NCBI GenBank assembly: GCA_017469945.1
Contig: JAFUFI010000023.1
Coordinates: forward strand, 1-64,000
Direction of reading: 5' to 3'
DNA: 64,000 nucleotides
Source of the DNA: Lachnospiraceae bacterium
Lineage (GTDB): Bacteria; Bacillota; Clostridia; Lachnospirales; Lachnospiraceae
Under the pieces are notes generated by a model. The model had not been told where the DNA came from, ran no database searches, and saw nothing but the letters and a program-made list of their open reading frames with translations. Below are positions 1-64,000 of this stretch, one piece after another. Position 1 is the first letter of the stretch. Every line of letters starts with the position of its first letter. Position numbers and translations under genes: made by a program.

Positions 1-58
1 AGTTGCTGTGTCCTTTTCAGAATAGTCTGAAAATGACACAGCAACTCCGTCCCCGGGG
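1..58. repeat. REP-like palindromic hairpin at the window edge
   Basis: Positions 1-12 (AGTTGCTGTGTC) are the exact reverse complement of 35-46. Inside them 14-21 pairs with 26-33, so about 20 base pairs form with one C/T mismatch (13/34) and a four-base loop. Directly after the hairpin comes CCGTCCCCGGGGG. Read on the - strand this gives a GGGGACGGAGTTGCTGTGTC pattern. It resembles, from memory, the REP palindromes that accompany Y1/RAYT transposases in Clostridia. No transposase is visible in the window. The element may continue to the left of position 1. It could instead act as a terminator for an upstream gene, but no T-tract follows it. Confidence 0.55.
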
Positions 59-161
59 GTCAAACCCTGCAAATGTGGAACCTAAATATCTGGAATTCTA
101 CTTTATTTAGAAAATTCACCTATTTCACAACCAAAATCCCAATTATAATTGAATTTAGCCA

Positions 162-190
162 TTTAACTCTACTGTACGTGGTGATATACT
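162..190 (+). promoter_or_regulatory. Sigma-A type promoter of the XRE/ABC operon
   Basis: A -35 box TTTAAC (162-167), a 17-base spacer and a -10 box TATACT (185-190) preceded by TGA (extended -10) are visible. Transcription would start near 197, about 50 bases before the regulator gene. The same TTTAAC -35 occurs at other promoters in this window. Confidence 0.6.
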
Positions 191-248
191 GTGATTAAAT
201 CAACCGGTAGATGAAACTCGAGAATGCGAACCACTGAAAGGAGAGATA

Positions 249-1154
249 ATGGAGGAGAAGGCTTTTTCAAAGATCCTGCAGAAACTTAGGAAAGAAGCGG
301 GAATGACACAGGAACAGTTGGCAGGAAAACTGGGTGTCAGCCCACAGGCAGTTTCTAAATGGGAAAACGGAAGCTACCCGGAGGGAGATCTTTTACCGCG
401 CCTTGCGGATTGCTTTGGAGTTTCTATTGATACGCTCTACGGCAGAGACGAAGGAAAGATTTCCGTAGAGCAGCAGGTGGTAAATGCGGTACATAGGATC
501 TGGGATGATGAGAGCCTGGATCACAATGGAAAAATAGGGGAGTATGGAAAGCTTTTCAAGAATATTCTCTGGGCTTTAAATATCGCTTCATTTTCTGCGG
601 GAAAAAACTATTATGAGATGCCGGTGTTTTCTGAAAAAGAAAAAATGGCATCGGCGGTCATAAACGACAGCTTTTATGAGTATATGAACCTTACCTGCGG
701 AAAGGAATTCTGTGTGTATCTGAAAAACCAGGAGGCAGGGGAAGGACTTCGGGTTTTTTTGAAGGATACGGAAAAAGTCAGAAAGCTCTTTAAAATGCTT
801 TCGGATAAGGACTGTGTTGATATCATCAGCTATATGTACAGTCTTTCGAGATTACAGTTTGCTGATGTTGATGCAATCTCGGCTTCTTGTAAAATCAGTA
901 AAGAAAAGACTGAAAAAGTATTGGAGTTTTTAACACAGGACCTTGGACTTAACAGCGGTAACAAACCTTTTGAATCCATATCGCTGATCGGTAAAGACGG
1001 AAAAGACAGTAAGGCCTATGCGGCCCATGAAACTTTTGGGGGATTGCTTTTTATTCTGTTTGCGGTTGCCGATGCTTATGTGCACACGCCATGGGGCTTC
1101 AGCAATATGACAGATAATAAAAGCGGACCATATTTAAAACGGGAGGAGTCATAA
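249..1154 (+). CDS. XRE-family transcriptional regulator
   Basis: A 301-residue protein. Residues about 8-62 form a classical Cro/C1-type helix-turn-helix (motif MTQEQLAGKLGVSPQAVSKW, then a conserved WENG). The remaining roughly 235 residues show no domain I recognise and may sense a ligand or mediate dimerisation. The ATG follows the Shine-Dalgarno sequence AAGGAGAG closely. The stop is four bases before the ABC transporter start, so the regulator and the two half-transporters form one operon. In Firmicutes this arrangement usually means that the regulator controls the exporter beside it in response to a toxic or signalling compound. That role is inferred; the ligand is unknown. Confidence 0.85.
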   Translation: MEEKAFSKILQKLRKEAGMTQEQLAGKLGVSPQAVSKWENGSYPEGDLLPRLADCFGVSIDTLYGRDEGKISVEQQVVNAVHRIWDDESLDHNGKIGEYGKLFKNILWALNIASFSAGKNYYEMPVFSEKEKMASAVINDSFYEYMNLTCGKEFCVYLKNQEAGEGLRVFLKDTEKVRKLFKMLSDKDCVDIISYMYSLSRLQFADVDAISASCKISKEKTEKVLEFLTQDLGLNSGNKPFESISLIGKDGKDSKAYAAHETFGGLLFILFAVADAYVHTPWGFSNMTDNKSGPYLKREES

Positions 1155-1158
1155 CTAC

Positions 1159-3018
1159 ATGTCAGACTTTAAAGAAAGCAAGGATAATCCCTTGCACAAA
1201 GAATTCGGTATATGGAGTAATACCGGATATATCATTAAAAATATGGCAAAATACTGTCCGCAGGCGATCTTTCTTACTATTCTGGGAATCGTATGCGGTT
1301 CCGTTTTCCAGTACTTTTGGGGGATCTTCGGAAAGTTTGTTATTGACGATATTACGGGGGGATTAGGAGAAAAGGAGAGCATACACAAACTCCTGATAAC
1401 CATCGCCATAGCGGGAGCTATAGCAGTCTTTTTGTCCCTGGGGAATACGATCTCGAACAATCAGCTCTGGTACAGGCTGATCTTCGTTCGCATGTATATG
1501 ATTACAGAGCGTATCGAGCGCGTACTTAACCTGAAATTCGAGATGCTTGAAAAGCCTGATGTTATGGATATAGCTGAAAGGGCAAGCGAGGCAACCGGTG
1601 GCAATTATAATGGCGTCGAGGGCATGATGAACAGAATGCGTGAGCTTGGGCAGAACGCATTCACTCTTGTTGTGACCTTCATTGCGGTAACGGTGCTTGA
1701 CTGGAGACTCATCATCGCAATAATCATCTTAAGTATTGGCGAATTTTTATACTACAGATATATTATTAAAAAGGACAAAAAAGAGGTCTGGGATAAGCTT
1801 TCCACCACGTGGCGCCAGACCCACTACATGGAAAGAGTTACCCAGGATTTTGATTTTGCCAAGGATATTCGTCTTTATGGTCTCAGCTCTTTTCTTGCGG
1901 ATAAGCAAAAGAAGATTTACGACAAGAGATATAAGCGCATTGCATATCACGAAGATCTGTGGTTTGGGTATAATGTGCTGGCGAGGCTTACCTATATCAT
2001 TATCCAGGCTTGCATATACGGAGCGCTGTATCTGGCTATTTTTAACAGGAGCCTTTCCGTCGGAAACTTTACCATGTTTCTGTCGATGGCGGTTGCTTTT
2101 TCCGGAGCTCTTACCAATTTCTTAAACAGATTCGGAGATTACAAGAGGGCTTCTTTAGAGACGGACGATTTCAGATCCTTTATGGAACTTGAGATATTTG
2201 ACGATGAGCAGGATGCAATCCCTGTGCCGGAAGCGGATGAATACGAGATAGAATTCGTAAATGTATCCTACAGATACCATAAAGCAGAAAAGGATGCCCT
2301 CACAGGGCTAAATCTCAAGATAAAGCCGGGAGAGAAGCTGGCGGTCGTAGGTCTTAACGGAGCAGGAAAGACTACGATGATAAAACTTCTGCTCAGGCTC
2401 TACGATCCGACCGAGGGGTATATTACGCTCAATGGTACGGATATCAGAAGATTCCGCAGGAAGGATTATTACAGACTTTTTGCACCGGTATTCCAAAATG
2501 TCGAGATCTTTGCATTTTTACTCGGAGAGAATATTTCTCTTAAACAGATGGAAAAGACGGACCGGGAAAAAGTGCTTAAATGTGCTGAGGAAGCGGATCT
2601 TCTTGAAAGAATTACATCTCTTGAAAAGGGAATTGATACCCCTCTTACCAATGTGGTAGAAGACGACGGAATAGACCTTTCCGGCGGCGAGAAACAAAAG
2701 CTGGCCCTTGCAAGAGCTCTTTACAAGGGAGCGAAGATGGTTGTCTTGGATGAGCCCACTTCTGCTCTTGATGCCCTTGCGGAACAGGCGCTTTACGAGA
2801 GATTCGACGAGATGGTGGGGACGAAGAGTGCGGTTTATATTTCACACAGACTTGCCTCCACAAGATTTTGCGATAACGTAGCCATGTTTTCCGGTGGACG
2901 GATGATCGAGTACGGAACCCACGACGAGCTTATGGCTAAGGGCGGGGAGTACGCTGATATGTTCAACACCCAGGCACAGTACTATCGTGAGGAAAGCGGG
3001 GTGAGTGAAAATGAATAA
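1159..3018 (+). CDS. ABC exporter half-transporter (permease-ATPase fusion), first subunit
   Basis: A 619-residue type IV ABC exporter half. An N-terminal membrane domain of about six helices (residues 30-340) is followed by a nucleotide-binding domain. Walker A GLNGAGKTT is near residue 398, the signature LSGGEKQKLALARAL near 507, and Walker B MVVLDEPTSALD near 527, followed by an ISHRL H-loop. The residue after Walker B is the usual Glu, so this site looks catalytically competent. A strong GGGAGGAG precedes the ATG. The end overlaps the next half-transporter, which indicates a heterodimer. Typical substrates of this class are peptides, lipids or drugs; nothing here fixes which. Confidence 0.88.
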   Translation: MSDFKESKDNPLHKEFGIWSNTGYIIKNMAKYCPQAIFLTILGIVCGSVFQYFWGIFGKFVIDDITGGLGEKESIHKLLITIAIAGAIAVFLSLGNTISNNQLWYRLIFVRMYMITERIERVLNLKFEMLEKPDVMDIAERASEATGGNYNGVEGMMNRMRELGQNAFTLVVTFIAVTVLDWRLIIAIIILSIGEFLYYRYIIKKDKKEVWDKLSTTWRQTHYMERVTQDFDFAKDIRLYGLSSFLADKQKKIYDKRYKRIAYHEDLWFGYNVLARLTYIIIQACIYGALYLAIFNRSLSVGNFTMFLSMAVAFSGALTNFLNRFGDYKRASLETDDFRSFMELEIFDDEQDAIPVPEADEYEIEFVNVSYRYHKAEKDALTGLNLKIKPGEKLAVVGLNGAGKTTMIKLLLRLYDPTEGYITLNGTDIRRFRRKDYYRLFAPVFQNVEIFAFLLGENISLKQMEKTDREKVLKCAEEADLLERITSLEKGIDTPLTNVVEDDGIDLSGGEKQKLALARALYKGAKMVVLDEPTSALDALAEQALYERFDEMVGTKSAVYISHRLASTRFCDNVAMFSGGRMIEYGTHDELMAKGGEYADMFNTQAQYYREESGVSENE

Positions 3019-4798
3019 AAAAGAGTTTAAAAAGATATTTGACACTATAAGCCTTCTTTTCTCCACAGCAGGAAAGAAATACCCGGGATTTTTCGTGGTT
3101 CAGATCATAAAGACCTTAGCAACCATCGGCCAGCCCTTTATCGCCATATTTGTATCCCCTCTTATCATCGACGAGATCGTAGGCACCAGAGACTTAAAGA
3201 AGATGATCATTTACGCGGGGATCATCATTTTCGGAGAGGCTGTTTTTTCCATTATCATTAATAAATGTGATGCGGTGCTGAATAAGTACGGGGAAAAACT
3301 TGGTAACTATTTTAATATTCTTATCGGAAAGCACTCCATGGAGCTGGATTTTCAGCTTACGGAGGACAAGGCAGCCCTTGAACAGATTGAAAAGGCCAGA
3401 ACCGGAATGGATTGGTACTCAGGCGGAGTAAAGGGAGTAGCGGATCAGGTATTTTTATTTATCGGAAATATATTTAAGATAGTCGGATTTGTAACCGTCA
3501 TTGCACTGCATGCACCCCTTCTTCTCGCTGTAATGGCTGTATATGTGGTGATAAATTCACTCCTTGTTTCGAAGCAAAATAAGATAAGTCTGGAAGCCTT
3601 TAAGAAGCTGTCCAAGGTAAACAGGCTCTTCGGGTACTTCGGCTGGAATATAGTCGATCCCAGATATGGAAAAGACGTAAGACTTTACGAAGCTCAGGAG
3701 ACTTTTGAATCTGCCTGGCAAAGGAATACCGACAAGAGCAATAAACACTGGAAATGGCAGGCGGATACACAGTTCCCATACGCGTTGATGCTGGATCTTT
3801 TCTCTATCATCCGAAGCATATTTGCATACTTCTACGTAGCGCTGCTTGCTATTAAGGGATTTTACAGTGTAGGTATCTTCAGTCAGCTTGTTGCTTCCGA
3901 GGGAGCCCTCGATGCAACTTTAGGCGGTCTTGTATGGAATATTACCGAGATAATAAAGAGATGTAATTACGCATACGAGTATGTGCTTTTTATGAACTAT
4001 CCGGCGGCTCTTCCCAAAGGGGATATGCCTGTGGAAAAAAAGTCTCATGAAATAGAATTCAGACATGTAACCTTTGCTTATCCCGGCACGGAGAGAAAGA
4101 TCCTTGATGATATCAGTATAAAGATTGCTCCCGGCGAGCACCTTTCGATCGTAGGACTTAACGGTGCGGGCAAGACTACATTCATCAAACTGCTTTGCAG
4201 ACTTTATGACCCCACGGAAGGCGAGATCCTTTTGGACGGAGTAAATATAAAAGAGTACGATTACAAGAAGTATATGGAGCAATTTGCCCCTGTATTCCAG
4301 GATTTTAAACTCTTTGCGCTCACTCTTTCGGATAATATCGTTTTTGACAAAGATACTGATGAGGCTAAAGAGCGCATAGGTGAGCTTACAAAGCTGGTTG
4401 GCCTTGAAGATTTTGTTAAAAAGCTCGATAAGGGAATGGATACAAATATATTCAAGTTCTTTGATGAGGAAGGTATTGAACCTTCGGGCGGTGAGCAGCA
4501 AAAGATCGCTATCGCTAGAGCTCTATACAAGGATTCACCGGTGGTTATCCTTGACGAGCCGACAGCAGCTTTAGACCCTGTTGCGGAGTATGATATATAC
4601 CGCCAGTTTAATACCCTTGTGGGAGGACGCAGCGCATTCTATATTTCCCACAGACTTTCGAGCTGTAAGTTCTGTGATAAGATCGCGGTTTTCTCGGATG
4701 GAAAGATTGCGGAATACGGAACTCACGAGGAACTTGAGAAGATTCCGGGAGGCATCTACGCCGCTATGTTTGAGGCTCAGGCAAAGTATTATAGATAG
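3011..4798 (+). CDS. ABC exporter half-transporter, second subunit
   Basis: A 595-residue partner of the preceding gene with the same permease-ATPase layout. Walker A GLNGAGKTT is near residue 381, the signature reads PSGGEQQKIAIARAL near 491, and Walker B VVILDEPTAALD is near 511. I chose the ATG at 3011, overlapping the previous stop by eight bases, because GGGGTG lies about seven bases upstream; a GTG at 3005 is also in frame. The two subunits resemble each other through the ATPase domain, consistent with an old duplication and a heterodimeric exporter. The signature of this subunit begins with Pro rather than Leu, a mild departure that could make the two ATP sites unequal. Confidence 0.87.
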   Translation: MNKKEFKKIFDTISLLFSTAGKKYPGFFVVQIIKTLATIGQPFIAIFVSPLIIDEIVGTRDLKKMIIYAGIIIFGEAVFSIIINKCDAVLNKYGEKLGNYFNILIGKHSMELDFQLTEDKAALEQIEKARTGMDWYSGGVKGVADQVFLFIGNIFKIVGFVTVIALHAPLLLAVMAVYVVINSLLVSKQNKISLEAFKKLSKVNRLFGYFGWNIVDPRYGKDVRLYEAQETFESAWQRNTDKSNKHWKWQADTQFPYALMLDLFSIIRSIFAYFYVALLAIKGFYSVGIFSQLVASEGALDATLGGLVWNITEIIKRCNYAYEYVLFMNYPAALPKGDMPVEKKSHEIEFRHVTFAYPGTERKILDDISIKIAPGEHLSIVGLNGAGKTTFIKLLCRLYDPTEGEILLDGVNIKEYDYKKYMEQFAPVFQDFKLFALTLSDNIVFDKDTDEAKERIGELTKLVGLEDFVKKLDKGMDTNIFKFFDEEGIEPSGGEQQKIAIARALYKDSPVVILDEPTAALDPVAEYDIYRQFNTLVGGRSAFYISHRLSSCKFCDKIAVFSDGKIAEYGTHEELEKIPGGIYAAMFEAQAKYYR

Positions 4799-4868
4799 CA
4801 AAAAACAAAAACGCAATATATGACCAGTCCTTAACAAAAGTTAGTAGGTATTAACTATGGGCTATATG

Positions 4869-4910
4869 ATAGATTTTGAGTATGTGAAAATGTGCTCAAA
4901 ATCTATTTGT
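4869..4910 (+). terminator. 12-bp hairpin after the ABC exporter operon
   Basis: ATAGATTTTGAG (4869-4880) pairs perfectly with CTCAAAATCTAT (4895-4906) around a 14-base loop, and TTGTTTAT follows. It is weak in G/C and its T-tract is interrupted. It may be the terminator of the exporter operon, or an operator for the xylan cassette that starts 98 bases downstream. I see no better terminator between 4799 and 5003 and no convincing promoter there, although TATGAT at 4865-4870 is a possible -10. Confidence 0.45.
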
Positions 4911-5003
4911 TTATAGGGAAAATGTAAGCAAAAGTTTGAATGCGCCGGAGCGCAAAGAGCAGCAAGCGAAGATTTTGAATCTATATAGAAAAGCGAGATA
5001 AAA

Positions 5004-6131
5004 ATGAACCCGAATTACAGAAATGTATTTGCCGAGATCGGTATACCCGAGAGCGAAGTGAAAGCAAGGCTCGAAGAGATAAAGGAGCAGTTTTTCCATG
5101 GCAAAGATTCATTTTACCATGAGACTTCGGATGGTATGGCCTATCTTGAAGATACAGGAAATTTTGATGCCAGAACCGAAGGCATGAGCTACGGAATGAT
5201 GATCTGCGTCCAGCTTGATATGAAAGATGAGTTTGACCGTATCTGGAAATGGGCGAAGAAATATATGTATATGACGGAAGGATACAGCGAAGGATATTTC
5301 GCCTGGTCCTGCGCTACAGACGGAAAGAGAAATGCCGACGGGGCCGCTCCCGACGGAGAGGAATTCTTTGTAATGGCACTTTTCTTTGCAAGCCACAGAT
5401 GGGGAGACGGAGAGGGAGACTTAAATTACTCCGCCGAGGCTAAAAAGATCCTTTCCGCTATGGTCCATAAGGGAGAAAACGGAAGAACCGGCGCTCCCAT
5501 GTTTAACAGAGACAATCATCAGATCCTCTTTGTACCCGGAATCGATTACACCGATCCTTCCTATCATCTGCCTCATTTCTATGAGCTTTGGGCTAAGTGG
5601 GGAAATGAAGAGGACAAGGAGTTTTTCAAAGAGGCCGCAAAGGTAAGCAGAGTTTACTTAAGCGAGGCTTGCCACCCTGATACCGGATTTTCCGCAGAGT
5701 ACGCTGAATTTGACGGATCGCCCATGTCAAGACCGATTCCATGGACAAAGGACAGGCACGACTGGTTCTTCAGCGATTCCTACAGGACAGTCGCAAATAT
5801 CGGACTTGACTTTGCATGGTTTGGAAAAGACGAAGGCCAGACTAAGGCGGCATATAACATTCAGCGCGCGCTTTTAAACGATATGGAAAATGATATTTAC
5901 CATATCTACGAGGTTGACGGAAGAATCGCCGGAGAAAAAGCCCTTCATCCTTTTGCCATCACAGCAACGGTTGCTCAGTCGACTCTTGCCACAAAGCTTG
6001 ATGATATTGCGAAAACCTGGGTTAAGAAGTTTTACGAAATGCCCCTTAGAACCGGCGAGAGAAGATATTACGACAACTGCCTTTATATGTTTGCATTCCT
6101 CGCTCTTTCGGGAAATTATCGCATATACTAG
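5004..6131 (+). CDS. GH8 reducing-end xylose-releasing exo-oligoxylanase (Rex)
   Basis: A 375-residue protein whose whole length matches the compact GH8 Rex type (EC 3.2.1.156). These enzymes remove single xylose units from the reducing end of short xylo-oligosaccharides by inversion. The motif DARTEGMSYGMM places the probable general acid at Glu59. Asp258 in FSDSYR is the likely general base by position. No signal peptide or membrane segment is present, so it acts in the cytoplasm on imported oligosaccharides. The Shine-Dalgarno sequence is weak (AAGCGAG). It is the first gene of a cassette with an SGNH esterase and a GH43 enzyme, with gaps of 43 and 8 bases. General GH8 endoglucanases are longer and secreted, which argues against that alternative. 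Confidence 0.88.
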   Translation: MNPNYRNVFAEIGIPESEVKARLEEIKEQFFHGKDSFYHETSDGMAYLEDTGNFDARTEGMSYGMMICVQLDMKDEFDRIWKWAKKYMYMTEGYSEGYFAWSCATDGKRNADGAAPDGEEFFVMALFFASHRWGDGEGDLNYSAEAKKILSAMVHKGENGRTGAPMFNRDNHQILFVPGIDYTDPSYHLPHFYELWAKWGNEEDKEFFKEAAKVSRVYLSEACHPDTGFSAEYAEFDGSPMSRPIPWTKDRHDWFFSDSYRTVANIGLDFAWFGKDEGQTKAAYNIQRALLNDMENDIYHIYEVDGRIAGEKALHPFAITATVAQSTLATKLDDIAKTWVKKFYEMPLRTGERRYYDNCLYMFAFLALSGNYRIY

Positions 6132-6174
6132 GCGGCTTTCGCTTGATTAAAGATCTGCAAAGAAGGTAAAAGAT

Positions 6175-7905
6175 ATGAACGAAGACAGAAGAGGGCCGGT
6201 AGCACCTAAGGACCCCACAATGAAAAGGCCCTGCTACTATATTATGAAAAACAAGGATGTCTGCGCATCGCCGCAGCCTGACGGCAGAGGCATCCAGTTT
6301 ATATACGAAAGCGACGGACGTCTTAAGGCCAGCGCCAAACTTGTGGGCAGCCTCGAAGATGAAAAGATGATCGCTCAGCTTGATACCGTTGAAGGCTTAA
6401 GAGCTCAGGTCCATTCCGTAGGCGTATCCGTTAAAAAGCCCGGAGAGCCCGTTGGCGTAAGATTCGCTTTCCAGATGTACGGAAAGACCGATCCGTACGT
6501 ATCCGGAACCACTCTTTATATGGATGTTCCTTCCGATGGTATGGAGATGGTGATGGAGCTCGATAAGTTCACCTGGTCGGAGGATGACAATGTTCCCGGT
6601 CAGATCCGCTTCGAGTTTCCCGAAGCCGGAATGCAGGCTAAAGTATCTGTTTGCTTTTATATGAATGACGGGTACACGGCCCCCGAGCAAAAAACAGATA
6701 AGGATATTGATTTTAACAGCCCCGTTTACAAGGCAATGATAGAAAAATCTCTTCTTCAAAAGGGAAATACGGGAAGACTTAAAAAGGCAATAGAAAAAGC
6801 AAGACGCGGCGAAGAGGTAACCGTTGGTTTTATCGGCGGTTCCATAACCCAGGGTGCCGGAGCAATCCCCATCAATGAAAACTGCTACGCATACAACGCT
6901 TTTAAAGGCTTCTGTGATCTTGCCGGAAGAGGATATGAAGATAATGTTAAATACGTAAAGGCGGGCGTCGGAGGAACTCCTTCCGAGGTCGGAATCCTCA
7001 GATACAGGGCGGATGTTGAGGATAACGGAGAAATCTCTCCCGACGTGATGATCGTAGAATTTGCCGTAAATGATGAAGGCGACGAGACAAAGGGCGAGTT
7101 TTACGACTCTCTTGTTAGAAAGATTTACAACAGCCCGCAGAAGCCCGCTGTGATCCTTCTTTTTGCGGTATTCGTTGACGGATACAACCTTGAAGAGAGA
7201 CTTAAGTGCGTCGGAGAGAGCTACAATCTTCCCATGGTCAGCACAAAAAAGAGCGTTTACGACCAGTTCTACTTTAGCGAGGAAGAGGGCGGTATCGTAT
7301 CAAAGAACCAGTACTTCTACGATATGTACCATCCCACAAATGTCGGACATAAGATCATGGCGGACGGGCTCATCAATATGTTTAAGATCGCGGATGAGGC
7401 TCCCTATGAGGAGGACTTCGACATTACAAATATAAAACCTCCCAAGGGTGGAGAGTTCGAAAACATTTACTTTGTTGACAGAGCAAATATTGATAAGTGC
7501 AGCGCTGTTGTAAGTTACGATGCCGGGGCGTTTACCGGCGAGAGTAAGGAGCTTCAGTTCGTCGAGAGAAATCTTGATCTCGGAGGAACTCCCGAGTTTA
7601 AAAACAACTGGCTCTACGACGGAAAAGCCTGCAAAGATAATGCCACATTCAGACTCAATGTCAAAGCTTCGGCGCTTCTTGTGGCATATATGGATTCTGC
7701 GTCGATCGAAGTGGGAACTTGTAAGGTCAGCGTAGACGGAAAGGAAGTCCTTTCCATCGATCCCCATATTGTGGGATGGTCACATTGCAATGCATATATA
7801 GCCTTCAGAGGATTAGAGAATAAAGAGAGAGTAGTAGAAATCACAATTCCCGAAAAGGACAAGGACAAGAGATTTACGCTTCTTGGATTCGGAATTGTGG
7901 ATTAA
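6175..7905 (+). CDS. SGNH/GDSL hydrolase, probable cytoplasmic acetyl-xylan esterase
   Basis: A 576-residue protein with an SGNH hydrolase core in the middle. Block I GGSITQG carries the nucleophile Ser223. Block II contains GVGGTPS. Block III VEFAVNDEGD carries Asn299. Block V DMYHPTNVGH carries Asp383 and His386. About 200 residues before the core and 140 after it look beta-rich and are probably jelly-roll-like accessory domains. No signal peptide is seen. Its place between a GH8 Rex and a GH43 enzyme suggests removal of acetyl groups from imported xylo-oligosaccharides. That substrate is inferred from context, because the fold alone does not distinguish acetyl from other acyl esters. A good AGAAGG precedes the ATG. 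Confidence 0.8.
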   Translation: MNEDRRGPVAPKDPTMKRPCYYIMKNKDVCASPQPDGRGIQFIYESDGRLKASAKLVGSLEDEKMIAQLDTVEGLRAQVHSVGVSVKKPGEPVGVRFAFQMYGKTDPYVSGTTLYMDVPSDGMEMVMELDKFTWSEDDNVPGQIRFEFPEAGMQAKVSVCFYMNDGYTAPEQKTDKDIDFNSPVYKAMIEKSLLQKGNTGRLKKAIEKARRGEEVTVGFIGGSITQGAGAIPINENCYAYNAFKGFCDLAGRGYEDNVKYVKAGVGGTPSEVGILRYRADVEDNGEISPDVMIVEFAVNDEGDETKGEFYDSLVRKIYNSPQKPAVILLFAVFVDGYNLEERLKCVGESYNLPMVSTKKSVYDQFYFSEEEGGIVSKNQYFYDMYHPTNVGHKIMADGLINMFKIADEAPYEEDFDITNIKPPKGGEFENIYFVDRANIDKCSAVVSYDAGAFTGESKELQFVERNLDLGGTPEFKNNWLYDGKACKDNATFRLNVKASALLVAYMDSASIEVGTCKVSVDGKEVLSIDPHIVGWSHCNAYIAFRGLENKERVVEITIPEKDKDKRFTLLGFGIVD

Positions 7906-7913
7906 GGAGTCTT

Positions 7914-9449
7914 ATGAAAAAGCTGGTGAATCCAATATTAAAAATGGATTATCCGGATCCGGATGTTATCCGTGTCGGAGATACATATTATATGGTGTCT
8001 ACGACAATGTATTTTATGCCGGGATGCGTCATCTTAAGATCGTACGATCTTGCCGAGTGGGAGATAGTCGGATATGTGTATGATAAGCTGGACGATACTC
8101 CCGCCGAGAGGATGGAGTTTGAGAAAAACGAATACTCCGGCGGAATGTGGGCTCCGTCCATCAGATATCATGAAAATGAGTTTATCATTTCCTTCAGGAG
8201 CAACAGCGGCGATAAGAATTACATCTTCCGTTCCGACAAAATAGAGGGACCCTGGAAGAAAAATGTACTTCAGGGAGCTTTTCACGATTCATCGCTTCTT
8301 TTTGATGACGACGGAAGAAAGTACATTGTTTACGGAAATACTGAGATCCGCATAACCGAGCTTAATGATGAACTTACAGCTCCAAAACCGGGAGGACTTA
8401 ACAGAATCCTTTTCAGGGACGAGACAAAGCATATCCTCGGATACGAAGGGTCTCACATATACAAAATAGGAGAGTATTACTACGTATTTGTTATAAACTG
8501 GCCCGAAGGTGGAGTCAGAACGGAAAGCTGCTTTAGGTCAAAGAGCCTTACGGGAGAGTTTGAAGGCGGAGTTGTTCTTTCATCGGGAACAGACTACAGT
8601 CCTACGGGAGTTGCCCAGGGCGGAATCGTCGATACTCTCGGAGGAAAATGGTTTGCAGTTCTTTTCCAGGATATGGGAGCCGTAGGAAGGATTCCGGTAC
8701 TCGTACCCGTGACCTGGAAGGATGATTTTCCTGTTTTCGGAGAGGAAGGCAAAGCTCCGGAGAGGCTTGAAATCGTAAGCTCAAGACCCGGATATCCCTA
8801 CGAGCCTTTATATACTTCCGACAGATTCCTTCCTAAAGAAGGGCTTCCCAAGGAGAGACAGCTTTCTCCTCAGTGGCAGTGGAACCACCAGCCGGACAAT
8901 AACCTTTGGAGACTTCTTCCCGAAGGTGGGCTTGAAGTTAAGACAGATAAAATAGCTATCAATCTTACACATGCCAAAAATACCCTGACTCAGCGTATGC
9001 TCTGGCCCTGCTGTGGCGCGGAAGTTACTATTGATGCTTCGTCTTTAAAGGACGGGGATGTTGCCGGGCTTTGCGCTCTTCAGTATTGCTACGGTCTTGT
9101 AGGGGTTATGAAGGAACTCGGCAATTACTATCTTGTTAGGATCGTAAGAAATACTGAAAAAGATAAAGACAATATGGCAAGGGTTGATTTTATGCCGGGA
9201 TATCTTACGGACAAGATAAGACTTGACGGCCCTGAAGTAACGGTTTATCTTAAAGCAAATTTTGAGGATATGAAGGACAGACTTGATTTTTACTACTTCA
9301 AGAAAGACAAGTTTGTTAAGGTCGGAGCGCATCATAAGATGGAGTTTAGATTGTCTCATTTTACGGGCAACAGATTCGGACTTTGCGTTTACTCCACAAA
9401 GCGCCCCGGCGGAAAAGCAATATTTAAGAACTTTATTTACAGCAATTAA
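7914..9449 (+). CDS. GH43 glycoside hydrolase (beta-xylosidase / alpha-L-arabinofuranosidase type)
   Basis: A 511-residue protein with the five-bladed propeller signature of GH43 in its first 310 residues. DYPDPDVI places the general base at Asp15. FHDSSLLFDDDG gives Asp125 as the pKa-modulating residue. GYEGSHIYK gives Glu178 as the general acid. The C-terminal 190 residues look like the beta-sandwich that follows the propeller in many GH43 beta-xylosidases. No signal peptide is present, so it works in the cytoplasm. The start lies eight bases after the esterase stop behind AAGGAG, which makes the last gene of the cassette tightly coupled. Whether it prefers xylose or arabinose cannot be told from sequence alone. 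Confidence 0.87.
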   Translation: MKKLVNPILKMDYPDPDVIRVGDTYYMVSTTMYFMPGCVILRSYDLAEWEIVGYVYDKLDDTPAERMEFEKNEYSGGMWAPSIRYHENEFIISFRSNSGDKNYIFRSDKIEGPWKKNVLQGAFHDSSLLFDDDGRKYIVYGNTEIRITELNDELTAPKPGGLNRILFRDETKHILGYEGSHIYKIGEYYYVFVINWPEGGVRTESCFRSKSLTGEFEGGVVLSSGTDYSPTGVAQGGIVDTLGGKWFAVLFQDMGAVGRIPVLVPVTWKDDFPVFGEEGKAPERLEIVSSRPGYPYEPLYTSDRFLPKEGLPKERQLSPQWQWNHQPDNNLWRLLPEGGLEVKTDKIAINLTHAKNTLTQRMLWPCCGAEVTIDASSLKDGDVAGLCALQYCYGLVGVMKELGNYYLVRIVRNTEKDKDNMARVDFMPGYLTDKIRLDGPEVTVYLKANFEDMKDRLDFYYFKKDKFVKVGAHHKMEFRLSHFTGNRFGLCVYSTKRPGGKAIFKNFIYSN

Positions 9450-9462
9450 ATAGCAATAATTG
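9449..9462. promoter_or_regulatory. 14-bp motif copy downstream of the GH43 gene
   Basis: AATAGCAATAATTG occurs here and again, identically, at 10487-10500. The two copies flank the araC-type gene about 1 kb apart. It belongs to the wider AATAGCAAWAWTTG family found in other intergenic regions of this window. It could be a binding site that lets the regulator form a loop; this is inference. Confidence 0.4.
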
Positions 9463-9479
9463 ATATATATTTCTATTAT

Positions 9480-9516
9480 CATAAAACAAAAATCCGGTAT
9501 GATCTCATACCGGATT
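9480..9516 (-). terminator. Intrinsic terminator of the AraC-family gene, probably bidirectional
   Basis: AATCCGGTATG (9491-9501) pairs with CATACCGGATT (9506-9516) around a four-base loop. On the - strand the stem is followed by a T-rich stretch (TTTGTTTTAT), so it terminates the regulator gene whose stop codon overlaps the stem. On the + strand the tail is poorer, but the hairpin also lies 42 bases after the GH43 stop and may end that operon too. Confidence 0.75.
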
Positions 9517-10460
9517 TAGTATTTATGAACATCTTTTTTTATTCCTGAGTTCTGACGTCTGTACTCGCTGGGAGAACAGCCCTTTTGCTGTTTGAAAAGG
9601 CGGTTAAAGGTTGAGATACTGGAAAATCCGGAGGAGATGGCGACGTCTGTAATTGAGACATCGGGTCTTGCCAAAAGAGTTTCCGCTTCCTTTATACGTC
9701 TGAAGCAAAGGTAATCACTGAAATTGTAGTTTGTATATTGCTTAAAGAGCCTCGAAAAATGGAACTTTGAAAAGCCTGTGTTTGCGGCGATATCGCCGAG
9801 ACTAAGCTCCTCGGTAAAGTGGTTGTCGATATATTCGAGGGTTTCGTTGAAAAGCTCTACATACTCGCGGCGCTTTGTGGGCGTTGTGTTGGAAAAGACA
9901 TTTTCCTGCTGGGTATAGTTTTCTCCGATGGTTATAAAAAGCTTTAAAAGAAGCGCCTGTATCGAAAGCTCTGAAAACTCGCTGTTTCCGAAGTATTCGT
10001 TTCTCATCTGGAGGAGCAGGTTGTATATATCGTCATACACTCCGGGATCCTTTTCGGATGTGATAAGAAGAGGGCGGGAGAGTATGGACATAATACGGGC
10101 GCTTCCTTTTAGCTTCATGGCAGCGCTGACATTCAAAAGGAATACAAATCTTCTTCCGGTAGGAGGGGCAGTGATCTCGTGGATGACTCCCGGAGGGATT
10201 ATCAAAATCTCAGAAGGGTTTAAGACGAAGGTCTCGTTTCCGCAAACTACCGTATATATATTTTCAATAGGAAGAAGAATCTCCATGGCGGAATGCCAGT
10301 GAGCTTCAAAGCCGTGCGTCTGCTCATTTAACCATATTCTGTGCAGACTTTTGGCAGGATATTCAACTATTTCATGGCCGTCGGAAACTGTACGCGCGCC
10401 GGTCCAGTCGTTATTTACAGAGTAATAATTCTCAGTAATCTGTTCTGGGATATATGACAT
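9516..10460 (-). CDS. AraC-family transcriptional regulator of the xylan genes
   Basis: A 314-residue protein. The N-terminal half is a cupin-like sensing domain (HWHSAMEILLP, followed by PPGVIHEI). The last 105 residues hold the two helix-turn-helix motifs of AraC/XylS proteins (LGDIAANTGFSKFHFSRLFK and a second one ending STFNRLFKQQ). It is transcribed convergently with the GH8-SGNH-GH43 cassette and divergently from the GH10 xylanase, with a 259-base control region between. This strongly suggests that it controls xylan genes in response to a xylo-oligosaccharide or pentose. The effector is inferred only. The start is ATG preceded by a weak AAGAGA. Confidence 0.87.
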   Translation of the reverse strand: MSYIPEQITENYYSVNNDWTGARTVSDGHEIVEYPAKSLHRIWLNEQTHGFEAHWHSAMEILLPIENIYTVVCGNETFVLNPSEILIIPPGVIHEITAPPTGRRFVFLLNVSAAMKLKGSARIMSILSRPLLITSEKDPGVYDDIYNLLLQMRNEYFGNSEFSELSIQALLLKLFITIGENYTQQENVFSNTTPTKRREYVELFNETLEYIDNHFTEELSLGDIAANTGFSKFHFSRLFKQYTNYNFSDYLCFRRIKEAETLLARPDVSITDVAISSGFSSISTFNRLFKQQKGCSPSEYRRQNSGIKKDVHKY

Positions 10461-10719
10461 TTCGTTTCTCTTAGGTTTTTAAGTATAATAGCAATAATTG
10501 GTTACCTGTTTTTATGGCTACAGCACTCATTATAACATAATTTACCAAAAATAAAAGCGGATATGTGTCTAATTTGTACCAAAAAAGCCCGCATTTATAT
10601 CAAAGAAATGTACAAAAAAGATAATAGCAAAATTTGAGAAGTATGACGCACGAAATAATAAGCGAAGAAAAGGGGCGAAAATTATACTAATTCTAGTATT
10701 AGGGACGGAGTATGCAATT
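10461..10719 (+). promoter_or_regulatory. Divergent control region between araC-type and GH10 genes
   Basis: This 259-base region holds several signals. A 14-bp motif at 10487-10500 repeats the copy at 9449. A direct repeat of GTAC(C)AAAAAAG starts at 10576 and again at 10610, 34 bases apart, which could be two AraC half-sites on one helix face. A conserved 21-bp box lies at 10627-10647. A possible -10 box TATACT is at 10683-10688, giving a start near 10695. No good -35 box lies upstream of that -10, so the promoter may need an activator. GGACGGAG at 10703-10710 is the ribosome binding site. Confidence 0.55.
10623..10647 (+). promoter_or_regulatory. Conserved xylan-regulon box, copy before GH10
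   Basis: AATAGC is followed by AAAATTTGAGAAGTATGAC. The 21 bases from 10627 to 10647 are identical to 35518-35538 upstream of GH115, and the first 12 also occur at 25700-25711. The core CAAAATTTG is nearly palindromic. Each copy lies about 55-65 bases upstream of a plausible -10 box, a usual distance for an activator site. The protein that binds it is not known; the AraC-family regulator next door is one candidate. Confidence 0.6.
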
Positions 10720-12153
10720 ATGCACAAAATCGGCTTTTTAAAAAAATACATGGCACTTGGTCTTATGGCTGCTATGTGCATGAGCGGATGCGCCTCCGGA
10801 AGCGGCGGGAGTAATCCCGAAAGCGCCGGAAACGGATCCGAGCAAAATTTGACAAGTGACGGATCGACAGATTCGAATAATACTATAGAAGGTTCAGAAA
10901 CGGAAAAGTCTCTGGATAAGGACGAAACCATAGATACGCTGGCTGATGAAGCGGCGGTTCCTGTTTTAAGAGATTCTATGGAAGAGGAAATGGGAGTATT
11001 CGCCGGATGCGCGGTTACGGGAGGCGAGGTCGATGACCCCAAGGTTTGGGAAATCGTAACAACTCATTTTTCCGCCGTAACGCTGGGAAATGAACTTAAA
11101 CCTGACGCCCTTGTGGGTTACAGCGTTGGCAAATGCCCCGGAACGCAGACGGATGAGCTTAACGGCGAGACCATAACGGTTCCCAAGCTTGACTACTCCA
11201 GAGCGGAAAAGATCCTTGACAAGATCCTTGAGTGGAACGGACAAAATCCTGACAAAAAGATAAAGGTCAGAGGACATGTTCTTGTCTGGCACTCGCAGAC
11301 GCCGGAATGGTTCTTCCACGAAGATTACGATAAAAGTAAGCCCTACGTAAGCGCCGCTGAAATGAACAAGAGGCTTGAGTGGTATATACGTACCGTTCTT
11401 ACACATTTCACCGGAGAGGACAGTAAGTACAAAGATCTGTTTTACGGATGGGATGTTGTGAACGAAGCCATAAGCGACGGGACGGGAACCTACCGGAGTG
11501 ACAACGAAAATCCAAACGAGTCCTTAAGCGAGGACAGACACGGAAGCAATTCAAGCTGGTATCATGTTTACGGAAACGGCGACTTCATAGTAAACGCTTT
11601 TAAATACGCCAACAAATACGCTCCCGAGGATCTGGAACTTTATTACAACGATTATAACGAATGCAGTTTTAATAAGAAGAAAGGCATCTTAAGTCTCCTT
11701 GAGGAGATAAAAGCAGCCGAAGGCGCTCCCGGCGAAGGAACAAGAATTTCCGCCATGGGAATGCAAGGACACTACGGAATGGATTCACCTTCTTCGGGCG
11801 ACATCATTTCCTCGATTCAGGATTATGCGAAGGTTGTCGGCAAGGTACAGATCACCGAGCTGGACATCAGCGCAAGCGATGAATATGATGGCAGTGATGA
11901 AGCAAAAAATGAGGAGAATGAAAAACTCCGAAAGAGATATAATATGATCAAGTACTCGGTCAACTCTTCCAATATTGAGGGTGACGTTGTTACGGGAATC
12001 ACATTCTGGGGTACGGTGGATCATTACTCCTGGCTTCAGTCAAGATCGAACGTCGGAGGCGGAAACACAACAGGACTTCCGCAGATGCCGCTTTTGTTCG
12101 ATGAGAACTATGAGCCGAAACCCTGCTTCTATGTTTTCGCAGGTAAGAAATAA
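10720..12153 (+). CDS. GH10 endo-1,4-beta-xylanase, surface lipoprotein
   Basis: A 477-residue protein. The signal peptide ends in the lipobox MSGC with the lipidated Cys24. A Ser/Gly/Asn/Asp/Glu-rich linker (residues 25-75) is followed by a GH10 catalytic domain (about 90-475). VRGHVLVWHSQTPEW is the typical substrate-binding strand. WDVVNEA gives the acid/base Glu249 and ITELDIS the nucleophile Glu380. It cuts the xylan backbone at the cell surface and is the only clearly exported glycoside hydrolase in the window. No separate carbohydrate-binding module is attached, but the next gene encodes a membrane-anchored protein with such domains. Its stop is 65 bases before that gene. Confidence 0.93.
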   Translation: MHKIGFLKKYMALGLMAAMCMSGCASGSGGSNPESAGNGSEQNLTSDGSTDSNNTIEGSETEKSLDKDETIDTLADEAAVPVLRDSMEEEMGVFAGCAVTGGEVDDPKVWEIVTTHFSAVTLGNELKPDALVGYSVGKCPGTQTDELNGETITVPKLDYSRAEKILDKILEWNGQNPDKKIKVRGHVLVWHSQTPEWFFHEDYDKSKPYVSAAEMNKRLEWYIRTVLTHFTGEDSKYKDLFYGWDVVNEAISDGTGTYRSDNENPNESLSEDRHGSNSSWYHVYGNGDFIVNAFKYANKYAPEDLELYYNDYNECSFNKKKGILSLLEEIKAAEGAPGEGTRISAMGMQGHYGMDSPSSGDIISSIQDYAKVVGKVQITELDISASDEYDGSDEAKNEENEKLRKRYNMIKYSVNSSNIEGDVVTGITFWGTVDHYSWLQSRSNVGGGNTTGLPQMPLLFDENYEPKPCFYVFAGKK

Positions 12154-12189
12154 ATCCCGGTTATTAGGGACCGATCAAATACACAGGCG

Positions 12190-12213
12190 CCTCCCCAGGG
12201 AGAGCTCCGGAGG
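12190..12213 (+). promoter_or_regulatory. Possible hairpin hiding the ribosome binding site of the binding-protein gene
   Basis: CCTCC at 12190-12194 is the exact complement of the Shine-Dalgarno GGAGG at 12209-12213, with a 14-base loop that itself contains GAGCTC. Pairing would block translation of the gene at 12219, downstream of GH10. It is short and unproven. It might serve to set the ratio of enzyme to binding protein. Confidence 0.35.
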
Positions 12214-12218
12214 ATGAA

Positions 12219-15176
12219 ATGAACAAAACTCTGAAAAAAATCTTAATAGCAGTTGGCGTTGTCGTAGTCTTTGTTGGCGTAAGCGTACTGCTTTCAATGA
12301 GAAAGACAAAAGATTTCCACGAAAAATATGAAGGTGCCGATCTTACCGAAGAGGTAAGCATCGCCGAAAAAACCGGCACATACGAAAAATATCTTGCCAA
12401 ATATCCCGATGCAAAAGATTGTGATAAAGATGTAGAGGTAGACCTCTTCGAATACGAAGCTGAAGGAAATGTTAAAGTAGAGACCAACTACCAGGGTGAG
12501 AGCAAGGTGCTCTTCACTGATACCGGTTCAGTTACAACCTGGAACGTAAATGTTCCCGAGAGCGGTTTCTACAACTTATACATGGAGTACCTTGCGGCAG
12601 AGTCCAGAGGAGTTGCGGCAGAGAGAAGAGTACTTATCAACGACGAACTTCCTTTTGACGATGCAACAAGCATTGAGTTCTCCAGAATGTGGACCAACGG
12701 AGGTCCTGTTAAGGTAGACAACCAGGGCAATGAAATAAGACCTACTCAGGTTGAAGTATACGGATGGCAGTCAGTATACTTCGTTGACGATATGGGATAC
12801 GTAAACGAGCCCTACAAGTTCTACTTCGAAAAAGGAGATAACAAGCTTACCCTTGATGCCGAGAACGAACCGTTGGCAATTAAAAAGCTTGCGGTTGTAG
12901 GTGTCAAGAAGATTGCTTCTTATGAGGAATACATAGCTAAGCAGCCTGCAGACAAAAATGCGGAAGAGGCTAAGCACTACCACGAGGTGATCGAGGGAGA
13001 GGATTCGACCATAAGATCAGAGTCATCACTTTATGCTAAGTATGACAGATCCTCACCCACAACTTCACCCAACAGCGTAACAACTACCGTCCTCAACTAT
13101 GTCGGAGGAGATGCCTGGAGAAGCAACGGCATGTGGGTAGAGTGGGAGTTCGAAGTTCCCGAAGACGGATACTACAACGTAATGGTTAAGGCCCGTCAGA
13201 ACTACGCAAGAGGAAGCGTATCTAACCGCTCGGTACTTATCGACGGAGAGGTTCCTTTCAAGGAACTCGAAGAAGTTTCCTTCGCATACAGCAACGACTG
13301 GGAATGCAAGAATCTGGCAGACGAGAACGGAAACCCCTACAACATTTACCTAACAAAAGGTAAGCACACGATCCGCCTTGAGGCAACTTTAGGAGAGCTC
13401 GGATCCCTTCTTGCAGAGCTTGAGAACTCAACCTACAGACTCAACCAGCTTTACAGAAAGATCCTTGTTTACACCGGAGCTACACCGGACCAGTATCGTG
13501 ATTACAAGATCGAATCAACCTATCCTGATATCATCAAGGGAATGGATATCGAGTCTAAGAGACTCTTTAAACTCGTAGATGACATGGTAGACTACAGCGG
13601 ACAGAAGGGTGACTACATCGCTTCCGCACAGACCATGGCTCAGCAGCTTGAAAGATTCGTTAAGAAACCTCAGAAGATCACTCTTGAGTTCCTTACTTTC
13701 AAGGATAACATTACCGCACTCGGCACTGCGGCCCTTAACCTTTCGGAGACAAAGCTTGATGTGGATTACATCGAGATCACCGGAACTTCCGAACAGGCAA
13801 AGGTTGTTAAGAGCAACTTCTTCAAGTCCGCATGGCACGAGATCAAATCCTTCGTCGCTTCATTCTTCGTTGACTATAACGCGGTCGGAGATGTATACGA
13901 AGGAGGAGAAGCTAAAGACGCTATCACCGTCTGGGTACTTACCGGACGTGACCAGGGTACAATCCTTAAGTCCATGATCGACGATACCTTCACACCGGAT
14001 ACGGGAGTTAAGGTTAACGTAGAGATCGTAGACGCGGGCGCGCTCCTTAATGCCGTAATCGCCGGAAGAGGACCTGATGTTGTTCTTTCCGTAGGTGCAG
14101 ATCAGCCTGTAAACTACGCGCTGAGAAATGCAGCCGAGGATATCACTCAGTTCCCCGATTATGAGGAAGTGCTTTCTCACTACTCACCCTCTTCATACGA
14201 ACAGTACAGCTTAGACGGACATATCTACGCTATACCTGAGCAGCAGACATTCAACGTAATGTTCTACCGCAAGGATATCCTTGAAGAACTTGAACTTGAG
14301 GTTCCCGATACTTGGGATGAGCTTATTGAACTGCTTCCTACGATTCAGGGTAACAACCTTTCAATCGCAATCCCCAGTGCGGGCGGTAGCTCTACTTCAG
14401 CGGGAGCAACAACAACGGTTGCATCCAACGCACCTGACCTTTCACTTTACTTTACACTTCTCTTCCAGTACGGCGGAGATATGTACAACGAGCCCGGTAC
14501 AAGCACAACGGTTGATACCGAGGCCGGAATCAAGGCATTTGATGATTACGTTAAGTACTTTAACGACTACGGTATTCCCGTTTACTTTGACTTCGTAAGC
14601 CGTTTCCGTTCGGGAGAGATGCCCATCGGTGTTGCACCTTACTCTACTTACAACACCCTTCAGGTATCCGCACCCGAGATCAGAGGACTTTGGGACTTCA
14701 CCCTTATCCCCGGAACCGAAAAGGTTGACGAAAACGGAAACACTTACATCGACAGAACCTGCTTCATCACCGGTAACGCAACAATGATGCTCAAGAACGA
14801 TGATGAAAACATCAAGCAGAGCTCTTGGGAGTTCATGAAGTGGTGGGCAAGCATTGACACCCAGGTTCGTTTCGGACGTGAGATAGAAGCGCTCCTCGGT
14901 GCATCAGCAAGATACAACACCGCAAACAGAGATGCCTTCTCCAAACTCTCTTGGAGCGTGGACGATATCGAAGTTCTCGCTGCACAGTGGGATCAGACAA
15001 AGGGTATCAGAGAAGTACCCGGCGGTTACTACACCGGACGTCACCTTGCAAACGCTGTACGTAAGTGCATCAATGACAAGGATGATACACGAGAAACTAT
15101 TATTGACTACTCAATAAAGATAGACGAAGAAATCACCAAGAAACGTAAAGAGTTTGGAATGCCTTACGAAGAGTAA
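12219..15176 (+). CDS. Membrane-anchored solute-binding protein fused to two carbohydrate-binding-like domains
   Basis: A 985-residue protein. Residues 7-27 form one membrane anchor with no lipobox. Two related beta-sandwich regions follow, about 70-228 and 250-390. They share wording such as VPESGFYNLYMEY / VPEDGYYNVMVKA and VLINDELPF / VLIDGEVPF, typical of CBM6/CBM35-like modules. A helical segment lies at about 400-540. From about 565 to the end is a family 1 extracellular sugar-binding domain (ITVWVLTGRDQGTILKSM, later GPDVVLSVG). Ordinary binding proteins are about 400-500 residues and lipid-anchored, so this is an unusual fusion. It starts an operon with two permeases (gap 29 bases). 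It would capture xylan fragments made by GH10; the exact ligand is inferred. Confidence 0.82.
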   Translation: MNKTLKKILIAVGVVVVFVGVSVLLSMRKTKDFHEKYEGADLTEEVSIAEKTGTYEKYLAKYPDAKDCDKDVEVDLFEYEAEGNVKVETNYQGESKVLFTDTGSVTTWNVNVPESGFYNLYMEYLAAESRGVAAERRVLINDELPFDDATSIEFSRMWTNGGPVKVDNQGNEIRPTQVEVYGWQSVYFVDDMGYVNEPYKFYFEKGDNKLTLDAENEPLAIKKLAVVGVKKIASYEEYIAKQPADKNAEEAKHYHEVIEGEDSTIRSESSLYAKYDRSSPTTSPNSVTTTVLNYVGGDAWRSNGMWVEWEFEVPEDGYYNVMVKARQNYARGSVSNRSVLIDGEVPFKELEEVSFAYSNDWECKNLADENGNPYNIYLTKGKHTIRLEATLGELGSLLAELENSTYRLNQLYRKILVYTGATPDQYRDYKIESTYPDIIKGMDIESKRLFKLVDDMVDYSGQKGDYIASAQTMAQQLERFVKKPQKITLEFLTFKDNITALGTAALNLSETKLDVDYIEITGTSEQAKVVKSNFFKSAWHEIKSFVASFFVDYNAVGDVYEGGEAKDAITVWVLTGRDQGTILKSMIDDTFTPDTGVKVNVEIVDAGALLNAVIAGRGPDVVLSVGADQPVNYALRNAAEDITQFPDYEEVLSHYSPSSYEQYSLDGHIYAIPEQQTFNVMFYRKDILEELELEVPDTWDELIELLPTIQGNNLSIAIPSAGGSSTSAGATTTVASNAPDLSLYFTLLFQYGGDMYNEPGTSTTVDTEAGIKAFDDYVKYFNDYGIPVYFDFVSRFRSGEMPIGVAPYSTYNTLQVSAPEIRGLWDFTLIPGTEKVDENGNTYIDRTCFITGNATMMLKNDDENIKQSSWEFMKWWASIDTQVRFGREIEALLGASARYNTANRDAFSKLSWSVDDIEVLAAQWDQTKGIREVPGGYYTGRHLANAVRKCINDKDDTRETIIDYSIKIDEEITKKRKEFGMPYEE

Positions 15177-15205
15177 GGAAAAAAACTTCTTGAATGAGGA
15201 AGAAA

Positions 15206-16156
15206 ATGAAAGAAAAGCAAGACAGTTATTTAAAAAAATACTTCCAGCTTAGAAAGCATAACGCTCAGGTGGCCTGGAAGAAGATGAAGGTGAGCAAGAA
15301 CTGCTACATATTCCTTGCTCCCTACGCAATCCTGTTTACGATGTTTTTCGTATTCCCGGTAGTTGCTTCAATTTATTTGAGCTTTACCTACTACAACGTT
15401 CTCGAACCTGCGAGATTCATCGGACTCAACAACTACATAAGCCTTCTTCTTGAAGACGATATATTCCTGATAGGTATTAAAAACACACTTATCATAGCGG
15501 TGGTCACGGGACCCCTCGGATACATAATGTCATTCCTTTTTGCGTGGCTCATCAATGAGCTTCCGAGATGGGTACGAAGCGTAGCGGTAGTTGTTTTCTA
15601 CGCCCCCTCCATTGCGGGTAACTGTTATGTTATCTTCTCAGTATTCTTCAGAGGTGATGCATACGGATGGGTTAACTCGATGCTTATGAACTTAGGTATC
15701 ATTGACAACCCGATCCTCTGGTTTACAAATCCTAAGTACATGCTTCCGGTTTGTATGCTGGTAATCCTCTGGATGAGTCTTGGTACCGGATTCCTTTCAT
15801 TCGTAGCCGGACTTCAGGGCGTCGACAGATCGATGTACGAAGCAGGATACATGGACGGTATCAAGAACCGTTGGCAGGAGCTTTGGTTCATCACCCTCCC
15901 CAGCATGAAGCCCATGCTTATGTTCGGTGCGGTTATGACCATCACACAGTCCTTCAACGTTTGTGACGTTACAATGCAGCTTTGCGGATATCCCAGTACG
16001 GACTACGCAGCCAGAACAATCGTAACACACCTGTTTGACTACGGTTTCTCGAGATTCGAGATGGGTTATGCATGTGCGATCGCGACTATACTATTCCTGA
16101 TGATGTTGATTGTTAACAACGCAATTCAGAGTTTACTTAGAAGAGTAGGAACCTGA
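15206..16156 (+). CDS. Sugar ABC transporter permease (first pair, UgpA/LplB type)
   Basis: A 316-residue inner-membrane permease with about six helices, beginning near residue 35 (IFLAPYAILFTMFFVFP). The cytoplasmic EAA loop reads YEAGYMDGIKNRWQELWFIT, then LPSMKP, the contact site for the ATPase. I prefer the ATG at 15206, preceded by GAGGAAG, over the in-frame ATG at 15194. It pairs with the permease starting three bases after its stop. No ATPase gene is nearby, so it probably uses a shared MsmX-type ATPase encoded elsewhere. Confidence 0.9.
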   Translation: MKEKQDSYLKKYFQLRKHNAQVAWKKMKVSKNCYIFLAPYAILFTMFFVFPVVASIYLSFTYYNVLEPARFIGLNNYISLLLEDDIFLIGIKNTLIIAVVTGPLGYIMSFLFAWLINELPRWVRSVAVVVFYAPSIAGNCYVIFSVFFRGDAYGWVNSMLMNLGIIDNPILWFTNPKYMLPVCMLVILWMSLGTGFLSFVAGLQGVDRSMYEAGYMDGIKNRWQELWFITLPSMKPMLMFGAVMTITQSFNVCDVTMQLCGYPSTDYAARTIVTHLFDYGFSRFEMGYACAIATILFLMMLIVNNAIQSLLRRVGT

Positions 16157-16158
16157 CA

Positions 16159-17061
16159 ATGAGTAAAAAGAGAAAGAAAGAATTAGAAGAAAAGCCTTAT
16201 CATAAACCTCTTGTGAAGAGAAGAAAGCCCAACCGCTCCATCGCCGGAGACATAGCTTTATACTTCTTCCTTGTACTGGTTGCACTGATAATGGTGTTCC
16301 CTATTGTTTATGCGGTTAGCTCGGCACTGAAGCCTTTGGACGAGCTGTTTATGTTCCCTCCGAGGATCTTCCCCAGGAACCCTACCATAAACAACTTTAC
16401 CGACCTTTTTGTTACCCTCGGTAAATCATGGGTTACATTTTCAAGATACCTTTTCAATACCGTATTTATGACTGCAGTTGGTACCGCAGGACATCTTATC
16501 ATCGCATCAATGGGTGCATTCGTACTTGCTAAGTACGATTTCCCCGGCGGAAAAGCATTCTTCAAGATTGTAACACTTGCGATGATGTTCACAGGATACG
16601 TTACAGCTATCCCCAACTACATGATCATCAACAAACTCGGATGGATCGATACATACTGGGCAATCATCATCCCCGCATTTGCTTCACCTATGGGACTCTT
16701 CCTTATGAAGCAGTTCATGGAAGGTCTTCCCACTTCACTTATCGAAGCTGCGAAGATCGACGGTGCAAATGAGTGGAAGGTGTTCTTCCAGATAGTAATG
16801 CCGAATGTTAAGCCTGCGTGGATGACACTTATCATCTTCTCGGTACAGGGTCTCTGGAACAACAGAGCATCAACATTCATCTACTCCGAGGAGAAGAAGA
16901 CACTCGTATTTGCACTCGGACAGATTTCACTCGGCGGTATCGCCAGAACCGGTCAGGCTGCAGCCGTACTGGTAGTAGTCATGATCGTACCGATCATCAT
17001 CTTTATCTTCTCTGAGAGCCAGATCCTTGAAACAATGGCAAGCTCCGGACTTAAGGATTGA
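16159..17061 (+). CDS. Carbohydrate ABC transporter permease (first pair, UgpE/YtcP type)
   Basis: A 300-residue permease with about six membrane helices and a short basic N-terminus. The EAA motif is LIEAAKIDGANEWKVFFQIV, followed by MPNVKPAW. The C-terminus ends in the family-typical MASSGLKD. It starts three bases after its partner, so the two are translationally coupled. Together with the fused binding protein at 12219 they form an oligosaccharide importer lacking its own ATPase. Confidence 0.9.
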   Translation: MSKKRKKELEEKPYHKPLVKRRKPNRSIAGDIALYFFLVLVALIMVFPIVYAVSSALKPLDELFMFPPRIFPRNPTINNFTDLFVTLGKSWVTFSRYLFNTVFMTAVGTAGHLIIASMGAFVLAKYDFPGGKAFFKIVTLAMMFTGYVTAIPNYMIINKLGWIDTYWAIIIPAFASPMGLFLMKQFMEGLPTSLIEAAKIDGANEWKVFFQIVMPNVKPAWMTLIIFSVQGLWNNRASTFIYSEEKKTLVFALGQISLGGIARTGQAAAVLVVVMIVPIIIFIFSESQILETMASSGLKD

Positions 17062-17092
17062 TGATTATAGAAAACTTTTGACGAGGATTAGT

Positions 17093-18595
17093 ATGAAAAA
17101 CAAATTTCTACGCTTCGGACTTGTAGCAGCCGGTGCAATATTTGCATCACTTGCATTTCCGATGACCGCACAGGCGGGCGAGACAAATTACACATATGTA
17201 TACGACTACTGGGAAGATGTTCAGGAATGTCCCGATACATACACAGTAGCAAGAACTTTCACATATCTTGACCTTGGACTTGAGAAAAACTTCAAGAACC
17301 CCGAGTCATTATATGTGCACGGAAACAAACTCTATGTCTGCGATACAGGAAACAATCGTATCGTTATCTTCGAGAGAGTTTCAACCGATGAATTCAAGTT
17401 CATAGAGGAGATAACCTCCATTAAAGGCTCTAAGATAAACGAACTCAACGCTCCGGCAGATATAGCCATCGGTGATGACGGATCGATCTTTATCGCTGAC
17501 AGAGGTAACTCCAGAATCGTCAAAGTTGACAGCGAATACAACTATCTTATGGAGTTTGTAAAGCCGGTTGACTCGGCTATCCCGGATGACCTCATCTTTA
17601 ACCCCGATAAGATCGTTTGCGATACCGCGGGAAGAGTTTACTGCTCAGCTTCCGGTATCAACAAAGGACTTGTTAAGTATGAAGCGGACGGAGAGTTCTC
17701 CGGATTCGTAGGAGCAACCCCCGTTGCATACAACATTACAGATTATCTTTGGAAGAAGTTCGCATCTCAGGAGCAGCGTGCTCAGATGGAATCCTTCGTT
17801 CCTACCGAGTACGATAACGTATTCATCGACAAGGACGGATTCATTTACGCCTGCGCCGGCGGACAAAAAGAAGAAGACCTTGATGCCGAAACCGTTGATG
17901 CCGTAAGAAAGCTTAATATGCTCGGCAGCGACATCTTGGTAAGAAACGGCGACTATCCCGTTTACGGAGACCTTTACTGGTCAGGCGGCGGTGGTATTAC
18001 CGGACCTTCTTATTTCAAAGATGTAACAGTATTTGACAATGATATTTTTGTTTGCCTCGACCAGAACAGAGGACGTCTCTTCGGATATGACGATCAGGGC
18101 AGACTTATATATGCTTTCGGCGGTAACGGAAATATGGACGGTTACTTCCGTAAGCCCGTATCTCTTGAACATATGGATTACGATCTCCTTGTTTTGGACC
18201 AGCTTGATTGTGCAATCACATTGTTCATCCCTACCGAAGTAGGTAATCTCATCTACACCGCTATGGACCAGTTCGACCACGGTCAGTACGATGAGGCACA
18301 GGCTTCATGGGAACAGGTAAAAGCATTAAACGGTAACTACTCACTTGCTTACATCGGAATCGGACGTTCCCTTCTTCGTAAGGAGCAGTACAAAGATGCA
18401 ATGGAGTACTTTGAAGTTAAGTACGATGACGAGAATTACTCAAGAGCATTTGCCCAGTACCGTAAAGTATGGGTTAAGAATAATATCGGTTGGATCGTTG
18501 CCGTAATATTAGCGCTTTTCCTTATTCCTCTCGGAATAGGTAAGGTAAAGCAGATCAGACATGAGATCGATATTGCGGACATCTTTAAAGTATAA
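17093..18595 (+). CDS. Exported NHL-repeat protein with TPR-like segment and C-terminal membrane anchor
   Basis: A 500-residue protein. A Sec signal peptide at residues 1-26 ends in AQAG. NHL-type beta-propeller repeats follow (LYVCDTGNNRIVIFE, IFIADRGNSRIVKVD and more to about 385). A TPR-like helical stretch lies near 395-455 (YDEAQASWEQVKALN, YKDAMEYFEVKY). A single membrane helix is near 465-490. The start is the ATG at 17093 behind GAGGATTA; a reading frame open from a TTG at 17027 would overlap the permease. Propeller and TPR domains both bind other proteins or glycans. With its place in the importer operon this suggests a structural or substrate-guiding part of an envelope complex. No enzymatic role is evident. 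Confidence 0.72.
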   Translation: MKNKFLRFGLVAAGAIFASLAFPMTAQAGETNYTYVYDYWEDVQECPDTYTVARTFTYLDLGLEKNFKNPESLYVHGNKLYVCDTGNNRIVIFERVSTDEFKFIEEITSIKGSKINELNAPADIAIGDDGSIFIADRGNSRIVKVDSEYNYLMEFVKPVDSAIPDDLIFNPDKIVCDTAGRVYCSASGINKGLVKYEADGEFSGFVGATPVAYNITDYLWKKFASQEQRAQMESFVPTEYDNVFIDKDGFIYACAGGQKEEDLDAETVDAVRKLNMLGSDILVRNGDYPVYGDLYWSGGGGITGPSYFKDVTVFDNDIFVCLDQNRGRLFGYDDQGRLIYAFGGNGNMDGYFRKPVSLEHMDYDLLVLDQLDCAITLFIPTEVGNLIYTAMDQFDHGQYDEAQASWEQVKALNGNYSLAYIGIGRSLLRKEQYKDAMEYFEVKYDDENYSRAFAQYRKVWVKNNIGWIVAVILALFLIPLGIGKVKQIRHEIDIADIFKV

Positions 18596-18611
18596 AAGGA
18601 TGGAGTAGGGT

Positions 18612-19268
18612 ATGTTTAAAGCCTTAACAAAAAAAGAAACATATATCAGATATCTTAAATCATTAAAATTCTCTCTTTACTGTATGACCCATCCCCTGGA
18701 CGGGTTTTGGGATCTTACACACGAGAAGAGAGGAACATATGCAGCGGCGAACACTATTCTGTTCATTACACTTCTTACCAGAATACTTAAGCTCCGCTAC
18801 ACAAGCTTCCTGTTTTTGACAGTATACTGGGAGGACATAAACATATTCCTCTATATCGCAAGTATACTTTTCCCCCTTGCACTTTGGGTTGTCGGAAACT
18901 GGGGACTTACGACACTGTTTGACGGTAAAGGCCGTTTAGGCCAGGTATACATGGCAACATGTTACGGCATGGCACCGTATCCCATCATACAGATTCCCTT
19001 GATGATCGTAAGTAACTTCGTCACCATAGAAGAAGGTCAGTTCTACTCGGTACTTAGTGTTATATCCCTTGTGTACTGCGCTTTCCTCATAATAACGGCG
19101 ATGGGACAGATTCACGATTTCGGATTCGGAAAGAACATTTTATTTACCATAGCTTCTCTTTTTGCAATGCTTGTAATGGTATTCATCCTTATGATCTTCT
19201 TTAGTATGATCTCCCAGGGTGTTGCGTACTTTATCTCAATTGGAAGAGAGCTTATGTTCCGAATATAA
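18612..19268 (+). CDS. YIP1-family integral membrane protein
   Basis: A 218-residue protein with about five hydrophobic helices, beginning near residue 45, and a short charged N-terminus. The layout fits bacterial YIP1/Yip1-domain proteins (FDGKGRLGQVYMATCYGMAP, then YPIIQIPL). Function of this family in bacteria is unknown. It lies 16 bases after the NHL protein and 39 before the DUF5696 protein. From memory, YIP1 and DUF5696 genes also accompany sugar importers in other Firmicutes, which suggests a shared membrane assembly. Confidence 0.7.
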   Translation: MFKALTKKETYIRYLKSLKFSLYCMTHPLDGFWDLTHEKRGTYAAANTILFITLLTRILKLRYTSFLFLTVYWEDINIFLYIASILFPLALWVVGNWGLTTLFDGKGRLGQVYMATCYGMAPYPIIQIPLMIVSNFVTIEEGQFYSVLSVISLVYCAFLIITAMGQIHDFGFGKNILFTIASLFAMLVMVFILMIFFSMISQGVAYFISIGRELMFRI

Positions 19269-19307
19269 GGGCATTTATAATACAACCTATTAAGGATTGG
19301 AGTTGTC

Positions 19308-21917
19308 ATGAAGAAACAAAAGAAACCTTTGACCGAAGCTCAGGTCGAAAGATTACAATCTGTAAAAGATACATTAAAAAGCCTGATATTCCCGGTTATT
19401 CTTGTTGCTGTTATCGGAGTTGCGGTTTATTCCGTTATTCACTTTGTTAATCCCGAAAAGGAGACAGAGCCGGTACAGCCTTACGGATATACGGGAGATG
19501 AAGCCCCTATAGTGAGAGAGACCGCAGACCTTGTATTTACAATGGATCCTCTTACAACCCACTTTACCGTTACTCAGAAATCAACCGGAAAAGTCTGGGC
19601 TTCATATATCGAAGATGCCGAGAGCGACGGAATCGCGCTTGGTACCGAGAAAGCGAAGATGCAGTCAAACGTTATCCTTTCTTACGCTGTTACCAACGGA
19701 CTTGAAACTGTCTTTGACAGTAAATCTTTCAGCGTAGACAAAGGCATCTATGAGATAGAAGAGGACGGAGATACCGTTAAACTTCTTTGCTCGCTCGGTA
19801 ATGTAAATAAAGAGTATGTTATTCCTACAGTTATAAGAGCGACCGAATTTGAAAACTATCTTGCTCAGATGGATTCAAGTTCACAGTCTGCTGCAAAGGA
19901 CTTCTATAAAAAGTATGATATCAATAAGCTCAAGAAGAGCGATGACAAGGAAGCACTCCTTGCAAACTATCCCATCCTTGAGACCGAGCCTATCTATGTA
20001 CTCAGAGACTCAGTCAACGAGGTAAGAAAGCAAAAGCTCCAGGCCGCATTTGAATCCGTAGGATACACCTACGATGATTATCTCGCAGATAAAGAGCTTG
20101 ACCTTTCAAGCTCAGTTTCCGAGAATCCCGTATTCAACCTTGAGATGGATTTCAGACTCGAAGGCAATGAACTTATTGTTGAAATTCCTTTTGACTCCAT
20201 CGAATACGATCCTTCAACACCGGTTTATACCGTTACTCCTCTTCCTTATTTCGGAGCCGCAAGCAAGGAAGATGAAGGATTTATCTTCGTACCCGAAGGC
20301 GGCGGAGCACTTATCAATTACAATAACGGAAAAACATCCCAGAGCGACTATTATGCAAATGTGTACGGCTGGGATATGGATATCAGAAGAGATTACGTTA
20401 TCCACAATACAAGGGCTTACTTCCCTGTATTCGGTCAGGCCTGCGGAGACAGCTCATACATCTGCATCCTTGAAGACGGTTCTTCATACGCAGCAGTACA
20501 GGCATCAGTCAGCGGAAGAGCTAACAGCTACAACTTCGTAGATGCGAAGTACAGCCTCTGTAACAGAGAAAAGTTCGATATCGGTGATATCGCAAACTCA
20601 GACGTATATGCATATCTTCCCGAGCTCCCTAAGGGAGAGAAGATCGTTCAGAGATATACATTTATAGACAGCAACGATTATGTTGATATGGCATATGCAT
20701 ACAGATCATACTTAGAGAGAGAGTATGGACAGTATATGTCACTTAATGATTACACTCAGGCGCCTGTTACGGTAGAGATCATCGGAGCAATCGACAAGGT
20801 ACAGCAGGTTGCCGGTGTTCCCGTATCACTTCCTTTAAAGCTTACTTCCTACGATGATGCGGCAGAGATCATCAAGGATCTTGATTCACAGGGACTTGGA
20901 AATCTCTCTGTAAAACTTACGGGCTGGTGTAACGGCGGTGTTAACCAGAAGATACTTACAAGAGTGAGCCTTATTAATGACCTCGGTTCAAAGAAAGACT
21001 TAAGAGAACTTTCACAGACCGCAAAGGACCTTGGGGTAGACCTTTACTTAGACGGAATCACACAGTACGCTCACAGAAGCAACATCTTCAACGGATTCTT
21101 CTCCTACAGAGATGCTGCAAGACTCCTTACCAAGGAGAGAGCCGAGCTTTACAGATTCAGCCATATCACCTATAAGGCAAGAGAGGGATTCAAGAGCTAC
21201 TATCTCCTTCATACACCTCTTGCTCTTAAGATGGCCAATAATTTAGTTGATACTGCCGTTAAGTACGGCACAGGTGTTTCCTTCCAGGATATCGGTATGG
21301 ACCTTTCTTCAGACTTCTACAGAAAGGACTACCACTCCAGAGAAAATGCCAAGAACCTTAACGAAGAGCTTCTTAAGACCCTCGATGACAGAGGGGCAAA
21401 GCTTATGATCAATATGGGTAATGACTATGCAATACCTTATGCGGATGTAGTTACTGCAATGGATCTTAAGGGAAGCGGATATACCGTTATCGACAGCGAG
21501 GTTCCTTTCTATCAGATCGCTGTGCACGGATACATCAATTATACCGGAGATCCGATCAATATCTGCGGTAATGATGAAGAAGAGCTTTTAAGAAGCGTAG
21601 AGTACGGTGCGGGACTTAACTTCACTGTTATGAAAGAAAGTTCATTTGTTCTCCAGAAGACCTTATATCCCGAGTATTACGGATGTGAGTACGATGCATG
21701 GAGAGACAGAATGATAGAAATGTGCACAAGACTCAATGATGAACTCGGTCACACCTTCAACCAGGAGATGACAGACCATGAGATTCTTGGGGACTATGTA
21801 AGATGCACAACATATGCCGACGGAACAAAGGTATATGTAAACTACGGTTTCTCTGATACCTACACAGCTCCCGACGGAACAGTAGTAGCGCCCAGAGATT
21901 ACGCAGTAGCAAAATAA
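19308..21917 (+). CDS. DUF5696-type membrane-anchored extracellular protein
   Basis: An 869-residue protein with one N-terminal membrane helix (about residues 22-46) and a large extracellular part. Residues 80-400 are beta-rich. Residues about 490-780 look like a TIM barrel, with strands such as LSVKLTGWCNGGVNQ, VDLYLDGITQYAH and GVSFQDIGMDLSSDF followed by KLMINMGNDYAIPYADVV. This layout recalls DUF5696 and, more distantly, barrel-type glycosidases. Conserved acidic residues at strand ends would permit catalysis, but I cannot assign them. It sits inside the importer operon, between YIP1 and the second permease pair, so it may trim or hold glycans beside the transporter. Function remains unassigned. 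Confidence 0.7.
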   Translation: MKKQKKPLTEAQVERLQSVKDTLKSLIFPVILVAVIGVAVYSVIHFVNPEKETEPVQPYGYTGDEAPIVRETADLVFTMDPLTTHFTVTQKSTGKVWASYIEDAESDGIALGTEKAKMQSNVILSYAVTNGLETVFDSKSFSVDKGIYEIEEDGDTVKLLCSLGNVNKEYVIPTVIRATEFENYLAQMDSSSQSAAKDFYKKYDINKLKKSDDKEALLANYPILETEPIYVLRDSVNEVRKQKLQAAFESVGYTYDDYLADKELDLSSSVSENPVFNLEMDFRLEGNELIVEIPFDSIEYDPSTPVYTVTPLPYFGAASKEDEGFIFVPEGGGALINYNNGKTSQSDYYANVYGWDMDIRRDYVIHNTRAYFPVFGQACGDSSYICILEDGSSYAAVQASVSGRANSYNFVDAKYSLCNREKFDIGDIANSDVYAYLPELPKGEKIVQRYTFIDSNDYVDMAYAYRSYLEREYGQYMSLNDYTQAPVTVEIIGAIDKVQQVAGVPVSLPLKLTSYDDAAEIIKDLDSQGLGNLSVKLTGWCNGGVNQKILTRVSLINDLGSKKDLRELSQTAKDLGVDLYLDGITQYAHRSNIFNGFFSYRDAARLLTKERAELYRFSHITYKAREGFKSYYLLHTPLALKMANNLVDTAVKYGTGVSFQDIGMDLSSDFYRKDYHSRENAKNLNEELLKTLDDRGAKLMINMGNDYAIPYADVVTAMDLKGSGYTVIDSEVPFYQIAVHGYINYTGDPINICGNDEEELLRSVEYGAGLNFTVMKESSFVLQKTLYPEYYGCEYDAWRDRMIEMCTRLNDELGHTFNQEMTDHEILGDYVRCTTYADGTKVYVNYGFSDTYTAPDGTVVAPRDYAVAK

Positions 21918-21948
21918 GTATTTGTAATGTTTACGAAAGGCTAACAAA

Positions 21949-22860
21949 ATGGATAAGAAACCTAAGCACAGATACGTCGGACTTGAAAAACGTAAAGCGA
22001 TAGCGGGTTATCTCTTTATTCTCCCCTTTATAATCGGATTTGCGTTTTTCATGGTTAAGCCCTTCTTCCAGTCCCTGTACATGAGCTTCAACACAGTTGA
22101 GCTCGGTGCCGGAAAATTCGATATGATCTGGAACGGATTCGGCAACTATGTATACGCGTTCAGAACCGACCCTGAATACGCAAGATTACTTACGGAAGAG
22201 CTACTGCGAATGCTTGTTTATTCGCTTGCCATCATCGTCTTTTCCTTCTTCGTGGCACTTATCCTTAACCAGAAGTTCCACGGAAGAGCCCTTGTAAGAG
22301 CGGTATTTTTCCTTCCTGTAATCCTTTCATCTGGTGTTATGTTAGGACTCGAGTCCAACAACTCACTTATCGCCTCGCTCCAGCAGCAGGTAGAAGAGGT
22401 TACAACCGGAATAAGCATTACGGACGGATTGCAGACCATCCTGCGAACAACCGGAGTCGGTGTAAGGGCCTTTGAGAAGGTATTCGAGGTCATAGATAAT
22501 ATTTATGATGTAGCTCTTGCATCCGGAATGCAGATAATCATTTTCCTCTCGGGACTTCAGACTATTCCCAAGAGCATGTATGAAGCTGCCGATATCGAGG
22601 GATGTACCGCATGGGAGAGCCTTTGGAAGATCACATTCCCTTCCATCAGTTCACTTTTCCTTGTTAACTGGATTTACACCGTTGTTGACTTCTGTATGAG
22701 ATCCGACAACGAACTTGTTGAAAAGCTTCAGAAGGTTATGATCCAGAACCAGAACTACGGAGCATCCGCGGCGATGACATGGACCTACTTCCTGATAGTA
22801 ATCGCGTTTATTGGAATAACCTCACTACTTCTCAATAAGGTGGTATATTATAATGACTAA
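21949..22860 (+). CDS. Sugar ABC transporter permease (second pair)
   Basis: A 303-residue permease. The first helix starts near residue 20 (GYLFILPFIIGFAFFMV) and the EAA motif reads MYEAADIEGCTAWESLWKIT. Between helices there is an insertion of about 60 residues (SLQQQVEEVTTGISITDGLQ onwards), longer than in the first pair. It overlaps its partner by eight bases. The second pair lies in the same operon as the first, so the locus encodes two different heterodimeric channels, or one unusually complex importer. Confidence 0.9.
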   Translation: MDKKPKHRYVGLEKRKAIAGYLFILPFIIGFAFFMVKPFFQSLYMSFNTVELGAGKFDMIWNGFGNYVYAFRTDPEYARLLTEELLRMLVYSLAIIVFSFFVALILNQKFHGRALVRAVFFLPVILSSGVMLGLESNNSLIASLQQQVEEVTTGISITDGLQTILRTTGVGVRAFEKVFEVIDNIYDVALASGMQIIIFLSGLQTIPKSMYEAADIEGCTAWESLWKITFPSISSLFLVNWIYTVVDFCMRSDNELVEKLQKVMIQNQNYGASAAMTWTYFLIVIAFIGITSLLLNKVVYYND

Positions 22861-23851
22861 GACAAAGATTAAAAAAGAGAGCTTTTGGGAAAGAAATAAA
22901 AAGTCCGAAGGTTATCTGCTTAAGAAAAAGCTCACACAGATTTTCATAAGCATAACAAGATTTATCCTGCTTTTCGGACTTTGCTTCCTTATCCTGCAGC
23001 CCATACTTAACAAGATATCCGTCAGTCTCATGGAAGAGCAGGACCTTTACAACCCCATCGTTGTATCAATCCCTGTTCACTTTACAACCAGCAACTACAA
23101 GCTGGCTGCGGAGATTATGAACTACGGAAAAGCCTTTACCAATTCGCTTATCATTTCACTTACGATCGCTATCCTTCAGATTGCAGTATGTACTCTGGTA
23201 GGATACGGATTTGCAAGATTTAAGTTCCCTCTTAAGAAATTCTGGTTTGCGATGGTTATGCTCGTAATAATCATTCCTCCCCAGGTTATTTCAAACTCCC
23301 TGTATCTGCACTTTAGATTCTTCGATTTTCTCGGAATCATCAAGCTGATCACAGGAAATACCTTAAACTTAAGAGGCCTTAAGCTTCCTTACTACCTGAT
23401 GAGTGCCGGATGTATGGGACTTAAGAACGGACTTTACATTTATATGATCCGTCAGTTCTTCAGAAATATCCCCAACGATATGGAAGAGGCTGCTTATGTA
23501 GACGGATGCGGCATGCTAAGAACCTTCGTAAGGATCATGCTTCCCGAAGCTAAGCCCATCATCACTTCCTGTTTCCTCTTTGCCTTCGTTTGGCAGTGGA
23601 CAGACGGATTCTATTCAAATATGTTCCTCGGAACCACAACTCTTGTAAGTACAAGTATTTCAAGAATCGTTGATTCCCTCGGAGCGTATATGCAGCGTAT
23701 CTTAGGAGCAAAGGTAAGTATTTCGGTTGCACAGTCCAACGCCGTATTATCAACGGGTACACTTATGGTTGTCGGACCTGTTATCATCCTTTACCTCTTT
23801 GCACAGAGACAGTTCGTTGAGAGTATTTCATCTTCCGGTATTAAGATGTAA
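22853..23851 (+). CDS. Carbohydrate ABC transporter permease (second pair)
   Basis: A 332-residue permease with about six helices. The EAA motif is MEEAAYVDGCGMLRTFVRIM and the C-terminus ends in the typical SSGIKM. AAGGTGG precedes the ATG, which overlaps the partner gene. It is the last gene before a new promoter region and the binding-protein gene at 24046, which probably serves this pair. Confidence 0.9.
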   Translation: MTKTKIKKESFWERNKKSEGYLLKKKLTQIFISITRFILLFGLCFLILQPILNKISVSLMEEQDLYNPIVVSIPVHFTTSNYKLAAEIMNYGKAFTNSLIISLTIAILQIAVCTLVGYGFARFKFPLKKFWFAMVMLVIIIPPQVISNSLYLHFRFFDFLGIIKLITGNTLNLRGLKLPYYLMSAGCMGLKNGLYIYMIRQFFRNIPNDMEEAAYVDGCGMLRTFVRIMLPEAKPIITSCFLFAFVWQWTDGFYSNMFLGTTTLVSTSISRIVDSLGAYMQRILGAKVSISVAQSNAVLSTGTLMVVGPVIILYLFAQRQFVESISSSGIKM

Positions 23852-23894
23852 TATCGGACAATATGACAGAGTAGCGCATTAAAGTCATTTTTGA

Positions 23895-23927
23895 CAAATT
23901 TTGAACAAATTTTGAACAAATTTTGAA
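23895..23927. repeat. Three tandem 11-bp repeats upstream of the binding-protein gene
   Basis: CAAATTTTGAA occurs three times without gap (23895, 23906, 23917), and CAAA begins a fourth. The 11-base period places each unit on about the same helix face. The core CAAATTTTG is the reverse complement of CAAAATTTG, the core of the boxes at 10627, 25700 and 35518. The array ends 34 bases before a -10 box (TATACT, 23962). It may be a multi-site operator or phased A/T tracts that bend DNA and raise transcription. Confidence 0.6.
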
Positions 23928-23961
23928 CAAACGCATTGATTTTTTGAGAAGGGTGTGCTAC

Positions 23962-24011
23962 TATACTTTTGGTAGTATGTTTCACGGACTCCCGGAAAAG
24001 TCCGCTGGAAC
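23962..24011 (+). promoter_or_regulatory. -10 box and 5' leader hairpin of the binding-protein gene
   Basis: TATACT at 23962-23967 predicts a start near 23975. The leader then begins with a hairpin: GTTTCACGGACT (23979-23990) pairs with AGTCCG-C-TGGAAC (23999-24011) with one bulged base. There is no T-tract, so it is not a terminator. Such 5'-end stems often stabilise abundant messages. The Shine-Dalgarno GGAGGG follows at 24030. Confidence 0.5.
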
Positions 24012-24045
24012 GTAATATATATTCTATATGGAGGGTAAATATAGT

Positions 24046-25524
24046 ATGAGAAAGAAAATGACCTCAAAGGTTATGTCTGTTGCTCTTACAGCAGCAATGG
24101 CAATGAGCCTTGCAGCATGTTCAAACAATGCTGCTCCTGCAGAAACACCTGCAGAGACACCTGAGACTCCCGCTACCACCGAGACCCCTGCAGCTGACGT
24201 TGTAGAGGAGCCCGCTGAAGATGTTGAGCCTTACACCGTTATCACCGATGCTGACGGAAATCCCGTTGACCTTGGTGGAATGGAAGTTATCATCCGTGAC
24301 TGGTGGACCGATCCTGAGAACTACTACCTTACAGCTCCTCAGAACGAGTACGATGAAGCTCGTAAAGAGTATGTAGAGTGGTGCGAGGAGAAGTACAACT
24401 TCACCATTAAGCAGATGGCAATTTCTGACTGGGGATCAACTCCTGCAGACTTCGTTGATTATGTTACCACCGGTGGTGATGACAACAACTACATCTGGAT
24501 CGTTCGTGATTCAGCTGAGATGGCTCAGGCAGTAGCAACCGGACTTTGCTATGATCTTAGCAAGCTTGATTGCCTTGACTTCTCTGAGGAAATCTTTACT
24601 GCAAACAAGGTACATGAGCAGTATACTTACAAGGGTGGCATCTATGCTATGTACACCGGAATTTCTGAGCCTCGTGATGGTATCTTCATCAACGAGCAGA
24701 TTCTTGCCGATGCTAACGTAGACGTAAACGAGATTTACGATGCACAGGCTGACGGAACCTGGACTTGGGACAAGTTCAAGGAAGTTATGGACAGAATCCA
24801 GAAGGATACTGACAACGATGGAACCAACGATGTTTGGGGCGTTACCGGTAACACCGGTGGATGGGGAAGAACCTTCGCTCTTTCAAACGGCGGTGAGTTC
24901 GTAGGAAATGGCGCAAGCGGATATACCTACAGACTTGAAGATCCTCAGACCATCGAAGGTCTTGAGTTCGCTGTAGAGCTTATGAACGACTACTACATGC
25001 CCAGACCCGAAGGCGCACAGTGGGATTACTACAAGGAAGAGTTCCTTGCTGGTACCGTTGCATTCGCAATCGACGGATTCTATGCAGGATGCGCAGGCGG
25101 ACAGTGGGCTGACGCTACTTTCCCTGTTGGATTTGTAATGCTTCCTAAGGGACCTTCAGGAAAGATCCTTAACTGCTGGTCAAACAACCCTACCGTTATT
25201 CCTTCATGCTATGACGATCAGAAGGCTTGGAACCTTGCATTTGCTTACTACATCATCAACCAGGATCCTGCAGGATACGAAGGATACAACGGACAGATCT
25301 CTCGTGCACGTTCCGGAATCTTTGATGACAGAGCTTGCGAAGAGACCGTTCCTATGATGTCAGAAGCTGAGCACGGTATGATCACTTACGACGGAATGAT
25401 CCCCGGACTTGAGACCGGTTCACAGCTTACCTGGAACCTCTATCCCGGTGCTGACGTATCTGCAGCTGTAGACGGCGCAGCAGAGTCTTGGAAGTCATTC
25501 ATCGACCAGGCTAATGGTCAGTAA
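24046..25524 (+). CDS. Extracellular sugar-binding lipoprotein (ABC importer, family 1)
   Basis: A 492-residue protein. The signal peptide ends in the lipobox LAAC (Cys25), followed by a Pro/Thr/Glu-rich linker at about 30-55 made of repeated AETP/TETP units. The rest is a large ABC sugar-binding domain. I chose the ATG at 24046 because GGAGGG lies 10 bases upstream; an in-frame ATG at 24028 precedes that signal. Codon choice differs from its neighbours: arginine is often CGT and alanine GCT, which suggests very high expression. It has its own promoter region and a terminator after it, so it is made in excess over the permeases. The ligand is probably a xylo-oligosaccharide, by context. Confidence 0.88.
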   Translation: MRKKMTSKVMSVALTAAMAMSLAACSNNAAPAETPAETPETPATTETPAADVVEEPAEDVEPYTVITDADGNPVDLGGMEVIIRDWWTDPENYYLTAPQNEYDEARKEYVEWCEEKYNFTIKQMAISDWGSTPADFVDYVTTGGDDNNYIWIVRDSAEMAQAVATGLCYDLSKLDCLDFSEEIFTANKVHEQYTYKGGIYAMYTGISEPRDGIFINEQILADANVDVNEIYDAQADGTWTWDKFKEVMDRIQKDTDNDGTNDVWGVTGNTGGWGRTFALSNGGEFVGNGASGYTYRLEDPQTIEGLEFAVELMNDYYMPRPEGAQWDYYKEEFLAGTVAFAIDGFYAGCAGGQWADATFPVGFVMLPKGPSGKILNCWSNNPTVIPSCYDDQKAWNLAFAYYIINQDPAGYEGYNGQISRARSGIFDDRACEETVPMMSEAEHGMITYDGMIPGLETGSQLTWNLYPGADVSAAVDGAAESWKSFIDQANGQ

Positions 25525-25566
25525 TTGACACTATAGATCTTAAGTTTAAGGTTTAAATAAATACTT

Positions 25567-25606
25567 AAAAAAGGGACTGTATTTTCCGGTGCAGTTCCTT
25601 TTTTTG
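25567..25606 (+). terminator. Intrinsic terminator after the binding-protein gene
   Basis: AAAAAAGGGACTG pairs with CAGTTCCTTTTTTT (one G/T wobble) around a 12-base loop, and the T-tract is good. It lies about 45 bases after the stop and separates the transport operon from the next gene cluster. Confidence 0.8.
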
Positions 25607-25827
25607 TGCATTTTTTTATTGTTAAACGAATTGCATCATTTAGACAATATATACAAAAGAATTGCGAATATGTAGTCGAAACTATACAAATTAAATATAG
25701 CAAAATTTGAGCAACGGGAAGCGAAAACGGCATTTATTAAATAGAATAAGCAGACCTACTAATATAGAATTAGACTGTATTTTAAGAATACCCTGCAAAT
25801 ATTTTTACTTAAAGTCAGAAGGGGATT
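25607..25827 (+). promoter_or_regulatory. Control region of the MacAB-like cluster, with a shared box
   Basis: A stretch without a gene. ATAGCAAAATTTGAG ends at 25711; its last 12 bases match the boxes before GH10 and GH115. Two possible -10 boxes TAGAAT lie at 25742-25747 and 25765-25770. The second is 65 bases from the box start, the same distance as box to TAGAAT before GH115. The Shine-Dalgarno AGAAGGGG is at 25817. The rest is A/T-rich with nothing else I can name. Confidence 0.45.
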
Positions 25828-26934
25828 ATGAAGACTAAAGATTTACTTAAAAAAATAATAGTTTGTTCAACCCTTGTCTCCTTACCTGCAAGTCTTGCCG
25901 GCTGCGCCGCAAGCACAGGTCAGGAGCCTCTTATTGTACTCGAAAGCGGAGATGACGAAGCGTCTTTTACACTGGTGGAATGCACCAGAGACGATGTTCA
26001 GGAAACATTGCCGCTAAGATGTGTGTACACAAAAGAGGATGAACAGGAAGTATACTTTCCTGTCAGCGGAAAGCTTATAGACAAGGTCTATGTTTCCGAA
26101 GGAGATGAGGTCAAAAAAGGCGACCTTTTGGTTGCTCTTGCAGTGGGAAATCTCAAGGCCGATATAGCAAAACTTGAGTATCTGATAAAGAGAAATGAAC
26201 TGCAGCTTGGTTATATTGATGAGGAAGAGAACTTAGACAGCCAGAATCAATATCTCAACTACATGTATATGTCGAGCGGAGACGAGGATGCCAAGAATAA
26301 TCTTGACAAGGGTCTCGAGGCTCTTAAGAAAAACAACGATTACCGCAGGCAGTCTATCAATGATTCATTGGAATTTGACAGAAAGGCTCTTGCCAATTTA
26401 AAGAGCGAATACGCAAATAGCAGGGTTTATGCGCAGTTCGACGGAAAGGTAAACAAAATAGCCGAGAATCTTGAAGGGTCAACTTCCAATATAGAGAAGT
26501 GCATTATGACTATCGTAGACAATTCCGAAGGCTTCTTTGTTACCGAGGATGAAAGCTTTTCGGAGTACTTTTCGGAGGACTCGGTTGTGTCTATGAGAGT
26601 TGTTTCCGGAAACGGAAAAGGCGATTATGAGCTTGTCCCTTACAATATGGATAAGTGGGGAGAAAAGCAGTATTTCAGGATCTTTACCGGAGAAAATGCC
26701 GAGAGTCTTGAAGCGGGTACCAAAGGAGAAATGACCGTTGTTACGGCTGAACACAAAAATGTTCTCTGCCTCCCTTCCAATTGCGTAAGGAGCGCCGGGG
26801 ACAACAATTACGTTTATGTCGTAAACGACGATGGTTTAAAAGCGGTTGTCTGGGTAGAGGTAGGGCTGTCCGGTAACGGCAAGACCGAGATACTCAGTGG
26901 ATTAAATGAAGGGGATAGCGTAATTAAAAGCTGA
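25828..26934 (+). CDS. Lipoprotein membrane-fusion adaptor (MacA/HlyD-like), first
   Basis: A 368-residue protein. The lipobox SLAGC gives Cys26. A biotinyl-lipoyl-like half follows (VSGKLIDKVYVSEGDEVKKG, about 75-110), then a coiled-coil hairpin at about 110-195, the second lipoyl half (VYAQFDGKVNKIAENLEG) and a beta-barrel region. The end resembles the membrane-proximal domain (LCLPSNCVRSAGDNNYVYVV, later GLNEGDSVI). This is the adaptor layout of MacA-type tripartite systems, here in a Gram-positive cell. The stop overlaps the next start (TGATG), so the two adaptors are coupled. With an FtsX permease and two ATPases downstream it should form an envelope complex for export or for pulling a substrate off the membrane. 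Confidence 0.82.
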   Translation: MKTKDLLKKIIVCSTLVSLPASLAGCAASTGQEPLIVLESGDDEASFTLVECTRDDVQETLPLRCVYTKEDEQEVYFPVSGKLIDKVYVSEGDEVKKGDLLVALAVGNLKADIAKLEYLIKRNELQLGYIDEEENLDSQNQYLNYMYMSSGDEDAKNNLDKGLEALKKNNDYRRQSINDSLEFDRKALANLKSEYANSRVYAQFDGKVNKIAENLEGSTSNIEKCIMTIVDNSEGFFVTEDESFSEYFSEDSVVSMRVVSGNGKGDYELVPYNMDKWGEKQYFRIFTGENAESLEAGTKGEMTVVTAEHKNVLCLPSNCVRSAGDNNYVYVVNDDGLKAVVWVEVGLSGNGKTEILSGLNEGDSVIKS

Positions 26935-29093
26935 TGAATAGTATGTATAACTTTAAAAAATATATAGCCGCTTTTACGTCAGCAGCTTTGATGGTAACGG
27001 GTGCCATATCTGTTACGGGTTGCGCTGCCGATACCGGGGATGATGAGAAAATCGAGCTTCTCGATCCCGTTAGCGTATCGGTAAGCTGCGCGCCGGTTAC
27101 GAGACGTAATATATACAGTTCCAAGATCCTTTCGGCGATATGTACGCCTGATGTTACGGAATGTGCTTTTGACAGTGATATTGTCTTTTCCGAGTACACC
27201 GCGATGCCGGGAGACCTTGTAAAGGCAGGAGATATCCTTATCAGTTCCAATACTTCCGAGATTGATGAAAGAATAAAGGGACAGAGAGAGTACATCGCTT
27301 CTATGCAGGAAGATCACGATGATACTATGGAACAGCTAAAGGATACCGAGGCCAAAGCCAAGGCAGATTTCGAGTATAAGAAGCAGATTGTTTCAAACCT
27401 TGAAAACAGTAAGCCCGAGGAGACCGATGCAGGTTATGCCGCTTGGGAAAGAGATTACAAGACCTACGACGGACAGAGCAGATATGCTTCCGTTGCTTAC
27501 GACAGAGCTGTACTTCAGATAAAGGAAACAGAGGAGCTTTTTAACCTTGACCTTGCATATCAAAAAAGCCTCTTAAACGATCTTATCAGACAGCGCAATG
27601 AAAAAGAGCTTTTAGCTTCCAAGGACGGAATGGTAGTTGCTTTGGGATTTTGGAGCAACGGCTACTACACAGAGCCCTACGGCGCCGGAGATTATATCCG
27701 CAAGAATACAGTCGGAATGGCTCTCGGAGATCCGAACACAAAAGAGCTCAAAACAAATTATATAAACAAGGGCGAGATCAATAAGGCCGAAGACGTATAC
27801 GCCATAGTAAACGGAAAGAGATACGAGGTTACCTACGAGGAAATCTCTACCGAAGAGTACAAGAAGCTCTCCGAGAAAAACGGAAACGTTTTCAGTTCCT
27901 TTGTGATCGACGATCCGAACGGTGAGGTTAATTACGGCGATTACGCTGTTATTGTTCTTGTTAATGCCAAGAGGGAGAACGTGCTCAGCGTTCCCGCTTC
28001 GTCTATTGTAAACGATCCTGCCGTTGGTACCTACGTATATGTATTCCAGGATGATTCCTACAAGGAAAGATACATTAAGGTCGGTGCCAAGGAAGGTCAG
28101 TTTGTTGAGGTGCTTTCAGGACTTGAAGAAGGGGAGATGGTTAAGTCAGAATACAAGGAAAAGAGCGGAGCGAGCGAGGATACCGTTAAGAAAGGCTCAA
28201 TAAGCTACGCCTTTTCCGATGACGGATATCTTTTCTATCCCACATCCGAGAGGATCGTTACCGGAGTAAGTCACGGAACGGTTTACCTCGATGAGGTCCT
28301 TGTTTCAAGATACCAGAAAGTCGAAAAGGGAGACGTTATCGCCAGGGTTCATGTTGTATCCGACAGCGTAGAGCTTCAGCGCTCGGAGAGAGAGCTCCAA
28401 AGACTTAACGAAAGACTTGATACCCTTGTAAAAGAGGGAGAAGAGGACAACAAATACGCCATAAAGGGCGTTAAAAAGCAGATTTACGATAAAGAAGATT
28501 ATATTAAAGAACTTAAAAAGGACGCATCGGTTACCAAAATCGTCGCGGCATGCGAAGGTATTATTACCGAAGTTACAAGTAAGGTTCCCGGAGATCTCTT
28601 GGGAGGGGATGACAGCGTAGCCCGCGTGGCAAGCGGAAACTCCTGCTTTATACTTGTTGAAGACGAGGACGGAAAGCTTTCCTTCGGAAACAAAGTAAGC
28701 GTTTCCTACTTGGATCCAAACGGCCAGAACAAGTCTGTAGAAGGACAGGTTATGACGGCCAATGCTATGAGTATCAGCAAGTCACTTTTCTCGGGATATG
28801 CGATAGTTCAGCTTCCTGTAGATGCGATTGCCGAGATGGCAGGAAGCTCGAGAAATGCAGACGGCTGGTGGAGCAGAGTAAGAGTTGATGTTAAAGCCAA
28901 TATCCGCTCTATGGAAAATGTTCTTATCATCCCGAAGAAGGCAGTTACCGATATTAACGGAACGCCCTACGTAACCGTTGTTGACGAGAATGGTTCAAGG
29001 CATATGACGAGCTTTATCGCCGGCGGATCCGATTCTTCAAACTATTGGGTGGTGGAAGGAATTACAGAAGGTACAAAGATATGTTGGGAATAA
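26934..29093 (+). CDS. Large lipoprotein adaptor with two HlyD-like units
   Basis: A 719-residue protein with lipobox SVTGC (Cys30). The first adaptor unit runs to about 410, with a lipoyl-like strand (YTAMPGDLVKAGDILISSN), a coiled coil at 105-220 and a terminal domain ending in VEVLSGLEEGEMVKSEYKE. A second unit starts near 425: a strand (VSRYQKVEKGDVIARVHVV), a coiled coil at about 480-530, a second half (VAACEGIITEVTSKVPGDLL) and a final IIPKKAVTDINGTPYV domain. Normal adaptors have one unit and about 370-450 residues, so this looks like an internal duplication or fusion. The ATG overlaps the preceding TGA; M4 is an alternative start. It overlaps the FtsX gene by 13 bases. Confidence 0.78.
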   Translation: MNSMYNFKKYIAAFTSAALMVTGAISVTGCAADTGDDEKIELLDPVSVSVSCAPVTRRNIYSSKILSAICTPDVTECAFDSDIVFSEYTAMPGDLVKAGDILISSNTSEIDERIKGQREYIASMQEDHDDTMEQLKDTEAKAKADFEYKKQIVSNLENSKPEETDAGYAAWERDYKTYDGQSRYASVAYDRAVLQIKETEELFNLDLAYQKSLLNDLIRQRNEKELLASKDGMVVALGFWSNGYYTEPYGAGDYIRKNTVGMALGDPNTKELKTNYINKGEINKAEDVYAIVNGKRYEVTYEEISTEEYKKLSEKNGNVFSSFVIDDPNGEVNYGDYAVIVLVNAKRENVLSVPASSIVNDPAVGTYVYVFQDDSYKERYIKVGAKEGQFVEVLSGLEEGEMVKSEYKEKSGASEDTVKKGSISYAFSDDGYLFYPTSERIVTGVSHGTVYLDEVLVSRYQKVEKGDVIARVHVVSDSVELQRSERELQRLNERLDTLVKEGEEDNKYAIKGVKKQIYDKEDYIKELKKDASVTKIVAACEGIITEVTSKVPGDLLGGDDSVARVASGNSCFILVEDEDGKLSFGNKVSVSYLDPNGQNKSVEGQVMTANAMSISKSLFSGYAIVQLPVDAIAEMAGSSRNADGWWSRVRVDVKANIRSMENVLIIPKKAVTDINGTPYVTVVDENGSRHMTSFIAGGSDSSNYWVVEGITEGTKICWE

Positions 29094-31882
29094 TGTTACA
29101 GAAAATGTGGCACAAGAAATGGATGAATCTCAGCCTCCTTTTGGGATGCATACTTCTTGTTGCGACCGCTATAAGCTTTCCGCTTTACCAGGAAGCAGTA
29201 TACGACCGCATGCTGCAGGACGAATTTGATTATTACTTGGCTTCAACAGGAACATGGCCTACACAGATTTCCGTTCTTATCTCTTCCAAGAAGGACAGAG
29301 GCGGAAATACCATGAAGTCCATGGAAGCCCTTATGCCGAAGCTTTACTCCGATCTTAATGTTACGCCTAAGGAGACGATACTTTACTACTGCCTTACCAA
29401 GTACGGCGTACATTCGGAGTATATGAGAAACGATGCGGACGATCTTTACGTAAGACTTGGTACCAAGAGCAATCTTAAAGATCATGTAAAGATGGTCTCC
29501 GGAGAAATGTTCTCCGAGAGCGGTCTTACCGAGGATGGCGCCATTGAAGTTGTCATCAGCCAGGACTGTATGACAAAGCAGGGTTATCTCGTAGGAGAGA
29601 CTATTATCTTTGACGCTGCAAAGGACCATGACGGACATCCCCTCAGAGCCTATATTAAAGGTGTGTTCGGCAAGGAGAGCGAAAACGACTACTACTGGCA
29701 GGAAAAGAAGGGTGAGTTCGACGATGTATTTCTTATGAACACAGACCTGTTCATGAATATGTTTACCGGGGACAATGCCGATAAATACACAGTAGTCTGC
29801 AACTACACCGCTATGTTCGAGTATAAGGATATCAGTGCATCAAGCATAGAAAACCTTTCGGCATGGACAGAGTATTACGTTCACAGAAGCTCTTACAAGA
29901 ACGTTATATCTGATCCGCCGTATGCGGACGTAATAGCAAGCTACAACAATAAGCATTCACGTATCTCAGCCACACTTGTTATACTCCAGATACCTGTGCT
30001 TATAATGCTTGCGGCTTTCCTTCTTATGATCTCGGGACAGATGTACGAGATGGAGAGAAATGAAATCTCCGTTATCAAGAGCCGCGGATCTTCAAGAGCA
30101 CAGATTTTCAGACTGTATTTATATCAGGGACTCTTCCTTACTGGTCTAGGAGCTGTTATAGGTATTCCTTTCGGAATGTTCCTCTCAAAGCTCCTTGGCG
30201 CTACAAGAAACTTCCTGATCTTTGACCTTTCGGAGACTCTTGCAGTACGCTTTACTCCCATGGCAGCAATCTACGCCGGAGCCGCAATGCTCCTTGGACT
30301 TATCTGTCTTACCGTGCCTGCCATAAAGCACAGCCGCGTGTCCATCGTAAACTTAAAGCAGCAGAAAGCTATGAAGAAAAAAGCTCTCTGGGAGAAGCTT
30401 TTTGTCGATGTTATCTGCATCGCTGTTGCCGGATACGGATATTACAATTTCCATAAGAATTCCGCAGATATGGCAGAGAGCGTACTTAACGGAAAGTCCT
30501 TGGATCCGCTCCTTTACCTTGCCTCATCCTTAATGATCATCGGTCTCGGCCTTTTGTTCTTAAGACTTCAGCCCCTTGCTCTTAAGCTTATCTACACGAT
30601 CGGCAAGAGGCGCTGGAAGCCTGCAAGCTTCGTTTCCTTTATGGAGAATGTTAAAAACGGACGTAAGCAGCAGCTTATCATGCTTTTCCTTATTATGACC
30701 GTATCCTTGGGTATGTACCATTCGACCGTAGCCCGTACGATAGTTGAAAACGCTATCGCAAATACGGATTACAAAGACGGATGCGATCTTATTATGAAGG
30801 AAGTCTGGACCGAGATCATCGATCAAAACGGAGCAAAGACAGGCGCATACATTGAGCCCGATGTGGGAAAATATTTGTCTGCCCCCTTTATAGACAGCTA
30901 CACAAAGGTATATAATATTACAGATGCTACTGTATCTGCCGGAACAAACGGAAAGCTTCCCGCAAACGTTCTCGGAATCCATACAAAAGAGTACGGACAG
31001 ATCACATACGTCAAAAAGAAGCTTAACGGAAAGCATTATTATGAGCTTTTAAATGAGCTTGCGGTTGTTGAAAACGGAGTCCTTGTTTCCTCTAACTTCC
31101 GCGATAAGCTTGGATACAAAGTAGGAGATACCATCTCTTATACCAACTCGAGAAACAAATCCGCAAACGGCGTGATCATTGATTTCTTTGATTATTGGCC
31201 CGCATTTTCGTCGGAAGTATCCGTAGTTCAGCCCGACGGCAAAGTGGCTACGGAGAGTAACTACCTGGTTGTCGCTCATTACGAGTACCTCCATGAAAAA
31301 TTCGGAGAGATGCCTTTTGAAGTCTGGGCGTCACAAAAAGCCGGAACCGGTGCGAAGGATATCTATAACTGGATCCAGGAAAACGACGTAAGGCTTACCA
31401 AATACGTTAACAGAAATGTAGATCTCGAAGACGCAGCTACAGATCCTCTTCTTCAGGGAACCAACGGTGTCCTTACAATGGGATTTGTCGTAACCTTGCT
31501 TCTTTGCGGAGTAGGTTATCTGATCTACTGGATCATGGCACTCAAGGAGAGAGAGCTTGTATTCGGTGTGCTCCGTGCATCCGGATTCCACAAGGCCGAG
31601 CTTTTCCATATGCTGATCAACGAGCAGATATTCTGCGGCATTCTTTCGATACTTGCAGGTTTCGGTATCGGCAAACTGACATCATTTTTGTTCGTTCCTA
31701 TTTTGCAGAAGGCGTATGCTTCAACATCACAGGTTCTGCCCATGCAGCTTATCACAAACAGCACTGACCTTGTCAGACTGATAATCGTAATCGGCGGAAT
31801 GATGATAGTATGTCTTGCCGTTCTCACGGTAATGCTCCTTAGGATGAACGTAGCTAAGGCACTTAAGTTAGGAGAAGACTGA
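29081..31882 (+). CDS. FtsX-like ABC permease (MacB-type, large)
   Basis: A 933-residue membrane protein. The first helix is at about 16-36, followed by a large extracellular domain (about 40-285). An FtsX core has its helices at about 290-430 (motif EISVIKSRGSSRAQIFRLYL). Helices near 445-500 lead to a second extracellular domain, and a last FtsX core lies at about 795-930 (ELVFGVLRASGFHKAELFHM). I chose ATG 29081 because AGAAGG lies eight bases upstream; a TTG at 29045 would only lengthen the overlap. The two FtsX cores match the duplicated, single-chain form of the LolCDE/MacB/BceB-like superfamily. With the two adaptors and two ATPases it makes a transport or mechanotransmission complex; the substrate is unknown. 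Confidence 0.85.
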   Translation: MLGIMLQKMWHKKWMNLSLLLGCILLVATAISFPLYQEAVYDRMLQDEFDYYLASTGTWPTQISVLISSKKDRGGNTMKSMEALMPKLYSDLNVTPKETILYYCLTKYGVHSEYMRNDADDLYVRLGTKSNLKDHVKMVSGEMFSESGLTEDGAIEVVISQDCMTKQGYLVGETIIFDAAKDHDGHPLRAYIKGVFGKESENDYYWQEKKGEFDDVFLMNTDLFMNMFTGDNADKYTVVCNYTAMFEYKDISASSIENLSAWTEYYVHRSSYKNVISDPPYADVIASYNNKHSRISATLVILQIPVLIMLAAFLLMISGQMYEMERNEISVIKSRGSSRAQIFRLYLYQGLFLTGLGAVIGIPFGMFLSKLLGATRNFLIFDLSETLAVRFTPMAAIYAGAAMLLGLICLTVPAIKHSRVSIVNLKQQKAMKKKALWEKLFVDVICIAVAGYGYYNFHKNSADMAESVLNGKSLDPLLYLASSLMIIGLGLLFLRLQPLALKLIYTIGKRRWKPASFVSFMENVKNGRKQQLIMLFLIMTVSLGMYHSTVARTIVENAIANTDYKDGCDLIMKEVWTEIIDQNGAKTGAYIEPDVGKYLSAPFIDSYTKVYNITDATVSAGTNGKLPANVLGIHTKEYGQITYVKKKLNGKHYYELLNELAVVENGVLVSSNFRDKLGYKVGDTISYTNSRNKSANGVIIDFFDYWPAFSSEVSVVQPDGKVATESNYLVVAHYEYLHEKFGEMPFEVWASQKAGTGAKDIYNWIQENDVRLTKYVNRNVDLEDAATDPLLQGTNGVLTMGFVVTLLLCGVGYLIYWIMALKERELVFGVLRASGFHKAELFHMLINEQIFCGILSILAGFGIGKLTSFLFVPILQKAYASTSQVLPMQLITNSTDLVRLIIVIGGMMIVCLAVLTVMLLRMNVAKALKLGED

Positions 31883-31884
31883 TA

Positions 31885-32580
31885 ATGGGGAACAATGTAA
31901 TAGAAGTCGAAAACGTATCAAGAGCGTTTCCGGTACCCGGGGGAGAGTTTTGGGCTCTCAAAAAGATAAATGCACAGATTCCGGAGGGGTCCTTTGTTAT
32001 CCTTAAAGGACGCTCCGGTTCAGGTAAGACAACGCTTCTTAACCTTATCTGTACTTTGGATAAACCCACAGAAGGTATAATAAAGATCGACGGAACCGAC
32101 GTAGCGAAGCTCTCGGACCATGAAAAAGAAGATATGAGAAGGACAAAGATGGGATTTGTATTCCAGTCGGTATCCCTCATCCCTTCCCTTAACGCATTCC
32201 AGAATGTTGAATTCTCGATGCGTATGGCCGGAATCGCTCCCGGAAAGGAAAGAGACAAGAGAGTAGAAGAGTGCCTTAAACTTGTAGGCCTCGGAAACAG
32301 ACTTACTCATATGCCTGCAGAGATGTCCGGTGGTGAGCAGCAAAGAGTTGCAATAGCAAGAGCTCTTGCTCACAAACCCAAGCTTATTCTTGCCGACGAG
32401 CCTACAGCAGAGCTTGACAGCGCTATGGCTGCCAGAGTTGCACAGCTTTTCGCCGACATGAGTAAAAAAGAAGGAATCTCAATCCTTATGACTACCCATG
32501 ACGTAGGACTTATGGGTGCGGCAGACTTTTTGATCGAGCTTGAAAATGGAGAACGTATCGATGGCAGAAACAATGATTAA
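31885..32580 (+). CDS. ABC ATPase (MacB/LolD type), first
   Basis: A 231-residue cytoplasmic ATPase. Walker A GRSGSGKTT begins at Gly42, the signature MSGGEQQR at Met147, and Walker B LILADEPTAELD holds Asp171 and Glu172, followed by the H-loop (MTTHDVGL). The size is normal for LolD/MacB-type proteins that drive FtsX permeases. It starts two bases after the FtsX stop, and its end overlaps the second ATPase by 20 bases. Confidence 0.9.
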   Translation: MGNNVIEVENVSRAFPVPGGEFWALKKINAQIPEGSFVILKGRSGSGKTTLLNLICTLDKPTEGIIKIDGTDVAKLSDHEKEDMRRTKMGFVFQSVSLIPSLNAFQNVEFSMRMAGIAPGKERDKRVEECLKLVGLGNRLTHMPAEMSGGEQQRVAIARALAHKPKLILADEPTAELDSAMAARVAQLFADMSKKEGISILMTTHDVGLMGAADFLIELENGERIDGRNND

Positions 32581-33442
32581 GGCTGACAACCTTGTAAAGA
32601 TTTATAAAACAAAAGAAACGGAAGTACTTGCCCTTCAGGGACTCGACCTTACGGTCGAGGAGGGCGAGCTTACCGCTATCATCGGTAATTCCGGCAGCGG
32701 TAAATCCACATTCCTTAATATGATCGGCGGCCTTGACCGCCCCAGCGCAGGTTCCCTTTTTGTAGCGGGAAGTAACCTCTTTACGATGACGGAAAAGGAG
32801 CTTGTTCTCTACAAGAGAGATACCGTCGGATTTGTCTGGCAGAACAACGGAAGAAATATGCTCCCCTTCCTTTCTGCGCTGGAAAATGTTATGCTACCTA
32901 TGAACCTTTCATCTACCAAGAAAAAGCATGACAAGGCTATCGAGCTTCTTGAGCTTGTTGGAATGGTTCATAAAAAAGGTAGCAGAATGAATATGCTTTC
33001 CGGTGGTGAGCAGCAAAGAATCGCTATCGCGATCGCCCTTGCCAATTCACCCAAGCTCCTCCTTGCGGACGAGCCTACGGGAAGCGTAGATACAAAGACA
33101 GCAAATTACATCTTTGATGTGTTCACAGAGCTTAACAGACGGGGACAGACGATCCTTATCGTTACCCATGATACCGCTCTTTCCAAGAAGGTTAAGCGTG
33201 TTGTTGCCATCAGAGACGGAAAGATCAGTTCCGAGCGTGTCCTTAAAGAGGCATACGCAGACCGTCTTAAAGAGAGCGATATCGACTGGAGAAGCGAAGA
33301 TACCCAGGATGAGTACGCCGTTCTCGACAGAGTTGGAAGATTGCAGCTTCCTCAGGAGATGGTTGCCGGACTCGGACTTGATGACAATAAGGTCAAAGTA
33401 TTTGTTAAAGACGGTCAGATAGTAATATCGAAACCGGAATAA
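32561..33442 (+). CDS. ABC ATPase (MacB/LolD type), second, with C-terminal extension
   Basis: A 293-residue ATPase. Walker [10 protein letters not shown] begins at Gly42, the signature LSGGEQQR at Leu146, and Walker [13 protein letters not shown] has Asp170. About 65 residues beyond the usual end (from near 228) include a small domain ([20 protein letters not shown], then [14 protein letters not shown]). That domain resembles an AbrB/SpoVT-like swapped-hairpin strand pair and may be a regulatory or dimerisation tail. I chose ATG 32561, eight bases after GGAGA. Two different ATPases with one duplicated FtsX chain suggest a heterodimeric motor. Confidence 0.85.
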
Positions 33443-33448
33443 AAATAT

Positions 33449-33490
33449 CCGCATATGTAGTGCACTTGCTCTAAATCCAAACATATGCGG
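33449..33490 (+). repeat. 10-bp inverted repeat between the ATPase and U32-like genes
   Basis: CCGCATATGT (33449-33458) is the exact reverse complement of ACATATGCGG (33481-33490), with a 22-base loop. No T-tract follows, so it is probably not an intrinsic terminator. It ends just before the Shine-Dalgarno AGGGG of the next gene. It may mark an mRNA processing point or a binding site. Confidence 0.4.
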
Positions 33491-33504
33491 CCCCAGGGGT
33501 GCAA

Positions 33505-34461
33505 ATGGAAAAGAAAGTCAGATTTCATCTGCCCGGACTTAGATATAATTACCCTCTGAATATGTTCTGGCTGAGTATGCTGAAGCAGTATCCCCAGTAC
33601 TTCAGAGAGGGCGTCGAGATAGGCTCCTGCTTCGGAGAATTCCCCATGTCCCTTTGGACGGGAGGAAGATACGTAAGCGGAGACCAGTGCGATGCGGGCT
33701 ATATCAAGGCGGTCATCAAGAATCTTAACGATCAGGGAGTGCCTGTACGTTTTACGTACACCAATCCCGAGATCACTGAAGAAGACCTTGACGATCCGTA
33801 TTGCAATTTCTGCATGGAATGCGCCAACAACGGCAAAAATGAAGTTATAATCTTTTCGCCTGTTTTGGAGGAATACCTCAGAAAAAAATATCCAAACTTC
33901 GCTTACAACAGCTCAACCTGCAAGGAAATCAGGGACCTTGATGCGCTTAATGCCGAGATAGCAAAGGATTACAAGTACGTTGTCCTTGATTACAACTTTA
34001 ACAACAGGTGGGATATCTTAGAGAAGGTGGAGCATCCCGAAAAGCTTGAGATCCTTGTTAATGCGCTTTGTATTCCGGATTGTCCGAGAAGAGGAGAGCA
34101 CTACATAAACCAGGCGAGAAATGAAAGGATAGCCATCAAAAACAGGAGCCTTCCTCCTGAAAAGAGGATTCCTACAATCCCCTGGCACTGCGAGTACGGA
34201 GACAGGAACAACCTCCATACGATTCAGGATTACAGAACCTTTGTAAAGCCTGAAGATATCTGGGAGAAATATGTTCCCGCAGGAATTAACAACTTCAAGA
34301 TCGAGGGAAGAACGGCAAACCTCTTCTCGCTGATCGATACATATTGTTTCTTTATGCTTAAGCCGGAATACACCGGAGAAGCCAGATTATTGCTCCTTAA
34401 CAATCTGACTCACGCGGGTATCATCACTGTGAATAAACCCCGCCCGGGTCATTGGCCCTGA
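33505..34461 (+). CDS. U32-peptidase-like TIM-barrel protein, first paralogue
   Basis: A 318-residue soluble protein with no signal peptide. The stretch INNFKIEGRTANLFSL near residues 268-283 matches the FKIEGR hallmark of the U32 peptidase / UbiU-RlhA family. CIPDCP (C-x3-C, near 191-196) could provide cysteines for an iron-sulfur cluster, and a CNFCMEC cluster lies near 94-100. I chose ATG 33505, five bases after AGGGG; a GTG at 33499 is in frame. It is paralogous to the next gene (shared EEYLRKKYPNF / EDYLREKYPNF and C-x3-C). Members of U32 act in prephenate-dependent hydroxylation and in proteolysis. I do not recognise the substrate of this short subfamily. Confidence 0.55.
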   Translation: MEKKVRFHLPGLRYNYPLNMFWLSMLKQYPQYFREGVEIGSCFGEFPMSLWTGGRYVSGDQCDAGYIKAVIKNLNDQGVPVRFTYTNPEITEEDLDDPYCNFCMECANNGKNEVIIFSPVLEEYLRKKYPNFAYNSSTCKEIRDLDALNAEIAKDYKYVVLDYNFNNRWDILEKVEHPEKLEILVNALCIPDCPRRGEHYINQARNERIAIKNRSLPPEKRIPTIPWHCEYGDRNNLHTIQDYRTFVKPEDIWEKYVPAGINNFKIEGRTANLFSLIDTYCFFMLKPEYTGEARLLLLNNLTHAGIITVNKPRPGHWP

Positions 34462-34564
34462 GCCCTAAGCGATCAGCGTAAAGTATTACCCAAACACATA
34501 TCTACTTAGTCAGTCCAAACACGTTATTTCTTAGTTCTGCAAACTAGTTTTAGAGGTGTGATGT

Positions 34565-35476
34565 ATGTCTAAATATGTCTACTGGCATTTGCCCGGTTTT
34601 TGTGTTTTTAAAGGTCTTAATACTACTGTAATCGACCTTATGAAGGAGTACCCAAACTGCTTTCATGAGGGCTACCGTATAGGCAGCGTATACGGCACAT
34701 TCCCCGGAGCTATATGGAACGGCGGCCGTACTATTTTGGGATTTACATCAAAAAACGATGTACAAAGAATAATAAAGCATTACAACTCAAGAAATATCCC
34801 CGTAAGATTCACCTGGACCAACTCTCTTATCGAGGAGAAGCATCTTACAGATACTCTCTGCAATCTGATAATGAGGGAGGCCGACAACGGACAAAACCAG
34901 GTCCTTGTTAATACGCAGATTCTTGAGGATTATTTAAGGGAGAAATACCCGAATTTTAAGTTTATTTCTTCTACAACCAAGCGCATAACAAGCGCGGAAA
35001 AGCTTAAAGAGGAGCTTGATAAGGATTACTTTATGGTTGTCCTCGATTACGACTTAAACCATAACGAGGAAGTCTTAAAGAGCTTAGAGCCCGTAGCTGA
35101 CAGAGTTGAGATCCTTGTTGACGAGATCTGTTTTCCGGGCTGCCCTAAGAGGATTGCCCACTACCGCGACGAATCCTTAAAACAGCTTGAGTACGAGATT
35201 GCGGCGCCTTTTGAGTGCCCAAACAAGCAGCAGACAAAGAGCTTTTCGGACTGTATGGCCCGCCCGGCCTTTATTTCAAATACCGATATAGAAAGCTATA
35301 TAGACAGAGGGTTTGAGAACTTTAAGCTCGTCGGAAGGGGACTTCCCCAGAGTCTTGTTATCGATTCCTATGTGTACTACCTTGCAAAGCCCGATAAACA
35401 GGACTTTATTAGGGAACAGATAGCAAAAAGGCTGGCTCAACTACAGGCGCAGTCACAGGCTGCAAAAAGAAGATAA
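34565..35476 (+). CDS. U32-peptidase-like TIM-barrel protein, second paralogue
   Basis: A 303-residue protein, clearly homologous to the preceding gene along its whole length: opening YVYWHLPGF against VRFHLPGL, then IGSVYGTFPGAIWNGGR against IGSCFGEFPMSLWTGGR. CFPGCPKR keeps the C-x3-C pair. The FKIEGR signature is here FKLVGRGLPQSL, and the CNFCMEC cluster has shrunk to one Cys (CNLIMREA). The two copies have therefore diverged, perhaps into a heterodimer as in UbiU/UbiV. It follows GAGGTG. A terminator comes eight bases after the stop. Confidence 0.55.
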   Translation: MSKYVYWHLPGFCVFKGLNTTVIDLMKEYPNCFHEGYRIGSVYGTFPGAIWNGGRTILGFTSKNDVQRIIKHYNSRNIPVRFTWTNSLIEEKHLTDTLCNLIMREADNGQNQVLVNTQILEDYLREKYPNFKFISSTTKRITSAEKLKEELDKDYFMVVLDYDLNHNEEVLKSLEPVADRVEILVDEICFPGCPKRIAHYRDESLKQLEYEIAAPFECPNKQQTKSFSDCMARPAFISNTDIESYIDRGFENFKLVGRGLPQSLVIDSYVYYLAKPDKQDFIREQIAKRLAQLQAQSQAAKRR

Positions 35477-35483
35477 GAATTAA

Positions 35484-35515
35484 AACAGAGTGCTTATACG
35501 GCATTCTGTTTTTTT
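35484..35515 (+). terminator. Intrinsic terminator after the U32-like pair
   Basis: AACAGAGTGC pairs with GCATTCTGTT (one G/T wobble) around a seven-base loop and is followed directly by a run of T. It ends the upstream transcript and leaves the GH115 operon to its own promoter. Confidence 0.82.
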
Positions 35516-35517
35516 GC

Positions 35518-35588
35518 GCAAAATTTGAGAAGTATGACTAAAAACAGATATTGTTTTCATAGTAAAGAGGCGGCTTAGAGAATAGAAT
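35518..35588 (+). promoter_or_regulatory. Promoter region of the GH115-GH3-xylB operon with conserved box
   Basis: The 21 bases 35518-35538 (GC, then AAAATTTGAGAAGTATGAC) are identical to 10627-10647 before GH10. A -10 candidate TAGAAT is at 35583-35588, 65 bases from the box start and about 42 before the ATG. No -35 box fits that -10, which suggests activation. A second reading uses TTGAGA (35525-35530) as -35 and TATTGT (35549-35554) as -10, spacing 18, with the box then covering the -35. The Shine-Dalgarno GGAGG is at 35620. Confidence 0.55.
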
Positions 35589-35629
35589 AATAAACAGGAA
35601 AATATTGTTTTTTAATCGGAGGATTTTGT

Positions 35630-38563
35630 ATGAGAATAGGCTCATGCGTAAAAATAATTTTAGAAGATGAAGCTTTTTCGGGAGTTAAAAAGATCGCCGG
35701 AAAGGTTTCAAAGGACTTTGAGGCGGTTACCGGAAAGGCCGCAGATATCGCTGATATAACCGCTATAGGTGCAAAGGACGGATCCGCGAAGGTCCTTATC
35801 TGCACCTTGGGAAAGAGCCCTGTACTTGATAAGCTTATAGGTGAGGGAGCGTTTGACGCTTCAAAGATAAAGGATAAGTGGGAAGTATACTCCTTTGGAA
35901 AGATAAATCTTGAAGGAGAGGAAGTACTTCTTATCGCAGGAAGCGACAAGAGAGGAACAATCTACGGTATGTTCCATCTTTCGGAACTACTTGGAGTAAG
36001 CCCCTGGTACTGGTTTGCCGATGTTACTCCCGCTAAAAAGGACTATATCGAGATCGGGGACGGAGACTGCTTTGTATCAAAGGAACCGTCGGTTAGATAC
36101 AGAGGCTTCTTTATAAACGACGAGTGGCCCGCTTTCGGAAACTGGACCTTTGAGCATTTCGGCGGCTTTACAACAGAGATGTACGACCACGTATTTGAAC
36201 TGCTCCTCAGACTTAAGGGAAACTATCTCTGGCCCGCTATGTGGACTTCAAACTTTTCTCTTGACGGCCCCGGACTTTCAAACGCGGAGCTTGCCGATGA
36301 GTACGGAGTTGTAATGAGTAACTCACACCACGAGCCCTGCCTTCGCCACAGCGAGGAGTGGGACAAGGTAAAGGGAGACGATACCCCCTACGGAACAGCC
36401 TGGAACTTTGACAAGAACAAGGCCGGCCTTACCAATTACTGGAGAGACGGACTAAAAAGAAACGGTAAGTTCGAAAATATTATAACTATGGGTATGCGCG
36501 GAGAAAGAGACAGCGAAGTCTTAGGCACTACCGCAACCCTTAAGGACAATATCGATTACCTTAAAGAGGTTATTACAACACAGAACGCTCTTATAAAAGA
36601 GACTATATCCGAGGACCTTGATAAGACAAAGCGTATGCTTGCCATCTACAAGGAAGTCGAAAAGTATTTCCACGGCGACGAGACTGCTGAAGGCTTAAAG
36701 ACCTGGGACGGACTTGACGGAATCACCTGTATGCTCTGCGAGGACAACTTCGGAAACTTACGTACTCTTCCCGAAGAGGGACAGAGAGACCGCAAGGGCG
36801 GATGGGGTATGTATTACCACTTCGACTATCACGGAGACCCTATAAGCTACGAGTGGATCAACTCAACTCATATTGCCCGTACCTGCGAGCAGATGAGCCA
36901 GGCGTATGAATACGGCGTAAGAAAGATCTGGATCGTAAATGTAGGTGACTTAAAGCCCCAGGAATTCCCTCTTTCATACTTCCTTGATCTTGCTTACGAT
37001 ATCGATAAGTGGGGAACATCAAATCCTGATGCGGTCAGCGAATATACAAAGAAATTCGTAGAGATGCAGTTTGGAGCTTTATCAGGCGAGGATAAGGCTT
37101 TAACAGAAAAACTCCTTGAAAACTACACAAGGCTCAGCTATATAAGAAAGCCTGAAGCAATCGGAAGCGAAACCTACCATCCTACGAACTACAAAGAGTC
37201 CGATATCCTTTTGGGCAAGGCTGACGGCCTTATGAGCCTTGCGGACAAGATGGATGAAAAGCTTAAAAAAAGCGCGCTATACGATGCATACTTCCAGCTT
37301 GTGACTTTCCCTGTAAAGGCATACTGCAATCTTTTAAAGATGCAGCTTCTTGCAGGCAAGAACCACTTATATGCCACCCAGGGGGCAGTAAGAGCAAACG
37401 CTCTTGCCAAAGAAATAAAAGAGTGCATTGATTTCGACAGGGAGCTTACTAAGAAGTATCATGGTCTTAATGGCGGAAAGTGGAACGGACTTGCGCTTTC
37501 AGAGCATGTAGGCTTTAAACACTGGAACGACGAAGAGTGCGCATATCCTATAATGGCTACCATCGAGCCCGCGAATAAGCCCAGAATGATAGTAAGCGCT
37601 TCGAACAGCTCTGTAGCAACCCAGGGCGGAGACTGGACAAGGCAGAGACTTGTAATTGATGATTTTATTAATCCCGGATGCAACGAGAGCAGTATTACGA
37701 TCAAAAACGGCGCGTTAAAGGAATTCGATTTTGAGATTGAGAATCTTCCCGAGTTTGTTAACGCTGATATGGCAAAGGGAACCGTAGGTTACGAAGACGA
37801 AGGCGGCAAAGTAAGCGGGGTAAAGGTTAACCTTAAGCTTGACAGAAATGCCCTTTTAAAAGTTATTGCGGGCAAGAAAGAGCTTACCTGTACAATAACG
37901 GTCCGCACAAAGTTTTCCCACGTGGATATAGACCTTCTTTTTGCGGATGTTACGGACGAAAGCATTGTACCTGTTCTTTCGGAAGAAGCGCTTAAAAAGG
38001 AGACTCGTTTTATCCCCGGCGAGGGAGCGTCAGTTTCAAACGAGCTCGGCCTTGTATTTGAGATGAAGGATGCAAAGCTTACAGCGGGCGCAGCCGGAGA
38101 ATATCGTCTTCTCAAAGGATTTGGAAAGTATGACAGCGGCCTTAAGGCTTTCCCCACAGTAAAGACCTTTAAGCCAGGGGAGGATGCTCCTTTTGCGGAA
38201 TTTAAGTTTAAGTCGGAAAAGGCAGCAAAGTACGAATTTACGATAATTACAGCTCCCAACAACCCCGTTGTCAAAGGAAATGAGATGGCGGTAGGCGTCT
38301 CACTTGGCGGCGATATAAAGAAAGTCGCAACGGTAACCAAAGGGTACGACGGAGGAGAGAGAAGCTGCGCTATGTGGGCAGCGGGAGTCTTAAATCAGGA
38401 ACACAGAACAAGCTTTGAACTTGAGGCTTCTGCCGGAGAAAATGTTTTAAGAATCTATGCGCTTGACCCCGGCGTTACCTTGGAGAGAGTCCTTGTAAGA
38501 CAGGCCGGAACAAAGTGGGCAGCAGGGTATATCGGAATTACTCCCGATTGGATCAAAGAATAA
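35630..38563 (+). CDS. GH115 xylan alpha-1,2-glucuronidase
   Basis: A 977-residue protein matching GH115 over its whole length: an N-terminal alpha/beta domain (1-150), a TIM barrel at about 160-480 (RYRGFFINDEWPAFGNW, LKGNYLWPAMWTSNF, MSNSHHEPCLRHSEEW, then ITMGMRGERDSE), a helical domain and beta-sandwich domains to the end. GH115 removes (4-O-methyl)glucuronic acid from xylan and xylo-oligosaccharides, including internal substitutions. No signal peptide is seen, so it works inside the cell on imported fragments, unlike many Bacteroidetes members. It leads an operon with a GH3 enzyme (13-base gap) and xylulokinase. I cannot assign the catalytic residues with confidence. Confidence 0.93.
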   Translation: MRIGSCVKIILEDEAFSGVKKIAGKVSKDFEAVTGKAADIADITAIGAKDGSAKVLICTLGKSPVLDKLIGEGAFDASKIKDKWEVYSFGKINLEGEEVLLIAGSDKRGTIYGMFHLSELLGVSPWYWFADVTPAKKDYIEIGDGDCFVSKEPSVRYRGFFINDEWPAFGNWTFEHFGGFTTEMYDHVFELLLRLKGNYLWPAMWTSNFSLDGPGLSNAELADEYGVVMSNSHHEPCLRHSEEWDKVKGDDTPYGTAWNFDKNKAGLTNYWRDGLKRNGKFENIITMGMRGERDSEVLGTTATLKDNIDYLKEVITTQNALIKETISEDLDKTKRMLAIYKEVEKYFHGDETAEGLKTWDGLDGITCMLCEDNFGNLRTLPEEGQRDRKGGWGMYYHFDYHGDPISYEWINSTHIARTCEQMSQAYEYGVRKIWIVNVGDLKPQEFPLSYFLDLAYDIDKWGTSNPDAVSEYTKKFVEMQFGALSGEDKALTEKLLENYTRLSYIRKPEAIGSETYHPTNYKESDILLGKADGLMSLADKMDEKLKKSALYDAYFQLVTFPVKAYCNLLKMQLLAGKNHLYATQGAVRANALAKEIKECIDFDRELTKKYHGLNGGKWNGLALSEHVGFKHWNDEECAYPIMATIEPANKPRMIVSASNSSVATQGGDWTRQRLVIDDFINPGCNESSITIKNGALKEFDFEIENLPEFVNADMAKGTVGYEDEGGKVSGVKVNLKLDRNALLKVIAGKKELTCTITVRTKFSHVDIDLLFADVTDESIVPVLSEEALKKETRFIPGEGASVSNELGLVFEMKDAKLTAGAAGEYRLLKGFGKYDSGLKAFPTVKTFKPGEDAPFAEFKFKSEKAAKYEFTIITAPNNPVVKGNEMAVGVSLGGDIKKVATVTKGYDGGERSCAMWAAGVLNQEHRTSFELEASAGENVLRIYALDPGVTLERVLVRQAGTKWAAGYIGITPDWIKE

Positions 38564-38576
38564 AGGAGAAGAACCA

Positions 38577-40745
38577 ATGGATATGACCAAAAACGAAAGC
38601 CTTAATGAGAGCTTCCGCCAAAAGGCCAAAGAGCTTGTTTCTCAGATGACTTTAGACGAGAAAGTCAGTCAGACAACAAACTGGGCCAAGGCAGTGGACA
38701 GACTCGGGATCAAGGCATACAACTGGTGGAATGAAGCTCTCCACGGCGTAGCAAGAGCCGGAGTAGCTACAGTTTTCCCTCAGGCTATTACCAGTGCGGG
38801 AAGCTTTGATGAAGACCTTCTTGAGAAAATCGCAGACGTAATCTCAACAGAAGGAAGAGCAAAGTATAACGAGCAGCAAAAATATAACGATACTGATATT
38901 TACAAGGGACTTACCTTCTGGTCACCGAATATCAATATCTTCCGCGATCCCAGATGGGGAAGAGGACATGAGACCTTCGGAGAGGACCCTTATCTTACTT
39001 CAAGACTGGGGGCGAGATTTGTCGAAGGTATCCAGGGCCATGACGAAAAGTACATGAAGGCTGCAGCCTGCGCCAAACATTTTGCGGTTCACTCAGGCCC
39101 CGAAGATATAAGACACTCATTCAACGCAGAGGTAAGCGACATCGACCTTTGGGAGACGTATCTTCCCGCTTTTAAGGTCCTTGTTGAAGATGCAAAGGTT
39201 GAAGCCGTGATGGGTGCTTATAACAGAACAAACGGAGAGGCGTGCTGCGCAAGTAAGACACTTCTTCTTGATATCCTTCGCGATATGTGGAACTTTAAGG
39301 GGCATGTAACCAGCGACTGCTGGGCACTTAAGGACTTAAACGAAGGACACGGACTTACAAAGGACCTGGAAGATTCCGCAGCCCTTGCCGCCAACAACGG
39401 ATGCGATGTTAACTGCGGAAACTGTTTCGAACTTTTGAATCTTGCAATTAAAGACGGCAAGGTCTCAGAGGAAAGACTCGACGAGATGGTAGTCAATCTA
39501 TTTACCACACGTATGAAGCTTGGTCTTCTCGGTGAGGTTAATGACAATCCCTTTGACAAGATAGATTATCTTTCGGTTGATACTGATGAAAACAGGAAGT
39601 TCAACCGGGAGGTTGCTCTCCAGAGCATGACTCTTCTTGAAAACAGAAACGGTGCCCTCCCTCTTGATATTACCAAGATTAAGACTCTCGGTGTCATCGG
39701 ACCCAATGCAAATTCAAGACGCGCTCTTGTAGGAAACTACGAGGGAACATCTTCCGAGTACATTACTGTTTTGGAAGGTATCAGAAGATATATCGATAAG
39801 TACGCGGCACATAACGGCGTAGAAAAGCCCAGAGTTCTTTATTCCGAAGGATGTCATCTCTATAAGGACAGAGTTGAAAATCTCGGAATAGAAAATGACC
39901 GTATGAGCGAAGTTAAGACTATCTGCAATTATTCGGATGCTGTTATCGTTGTTGTTGGTCTTGACGCCACCCTCGAAGGAGAAGAGGGCGATACCGGAAA
40001 CCAGTACGGATCCGGAGACAAGAGAGATCTTAAGCTTCCCGGAAATCAGCAGCTTATCGTTGATACCTGCATAGAGAGCGGAAAGCCTGTTATCCTTGTT
40101 CTTATGGCAGGAAGCGCAATGCAGATGCAGGGCGCGGAGGAAAAATGCGCGGCTTACCTTTACGCCGGATATCTCGGAGCTCAGGGAGGAGCGGCTGTTG
40201 CAAAAATCCTCTTCGGCGAAAAGAGCCCCGAAGGAAAGCTCCCCATCACTTTCTATCATGAAATCGACGAGCTTCCCGACTTTACGGATTACGCCATGAA
40301 GGGAAGAACCTACAGATATATGGAGCAGGAAGCTCTTTATCCTTTCGGATACGGACTTTCTTACAATCCCATCGAACTTTCGAATGTAAGGGCAATTCCT
40401 GAAGGAAACGGTATCAAAGTTTGCGGTGATTTTGCAAACCTGGGTAAGCTGGAAGGAGCCGAGACCTTACAGGTATATGTATCTGTTCATAAAGATGGCG
40501 CTCCCAGATGGCAGCTTAAAGGACTTAAGAAGGTAAGACTCCTTCCCGGAGAGCTTAAGCATGTAGAGCTTATTCTACCTAACGAGTCTCTTGGACTTCA
40601 CCTCGGAAAGAATGAAGTTACGGTTGACGGCGATATCACGGTTTACGTCGGAACCCATCAGCCTGACTCAAGAAGTGCCGCCCTTACAGGTACAAAGCCT
40701 GAGGAGTTTAACTTTTCTGTAAGCGCCGAGACGGTTACAAACTAG
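38577..40745 (+). CDS. GH3 beta-xylosidase
   Basis: A 722-residue cytoplasmic GH3 enzyme. The first domain holds FRDPRWGRGHETFGEDPYL and the nucleophile motif VTSDCW with Asp247. The second alpha/beta sandwich (about 370-600) includes GEEGDTGNQYGSGDKRDL. A C-terminal fibronectin-like domain ends near 715. The motif style, with CAKHFAVHSGPE and GAYNRTNGEACCAS, fits the xylosidase/arabinofuranosidase branch of GH3 rather than beta-glucosidases. With xylulokinase next it should release xylose from the non-reducing end and complement Rex, which works from the reducing end. AAGGAG precedes the ATG. Confidence 0.9.
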   Translation: MDMTKNESLNESFRQKAKELVSQMTLDEKVSQTTNWAKAVDRLGIKAYNWWNEALHGVARAGVATVFPQAITSAGSFDEDLLEKIADVISTEGRAKYNEQQKYNDTDIYKGLTFWSPNINIFRDPRWGRGHETFGEDPYLTSRLGARFVEGIQGHDEKYMKAAACAKHFAVHSGPEDIRHSFNAEVSDIDLWETYLPAFKVLVEDAKVEAVMGAYNRTNGEACCASKTLLLDILRDMWNFKGHVTSDCWALKDLNEGHGLTKDLEDSAALAANNGCDVNCGNCFELLNLAIKDGKVSEERLDEMVVNLFTTRMKLGLLGEVNDNPFDKIDYLSVDTDENRKFNREVALQSMTLLENRNGALPLDITKIKTLGVIGPNANSRRALVGNYEGTSSEYITVLEGIRRYIDKYAAHNGVEKPRVLYSEGCHLYKDRVENLGIENDRMSEVKTICNYSDAVIVVVGLDATLEGEEGDTGNQYGSGDKRDLKLPGNQQLIVDTCIESGKPVILVLMAGSAMQMQGAEEKCAAYLYAGYLGAQGGAAVAKILFGEKSPEGKLPITFYHEIDELPDFTDYAMKGRTYRYMEQEALYPFGYGLSYNPIELSNVRAIPEGNGIKVCGDFANLGKLEGAETLQVYVSVHKDGAPRWQLKGLKKVRLLPGELKHVELILPNESLGLHLGKNEVTVDGDITVYVGTHQPDSRSAALTGTKPEEFNFSVSAETVTN

Positions 40746-40807
40746 GCGCCGTCACTAGGATAAAAAAACAATTCGATAAACAATGCAAAATGAAAAGGAG
40801 AAAAACA

Positions 40808-42289
40808 ATGCTTTACGTAGGAATTGACTTAGGCACAAGCGCAGTAAAATTACTTCTCATGGACGAAAAAGGATCCATCAAGAAAATCGTATCAAAGGAA
40901 TATCCTTTATACTTCCCCAATCCCGGCTGGTCAGAGCAAAAACCCGAGGACTGGTATGAGCAGTCAATTGCAGGACTTAAGGAACTCTTAGATGGACAGG
41001 ATAAGTCACAGGTAGCAGGAATCAGCTTCGGAGGACAGATGCACGGACTTGTTATCCTCGATGAGAACGATAACGTAATCCGCCCCGCAATCCTTTGGAA
41101 CGACGGAAGGACCCAGAAGCAGGTAGACTACCTCAATAACGAGATCGGAAAGGCAACTCTTTCAAAGTATACAGCAAACATCGCATTTGCAGGATTTACC
41201 GCTCCCAAGATCCTCTGGGTCAAGGAAAACGAGCCCGAGAACTTTAAGAAGATCAAAAAGATAATGCTTCCCAAGGATTATCTTGCATATAAGCTCACAG
41301 ATACCTTCTGCACCGATTATTCGGATGCTTCGGGAATGCTTCTTTTAGACGTTGAGAACCACAAGTGGTCAAAGGAAATGTGCGATATCTGCGGAATCAC
41401 AGAGGATATGCTTCCCACTATTTACCAGAGCTATGAAAAAGTGGGAGAGCTTAACCACGAGCTCGCTATGGAACTCGGTCTTAAGGACGGTGTTGTTGTG
41501 GCAGCAGGCGCAGGAGACAATGCGGCAGCAGCTGTAGGAACAGGAACCGTTGGTGACGGAGCATGCAACATCTCTCTCGGAACAAGCGGAACACTCTTTA
41601 TCTCTTCAAACAAGTTTGGCGTTGATTCTAACAATGCACTTCACTCATTCGACCATGCAGACGGAAAGTTCCACCTTATGGGATGCATGCTTTCAGCAGC
41701 TTCCTGCAACAAGTGGTGGATGGACGAGATCATCGGAACCAAGGAGTACGGAAAAGAGCAGGAGCCTATTACCGAGGATAAGCTTGGAAATAACCATGTT
41801 TACTTCCTTCCTTACCTTATGGGTGAAAGATCACCTCACAACAATCCCAATGCAAGAGGAACCTTTATCGGACTTACTATGGACAATACCCGCGCCGATA
41901 TGACACAGGCAGTACTTGAAGGCGTTTCATTCGCTCTTCGCGATTCAATGGAAGTAGCAAGAAGCCTCGGAATCGCTCCCGAGAGAACAAAGATCTGCGG
42001 CGGTGGTGCAAAGAGCCCTCTCTGGCAGAAGATGATGGCAAATATCATGAACATGAAGGTTGATATCCTTGAGGTTGAGGAAGGACCTTCCTTAGGCGGC
42101 GCTATGCTTGCAGCCGTTGCCTGCGGAGAGTACGCTTCAGTAGAAGATGCGGCTAAGGCTATCGTTAAGGTTAAAAAGACCGTTGAGCCCGATCCCGAGA
42201 TCGCTGCAAGATATGAAGCTAAGTATCAGGTATTCAAGCAGATTTATCCTGCTTGCAAGAATGTTTACGACGCAATCGCAAATAATTAA
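40808..42289 (+). CDS. xylB: Xylulokinase
   Basis: A 493-residue FGGY-family kinase that phosphorylates D-xylulose to D-xylulose 5-phosphate. The ATP-binding start YVGIDLGTSAVKLLLMD, the sugar-site stretch ISFGGQMHGLV, and a second nucleotide region GGGAKSPLWQKMMANIM are all as in XylB. I chose ATG 40808 because AAGGAG lies seven bases upstream; the ATG at 40790 precedes that signal. It is the third gene of the GH115-GH3 operon and links cytoplasmic xylose release to the pentose phosphate pathway. A xylose isomerase of the usual XylA type is not in the window. Confidence 0.93.
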   Translation: MLYVGIDLGTSAVKLLLMDEKGSIKKIVSKEYPLYFPNPGWSEQKPEDWYEQSIAGLKELLDGQDKSQVAGISFGGQMHGLVILDENDNVIRPAILWNDGRTQKQVDYLNNEIGKATLSKYTANIAFAGFTAPKILWVKENEPENFKKIKKIMLPKDYLAYKLTDTFCTDYSDASGMLLLDVENHKWSKEMCDICGITEDMLPTIYQSYEKVGELNHELAMELGLKDGVVVAAGAGDNAAAAVGTGTVGDGACNISLGTSGTLFISSNKFGVDSNNALHSFDHADGKFHLMGCMLSAASCNKWWMDEIIGTKEYGKEQEPITEDKLGNNHVYFLPYLMGERSPHNNPNARGTFIGLTMDNTRADMTQAVLEGVSFALRDSMEVARSLGIAPERTKICGGGAKSPLWQKMMANIMNMKVDILEVEEGPSLGGAMLAAVACGEYASVEDAAKAIVKVKKTVEPDPEIAARYEAKYQVFKQIYPACKNVYDAIANN

Positions 42290-42291
42290 AC

Positions 42292-42346
42292 GTTAAGGTT
42301 ATGTTAAGGTTTGCCTGTTTTAAAGGAAAGGTTCGCATTTTATAAT
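42292..42346 (+). promoter_or_regulatory. Promoter with OmpR/PhoB-type direct repeats before the DUF975-two-component operon
   Basis: GTTAAGGTT is repeated at 42292-42300 and 42303-42311, an 11-base period typical of OmpR/PhoB-family response regulators. Directly downstream are TTTAAA (42319-42324), a 16-base spacer and TATAAT (42341-42346), giving a start near 42353. The operon it drives contains an OmpR-type regulator, so autoregulation is the simplest reading. Confidence 0.65.
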
Positions 42347-42429
42347 CGTCTCATAAGATAAGTCATGCAAAAAAATAAAGCATGAAAACAGTTCATTCTT
42401 TATATATGGCAAAGAGAGAGGAGCATATT

Positions 42430-43368
42430 ATGTGGACCAGAAGAGAACTAAAAGACAGAGCAAAGGTGACATTCAAGAAAACCTATTGGAAGCATGTACT
42501 TGTATCAATCGTACTTGCTATGGTTCTAGGAACGGCGGGCGGAGTAAGCTCGGGAGTTTCCTCATCGATCAGTAATGTAGGAAACGTTATCGGACACAGC
42601 GCCGGCGGAGTAAGTATAGATACCGACGATTTAGAGGATTTTAAAGATGGAATAACCAACGGCTACAATGATTACAGCTTTGATTGGAATGAGAAAGAAA
42701 ATAGTGACTCTGATGGGGAAAAGGATATTGATTTTTCCTTAGATCCCGAAAACGGAGAGATTACGATTGACGGTAAGACTTACACGATCGATAAGCCCAC
42801 CAGAGCCGCTGCCATCGGAGCAGTAGCCGGAGCAGTGGCAGCAGTCGTTATTGCAATGATGTTTATCGGACTTATATTAAGCATTTTCGGAATTGCACTT
42901 GATATCTTCGTATACAATCCCATCGAATACGGCTGCCAGAAATTCTTTAAAAAGTCTATTGACGAGAATCAGAACCTCGGCGTAATGTTTAACGGATTCA
43001 AGGACGGTTACAAGAATATCGTTAAGGTAATGTTCTTCAGAGACCTTTTCGTATTCCTTTGGAGCCTTCTCTTTATCATACCCGGTATCGTAAAGGGATA
43101 TGCTTACAGACTTGTACCCTATATCCTTTCCGAGAATCCTACTATGAGCAAGGATGAGGCATTAAAGGAAAGCAACCGTCTTATGATGGGCAACAAGTGG
43201 AAGGCATTCGTACTTGACCTTTCATTCATCGGCTGGAATATTCTTTGTCTCCTTACCTGGGGCGTACTTGAGATCTTCTATGTCGGACCTTACAGAAACG
43301 CTACTTACGCAGCATTTTACGAGGCAGTTAAAGCCGAAAAGAATGCAGATGAGCTTCCTACAGTTTAA
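42430..43368 (+). CDS. DUF975-family integral membrane protein
   Basis: A 312-residue protein opening with the DUF975 signature MWTRRELKDRAK and YWKHVLVSIVLAM. The first helix is followed by a Ser/Gly-rich and acidic extracellular loop of about 100 residues, then helices near 140-165, 200-225 and 265-285. I chose ATG 42430, preceded by GAGGAG; an upstream in-frame ATG at 42382 lies before it. It sits 16 bases before the response-regulator ATG and is probably a membrane component monitored or controlled by that two-component system. The biochemical role of the family is unknown to me. Confidence 0.8.
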   Translation: MWTRRELKDRAKVTFKKTYWKHVLVSIVLAMVLGTAGGVSSGVSSSISNVGNVIGHSAGGVSIDTDDLEDFKDGITNGYNDYSFDWNEKENSDSDGEKDIDFSLDPENGEITIDGKTYTIDKPTRAAAIGAVAGAVAAVVIAMMFIGLILSIFGIALDIFVYNPIEYGCQKFFKKSIDENQNLGVMFNGFKDGYKNIVKVMFFRDLFVFLWSLLFIIPGIVKGYAYRLVPYILSENPTMSKDEALKESNRLMMGNKWKAFVLDLSFIGWNILCLLTWGVLEIFYVGPYRNATYAAFYEAVKAEKNADELPTV

Positions 43369-43384
43369 TTAAAAGGTGAATAAA

Positions 43385-44068
43385 ATGTCCTATAAAATTT
43401 TGATAGCCGATGACGAAGCGGAAATTAGAAGTCTTATAAGACTTTACCTTGAAAATGAAAGCTATGAAGTCCTCGAGGCCGGGAGCGGTCTCGAGGCTTT
43501 GGCTCTCTTTAATAAAGAGCATCCGGATATGTGTATTCTCGATATCATGATGCCGGAGATGGACGGATACGGCGTTCTTAAAAAGATAAGAGAGACCAGC
43601 AATATACCCGTACTTATCCTTTCGGCAAAGGATGAGTATTCGGAAAAGATACTCGGTCTTAATCTGGGGGCGGACGATTATATCTCTAAGCCTTTTAATC
43701 CCTTGGAAATAGCGGCGAGAGTTGCCTCACAGATGAGGAGATATTATAAGCTGGGTTCCGGTGAAAACAGGCAACCCGCTACGATAACCTTTGGTGATTT
43801 AACTCTTGACTGTGACGGATGTACCCTTATAAGGGGAGACGAAAAGATTGAACTTACCACGGTTGAGTTTAAGATAATGGAGCTTTTTATGGGACACCCG
43901 GGGAAAGTTTTTACCAAACAGCAGATTTATGAGCATGCCTGGGGCGAGGATTATATTATCGCCGACAACAATATCATGGTTTCCATCAGCAAGCTTCGGA
44001 CTAAACTTTCGGACGATCCTTCCAAATATATAAAGACGCTTCGCGGACTGGGGTATAAGCTTGGATAA
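43385..44068 (+). CDS. OmpR/PhoB-family response regulator
   Basis: A 227-residue protein. The receiver domain (about 1-120) has the acidic pocket DDE and the phospho-acceptor Asp53 in CILDIMMPEMDGYG, with Lys in SKPFNP. The winged-helix DNA-binding domain (about 130-226) ends in the standard YIKTLRGLGYKLG. I chose ATG 43385 behind AAAAGGTGAA; a GTG nine bases earlier is in frame. Its gene overlaps the sensor kinase by eight bases. The direct repeats at 42292-42311 are the expected kind of target. Confidence 0.92.
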   Translation: MSYKILIADDEAEIRSLIRLYLENESYEVLEAGSGLEALALFNKEHPDMCILDIMMPEMDGYGVLKKIRETSNIPVLILSAKDEYSEKILGLNLGADDYISKPFNPLEIAARVASQMRRYYKLGSGENRQPATITFGDLTLDCDGCTLIRGDEKIELTTVEFKIMELFMGHPGKVFTKQQIYEHAWGEDYIIADNNIMVSISKLRTKLSDDPSKYIKTLRGLGYKLG

Positions 44069-45236
44069 GATAAGAGAGCTTCGGACATTTATTGTCAAAA
44101 ACTTCATAATTGTGCTCCTTTTGGTGGCCTTTACCGAGTCGGCGCTGGTGCTTATATTTAACAATATCATTTTCCCGAAGATAAGCCCCCTTCTTTTTAA
44201 GGATAATGCGAAGGTTGAGTACGATGTCTGGACGGTTATAGTTTTCTTTTTCTATTTGATCGTCCGGCTCATAATGCTTTTTATATCAAGATATATTCCC
44301 ATAGGACTTGGGGATATTGACGAGAAAGTAATAAACAGTTTCGTCCTTTTTGACGGTAACAGTCTTGTAGAAAAGTATGAGGCCATAAGCCCTATCGTAA
44401 GAGGACTGATGTTTGTCTGCATTATTTTGATGATGGTGGTCCTCCTTTTGCCCATAATCATAGCGGGCTCTGTATTTACCGCCAGGCTGATGGCGAGATT
44501 TGCGGCTCTCGAAGAGGAAGAGAAAAAGAAAAATCTTCTTTACGAGAAAAAAAGGAGTCTTCTTCTTTCAGATATTGCCCATGACCTTCGGACTCCGATA
44601 ACGACCATCTACGGATACTCAAGAGCAATACTTGATAGTAAAGCCGATGAAGCGAAGACCGAAGAGTACTTAAACCTTATCTGTATGAAGGCGGAGAAGG
44701 TGGATGAACTGGTCAATCTTTTGTTTGATTACGTAAAGATAGACAGCGAAGGCTTTACGCTCCATAAAGAAAAAACAGACATATCAGAGCTTGTAAGACA
44801 GGCGGGAGCATATCTATACCAGGATATCTATGACGCCGGTATGGAGCTTTATCCCGATATCCCCGAAGAGGAGATTTATGTAGAAGCCGACAAGGTACAG
44901 TTTTCCAGGGTTATCGTTAATCTCCTTAATAACAGCATAAAGCACAATCCCTCCGGAACAAAGATAGGGCTTTTCCTCTTTAAGGATGAATCAAAAATAA
45001 AGATCGCGGTCTGTGACAGCGGCCCGTTGATACCAGGCGAAATAGCCCCGAATATCTTCGAGCCCTTTAAGACGGGAGATGAGTCGAGAAAAAGCTCAGG
45101 AGGAACGGGGCTTGGGCTTTCAATAGCCAAAAAGATAACGAATCTTCACGGTATGGATTTAGTTTTCAGACAAGGAGAAAATCTCCCCGGAAAGTTTGCG
45201 AATCTGGGATTTACAAAGTGCTTTCTAATCAGATAG
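44061..45236 (+). CDS. Membrane sensor histidine kinase
   Basis: A 391-residue kinase starting at TTG within the regulator gene. Helices are near residues 12-32 and 50-75, with a further one at about 115-140 leading into a HAMP-like linker and coiled coil. The H-box SDIAHDLRTPITTIYGYSRA gives His174. The N-box is VNLLNNSIKHNPSG, the G1 box CDSGPLI (an unusual replacement of DxGxG) and the G2 box GGTGLGLSIAKK. The extracellular loop is short, so it may sense a membrane state or a partner such as the DUF975 protein rather than a large ligand. Confidence 0.88.
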   Translation: MDKIRELRTFIVKNFIIVLLLVAFTESALVLIFNNIIFPKISPLLFKDNAKVEYDVWTVIVFFFYLIVRLIMLFISRYIPIGLGDIDEKVINSFVLFDGNSLVEKYEAISPIVRGLMFVCIILMMVVLLLPIIIAGSVFTARLMARFAALEEEEKKKNLLYEKKRSLLLSDIAHDLRTPITTIYGYSRAILDSKADEAKTEEYLNLICMKAEKVDELVNLLFDYVKIDSEGFTLHKEKTDISELVRQAGAYLYQDIYDAGMELYPDIPEEEIYVEADKVQFSRVIVNLLNNSIKHNPSGTKIGLFLFKDESKIKIAVCDSGPLIPGEIAPNIFEPFKTGDESRKSSGGTGLGLSIAKKITNLHGMDLVFRQGENLPGKFANLGFTKCFLIR

Positions 45237-45306
45237 CAATATACAAACAATAATACCGAAATAGCAATATTTGGGAACTTTAACTTACGCAATTTTTGGG
45301 TATATT
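45233..45306 (+). promoter_or_regulatory. Motif cluster and candidate promoter before the DUF4867 gene
   Basis: Three related elements lie in a row: ATAGCAATAT at 45233, ATAGCAATATTTGGG at 45261 and GCAATTTTTGGG at 45289. The first overlaps the stop codon of the kinase. They resemble the boxes before GH10, GH115 and the MacAB-like cluster. A promoter TTTAAC (45279-45284), 16 bases, TATATT (45301-45306) would start near 45313, within the motif cluster. Confidence 0.45.
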
Positions 45307-45323
45307 TTTATATTAAATAAAGT

Positions 45324-45372
45324 AAAATAGTATTTGGGTGGATTATGTTTTTCGCCTAAATACTATTTTTTT
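45324..45372 (+). terminator. Strong terminator-like hairpin 14 bases before the DUF4867 start
   Basis: AAAATAGTATTTGGG (45324-45338) pairs with CCTAAATACTATTTT (45355-45369), 15 pairs with one G/T wobble, followed by more T. It ends only about 14 bases before the ATG at 45386, so no promoter can fit after it. Either it terminates the kinase operon and also lies in the leader of the next gene, or it is an attenuator or stabilising 5' hairpin. Confidence 0.7.
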
Positions 45373-45385
45373 GTGAGGTAAGACT

Positions 45386-46021
45386 ATGAATATTTTAAAG
45401 GTTACCGATCCTGAGTTTAGAAAATACGGCAGGGTCATTAAAAATGTCGATCTTAAGCCTCTTATCGAAGCAATGGCAAACACACCTTGCCCCGATACTT
45501 GCGTATATGTGGCCGGTGACCCCGCTCTGGAGGCAGTTTCCACAGCTAAGGATCTTCAGAGAGTATACTACGGAGAGCTCCCTATTCAGGTAGGCTACTG
45601 CAACGGACACAATCAGAAGCTCAACGCTGTTGAGTACCACAGATGCTCAGAGCTTAACATTGCTCAGACAGACGCTATTTTGATCGTTGGTATGCAGCAG
45701 GATATCGAGGATGATTTTACATATGATACATCCAAGATGGAAGCCTTCTTACTTCCTGCCGGATGCGGCGTAGAGATCTACGGAACTACTCTTCACTACG
45801 CTCCCTGCGGAGTAGACGGAAACGGCTTTAGAGTTACCATCGTACTTCCTTACGGAACAAACCACGATCTTAAGGAAGCACATGCCGAGAAGAATCCTAA
45901 TGTCTGCGACAACGAGGACAGACTTCTTGCAGCCAACAACAAGTGGCTCATCGCTCATAAGGATGGCGGACAGGCCGAGGGAAGCTTCCTTGGACTTAAG
46001 GGAGAGAACCTTTCCGTATAA
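45386..46021 (+). CDS. DUF4867-family protein, probably sugar-isomerase partner
   Basis: A 211-residue cytoplasmic protein that I recognise as DUF4867. The segments TLHYAPCGVDGNGFRVTIVLP and MEAFLLPAGCGVEIYGTT look like a cupin-type beta-barrel, which could bind a metal or sugar. No signal peptide is seen. It follows GAGGTAAG. It lies 102 bases before the fucose/arabinose-type isomerase, so it may be a sugar mutarotase-like helper or a regulator of that step. This is inferred from context only. Confidence 0.65.
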   Translation: MNILKVTDPEFRKYGRVIKNVDLKPLIEAMANTPCPDTCVYVAGDPALEAVSTAKDLQRVYYGELPIQVGYCNGHNQKLNAVEYHRCSELNIAQTDAILIVGMQQDIEDDFTYDTSKMEAFLLPAGCGVEIYGTTLHYAPCGVDGNGFRVTIVLPYGTNHDLKEAHAEKNPNVCDNEDRLLAANNKWLIAHKDGGQAEGSFLGLKGENLSV

Positions 46022-46123
46022 AGAGTTTATAGAAAATAAATATTTTATCGAAATATTTTGGTAGTAATTTAATTTTTTAAGTATATACTATTTAACACAA
46101 CTATGTATGGAGGAAATAACATC

Positions 46124-47605
46124 ATGATGACAAACATTCCTAATGTGAAACTCGGAATCATCGCGGTTAGCCGTGACTGTTTCCCTATCGCGCTTTCAAC
46201 ACAGCGCAGAAAGAACATCGTTTCCAAGTATGGTGACGATATCTACGAGTGCCAGATCACTGTAGAGAACGAGCTTGATATGCTTAAGGCTGTAGAGGAT
46301 GTAAAGAAGGCTGAGTGTAATGCTCTTGTAGTATTCCTTGGAAACTTCGGTCCCGAGACTCCCGAAACCCTTATCGCAAAGAACTTCGACGGACCTTGCA
46401 TGTTCGTTGCAGCAGCAGAAGGTGACGGAGACGTTATCAACGGACGTGGAGACGCTTATTGCGGAATGCTCAACGCTTCTTACAACCTTGGTATGAGACA
46501 TCTCGAGGCTTATATCCCCGAGTATCCTGTCGGAACAGCTGATGACATCGTTAAGATGATCAAGGACTTCGTTCCCGTAGCAAGAGCCGTGATCGGTGTT
46601 AAGAACCTTAAGATCATTACCTTCGGTCCCAGACCTCAGGACTTCTTCGCTTGTAACGCTCCCATCAAGGGACTTTACGAGATCGGCGTAGAGATCGAAG
46701 AGAACTCAGAGCTTGACCTTCTTGTTTCTTACAGAAAGCATAAGAACGATCCCCGTATTCCCGAGGTTTGTGCAGATATGGCTAAGGAAATGGGCGAAGG
46801 AAAGTACTACAAAGAGCTCAATGAGAGAATGGCTCAGTTCGAGCTTACTCTTCTTGACTGGGCAGAAGAGCACAAGGGCGCTCGTCAGTTTGTAGCATTC
46901 GCTGACAAGTGCTGGCCTGCATTCCCCGAAGAGTTCGGTTTCGAGCCCTGCTATGTAAACAGCCGTCTTGTTTCAAGAGGAATTCCTGTAGCATGTGAAG
47001 TTGACATTTACGGTGCTCTTTCAGAGTACATCGGAATGTGCGTATCTGCAGATACCGTTACTCTTCTTGACATCAACAACTCTGTTCCTCAGTACATCTT
47101 CGACGAGGACATCAAGGGCAAGTACAGCCAGTACACCCTTACCGATACATTCATGGGATTCCACTGCGGAAATACTCCCGAGTGCAAGCTTTGCTCAGAC
47201 AGAGCCGTTAAGTATCAGCTCATCCAGCACAGACTTCTCGAGCCCGAAGGAAGCGAACCCGATTTCACAAGAGGTACTCTTGAGGGAGATCTTGCTGCAT
47301 CAGATATTACCTTCTATCGTCTTCAGTGCGATTCACAGGGCAACCTTCGTTCCTACATTGCACAGGGCGAGATCTTAGACGTACCTACAAGATCATTCGG
47401 CGGTATCGGAATCTTCGCTATTCCCGAGATGGGACGTTTCTATCGTCACGTACTCGTTCAGAAGGGATATCCTCACCACGGAGCAGTTGCTTTCGCACAC
47501 GTAGGAAAGTACCTCTTCGAAGTATTCAAGTTCCTTGGAATTAAGGATATTGCATACAACCAGCCTAAGAGCCTTCCTTATCCTACTGAGAACCCTTTTG
47601 CATAA
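46124..47605 (+). CDS. L-fucose/L-arabinose isomerase-family protein
   Basis: A 493-residue protein of the FucI/AraA-like aldose-ketose isomerase superfamily. The N-terminal half is Rossmann-like (VKLGIIAVSRDCFPIALS). The C-terminal half carries metal-site acidic and His residues (MGFHCGNTPECKLC, VQKGYPHHGAVAF). I chose ATG 46124, 10 bases after GGAGG. Codon use is rich in CGT and in GTT/GCT, as in the binding-protein gene at 24046, which suggests high expression. It could interconvert L-arabinose/L-ribulose, L-fucose/L-fuculose or, with xylB nearby and no xylA present, D-xylose/D-xylulose. A terminator follows. Confidence 0.72.
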   Translation: MMTNIPNVKLGIIAVSRDCFPIALSTQRRKNIVSKYGDDIYECQITVENELDMLKAVEDVKKAECNALVVFLGNFGPETPETLIAKNFDGPCMFVAAAEGDGDVINGRGDAYCGMLNASYNLGMRHLEAYIPEYPVGTADDIVKMIKDFVPVARAVIGVKNLKIITFGPRPQDFFACNAPIKGLYEIGVEIEENSELDLLVSYRKHKNDPRIPEVCADMAKEMGEGKYYKELNERMAQFELTLLDWAEEHKGARQFVAFADKCWPAFPEEFGFEPCYVNSRLVSRGIPVACEVDIYGALSEYIGMCVSADTVTLLDINNSVPQYIFDEDIKGKYSQYTLTDTFMGFHCGNTPECKLCSDRAVKYQLIQHRLLEPEGSEPDFTRGTLEGDLAASDITFYRLQCDSQGNLRSYIAQGEILDVPTRSFGGIGIFAIPEMGRFYRHVLVQKGYPHHGAVAFAHVGKYLFEVFKFLGIKDIAYNQPKSLPYPTENPFA

Positions 47606-47683
47606 GGAAACTGTTTTCTAAAAAATAGTTTATAAAAATTTAAGAATATGAAAATAGGAAACTGATTTTCAGATTCAAATGTA

Positions 47684-47727
47684 AAGCCCTTGGTTTACTG
47701 CTATCCGGTGGAAACCAAGGGCTTTTT
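47684..47727 (+). terminator. Intrinsic terminator after the isomerase gene
   Basis: AAGCCCTTGGTTT (47684-47696) pairs perfectly with AAACCAAGGGCTT (47712-47724), followed by T. This 13-pair stem is the strongest terminator in the window. The sequence from 47728 to 47793 shows no gene; a weaker G/C stem with a T-tract near 47737-47758 may add to termination. Confidence 0.88.
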
Positions 47728-47793
47728 GCGCATGAAACCCCACTTTTGCGGGCTTTTTTTGGGTATTATTTACAGTTTCTTTGCCGATAACTA

Positions 47794-47802
47794 TGGTATA
47801 AT
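47794..47802 (+). promoter_or_regulatory. Extended -10 promoter of the giant surface protein gene
   Basis: TGGTATAAT is an extended -10 element with a perfect TATAAT. No good -35 sits 16-18 bases upstream (TTTACA at 47769 is 22 bases away). Transcription would start near 47809, leaving a leader of about 135 bases before the GTG start. Confidence 0.55.
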
Positions 47803-47944
47803 CCGAGTTATGTTTACCGAATAAATAGTTTTAAAGGACGGAAACTGTCAACATAGATCTTGTTTAGAGAATTGTTATTTGAGTTTAAAAGTAAGGCTAA
47901 AAGAATATCATCTGAGCGCTCATGATAACAAATGGAGTTGGATT

Positions 47945-50900
47945 GTGAGTTTTATCAAAAACACTTTTTCATTTTTCCCCAATAGTAATGACAAATTAAA
48001 GAAAAAAAACAGTTTAGGGCTTACAAGAAGAATAACCGCCATCGGTATGTCTATACTTGTAGGTTTTAGCGGTATTGATATTCCTGTCTTGGCAGACGGA
48101 AGCGAAGGCGGTGACAATATCGAAAACCAGGGCGGCGCGGGCCAGGGAGAAACCCAGGGCGGCGCAGAAAAAACAGCCGTTGCTGTTCCTGCTTTGACCG
48201 GATGGAGCGACGGAACCGTTGCAAACTGGGAACTTGTCGAAAACTGTAACTATAAAGTTTTCCTTTACAGAGAAGGAGAGCAGGAAGCTATCGCTTCGGC
48301 TACGGGTGTAACCGTTGGAAGCTATGATTTTTCCGAAAGCTTTTTATCTGCCGGAAAGTATACCTATAAGGTTCAGGCGGTTCCTACGGATGCTATTTCA
48401 GAGACAAGTAAGGAATCTGATCTAAGCTCCGAAGCAGGCTACTCTTATGCTGTAAGCGTTTCGATATCCCGGGGAGAGCATATAACTTCAGTTTCTCCCG
48501 CAAGTACTCTTCTTATAGCCGGAAAGAACGGAAGAAATTCCGTAAGTATAAGTGCAGAGGCAGATACTGAGGGAGGATGGGTATTTGACTCATGGAGCTC
48601 TCTGCCTGAAGGGATGACTCTTTCAAACGGCGCAGAAAGCAGAGAAAATACTCTTTCGATAGATGGCTCATACAGCGGAGAACTCTCCGTATCCTTAACA
48701 GCAACAGGCAAGGAAGATCCTACGCCGGTTATTCCTGTTTGGGAGGTTTATCCTTCTTCGAACGTAAATCTTACCTACAGCGCAGAGGCGCAGGTAATTA
48801 ACGCATGTTTAGATGTTCCCGAAGAAAACGTAACTTATAAGTGGTTTAAAAAGACAGGGGATGAGTTTACTCTTATTACCGGATCATCCGGAAGTCGGTT
48901 GTCTGTAAGAAATGTGGCTGACTCGGGAGTATACAAGGTTTCGGCTGATTATACAATTACTAAGAAAACCGGAACCGTTATAAACGGAACTCTCGAGGGA
49001 GAGCCCTTTAACGTAAATATCGCTAAGGCGCCCCTATCCGTAAAGGCAGATACCGTTAACGTAACATATTTAGAAGATGGCCCCGGATCCTTTACCTTTA
49101 AGTATTACGGGCTTTTGGGAGATGATGGGGATAGCGCCGGAGATGCTGCTCCTTCGGAGAGCGCAAAGATTACTTCTGCCGGAAGCTTTACCTGCAGCTA
49201 CGCTTCGGGAGATAATGCCGGAAACTATTGGATCGTGCAAGACCCTAATGGCGGAGCATTTAGCAGCGACAATTACGAGATAACGGTTGATGAAACCGGG
49301 CTTTTAAAGGTAGCTTCAAAGGCTGCCGGAGAGGGTACTAATGTCAGCGCTGTTTTGGAAAGCACATCATGTAAATATACCGGAAGCGCTGTTACTCCCG
49401 GGGTTATTGTAACCGACGGAGATATTTCACAAACTCTTACAAGCGAAGATTACTCGGTTTCATATTTTAACAATACTTCTATGGGATCGGCTGATGACGC
49501 AAACGGACCCAGAGCGGTAATAAGCTTTAAGAGAAACTATACCGGAAGTATTACTCTTCATTTTGATATCACAAAGGGAGCATATATCCCTGTCGTAACC
49601 ATTGACAATTACACGCCCGGAGAGTGGATATACGGAACTGGCTCAAAGAGTCTTTCGGTAGGAAATTTCCCGGATGATATGACGGACGCCGAAAAGGCAA
49701 ATTACAGAATCTACTACGTAAGCGGACATAAATCTCAGGAGGAGATAAATAAGCTCTCTACAGGTTCTGTCAATCAGCCCGTTGATGCCGGAGATTATAC
49801 CGCATTTGCTATAGTAGGTTCATCATCTAAGTATGAGAGTACACATTCAGCTCCCTGCCACTTTACAATAAGCCCCAAGACCATCACTCTTACCGCCGGA
49901 AGCGGAAGCTGGGTTTACGACGGCAATGCCCATACAAATTCTTCGTTTTCACCTTCAAAGGACGATGCGGACAGTCAGTTTGTTAAAAGCTCCGAGTCCT
50001 TTAAGAGTATTGAGGTTGGGGGCTCTATCACAGACGTTGGAACTGCGGCAAATAAGATTTCCTATACCCTTTCATCCTCCACAAAGGCCTCAAACTATAA
50101 CATAGTCTGTGTTGACGGAGTACTTGAGGTGACTCCAACAGCCCTTCCTTCCCCTGCGGGATGCGAGTGGGATGAAGCAGTTGCGGGAAGAGCCACATGG
50201 GTGGCTGTTGCAAAAAAAGATCTTACGGTTAAATACAAGGTAACTTTGTATGCGTACAATCCCGCCACCGAAAAGGAATCTGTTATTCCCGTAAACGGAC
50301 AGGCTTTCAATATCTGCGAGTCAAACAGCATTGATTTTGCCGAAGCTATCCATACAAGCGCGGATAATTCCGATGATGCAAAGTCCTATTTCTTTACCGT
50401 AGAGACTGTTTCCTTTGGCGGTAAGAGCAAGAATAACTATGCCGATTCTGCAGACTGCGGAACATCCCCTATGCTTTATTCGGCTACGATTACTATTGAT
50501 AGGTCCTATGGCGGTGTGGACCAGTCTGAAAAGATCAAAAGACTGGATCTTGGCACCTTTGGCCAAAGAATAACCCTTATTCAGGGTGAGAGCGTTATCA
50601 TCTACGGTGAGGCCAATGAGGGATATACATTAAACGACTTCGGAAGTAGTGATGAAAGTGCTTCTTTGATCAGTAAAACCAATCTGTCAAAGGAAGGGAC
50701 AGTTTCAAGGGCAAGACTCAGTCTTACTTCCGATATGGAGGAGTCGCTGCCGAATGTAAAATATACTGCGTATATAGTAGATACATTTCCTACCCTTAAA
50801 TCATTTACCGCGGAGAATCTTGAACCGGATCTTTCCGGAGTTAAGTTAAAAGCAACGGTCAGCGATCTTATCGGACTTGATGCATACAGATTTGTCCCTG

Positions 50901-53900
50901 TAACAAAGGACGCTGTAACCGGAACATACTCTGTATCAGACGATACCGTAGAGTGGGTAAGTCTTGGGGGAGCTACAGGCGATAAGACTGTAACCGGGAA
51001 TGTTTACGCGTCCGGCCTTTACGGAATACAGGTAAGGGACGTTGGAGGAAATGTTTTGCCTCCTCACAAGGGAATCTCAGTATACGAGATACAGTTTGAT
51101 CCCGGAGAGGGAAGCGGCTCTATGAGCCCTATTTACAAAGCTGAGAATACAGCTCCCGTTCTCCCCCCGGCTAACAAGTTTACAAAAGATCATTATCAGT
51201 TTAAGTACTGGAGCGGAGCAAAAACAGGTATCAGTGTTGACGGCGCTGCTATGGTAGCCAATGTAAACGATACTCTCGTTGCCCAGTGGACTAACGAAAA
51301 GGTTAACTATACCGTTAATTACTTTTATATGAACGGAAACGGAGAGTATCCCGCCCAGCCTGAGGTCAGTGCTGTTTTTCAGGGAAATCACGGCGATGTT
51401 ATAGACGTTAATAACTCTGACATCCAAAAGCCCAGGGCCAATTACTCTTTAGATACTTCCGATGGACATAACGACTCTGTTTCGCTTGTTCCTGAAAACT
51501 ATCCTCAGGGAATAGTTTTGAATGTATACTACAAGACCGGTCAGTACTCGGTTACATACACCTACAGACTGCCCGGGGAAGATGAAGATACCGTTATAGT
51601 TCAGAACTATTACTACAATCAGGCTATTTCCGAGGCGGATAAGCCTTCAGCGCCCGGATATGACTTTGTCGGATGGGAGTTTGGCGGAAGCGGAGTCGCT
51701 CCCGAGACCATGCCGGCAAATGATCTATACGCAAGCGGAACCTTCAAGGCTAAGGATACGACTTTTAAGGTTGTTTATCACTTAGAAACAATAGGAAACG
51801 GCGAGGCAAAGACCGGGATCTTTGCTGTTAATGACGATCTTACAAGAGTACTTAAAGCTAAAACCGATGACAGTATTACAGCCCTTTTAGACGGAGAGGA
51901 AAATGTAGGAACGGTTGTAGCAGGCACTGTCGAAGGATTTACTTTAAAGACTGTAAGCGTATCTTACGGCGCGGCAGACGGAGAGAGTCTCCCCGAGATC
52001 GCAGATACGAAAGCCGGCACTGTAAAGTACGATCCTTTGGATACCTTATATATCAACTACTACTATGAAAGAAACGTTTACGATCTTTTTGTTGATGTTT
52101 ATAAGGGAAGCAGAGAGTCTGAGACTAATCATATATTCAGACATACCGAAAAACATCAGTATCAGGAGCAATTAGATATAGACAAGTTCTCGGAGCCTGA
52201 TTATTATCTTGGACAGTCCGCCTACGGATCCCCGGCAAAGGACGATTCGGGCAACGATTTTTCTATGCCCCAAGGTTTTGTATTTGCAAGCTATACCGAT
52301 TACTCCACAGGTAATAAACCCTCTAAAATGCCTGCGGGAGATATGAGTATTACCAAAGACGTAATTTCTAACGAAAATGCGGAGTTCAAACTTGAACTTT
52401 ATTTCGAGACGGGAACCATTGGTGAGTATGAATTAAAGTCTACTCTTGTTTACGACTATCCGATAGGCGGAAATATTCATATCGTAGCGGATAAAAGAGA
52501 TGATGAGGGAAATGATTATTTCCTTGCTTACAACGATTTTGTTAAGACAGTAAATAATTATGGTTACTATACCCATACCCTGATTTCTGAGGCTGACGCA
52601 AACGGAAATCTTTCAAAGGAAGAGGGCGTTGTTTTGGACGATGATTCTCTTGTTTTAAAGGTTTACTTTGAAAGAAGAAGCACAACGGCCACCGTCAGCT
52701 ATAAGTACAAGGCTACCGGTGGAGAAGAGACCGAGATAGCAAGCTATCAGGTTACGGGTAAGTGGGGAACTTCATTTGCCTTCGATCCCGATCTTTTATT
52801 TGACAATATTTCGGAGGCTGAAGCAAGGAACAGATTAGCTGCCCTCGGAAGTAATATAACGACGGATGCCGAGTTTACAAATAACGGCCTTTCGACAGAC
52901 TTTAGAAACGCTTCCTACCTTGTTTCCTACACAAGCCATTACAGATACTTTAACGCCAACGGCATCGTTACAAACACCTATCCTTCCTATACCTTTACAA
53001 CTATAGGAAGCGGTATTGAAGTAGATCCCGGGTACCCTGCAAAGAGCGTAAGTAGCGCGGGAATAAGCGATACTGTACTCAGCTACTTCTCTGTAGATGA
53101 TACTTACAACAGAGTTACGGTTTATTACAACCAGATATCCGAGAAGGAAGATTTCTATATTGACCTTAGGATCACCAGAGCACATCTTAAGGATCAAAGC
53201 TTTGACTGGTGGACAAGCCTTAACGGAGATAAGAACATAACAAAGACCTATGATGACAATACTACAGCTGTTCCTATTCTTTACGGATATGACGGAGACG
53301 CAGAAACAGACGGAGAAGAGTACTATCAGGTAAGAGTTATCAATAAATGCGCTGTTGTAACGGCGGCGAAAAAAAGCGAGGCAGCAGATGGCTTAGACGA
53401 TTATCCGGCCGCTAACGCAAAAAGCAGAAGCTATGATTACACCGGAATAGACTTAAATGATGCAAGAAATCTTCACCCGGGATGTAAATATATAGGCGGA
53501 GATTACTTCTTCTACGATCCTTTATTAAATACAGGGGAAAAGACCGGTGCATTCGGAAATGAGCCTGTTGTATTTAAGGTTGATAGCTCAGACAGATTCC
53601 TTCAGGGAGCTTACGTTTCCTACGGAATTGGATCGGGAACCCATGAAAGAGCATTTTGTGATGATTTTCTCAGCAATTATCAGGATGAGCATGATGAAGA
53701 TTCCGGACGCTATGAGCCCGAAAGAACAGCTCTTGCTTACGATAATTTAAGTTATGGCGGAACATACGTAAGCGGAGACCACGGATATCTCAATGTTTAC
53801 TATTACTACCGTGAAAACTGCAGACTTTCCTTCTACTTTAACGGAAGTATCTACAGCGATCAGGTAGCAAACTCATACGTATACGGCTCGGTTGTGCCTA

Positions 53901-56900
53901 AGGAAGATGTTAAATGCGACAGCGTGGAAAAGCGCACCGGATATGATGTAGCCTGGTATACCGATGAGGCTTACTCAGTACCTGTTCCGGATGACGGCCT
54001 TACTATGGACCGCAACAGAACCGTCTACGGAAGGTATGAAAAGAGCACCATCCGCAATATGGAGTATATTTACTACCAGCTTGCGGACCCCATTACGGTC
54101 AGCGGAAATACATACAATTATGTAAACCAAGATAACCTTGATGACATTATTGCTAAGCTTGAAAGCGAAGGAAAAACTCTTTCAAAGGAAGAGTCAGCAG
54201 CGCAGGTTAACGTTGGAACAAGCGATGTTCCTATCTATAAAACAGCCAAAACAATAAAGTATTTCCTCGACGAAGCTCCGGTATTTACAAGTATCGAGAG
54301 GCCGACCCTTACCTATACGGAGATAACCTTAAGCAAGCAAGATGCCGATTACGAGGAGTATTACTTAGACGGTTATGACGGATTTTTCTACAACGAGACC
54401 AACACAGATAACCGCTCATACGGATATGTTAATACCACTCCCATAATCCTGAAGGTTTATTTTGCGAGGGACCAGTATAACGTTGAAGTACTTAACAATG
54501 TATCGGAGACCGATAACCCCGAGCTGAGAAAGTTCTCCATCGGCCAGCATGTAGCATTGGCATCTCCCGTAAAGGGCGGATATACCTTTGACCATTGGAA
54601 CTGGAAAAAGTGGAACGGAAGCAGTTACGAGGACTTTACTCCCGTTATTGAAGCGGGAGAGGAGTATTTCAAGATGCCGGGATTTGATCTTCAGGCATCT
54701 GCGCAGTACGTACCCGCTGCTTTTGACCAGAAAATAGTGCACCTTTTCCAGAAGGAGGACAGCTCCTATTCTTCAGACTTTATCTCTTTGCATGAAACAG
54801 GAGATACTGCCGCTGATGTAACCTTTGGTGATAGGCTTTATCAAAATGCTGACATCTGGGGAACAGCGAATGCACCTGAGGCAGTAAGGATCGTAACTGA
54901 GTCAGGAGAGCTTTACTTCGCAGGCGCTTCCTTAAGTGGAGGACAGATTACGGTAAGTGAGTCTGATCTTGTTGCGGCTGTTACCGAAGAGAGCGTCACA
55001 AGCGAGAATATAGCGGACTTAGACAGCTTTGCACTGCCTGATGATAACTTTGAACTGTTTGGATACAGCTACGGTCTATACAAGGACGGACTTAGCGTTG
55101 TCAGATACGCTAAGGGTGCTTCCGGGCCTATAGCTAAATACGGCATGGAAATAGAGCTTTACTACGCAAGAAGCGCCAACTATACTGTTGAACTTTCGGG
55201 AATTGCAACGGACGGAGCCGAAAGCGGCCTGATTTTATCAGGGGCCGGAATGTACTTTTTCGGTGAGAACGCTACTATCAGCGCCCATCTTAGCGACGGC
55301 TATACCTTTATAGGATGGTTTGATGAGAGTGACATTGAAAACGGACTTATAAAGTCAGGAGCTCATGCTCTTTCAACAAATACTGAAATGACCATACCCG
55401 TAAGGGAAGACATTAAGCTTGTTGCTTTGGTAAAGCCGAATAAAACCATAGCTCCTACCTTAAGATTTTCCGGAAAAGAAAGCTACACATACGGATATGC
55501 CGATTCTGCGGATAATACCATAACCGCTATTGCCGGAACTTCCTTTACCGCACAGGATGAAGAGTGCATAGGACTTTCAGACGAAGAGATCGCGGCGCTT
55601 AATGCACAGGCACAAAAGACCAAGATCACAGGATATCAGTGGTATCTTGTTAAGACAAATGAGGATGGATCGGAGGATATATCTATCCCCGAGGGAACAA
55701 CCTCGTCCGCAACCTACAGATTTACTCCGGGTAAAAATGCCGGTACATATACCTACCGCATTAAGGTGATGTACGAGAGAACCGATAACGGAAGAAGCGG
55801 TTTTATCACAAAGGACTTTGACGTCGTTGTAAACAAGGCTCCGATGAGCGTTACGACAACGTCTTACCACGGAATCTACGATAACAGATTCCACTCGATC
55901 TCCTTAAGCGTTAAAAAGCCCGGTGCAGCATCTGATTATGAGATTTATTATCATCCCGATACTCAGATCACAGCGGAAAACTTTAATACTCTCGAGGGTA
56001 TTACGGGAGAACTTCCTCTTTATAAGGATGTTAAGGTTGATGCACAGGGATATGAAACCTGCCACACAACATATATCTATATTAAGGATAAGACAGGAAA
56101 CTACGAGGATTATATAGGAGAGCAGGACGTTTGGATCGATCCAAAGACTGTAAGCATTAAGCCTACAAACAACATCTTCAGCAAGATGTACGACGGCTCT
56201 GTTAAAGTAAACGGATCCGTAACGGAAGTCGGTTCCGACCTTTACAGACTTTCCCGGGGTGAGTTCTATACTGTTCAGGGATATGTTGACGGAGATGCGG
56301 ATACCAGGGCCTACATACTTGACTGTAATGCAAATTATGACAGCGAGCATGTGAGAACTGCAAAGGCCTTTGTTGTTTCCGATATGAGGATAGTAAACAG
56401 GGAAAGCGGAGATGTTATATACAACTATGTATTCCCCGAAAGCGCGACTCTTTCCTTTACGGGAAATATTACCGCAAGACCGCTTGACATTGAATGGGTA
56501 TTCCCGGAGGAGACGGTAGAGGTTGAAGGAGAGACTGTTCCCTACTATACCTATAACGGAGAGCTTCAGGGGCCCGGAATCAGATTATCCGAGAATCAGA
56601 CCTATCCGATCCCTGCCTTAGACGCGGATATTTCCGAAACCCTTTCCGTATCCGGTAAGCAGGAAAACGCAGGGTTATACAGCGCAGTAGCGGCAGTTTC
56701 GGTTAACGACCAGTCCCATTACGAATCATCGGATTACAGCTTCTCCATTACAAACCAAAAGTATGTTATCGGAAAGCGACCCGTTGAAGTTACGCCGGTT
56801 TCAAAGACCGTTACCTATAACGGACAGGCCCGGACTATTACAGAATATACCGCAAACGGACTCATAGGTTCCCATACAAGTACGGCTCAAAGCGTAAAGT

Positions 56901-59900
56901 CATATGTTGATGCCGGAGTGTATGAAGATATGCTTATGAAAAATCTCGTAGTTTTCGATACCAAGGGAAGGGACATGAAGGACAACTATGAGATCACCTA
57001 CAGCCCCGCAACCCTTACGATTGAAAAGTGCCCTGTAAGAGTAAGTGGCATCACGGTGGGAGACAAGGTATTTGACGGAACTAAGACCGTTAAGTCTGTA
57101 GATGTAAGCGGAGTGGTATTCAGTCCTTTATATACCAATGCTCTTACTAAAAAAGCAGATAAGCTTGCATTGAACGCTGACAAGATAAGTGCAGTATTTA
57201 CGGATGAAGAGGCTGCAGAAGACGTTTTGGCAGTTTTAAGCATCTCGAAGGAAGCACTTATAAATGTTTCAGGTATGGACTGCGCCAAAAACTATGTGAT
57301 CGACGTGGCAGGATCCCAAAACTCTGCCACGGCCGATATTACAAAGAAAAAGCTCTACGTCACCGCAAACGATAAAGAGATGAAATATAAGATAGGTGAC
57401 GAAAACGAAGAAGTACCCGTTTTTGACTGGAGATATGAGGGCTTTGTTGACGGATGGGGAGATGCGGATACTTTCGCGACGGAGCTTGGAAGCATAAGGT
57501 CCTACGTAACCGAAAAGGATACAGAAAACCGCATTACTCCTTCAAAGTCTACTTTGGTAGGAACATACGACATAAAGCTTGAGAATAAGCCGGTTCTTCA
57601 AAACTATGAAGTGGTATTCGTAAAGGGAGTATTTACCGTAAGCCCCAGTAAGATAAATATCACCGTCGGCAATCTCAAGAATCTGATCAATATCTCCGCA
57701 AAGATGTATGACGGAACGACAGATATCTTACCCGGTAAGATAAGTGTCAAAGAAAGAGAAATGCTTATAGCAGATCTTGCGGATCAAAATAAGGGCACGG
57801 ACAAATGCCTTCTTCCTGCGGATGCGGAGTATTTAAGAAAGAACTCTGAGGTCACAATCATCACATTTGACTTTACGGGTTCAAGATACACCGACAGTAA
57901 AAATGTCGGTACCAATAAGCCGGTTCACGTTGACTATGAGCTTGGAGACTGGCTTACAAGCAGATACGAGCTTTCAGATACGGATAAAGAAGCTTTTGCG
58001 GATATATATGAAGCTCCTTTAAGCATCACGCCTGAGGATATGGAAATCTCCTATGGAGATGAAAGACCCAGGCAGGCTTCATTTAGCTACACCGCTACCG
58101 GACTTGTTGCGGGAGAGACTATAGAAAATACTCCCGACTTTATCGGAAGCCTTGTATATGCTACCGAAACCTACAGCGATACCTTAGGTGCATACTCTGA
58201 TGTAAATATATCCGATGGTTATCCTATTACCGTTAGCGGAATTACAAACGGAAACTATGATATTACCTTTAATGAAGGAAAGCTTACGGTTAAAAAGAGT
58301 GCGCTTCAGCTTTCGGCTCCCGTATGGAGCGACAACAGTATCGGATCTGTTACCTGGAATCCGGTAAGCCGGATAGGAGATGTTGAAGTAGCGGGATACG
58401 AACTGAAGCTTTTAAAGGATGGAGCTGAGGTACAAAGCGTAAACGCAGGTCCTTTGGCAAGTTCCTACGATTTTGCGGACAAGATGCATGAAGAGACGGG
58501 ATCATACACAGTTTCCGTAAAGGCTATCGCTTCAACAGAGCAAAATGCCGGAAATAAAAATGTGGATGACTCCGAAATAAAGGTTACTGCATCGTCTAAG
58601 GAAGTAGTTAAAGTAACAGTCTCCTTTGAGGATTCGGTATCGTCAGGCAAGGGTGAAAGCATCCTTATTGACGGAGCCCCATCTGATCCTGTGTATTTGA
58701 CATACGAAGGAGATGACACATTAAGAAGCAGCCTAAATGCCATTGAAGGAGAGAAATTATTCTTTGCAGCACACCTTTCGGTAGATACGGGATATACCGC
58801 AACAACCACAGTTTCTGCCCAGCCGGGTCCTGCAGCATCTCATATGAGCGTTTTGCAGAGTCCTTCTTTAAATGAGCGTGAAGGCAAGTATATCTATGAA
58901 GGAAAGCTTTTGGTATCGGACGAGATCGATGATGCTTCCGAAATCCTTAATGCAAAGATCGGACTTATAAAGACCCCCGCTCGCGTAGACGGAAGCCTTA
59001 CAGCTTCAAAGGACTTTGTTACCTATGGATTTACAAACGAGGAAGCTCCGGCAGCTACGGCTTCTCCTAAACCCGTAGTCGGGGATAATGTTGGACTCGA
59101 CGGATATTCCTATACCTATACATGGTTTATAGAAGATACGGAGAACGATCAGTTTACGGCTTCGGGACTTAACGAAAAGCTTACCGGTTCGGACGAAAGC
59201 GTATATGAACTGCCATCTTTAAATGACTTCGGAAAGAAGCTTGAAAGCGGCGAGGGAAGATACAAGATAAGCTGCCTTATTACTGCCACAAGACTTGATA
59301 ATGCGGAAAGTGCGACCAAGACCCTTGGCCCCGTAGCAATAAGCGTAAGGAAGGCTTCTTATAATCCTCTTGTCAGATTTGATGAAGGCGGAGAGCTTAA
59401 AGAGACAGTAAACAGAAGCTACGGAGAATCAAAGCCGGATCCCGTGGTCACAAACGCGGAAGTCTTTATAGCCGATATCCCCGGAGAGGATATTAAGGAT
59501 TATATAACCTGGCAGTATTCATCCGTCGGAGAGGTGGGCCCCTGGACAGACTACGATCCATATGATCCTTTATCAGACAGTAAGCTTTATACAAAGGCTG
59601 GAACCTACTACGTAAGAGCAAAGATCGCGGAATCTTCCAATTATCTTGCAAGGACAACAGGCGCTGTCATCTACAAGATGGATAAAATACCTCTTACGAT
59701 CACAGGAAAAGACCTTTCAAAGGAATACGACGGTGCGACGCTGACATATGAATCATCTGACGCAGTTCCCGGGGACGGTTTTACAATCGGTGGACTTCTT
59801 ACGGGAGATACGCTTTCTGCCCTTACTTTAAGCGGAAAGATTACGAGTATATCACAGGGAGCCGGAGGAAATACCGCTTCCAACACTCCGGGAAACGCAG

Positions 59901-61888
59901 TTATAGTAAACCCGGACGGAGAAGATGTTACTTCCTGCTATGATATTACATACGTTCCAGGATCCCTTACGATCTCGCAAAGACCTCTTACAATTACTGC
60001 GGGAAGTCTTACGGGAAGTGATGCGCCCATCTACGACGGTCAGTTCCATACTAAGGCTGATGGCTATGGTATCACGGAAGGAACGCTTGCACCCGGTGAC
60101 AGTATAAGTGTAAGTATGACGGAGGCTTCTAAGATAAAGAATGCCGGAAGTGTATCAAACGATATCGGAGCCGTAACAATACGTAATGCGAGCGGCGCAG
60201 ACGTAACACCAAGCTACGAGATCGCAAAGATAAGCGGAAGTTTAGAGGTATTAAAGCGAGATATTACAATAGCGCCGGATAATGCCAAGAGAGCTTACGG
60301 TGAAAAGACCACGGATCATACCTGGAGAGTGATCTTGGGCGAGATACAGATTCCGGGTGAGATAGCTGTTACCGTAAACGACAGCACGGATATTTACGAC
60401 CCTGTCGGAAGTTACGACGGAGCATTAAGCATTACCGCAAGCAGTCCCAATTACAATATTACGACCGAGTCCGCTGACCTTACGATAGTAAGAGGAGAGC
60501 AAAAGATCCTGGCTGAGGATATTGAGTTTATCTACGACGGTAATGAGCATCTCCTTAAAGACTTAGAATCCGGATGGAGCATCAAAAAGCCCGATGGCGA
60601 AGATCTATCGTATATTTGCATTGACGAGTCGGGAAGTGAGATATCCGCTGAGGGTATTAAAGAGCCGGGAATACTTAGAGTTAAGCTTTCCGTACCTGAG
60701 AGCACAAACTTTAATGCTGCTGAAAAGATCATCTCGATCAGGGTAAAGGAAAAGCCCGCTCCTGTGCAGACTATCCCTGCTTCGGATAGCGGAAATGCTA
60801 CTCAGGGCGAGAGCAGTTTTGAGGCAGTAAAGCCTGCGGCAGTTCCTTCTCAAAGTGTTAAGACAGAAGAGATCAAAAAGGATGCCGGAGAAGAATCAAA
60901 GGATGAAACAGAAGGCGGCGACGAGGCAGAGAAGACTTCCGAAAATTCCGCGGCTGATGCCAAAAAACCGGAAGATGCCGAAAACCAAAGCAGCTATGGA
61001 TCATCCCCGGATCTTCCCGAAAACTACATCGGAACAGGGGACGGACGCCTTATCGTTATCGGTACCGATACTGAAGGCTCAGAGGATGAGAAAATCATAG
61101 ACTGTGAAGTCCTGGGAGCTGACATAGTACGTATGCTTGACGAGCTTTTGACAGGCAGCGAGAAAGAAAGGCTTTCAGATAACTCAAGAGTCATCTTCAG
61201 AGTAGAAGTTGATAAGACGGGACCGGATGCCGAAAAGGCGCTTGTGGGCGCCGAAGACTATACAGACGGTCACGGCAAAATAGCCGGAAGCTTTGATTCA
61301 ACATTCTTTGTCACCATTCAGGGTGAGAAAGAGAGAAAGATCGAAGAGAAGTACTCCTCCGTTAGGGTTTCTTTTGAGATTCCGGAAGAGCTTAAAGAGA
61401 GCTTCGGAAAGAAAGGTACTAAAATCCTTTCCGTAACCATTGGTGAAGACGGCATGCCCCTTATCGGATATATTGATTTCGATATACTCGGAGACATGAT
61501 CGTTATGGATATGGACAACTACTCAACCTATGTAGTTGTGGAAGATGAAGGAATCTGCTTTATCCATTGGATAATAGTGCTTTTGCTTATAATAAGTATC
61601 CTTACAGTAATAATCTATTATGTAAGAAAAGACAGAGATAGTAAAGAAAAGGTAAGTAAGGATGAAGAAGATGAAAGACGTTTCTTCAGGCTCCACCTTC
61701 TCATCGTTACAGGATCAAATATTGCGGGATTCATACTTGCTGTATTTTTCAGACACTGCAGATGGGATCTACCCGCCGAACTGCTTAACTTAATCTGTAC
61801 CGTTCTTATGGAGACTATTTTCTATAATGCCGCTAAAAACAGTAACGGTAAAAAGAAAGAAGCTGCAGGAACACAAAAAAACAATTAA
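47945..61888 (+). CDS. Giant multidomain surface protein (MBG/YDG, InlB-B, MucBP-like and Fn3-like repeats)
   Basis: About 4647 residues, uninterrupted. I prefer a GTG start at 47945 because GGAG lies seven bases upstream; a TTG at 47879 is in frame. A Sec signal is near residues 25-50 (ITAIGMSILVGFSGIDIPVL). A Gly/Gln-rich linker is followed by Fn3-like (about 79-169) and Ig-like (262-345) domains, MBG/YDG-type modules (360-730), a second Fn3-like domain, a long InlB-B/MucBP-like section (about 1046-2265), tandem YDG/MBG modules (about 2500-3450), more Ig/Fn3 units (3450-3800) and last YDG/MBG modules to 4260. An acidic Pro/Ser linker (4266-4355) precedes a membrane-proximal domain and three helices at about 4535-4560, 4583-4603 and 4613-4628. 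No LPXTG was found, so it is anchored by the membrane. Probable adhesin to fibre, host or other cells. Confidence 0.85.
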   Translation: MSFIKNTFSFFPNSNDKLKKKNSLGLTRRITAIGMSILVGFSGIDIPVLADGSEGGDNIENQGGAGQGETQGGAEKTAVAVPALTGWSDGTVANWELVENCNYKVFLYREGEQEAIASATGVTVGSYDFSESFLSAGKYTYKVQAVPTDAISETSKESDLSSEAGYSYAVSVSISRGEHITSVSPASTLLIAGKNGRNSVSISAEADTEGGWVFDSWSSLPEGMTLSNGAESRENTLSIDGSYSGELSVSLTATGKEDPTPVIPVWEVYPSSNVNLTYSAEAQVINACLDVPEENVTYKWFKKTGDEFTLITGSSGSRLSVRNVADSGVYKVSADYTITKKTGTVINGTLEGEPFNVNIAKAPLSVKADTVNVTYLEDGPGSFTFKYYGLLGDDGDSAGDAAPSESAKITSAGSFTCSYASGDNAGNYWIVQDPNGGAFSSDNYEITVDETGLLKVASKAAGEGTNVSAVLESTSCKYTGSAVTPGVIVTDGDISQTLTSEDYSVSYFNNTSMGSADDANGPRAVISFKRNYTGSITLHFDITKGAYIPVVTIDNYTPGEWIYGTGSKSLSVGNFPDDMTDAEKANYRIYYVSGHKSQEEINKLSTGSVNQPVDAGDYTAFAIVGSSSKYESTHSAPCHFTISPKTITLTAGSGSWVYDGNAHTNSSFSPSKDDADSQFVKSSESFKSIEVGGSITDVGTAANKISYTLSSSTKASNYNIVCVDGVLEVTPTALPSPAGCEWDEAVAGRATWVAVAKKDLTVKYKVTLYAYNPATEKESVIPVNGQAFNICESNSIDFAEAIHTSADNSDDAKSYFFTVETVSFGGKSKNNYADSADCGTSPMLYSATITIDRSYGGVDQSEKIKRLDLGTFGQRITLIQGESVIIYGEANEGYTLNDFGSSDESASLISKTNLSKEGTVSRARLSLTSDMEESLPNVKYTAYIVDTFPTLKSFTAENLEPDLSGVKLKATVSDLIGLDAYRFVPVTKDAVTGTYSVSDDTVEWVSLGGATGDKTVTGNVYASGLYGIQVRDVGGNVLPPHKGISVYEIQFDPGEGSGSMSPIYKAENTAPVLPPANKFTKDHYQFKYWSGAKTGISVDGAAMVANVNDTLVAQWTNEKVNYTVNYFYMNGNGEYPAQPEVSAVFQGNHGDVIDVNNSDIQKPRANYSLDTSDGHNDSVSLVPENYPQGIVLNVYYKTGQYSVTYTYRLPGEDEDTVIVQNYYYNQAISEADKPSAPGYDFVGWEFGGSGVAPETMPANDLYASGTFKAKDTTFKVVYHLETIGNGEAKTGIFAVNDDLTRVLKAKTDDSITALLDGEENVGTVVAGTVEGFTLKTVSVSYGAADGESLPEIADTKAGTVKYDPLDTLYINYYYERNVYDLFVDVYKGSRESETNHIFRHTEKHQYQEQLDIDKFSEPDYYLGQSAYGSPAKDDSGNDFSMPQGFVFASYTDYSTGNKPSKMPAGDMSITKDVISNENAEFKLELYFETGTIGEYELKSTLVYDYPIGGNIHIVADKRDDEGNDYFLAYNDFVKTVNNYGYYTHTLISEADANGNLSKEEGVVLDDDSLVLKVYFERRSTTATVSYKYKATGGEETEIASYQVTGKWGTSFAFDPDLLFDNISEAEARNRLAALGSNITTDAEFTNNGLSTDFRNASYLVSYTSHYRYFNANGIVTNTYPSYTFTTIGSGIEVDPGYPAKSVSSAGISDTVLSYFSVDDTYNRVTVYYNQISEKEDFYIDLRITRAHLKDQSFDWWTSLNGDKNITKTYDDNTTAVPILYGYDGDAETDGEEYYQVRVINKCAVVTAAKKSEAADGLDDYPAANAKSRSYDYTGIDLNDARNLHPGCKYIGGDYFFYDPLLNTGEKTGAFGNEPVVFKVDSSDRFLQGAYVSYGIGSGTHERAFCDDFLSNYQDEHDEDSGRYEPERTALAYDNLSYGGTYVSGDHGYLNVYYYYRENCRLSFYFNGSIYSDQVANSYVYGSVVPKEDVKCDSVEKRTGYDVAWYTDEAYSVPVPDDGLTMDRNRTVYGRYEKSTIRNMEYIYYQLADPITVSGNTYNYVNQDNLDDIIAKLESEGKTLSKEESAAQVNVGTSDVPIYKTAKTIKYFLDEAPVFTSIERPTLTYTEITLSKQDADYEEYYLDGYDGFFYNETNTDNRSYGYVNTTPIILKVYFARDQYNVEVLNNVSETDNPELRKFSIGQHVALASPVKGGYTFDHWNWKKWNGSSYEDFTPVIEAGEEYFKMPGFDLQASAQYVPAAFDQKIVHLFQKEDSSYSSDFISLHETGDTAADVTFGDRLYQNADIWGTANAPEAVRIVTESGELYFAGASLSGGQITVSESDLVAAVTEESVTSENIADLDSFALPDDNFELFGYSYGLYKDGLSVVRYAKGASGPIAKYGMEIELYYARSANYTVELSGIATDGAESGLILSGAGMYFFGENATISAHLSDGYTFIGWFDESDIENGLIKSGAHALSTNTEMTIPVREDIKLVALVKPNKTIAPTLRFSGKESYTYGYADSADNTITAIAGTSFTAQDEECIGLSDEEIAALNAQAQKTKITGYQWYLVKTNEDGSEDISIPEGTTSSATYRFTPGKNAGTYTYRIKVMYERTDNGRSGFITKDFDVVVNKAPMSVTTTSYHGIYDNRFHSISLSVKKPGAASDYEIYYHPDTQITAENFNTLEGITGELPLYKDVKVDAQGYETCHTTYIYIKDKTGNYEDYIGEQDVWIDPKTVSIKPTNNIFSKMYDGSVKVNGSVTEVGSDLYRLSRGEFYTVQGYVDGDADTRAYILDCNANYDSEHVRTAKAFVVSDMRIVNRESGDVIYNYVFPESATLSFTGNITARPLDIEWVFPEETVEVEGETVPYYTYNGELQGPGIRLSENQTYPIPALDADISETLSVSGKQENAGLYSAVAAVSVNDQSHYESSDYSFSITNQKYVIGKRPVEVTPVSKTVTYNGQARTITEYTANGLIGSHTSTAQSVKSYVDAGVYEDMLMKNLVVFDTKGRDMKDNYEITYSPATLTIEKCPVRVSGITVGDKVFDGTKTVKSVDVSGVVFSPLYTNALTKKADKLALNADKISAVFTDEEAAEDVLAVLSISKEALINVSGMDCAKNYVIDVAGSQNSATADITKKKLYVTANDKEMKYKIGDENEEVPVFDWRYEGFVDGWGDADTFATELGSIRSYVTEKDTENRITPSKSTLVGTYDIKLENKPVLQNYEVVFVKGVFTVSPSKINITVGNLKNLINISAKMYDGTTDILPGKISVKEREMLIADLADQNKGTDKCLLPADAEYLRKNSEVTIITFDFTGSRYTDSKNVGTNKPVHVDYELGDWLTSRYELSDTDKEAFADIYEAPLSITPEDMEISYGDERPRQASFSYTATGLVAGETIENTPDFIGSLVYATETYSDTLGAYSDVNISDGYPITVSGITNGNYDITFNEGKLTVKKSALQLSAPVWSDNSIGSVTWNPVSRIGDVEVAGYELKLLKDGAEVQSVNAGPLASSYDFADKMHEETGSYTVSVKAIASTEQNAGNKNVDDSEIKVTASSKEVVKVTVSFEDSVSSGKGESILIDGAPSDPVYLTYEGDDTLRSSLNAIEGEKLFFAAHLSVDTGYTATTTVSAQPGPAASHMSVLQSPSLNEREGKYIYEGKLLVSDEIDDASEILNAKIGLIKTPARVDGSLTASKDFVTYGFTNEEAPAATASPKPVVGDNVGLDGYSYTYTWFIEDTENDQFTASGLNEKLTGSDESVYELPSLNDFGKKLESGEGRYKISCLITATRLDNAESATKTLGPVAISVRKASYNPLVRFDEGGELKETVNRSYGESKPDPVVTNAEVFIADIPGEDIKDYITWQYSSVGEVGPWTDYDPYDPLSDSKLYTKAGTYYVRAKIAESSNYLARTTGAVIYKMDKIPLTITGKDLSKEYDGATLTYESSDAVPGDGFTIGGLLTGDTLSALTLSGKITSISQGAGGNTASNTPGNAVIVNPDGEDVTSCYDITYVPGSLTISQRPLTITAGSLTGSDAPIYDGQFHTKADGYGITEGTLAPGDSISVSMTEASKIKNAGSVSNDIGAVTIRNASGADVTPSYEIAKISGSLEVLKRDITIAPDNAKRAYGEKTTDHTWRVILGEIQIPGEIAVTVNDSTDIYDPVGSYDGALSITASSPNYNITTESADLTIVRGEQKILAEDIEFIYDGNEHLLKDLESGWSIKKPDGEDLSYICIDESGSEISAEGIKEPGILRVKLSVPESTNFNAAEKIISIRVKEKPAPVQTIPASDSGNATQGESSFEAVKPAAVPSQSVKTEEIKKDAGEESKDETEGGDEAEKTSENSAADAKKPEDAENQSSYGSSPDLPENYIGTGDGRLIVIGTDTEGSEDEKIIDCEVLGADIVRMLDELLTGSEKERLSDNSRVIFRVEVDKTGPDAEKALVGAEDYTDGHGKIAGSFDSTFFVTIQGEKERKIEEKYSSVRVSFEIPEELKESFGKKGTKILSVTIGEDGMPLIGYIDFDILGDMIVMDMDNYSTYVVVEDEGICFIHWIIVLLLIISILTVIIYYVRKDRDSKEKVSKDEEDERRFFRLHLLIVTGSNIAGFILAVFFRHCRWDLPAELLNLICTVLMETIFYNAAKNSNGKKKEAAGTQKNN

Positions 61889-61915
61889 TACTTTCCAAAA
61901 GGAATAGTAAATGTA

Positions 61916-61947
61916 AAAAAGGAACCGGATAAAACCGGTTCCTTTTT
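61916..61947. terminator. Bidirectional terminator between the giant gene and the - strand genes
   Basis: AAAAAGGAACCGG (61916-61928) pairs with CCGGTTCCTTTTT (61935-61947) around a six-base loop. A-tract and T-tract flank it on opposite sides, so it works for both the + strand giant gene and the - strand gene ending at 61982. Confidence 0.88.
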
Positions 61948-61981
61948 AAATCTGTATTGTATAAGCGTTTTGACTTTTGTA

Positions 61982-62353
61982 TTAGCTGTTTCCTTTAAGC
62001 TGCAACAGCTTTTCGATAAGAGTATCGATCTCGTTTTGAGAAAGAACTGCCTGATTATTGGCGATATCTCCTTCGAGAGCATCGATGGTCTCGTATTCCT
62101 TGATGGAATTTAAGGCATCGATAAGAGAGTCAATCTCAGGCTGGGAGAGAGCCACATTTACATTGGGCTTTAAGAGAGGAACATCCTTGACGGTATTGAG
62201 CGTACTTATGAGCTTGTCAATCTCACCCTGTGTAAGAATGACCTGGTTATGCAAAAGATCGGCTGAAATAGCATTATCGTCTGCGTAGTTCCTAAGAGTA
62301 TTAAGAGCATCAACTATTGAGTCAATTTCTGACTGAGATAACAATTTACCCAT
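61982..62353 (-). CDS. Small protein of four FliM-N-terminus-like LSQxEID motifs
   Basis: A 123-residue acidic protein without signal peptide. It contains LSQSEIDSIVDAL (5-17), LTQGEIDKLISTL (40-52), LSQPEIDSLIDAL (69-81) and LSQNEIDTLIEKL (104-116). Spacings are 35, 29 and 35 residues, so the protein is a two-fold repeat of a 64-residue unit with two motifs each. The motif matches the N-terminal peptide of the flagellar switch protein FliM (LSQxEIDALL), which in E. coli binds phosphorylated CheY. No FliM middle or SpoA domain is present and no flagellar gene is near. It may bind several CheY-like receivers at once. That function is inferred; the repeat structure is seen. It has its own promoter and starts at ATG behind AAGAAGGA. 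Confidence 0.75.
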   Translation of the reverse strand: MGKLLSQSEIDSIVDALNTLRNYADDNAISADLLHNQVILTQGEIDKLISTLNTVKDVPLLKPNVNVALSQPEIDSLIDALNSIKEYETIDALEGDIANNQAVLSQNEIDTLIEKLLQLKGNS

Positions 62354-62384
62354 AAATCACACCATCCTTCTTAAATTTTTATTT

Positions 62385-62414
62385 ATTGTATCATATCACA
62401 AAAACTGCAAACAA
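62385..62414 (-). promoter_or_regulatory. Promoter of the four-motif protein gene
   Basis: On the - strand, TTGTTT (62409-62414), 18 bases, and TACAAT (62385-62390) preceded by TGA form a plausible extended -10 promoter. Transcription would start about 25 bases before the ATG. It implies the gene is expressed apart from the YesL-like gene upstream. Confidence 0.5.
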
Positions 62415-62423
62415 GATAAAAGA

Positions 62424-63131
62424 TTACTTATTTTCGTCCCCTGCTATGGCAGAATCGCTGAAAATATGTTCATCCCCCGCGGAGAGGTCCTCCTCGGGAT
62501 GAGCTTCGAGATAGATATCCTCTGCCTTTTTGAAATGCTTATTGTAGAGCTTAGCCGCAAGAAATGCGGGAGCCGCAAAACAAAAGCAAAGCTCTAAGGG
62601 GAAGAGCCAAAGACCGACATTTCCGATAAAGAAAAGGGAAAAGGGAGCTGCTTCTGCGATGAGGATCAGTAGAGTAGCAGGGAAATGTCTGAATGCAAAA
62701 ACAAAAGCGGTCTTTATTGTTTTAGGAATAGGATTAACAAATTTAGCCTGTATGGGATATACAAAAACTCCCACAAACATAATAAGAAAAGTAAATACCA
62801 GTACGCCACCTAAGATATAGGGGCTAAGTCCCGTAGGGTTAGCATAGATAAGGAAGTAATCAAGTCCGAAGAAGCCTGCGATCAAAAGGAAGATCAGCCA
62901 GATGATTGTGGACTGCTTGAAATTATCCTTAAAGGAGTGGAAAAACTGCTTGGCGATCCCGGCTTCCTCATCTCTTACAAGCTTAAGCATACAGTAGTGC
63001 ATCGCTGTAAAGGCGGCGCCTGCGGTGATGACCGGAACGCAGAGGAGTAAGGTGAGCAGATTGACGATGACTATATCCGCCATCTTTCCAAGGGCTCTCA
63101 TAAGGGGGCTGTCTAACTGAAAAATTTTCAC
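62424..63131 (-). CDS. YesL/DUF624-family membrane protein
   Basis: A 235-residue protein with about five helices (near 18-45, 75-95, 105-130, 145-165 and 170-195) and an acidic C-terminal tail. The opening LDSPLMRALGKMADIVIVNL, then LLCVPVITAGAAFTAMHY, is typical of YesL/DUF624 proteins. These commonly sit beside sugar importers in Firmicutes and have an unknown role. The start is GTG, preceded by CGGAG. The gene runs divergently from the copper ATPase and has a strong promoter of its own. Confidence 0.83.
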   Translation of the reverse strand: MKIFQLDSPLMRALGKMADIVIVNLLTLLLCVPVITAGAAFTAMHYCMLKLVRDEEAGIAKQFFHSFKDNFKQSTIIWLIFLLIAGFFGLDYFLIYANPTGLSPYILGGVLVFTFLIMFVGVFVYPIQAKFVNPIPKTIKTAFVFAFRHFPATLLILIAEAAPFSLFFIGNVGLWLFPLELCFCFAAPAFLAAKLYNKHFKKAEDIYLEAHPEEDLSAGDEHIFSDSAIAGDENK

Positions 63132-63169
63132 TTTTTAAATCTCCGAAATACTTTAAATTTGGTTATATA

Positions 63170-63198
63170 ATTATAGCATAGGAAAATTTTACGTTAAA
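63170..63198 (-). promoter_or_regulatory. Promoter of the YesL-like gene
   Basis: On the - strand TTTAAC (63193-63198), a 17-base spacer and TATAAT (63170-63175) preceded by TGC give a near-ideal extended -10 promoter. It starts transcription about 30-35 bases before the GTG. Confidence 0.72.
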
Positions 63199-63252
63199 GG
63201 ATTTTATGTATTTTTAATATATGGGGAGTTAGTTTTGTGATAGAATAGTTTC

Positions 63253-63295
63253 ATCAGACTTACCGGAAGCGGAAAAGACCCGGTAAAGTACTGAT
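63253..63295 (+). promoter_or_regulatory. Leader hairpin upstream of the copper ATPase gene
   Basis: ATCAG (63253-63257) pairs with CTGAT (63291-63295), and ACTTACCGG (63258-63266) with CCGGTAAAGT (63280-63289), with small bulges and a 13-base loop. A -10 candidate TAGAAT at 63241-63246 would start transcription at the foot of this stem. No copper-type operator such as TACANNTGTA was seen. It may stabilise or regulate the message. No known riboswitch class fits that I recognise. Confidence 0.45.
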
Positions 63296-63356
63296 ATAAG
63301 TTAAGGATAAAGAGATTGATGAAGAAAAAGCAAAAGTATTTTAACGAGGAGTATAT

Positions 63357-64000
63357 ATGACACAGTATATTGTGACCGGAATGAGCTGCGCGGCGTGCGT
63401 GGCGAGAGTTGAAAAAGCGGTCTCTAAATTGGAGGGCGTAAAGGAAGTTTCCGTAAGCCTTCTTACAAACTCAATGGGTGTTGAGGGTGATGCGGATCCC
63501 GAAAGGATCATAAAAGCCGTCAGGGAGGCGGGATATGACGCGAGCCTTAAGGATGCGGGCAAAGCGCCGGGAGGACAAAGCTCTGACTCTAAAAACAAAA
63601 AGGGCAAGTCTTCTTATTTATCGGAGAAGGAAGCTTTAAAGGACAGGGAAACTCCCGTACTTATAAAAAGGCTTGTTGTATCGGCGGTATTTTTACTGCT
63701 TTTGATGTATATAACTATGGGACACAATATGCTTTCCTGGCCATTGCCGCCTTTTCTAAAGCATAATCCCCTTACCTTAACCCTTACCCAGGCGATCCTC
63801 GCCGCCGCGGTAATGATAGTTAACAAAAAGTTCTATGTTAACGGCTTTGGGGCTCTTAGGCACCTTTCGCCCAATATGGATACTCTGGTAGCTTTGGGAA
63901 GCTCGGTATCTTACGGCTGGAGTATTTACATCTTATATAAGATGTGCTCTATGGCTGTGAATATGAATATGGCGGACGGTATGGAAGCTATCATGGATAT
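63357..64000 (+). CDS. copA: Copper-translocating P-type ATPase, N-terminal part (cut by window end)
   Basis: The first 214 codons of a P1B ATPase. Residues 1-68 form a heavy-metal-associated domain with the binding motif GMSCAAC (Cys11 and Cys14). A charged linker with Ser/Lys/Gly follows to about 100. The first membrane helices start near residue 103 (LVVSAVFLLLLMYITMG), and NMDTLVALGSSVSYGWS is the conserved stretch of the following helices in CopA-type pumps. The catalytic DKTG and CPC motifs lie beyond the window. ATG 63357 follows GAGGAG. It should export Cu(I). The gene is divergent from the YesL-like gene, with a 225-base region between. Confidence 0.9.
   Translation, partial: MTQYIVTGMSCAACVARVEKAVSKLEGVKEVSVSLLTNSMGVEGDADPERIIKAVREAGYDASLKDAGKAPGGQSSDSKNKKGKSSYLSEKEALKDRETPVLIKRLVVSAVFLLLLMYITMGHNMLSWPLPPFLKHNPLTLTLTQAILAAAVMIVNKKFYVNGFGALRHLSPNMDTLVALGSSVSYGWSIYILYKMCSMAVNMNMADGMEAIMD

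Follow-up and report, generated by a model that had tools for sequence, protein, structure and literature searches.

Known limits on CheY~P are set by phosphatases (CheZ, CheC, CheX and FliY), by phosphate-sink receivers and by motor adaptation. The CheY-binding motif of FliM is LSQxEIDxLL, which is internal to FliM in Caulobacter; changing its Ile-Asp pair there abolished docking of the CheY type, and Cle proteins, which are receivers other than CheY, dock on the same FliM motif (PMC5677366). The FliM N-terminal helix is bound by the alpha4-beta5-alpha5 face of CheY (PMC11528121), and CheZ uses that face as well (PMC3774744).

We analyzed a gene for a protein with four such motifs (the array protein), which lies in a 64,000-nucleotide stretch of a Lachnospiraceae genome (the window). 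The array protein shares with the FliM N-terminal segment (TIGR01397) the motif itself, together with the subsequent Ala-Leu of Lachnospiraceae FliM, and a similar helix length; unlike FliM, it has four copies in one soluble protein, lacks the middle and SpoA domains, and is not encoded in the fli operon. The core LSQxEI[D/N]xLL is also common to the array motifs and the FliY N-terminus, whose EIDAL segment docks CheY~P or FlhG; however, FliY of the carriers' family has EIN and LLxGM, whereas the array motifs are of the FliM type and are accompanied by no CheC-like or SpoA domain. The C-terminal CheY-binding peptide of CheZ has an SQxxxDxLLDxL core like motif 3, and the E. coli peptide SQDQVDDLLDSLGF (PMC12270135) resembles SQPEIDSLIDALNS of that motif, but the CheZ peptide is a single copy on a phosphatase, whereas the array protein has no phosphatase domain. 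Cle proteins and CheY phosphate sinks modulate the active receiver that reaches FliM, as is proposed here for the array protein; those proteins act as receivers, binding the motif or accepting phosphate, whereas the motif itself is carried by the array protein.

Our searches of the open-access literature turned up no protein in which CheY-docking motifs are repeated. Searches of Pfam, PHROGs and PDB sequences returned nothing beyond short matches that were sub-threshold or biased, which we rejected; a YopM match among the PDB sequences (E=3e-4) was dismissed because it consisted of repeated weak segments, none of them significant alone. The initial annotation was aware of no described family of this layout, and none emerged from Pfam, NCBIfam, PHROGs, the PDB sequences or that literature; the array family appears to be undescribed in the libraries and open-access literature searched.

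Four FliM-type motifs in a duplicated unit

The array gene (P0001) spans positions 61982..62353, stop codon included; it starts with ATG, and its product has 123 residues. It lies on the minus strand and is read from 62353 to 61982, a strand that the initial annotation had not given. Translation of the reading frame placed the motif starts at residues 5, 40, 69 and 104, exactly as had been claimed. We scored each motif with separately built profiles of FliM and FliY N-termini. Motif 1 (LSQSEIDSIV, residues 5-14, 62312..62341) scored 34 with the FliM profile and 9 with the FliY profile; the respective values were 20 and 11.5 for motif 2 (LTQGEIDKLI, residues 40-49, 62207..62236), 35 and 16 for motif 3 (LSQPEIDSLI, residues 69-78, 62120..62149), and 25 and 6.5 for motif 4 (LSQNEIDTLI, residues 104-113, 62015..62044), all on the minus strand. 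Across 16 sequences, 64/64 motifs scored higher with the FliM profile than with the FliY profile.

Residues 5-56 aligned without gaps to residues 69-120 at a 64-residue offset, with 25/52 positions identical (∼48%). This alignment bears out the two copies of a 64-residue unit, with two motifs in each, that had been read from the sequence: unit 1 (residues 1-64, 62162..62353, minus strand) holds motifs 1 and 2, and unit 2 (residues 65-123, 61985..62161, minus strand) holds motifs 3 and 4. The array protein thus consists of a two-motif unit duplicated in tandem, and the four-motif array is confirmed.

The motifs exceed chance expectation by several measures. A degenerate codon pattern for L-[S/T]-Q-x-E-I-D matched five sites exactly in the 2.62-Mb genome, four in the array gene and one at the fliM N-terminus, while a reversed control pattern matched 0 sites in the whole genome. 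In 200,000 composition-preserving shuffles of the protein we never observed more than one motif match, compared with the four present. We also slid a 19-column profile of Lachnospiraceae FliM N-termini over 558,143 six-frame 19-mers from all loci gathered; matches above 12 bits fell exclusively in FliM, FliY, the array family, a two-motif protein at locus L063 and a fusion protein (L107/L124).

The identity of the motifs as FliM-type was upheld by three independent tests, namely the NCBIfam FliM model, the FliM profile scan, and the comparison of FliM and FliY profiles. The top NCBIfam match of the array protein was TIGR01397 (FliM), at model positions 3-28, in three stretches (E=6e-5), the best of which covered residues 69-94 with motif 3. 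On the Lachnospiraceae FliM profile, motifs 1 and 3 (34-35) scored higher than E. coli FliM itself (28). The likeness is confined to this segment: the array protein reached 22 bits against a full-length TIGR01397 cut-off of 219.6, and Pfam gave no match to the FliM middle domain (PF02154) or the C-terminal SpoA domain, in agreement with the earlier statement that nothing else of FliM is present. The protein likewise had no Pfam match to the CheC-like domain of FliY and none of significance to the catalytic domains of CheZ, CheC or CheX; NCBIfam matched the FliM N-terminus only.

Conservation, carriers and genomic setting

Fifteen further Lachnospiraceae genomes encode orthologues, which are 46-100% identical to the array protein and retain all four motif positions. 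Loss of these positions among orthologues had been named in the initial annotation as a result that would refute its interpretation, and the family passed this check. Both motifs retain their Gln and Asp in 30/30 aligned repeat units, and their Leu is nearly invariant. Conservation extends beyond the motif to unit positions Leu18, Tyr24 and Gln38, and several non-motif positions are invariant. The closest informative pair (L103/L104) gave a dN of 0.022 and a dS of 0.336 (dN/dS ∼0.07), indicating purifying selection. Together, the 15 orthologues, the invariant motif residues and this ratio indicate that the open reading frame is a real gene.

The family is narrowly and patchily distributed. Scanning the genomes of 84,980 species, we obtained 12 loci, all in Lachnospiraceae metagenome-assembled genomes (MAGs) and, where the source was named, from the rumen. 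Within the genus, 11/31 genomes are carriers, one of them through a fusion to a GH3 glycosidase; strong matches occurred in 2/397 Lachnospiraceae genomes, suggesting that most flagellated relatives manage without the array protein. A class-wide profile search of 291 genomes recovered the source genome's own array protein alone, and we found no relatives in viral contigs or in plasmids. Weak genome matches (E ∼1e-3) in long open reading frames (L003-L006, L062, L064 and L065) were dropped since they contain no motif. Distances between array proteins track those between the FliM proteins (Mantel r=0.515; 4/5000 permutations as high), consistent with partly vertical inheritance of the gene, plus losses or transfers.

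The carriers are flagellated, with CheY. A complete fla/che operon lies on a different contig of the source genome; we named its genes by reading their sequences and, for FliM, also by Pfam. The order is fliM, fliY, cheY directly after, then fliO-fliR, flhB, flhA, flhF and flhG, and the operon also contains a PilZ-like gene, cheB, cheA, cheW, cheC and a sigD-like sigma factor. The FliM N-terminus reads MGEVLSQNEIDNLLAALSSG (TTG start taken as Met) and that of FliY reads MEGMLSQDEINALLSGM. FliM is present in 11/11 same-genus carriers, and fliM-fliY pairs are visible in 11/12 carriers from the other genome collection. About half of the family encodes FliM (151/299), as do 28/31 genomes of the genus; this high background makes the co-occurrence of array and flagella weak evidence. 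One MAG (G748; L137, L162) has two different fliM genes, representing a second flagellar set or mixed strains.

The array gene stands alone outside the flagellar operons: the real fliM is at G000:C15:48317-48889, whereas the array gene is on contig C2. It has its own promoter-like element and terminator-like stem. The putative housekeeping promoter, TTGTTT-18-TACAAT (62385..62414, minus strand), was identified by eye and with a regular expression and is absent from the list of a stricter scan; similar elements are found in L009, L010, L011 and L105. In the 300 bases upstream of all family members we found no SigD-type promoter. Downstream, a stem-loop formed by GGAACCGG and CCGGTTCC with flanking T/A runs (61921..61942, no strand assigned) is a putative bidirectional terminator, read from the sequence and absent from the list of a mechanical scan; terminator-like stems lie downstream of most array orthologues. 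Upstream, a gene for a DUF624 (YesL-type) membrane protein (62424..63131, minus strand; Pfam PF04854, E=7e-20) adjoins the array gene in close relatives only, and a search for a conserved operon partner found the other neighbors to be unconserved. A 4669-aa open reading frame for a repetitive surface-type protein (window positions 47879-61888, plus strand) ends right before the stem that it has in common with the array gene; a related frame in L134 is far shorter, at 1580 aa.

Proposed docking on CheY and competing explanations

Our favored reading, to which we give a probability of about one half on the basis of the comparisons above, is that the array protein is a soluble, tetravalent docking protein that would bind CheY~P (or another receiver) and compete with FliM. 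Each motif is predicted to start an amphipathic helix like the one with which the FliM N-terminus catches phosphorylated CheY. The protein, expressed from its own housekeeping-type promoter, might present as many as four CheY~P sites on each chain at a distance from the motor and might compete with FliM (and FliY). Docking would presumably depend on phosphorylation, and swimming would presumably be affected. As a buffer or sink, the protein would lower the switching bias; alternatively, as a scaffold, it would gather CheY~P or another receiver. The initial annotation had likewise suggested buffering or clustering of phosphorylated CheY or recruitment of other receivers, a reading that our results partly support. 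In favor of docking we count the near-confinement of the motif to FliM, FliY and this family, the FliM-type scores, the likeness to the CheZ peptide, the complete fla/che operon, the FliM of the carriers, the helix that AlphaFold2 places at each motif of the full chain, and the invariant Gln and Asp, which exceed what a generic helix cap needs. Several observations count against docking: CheY is a monomeric ligand, so that four sites would provide capacity and not avidity; no SigD-type promoter was found in the family; its distribution is narrow and patchy; co-occurrence with flagella is weak evidence; conservation past the motif (Leu18, Tyr24 and Gln38) is as expected of a folded domain; and a purely motility-related role does not explain the GH3 fusion in one relative.

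The motif can also be read in structural terms. L-S/T-x-x-E-I corresponds to the textbook start of a helix, a hydrophobic staple with a capping box, and this general pattern, with the conservation beyond the motif, makes a structural role possible. The array protein might then be a small folded helical-repeat protein, its likeness to FliM a matter of helix N-capping within a bundle and its function unrelated to CheY. The AlphaFold2 model of the repeat unit, built from a shallow alignment of 30 rows, has three helices at moderate local confidence (pLDDT 75, pTM 0.35), several positions outside the motif are invariant, and family members lie beside carbohydrate-metabolism genes in some genomes, with one fused to GH3. 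However, the pTM values do not support a fixed tertiary fold, although both models are compatible with a folded bundle as well as with its absence: the full-chain model, from a shallow alignment of 15 rows, has a helix at each motif and low-confidence linkers (pLDDT 54, pTM 0.22), and a Foldseek search of the PDB with the repeat-unit model returned no fold match. Furthermore, a capping box requires neither the Gln nor the Asp that are invariant here, and genome-wide the motif is nearly confined to FliM, FliY and the array family. We consider a purely structural role unlikely.

If the motifs do dock a partner, another candidate is FlhG, a MinD-type ATPase that controls the number of flagella; by titrating FlhG or bridging its dimers, the array could tune flagellar number or C-ring assembly. 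Residues 1-36 of FliY are necessary and sufficient for FlhG binding in Geobacillus/Bacillus, and the ATP-bound FlhG dimer has two sites (PMC12327844), while in other species, polar flagellates, the FliM N-terminus contacts FlhG (PMC12826062). The source genome encodes flhF and flhG, and a dimeric partner suits multivalency better than monomeric CheY. Nevertheless, the partner of FlhG in B. subtilis is FliY rather than FliM (PMC12826062), and the array motifs carry the FliM-type signature in every case, a mild argument for CheY over FlhG; docking of FlhG seems to us quite unlikely. We regard it as very improbable that the array is an adaptor serving receivers that are not the chemotaxis CheY, or a tether that brings enzymes to a receiver or the motor. 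In Caulobacter, Cle receivers do use this FliM motif (PMC5677366), the GH3 glycosidase carries the module as an N-terminal extension, and two motifs head a 190-aa protein in another genus, but the GH3 fusion is a single case and possibly a local rearrangement, and we saw no consistent linkage of any receiver gene to the array gene.

Overall, our sequence analyses suggest that a four-tag protein of flagellated rumen bacteria may soak up or gather the CheY signal away from the motor. If docking on CheY is true, the array protein would exert a different kind of control from the known limits, as a soluble decoy that competes for CheY~P with four copies of the motor's own docking tag. It would also give researchers a naturally multivalent CheY~P reagent, and a case in which to test the spread of short linear motifs from one bacterial protein into new ones. 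More tentatively, and at somewhat less than even odds, the family could represent a new class of chemotaxis regulator, a dedicated multivalent flagellar-switch decoy built only of duplicated FliM-type segments. It would buffer or cluster CheY~P at a distance from the motor, and its module, also joined to GH3 in a relative, might link receiver docking to polysaccharide use.

Related modules and motif-like tails

In a same-genus genome (G728; L124:6022-8499, minus strand), a two-motif module forms the first ∼110 residues of the 825-aa GH3 glycosidase and is homologous to the array protein of the window (E=9e-8). This xylan-utilization locus is syntenic with window positions 35630-42289 (GH115-GH3-xylulokinase), where the GH3 has no such extension, so a local rearrangement may have produced the fusion. 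Either such a chance event or portability of the module could account for it. In genome G245, from another genus, the 190-aa protein (L063:1489-2061, plus strand) has two N-terminal FliM-type motifs followed by a domain without a Pfam match.

We also observed motif-like tails in other proteins. Two small Ala/Pro-rich proteins (L127:3747-4037, minus strand, and L122 near 2771, plus strand) have the C-terminal end LSQAEIDALIASM(T/S), and the gene of the former adjoins two HflK/HflC-like genes. A 250-aa protein of an apparent conjugative element (L120:3655-4407, minus strand) ends in MLSQDEINWFLNSLDDE, a FliM/FliY-like tail.
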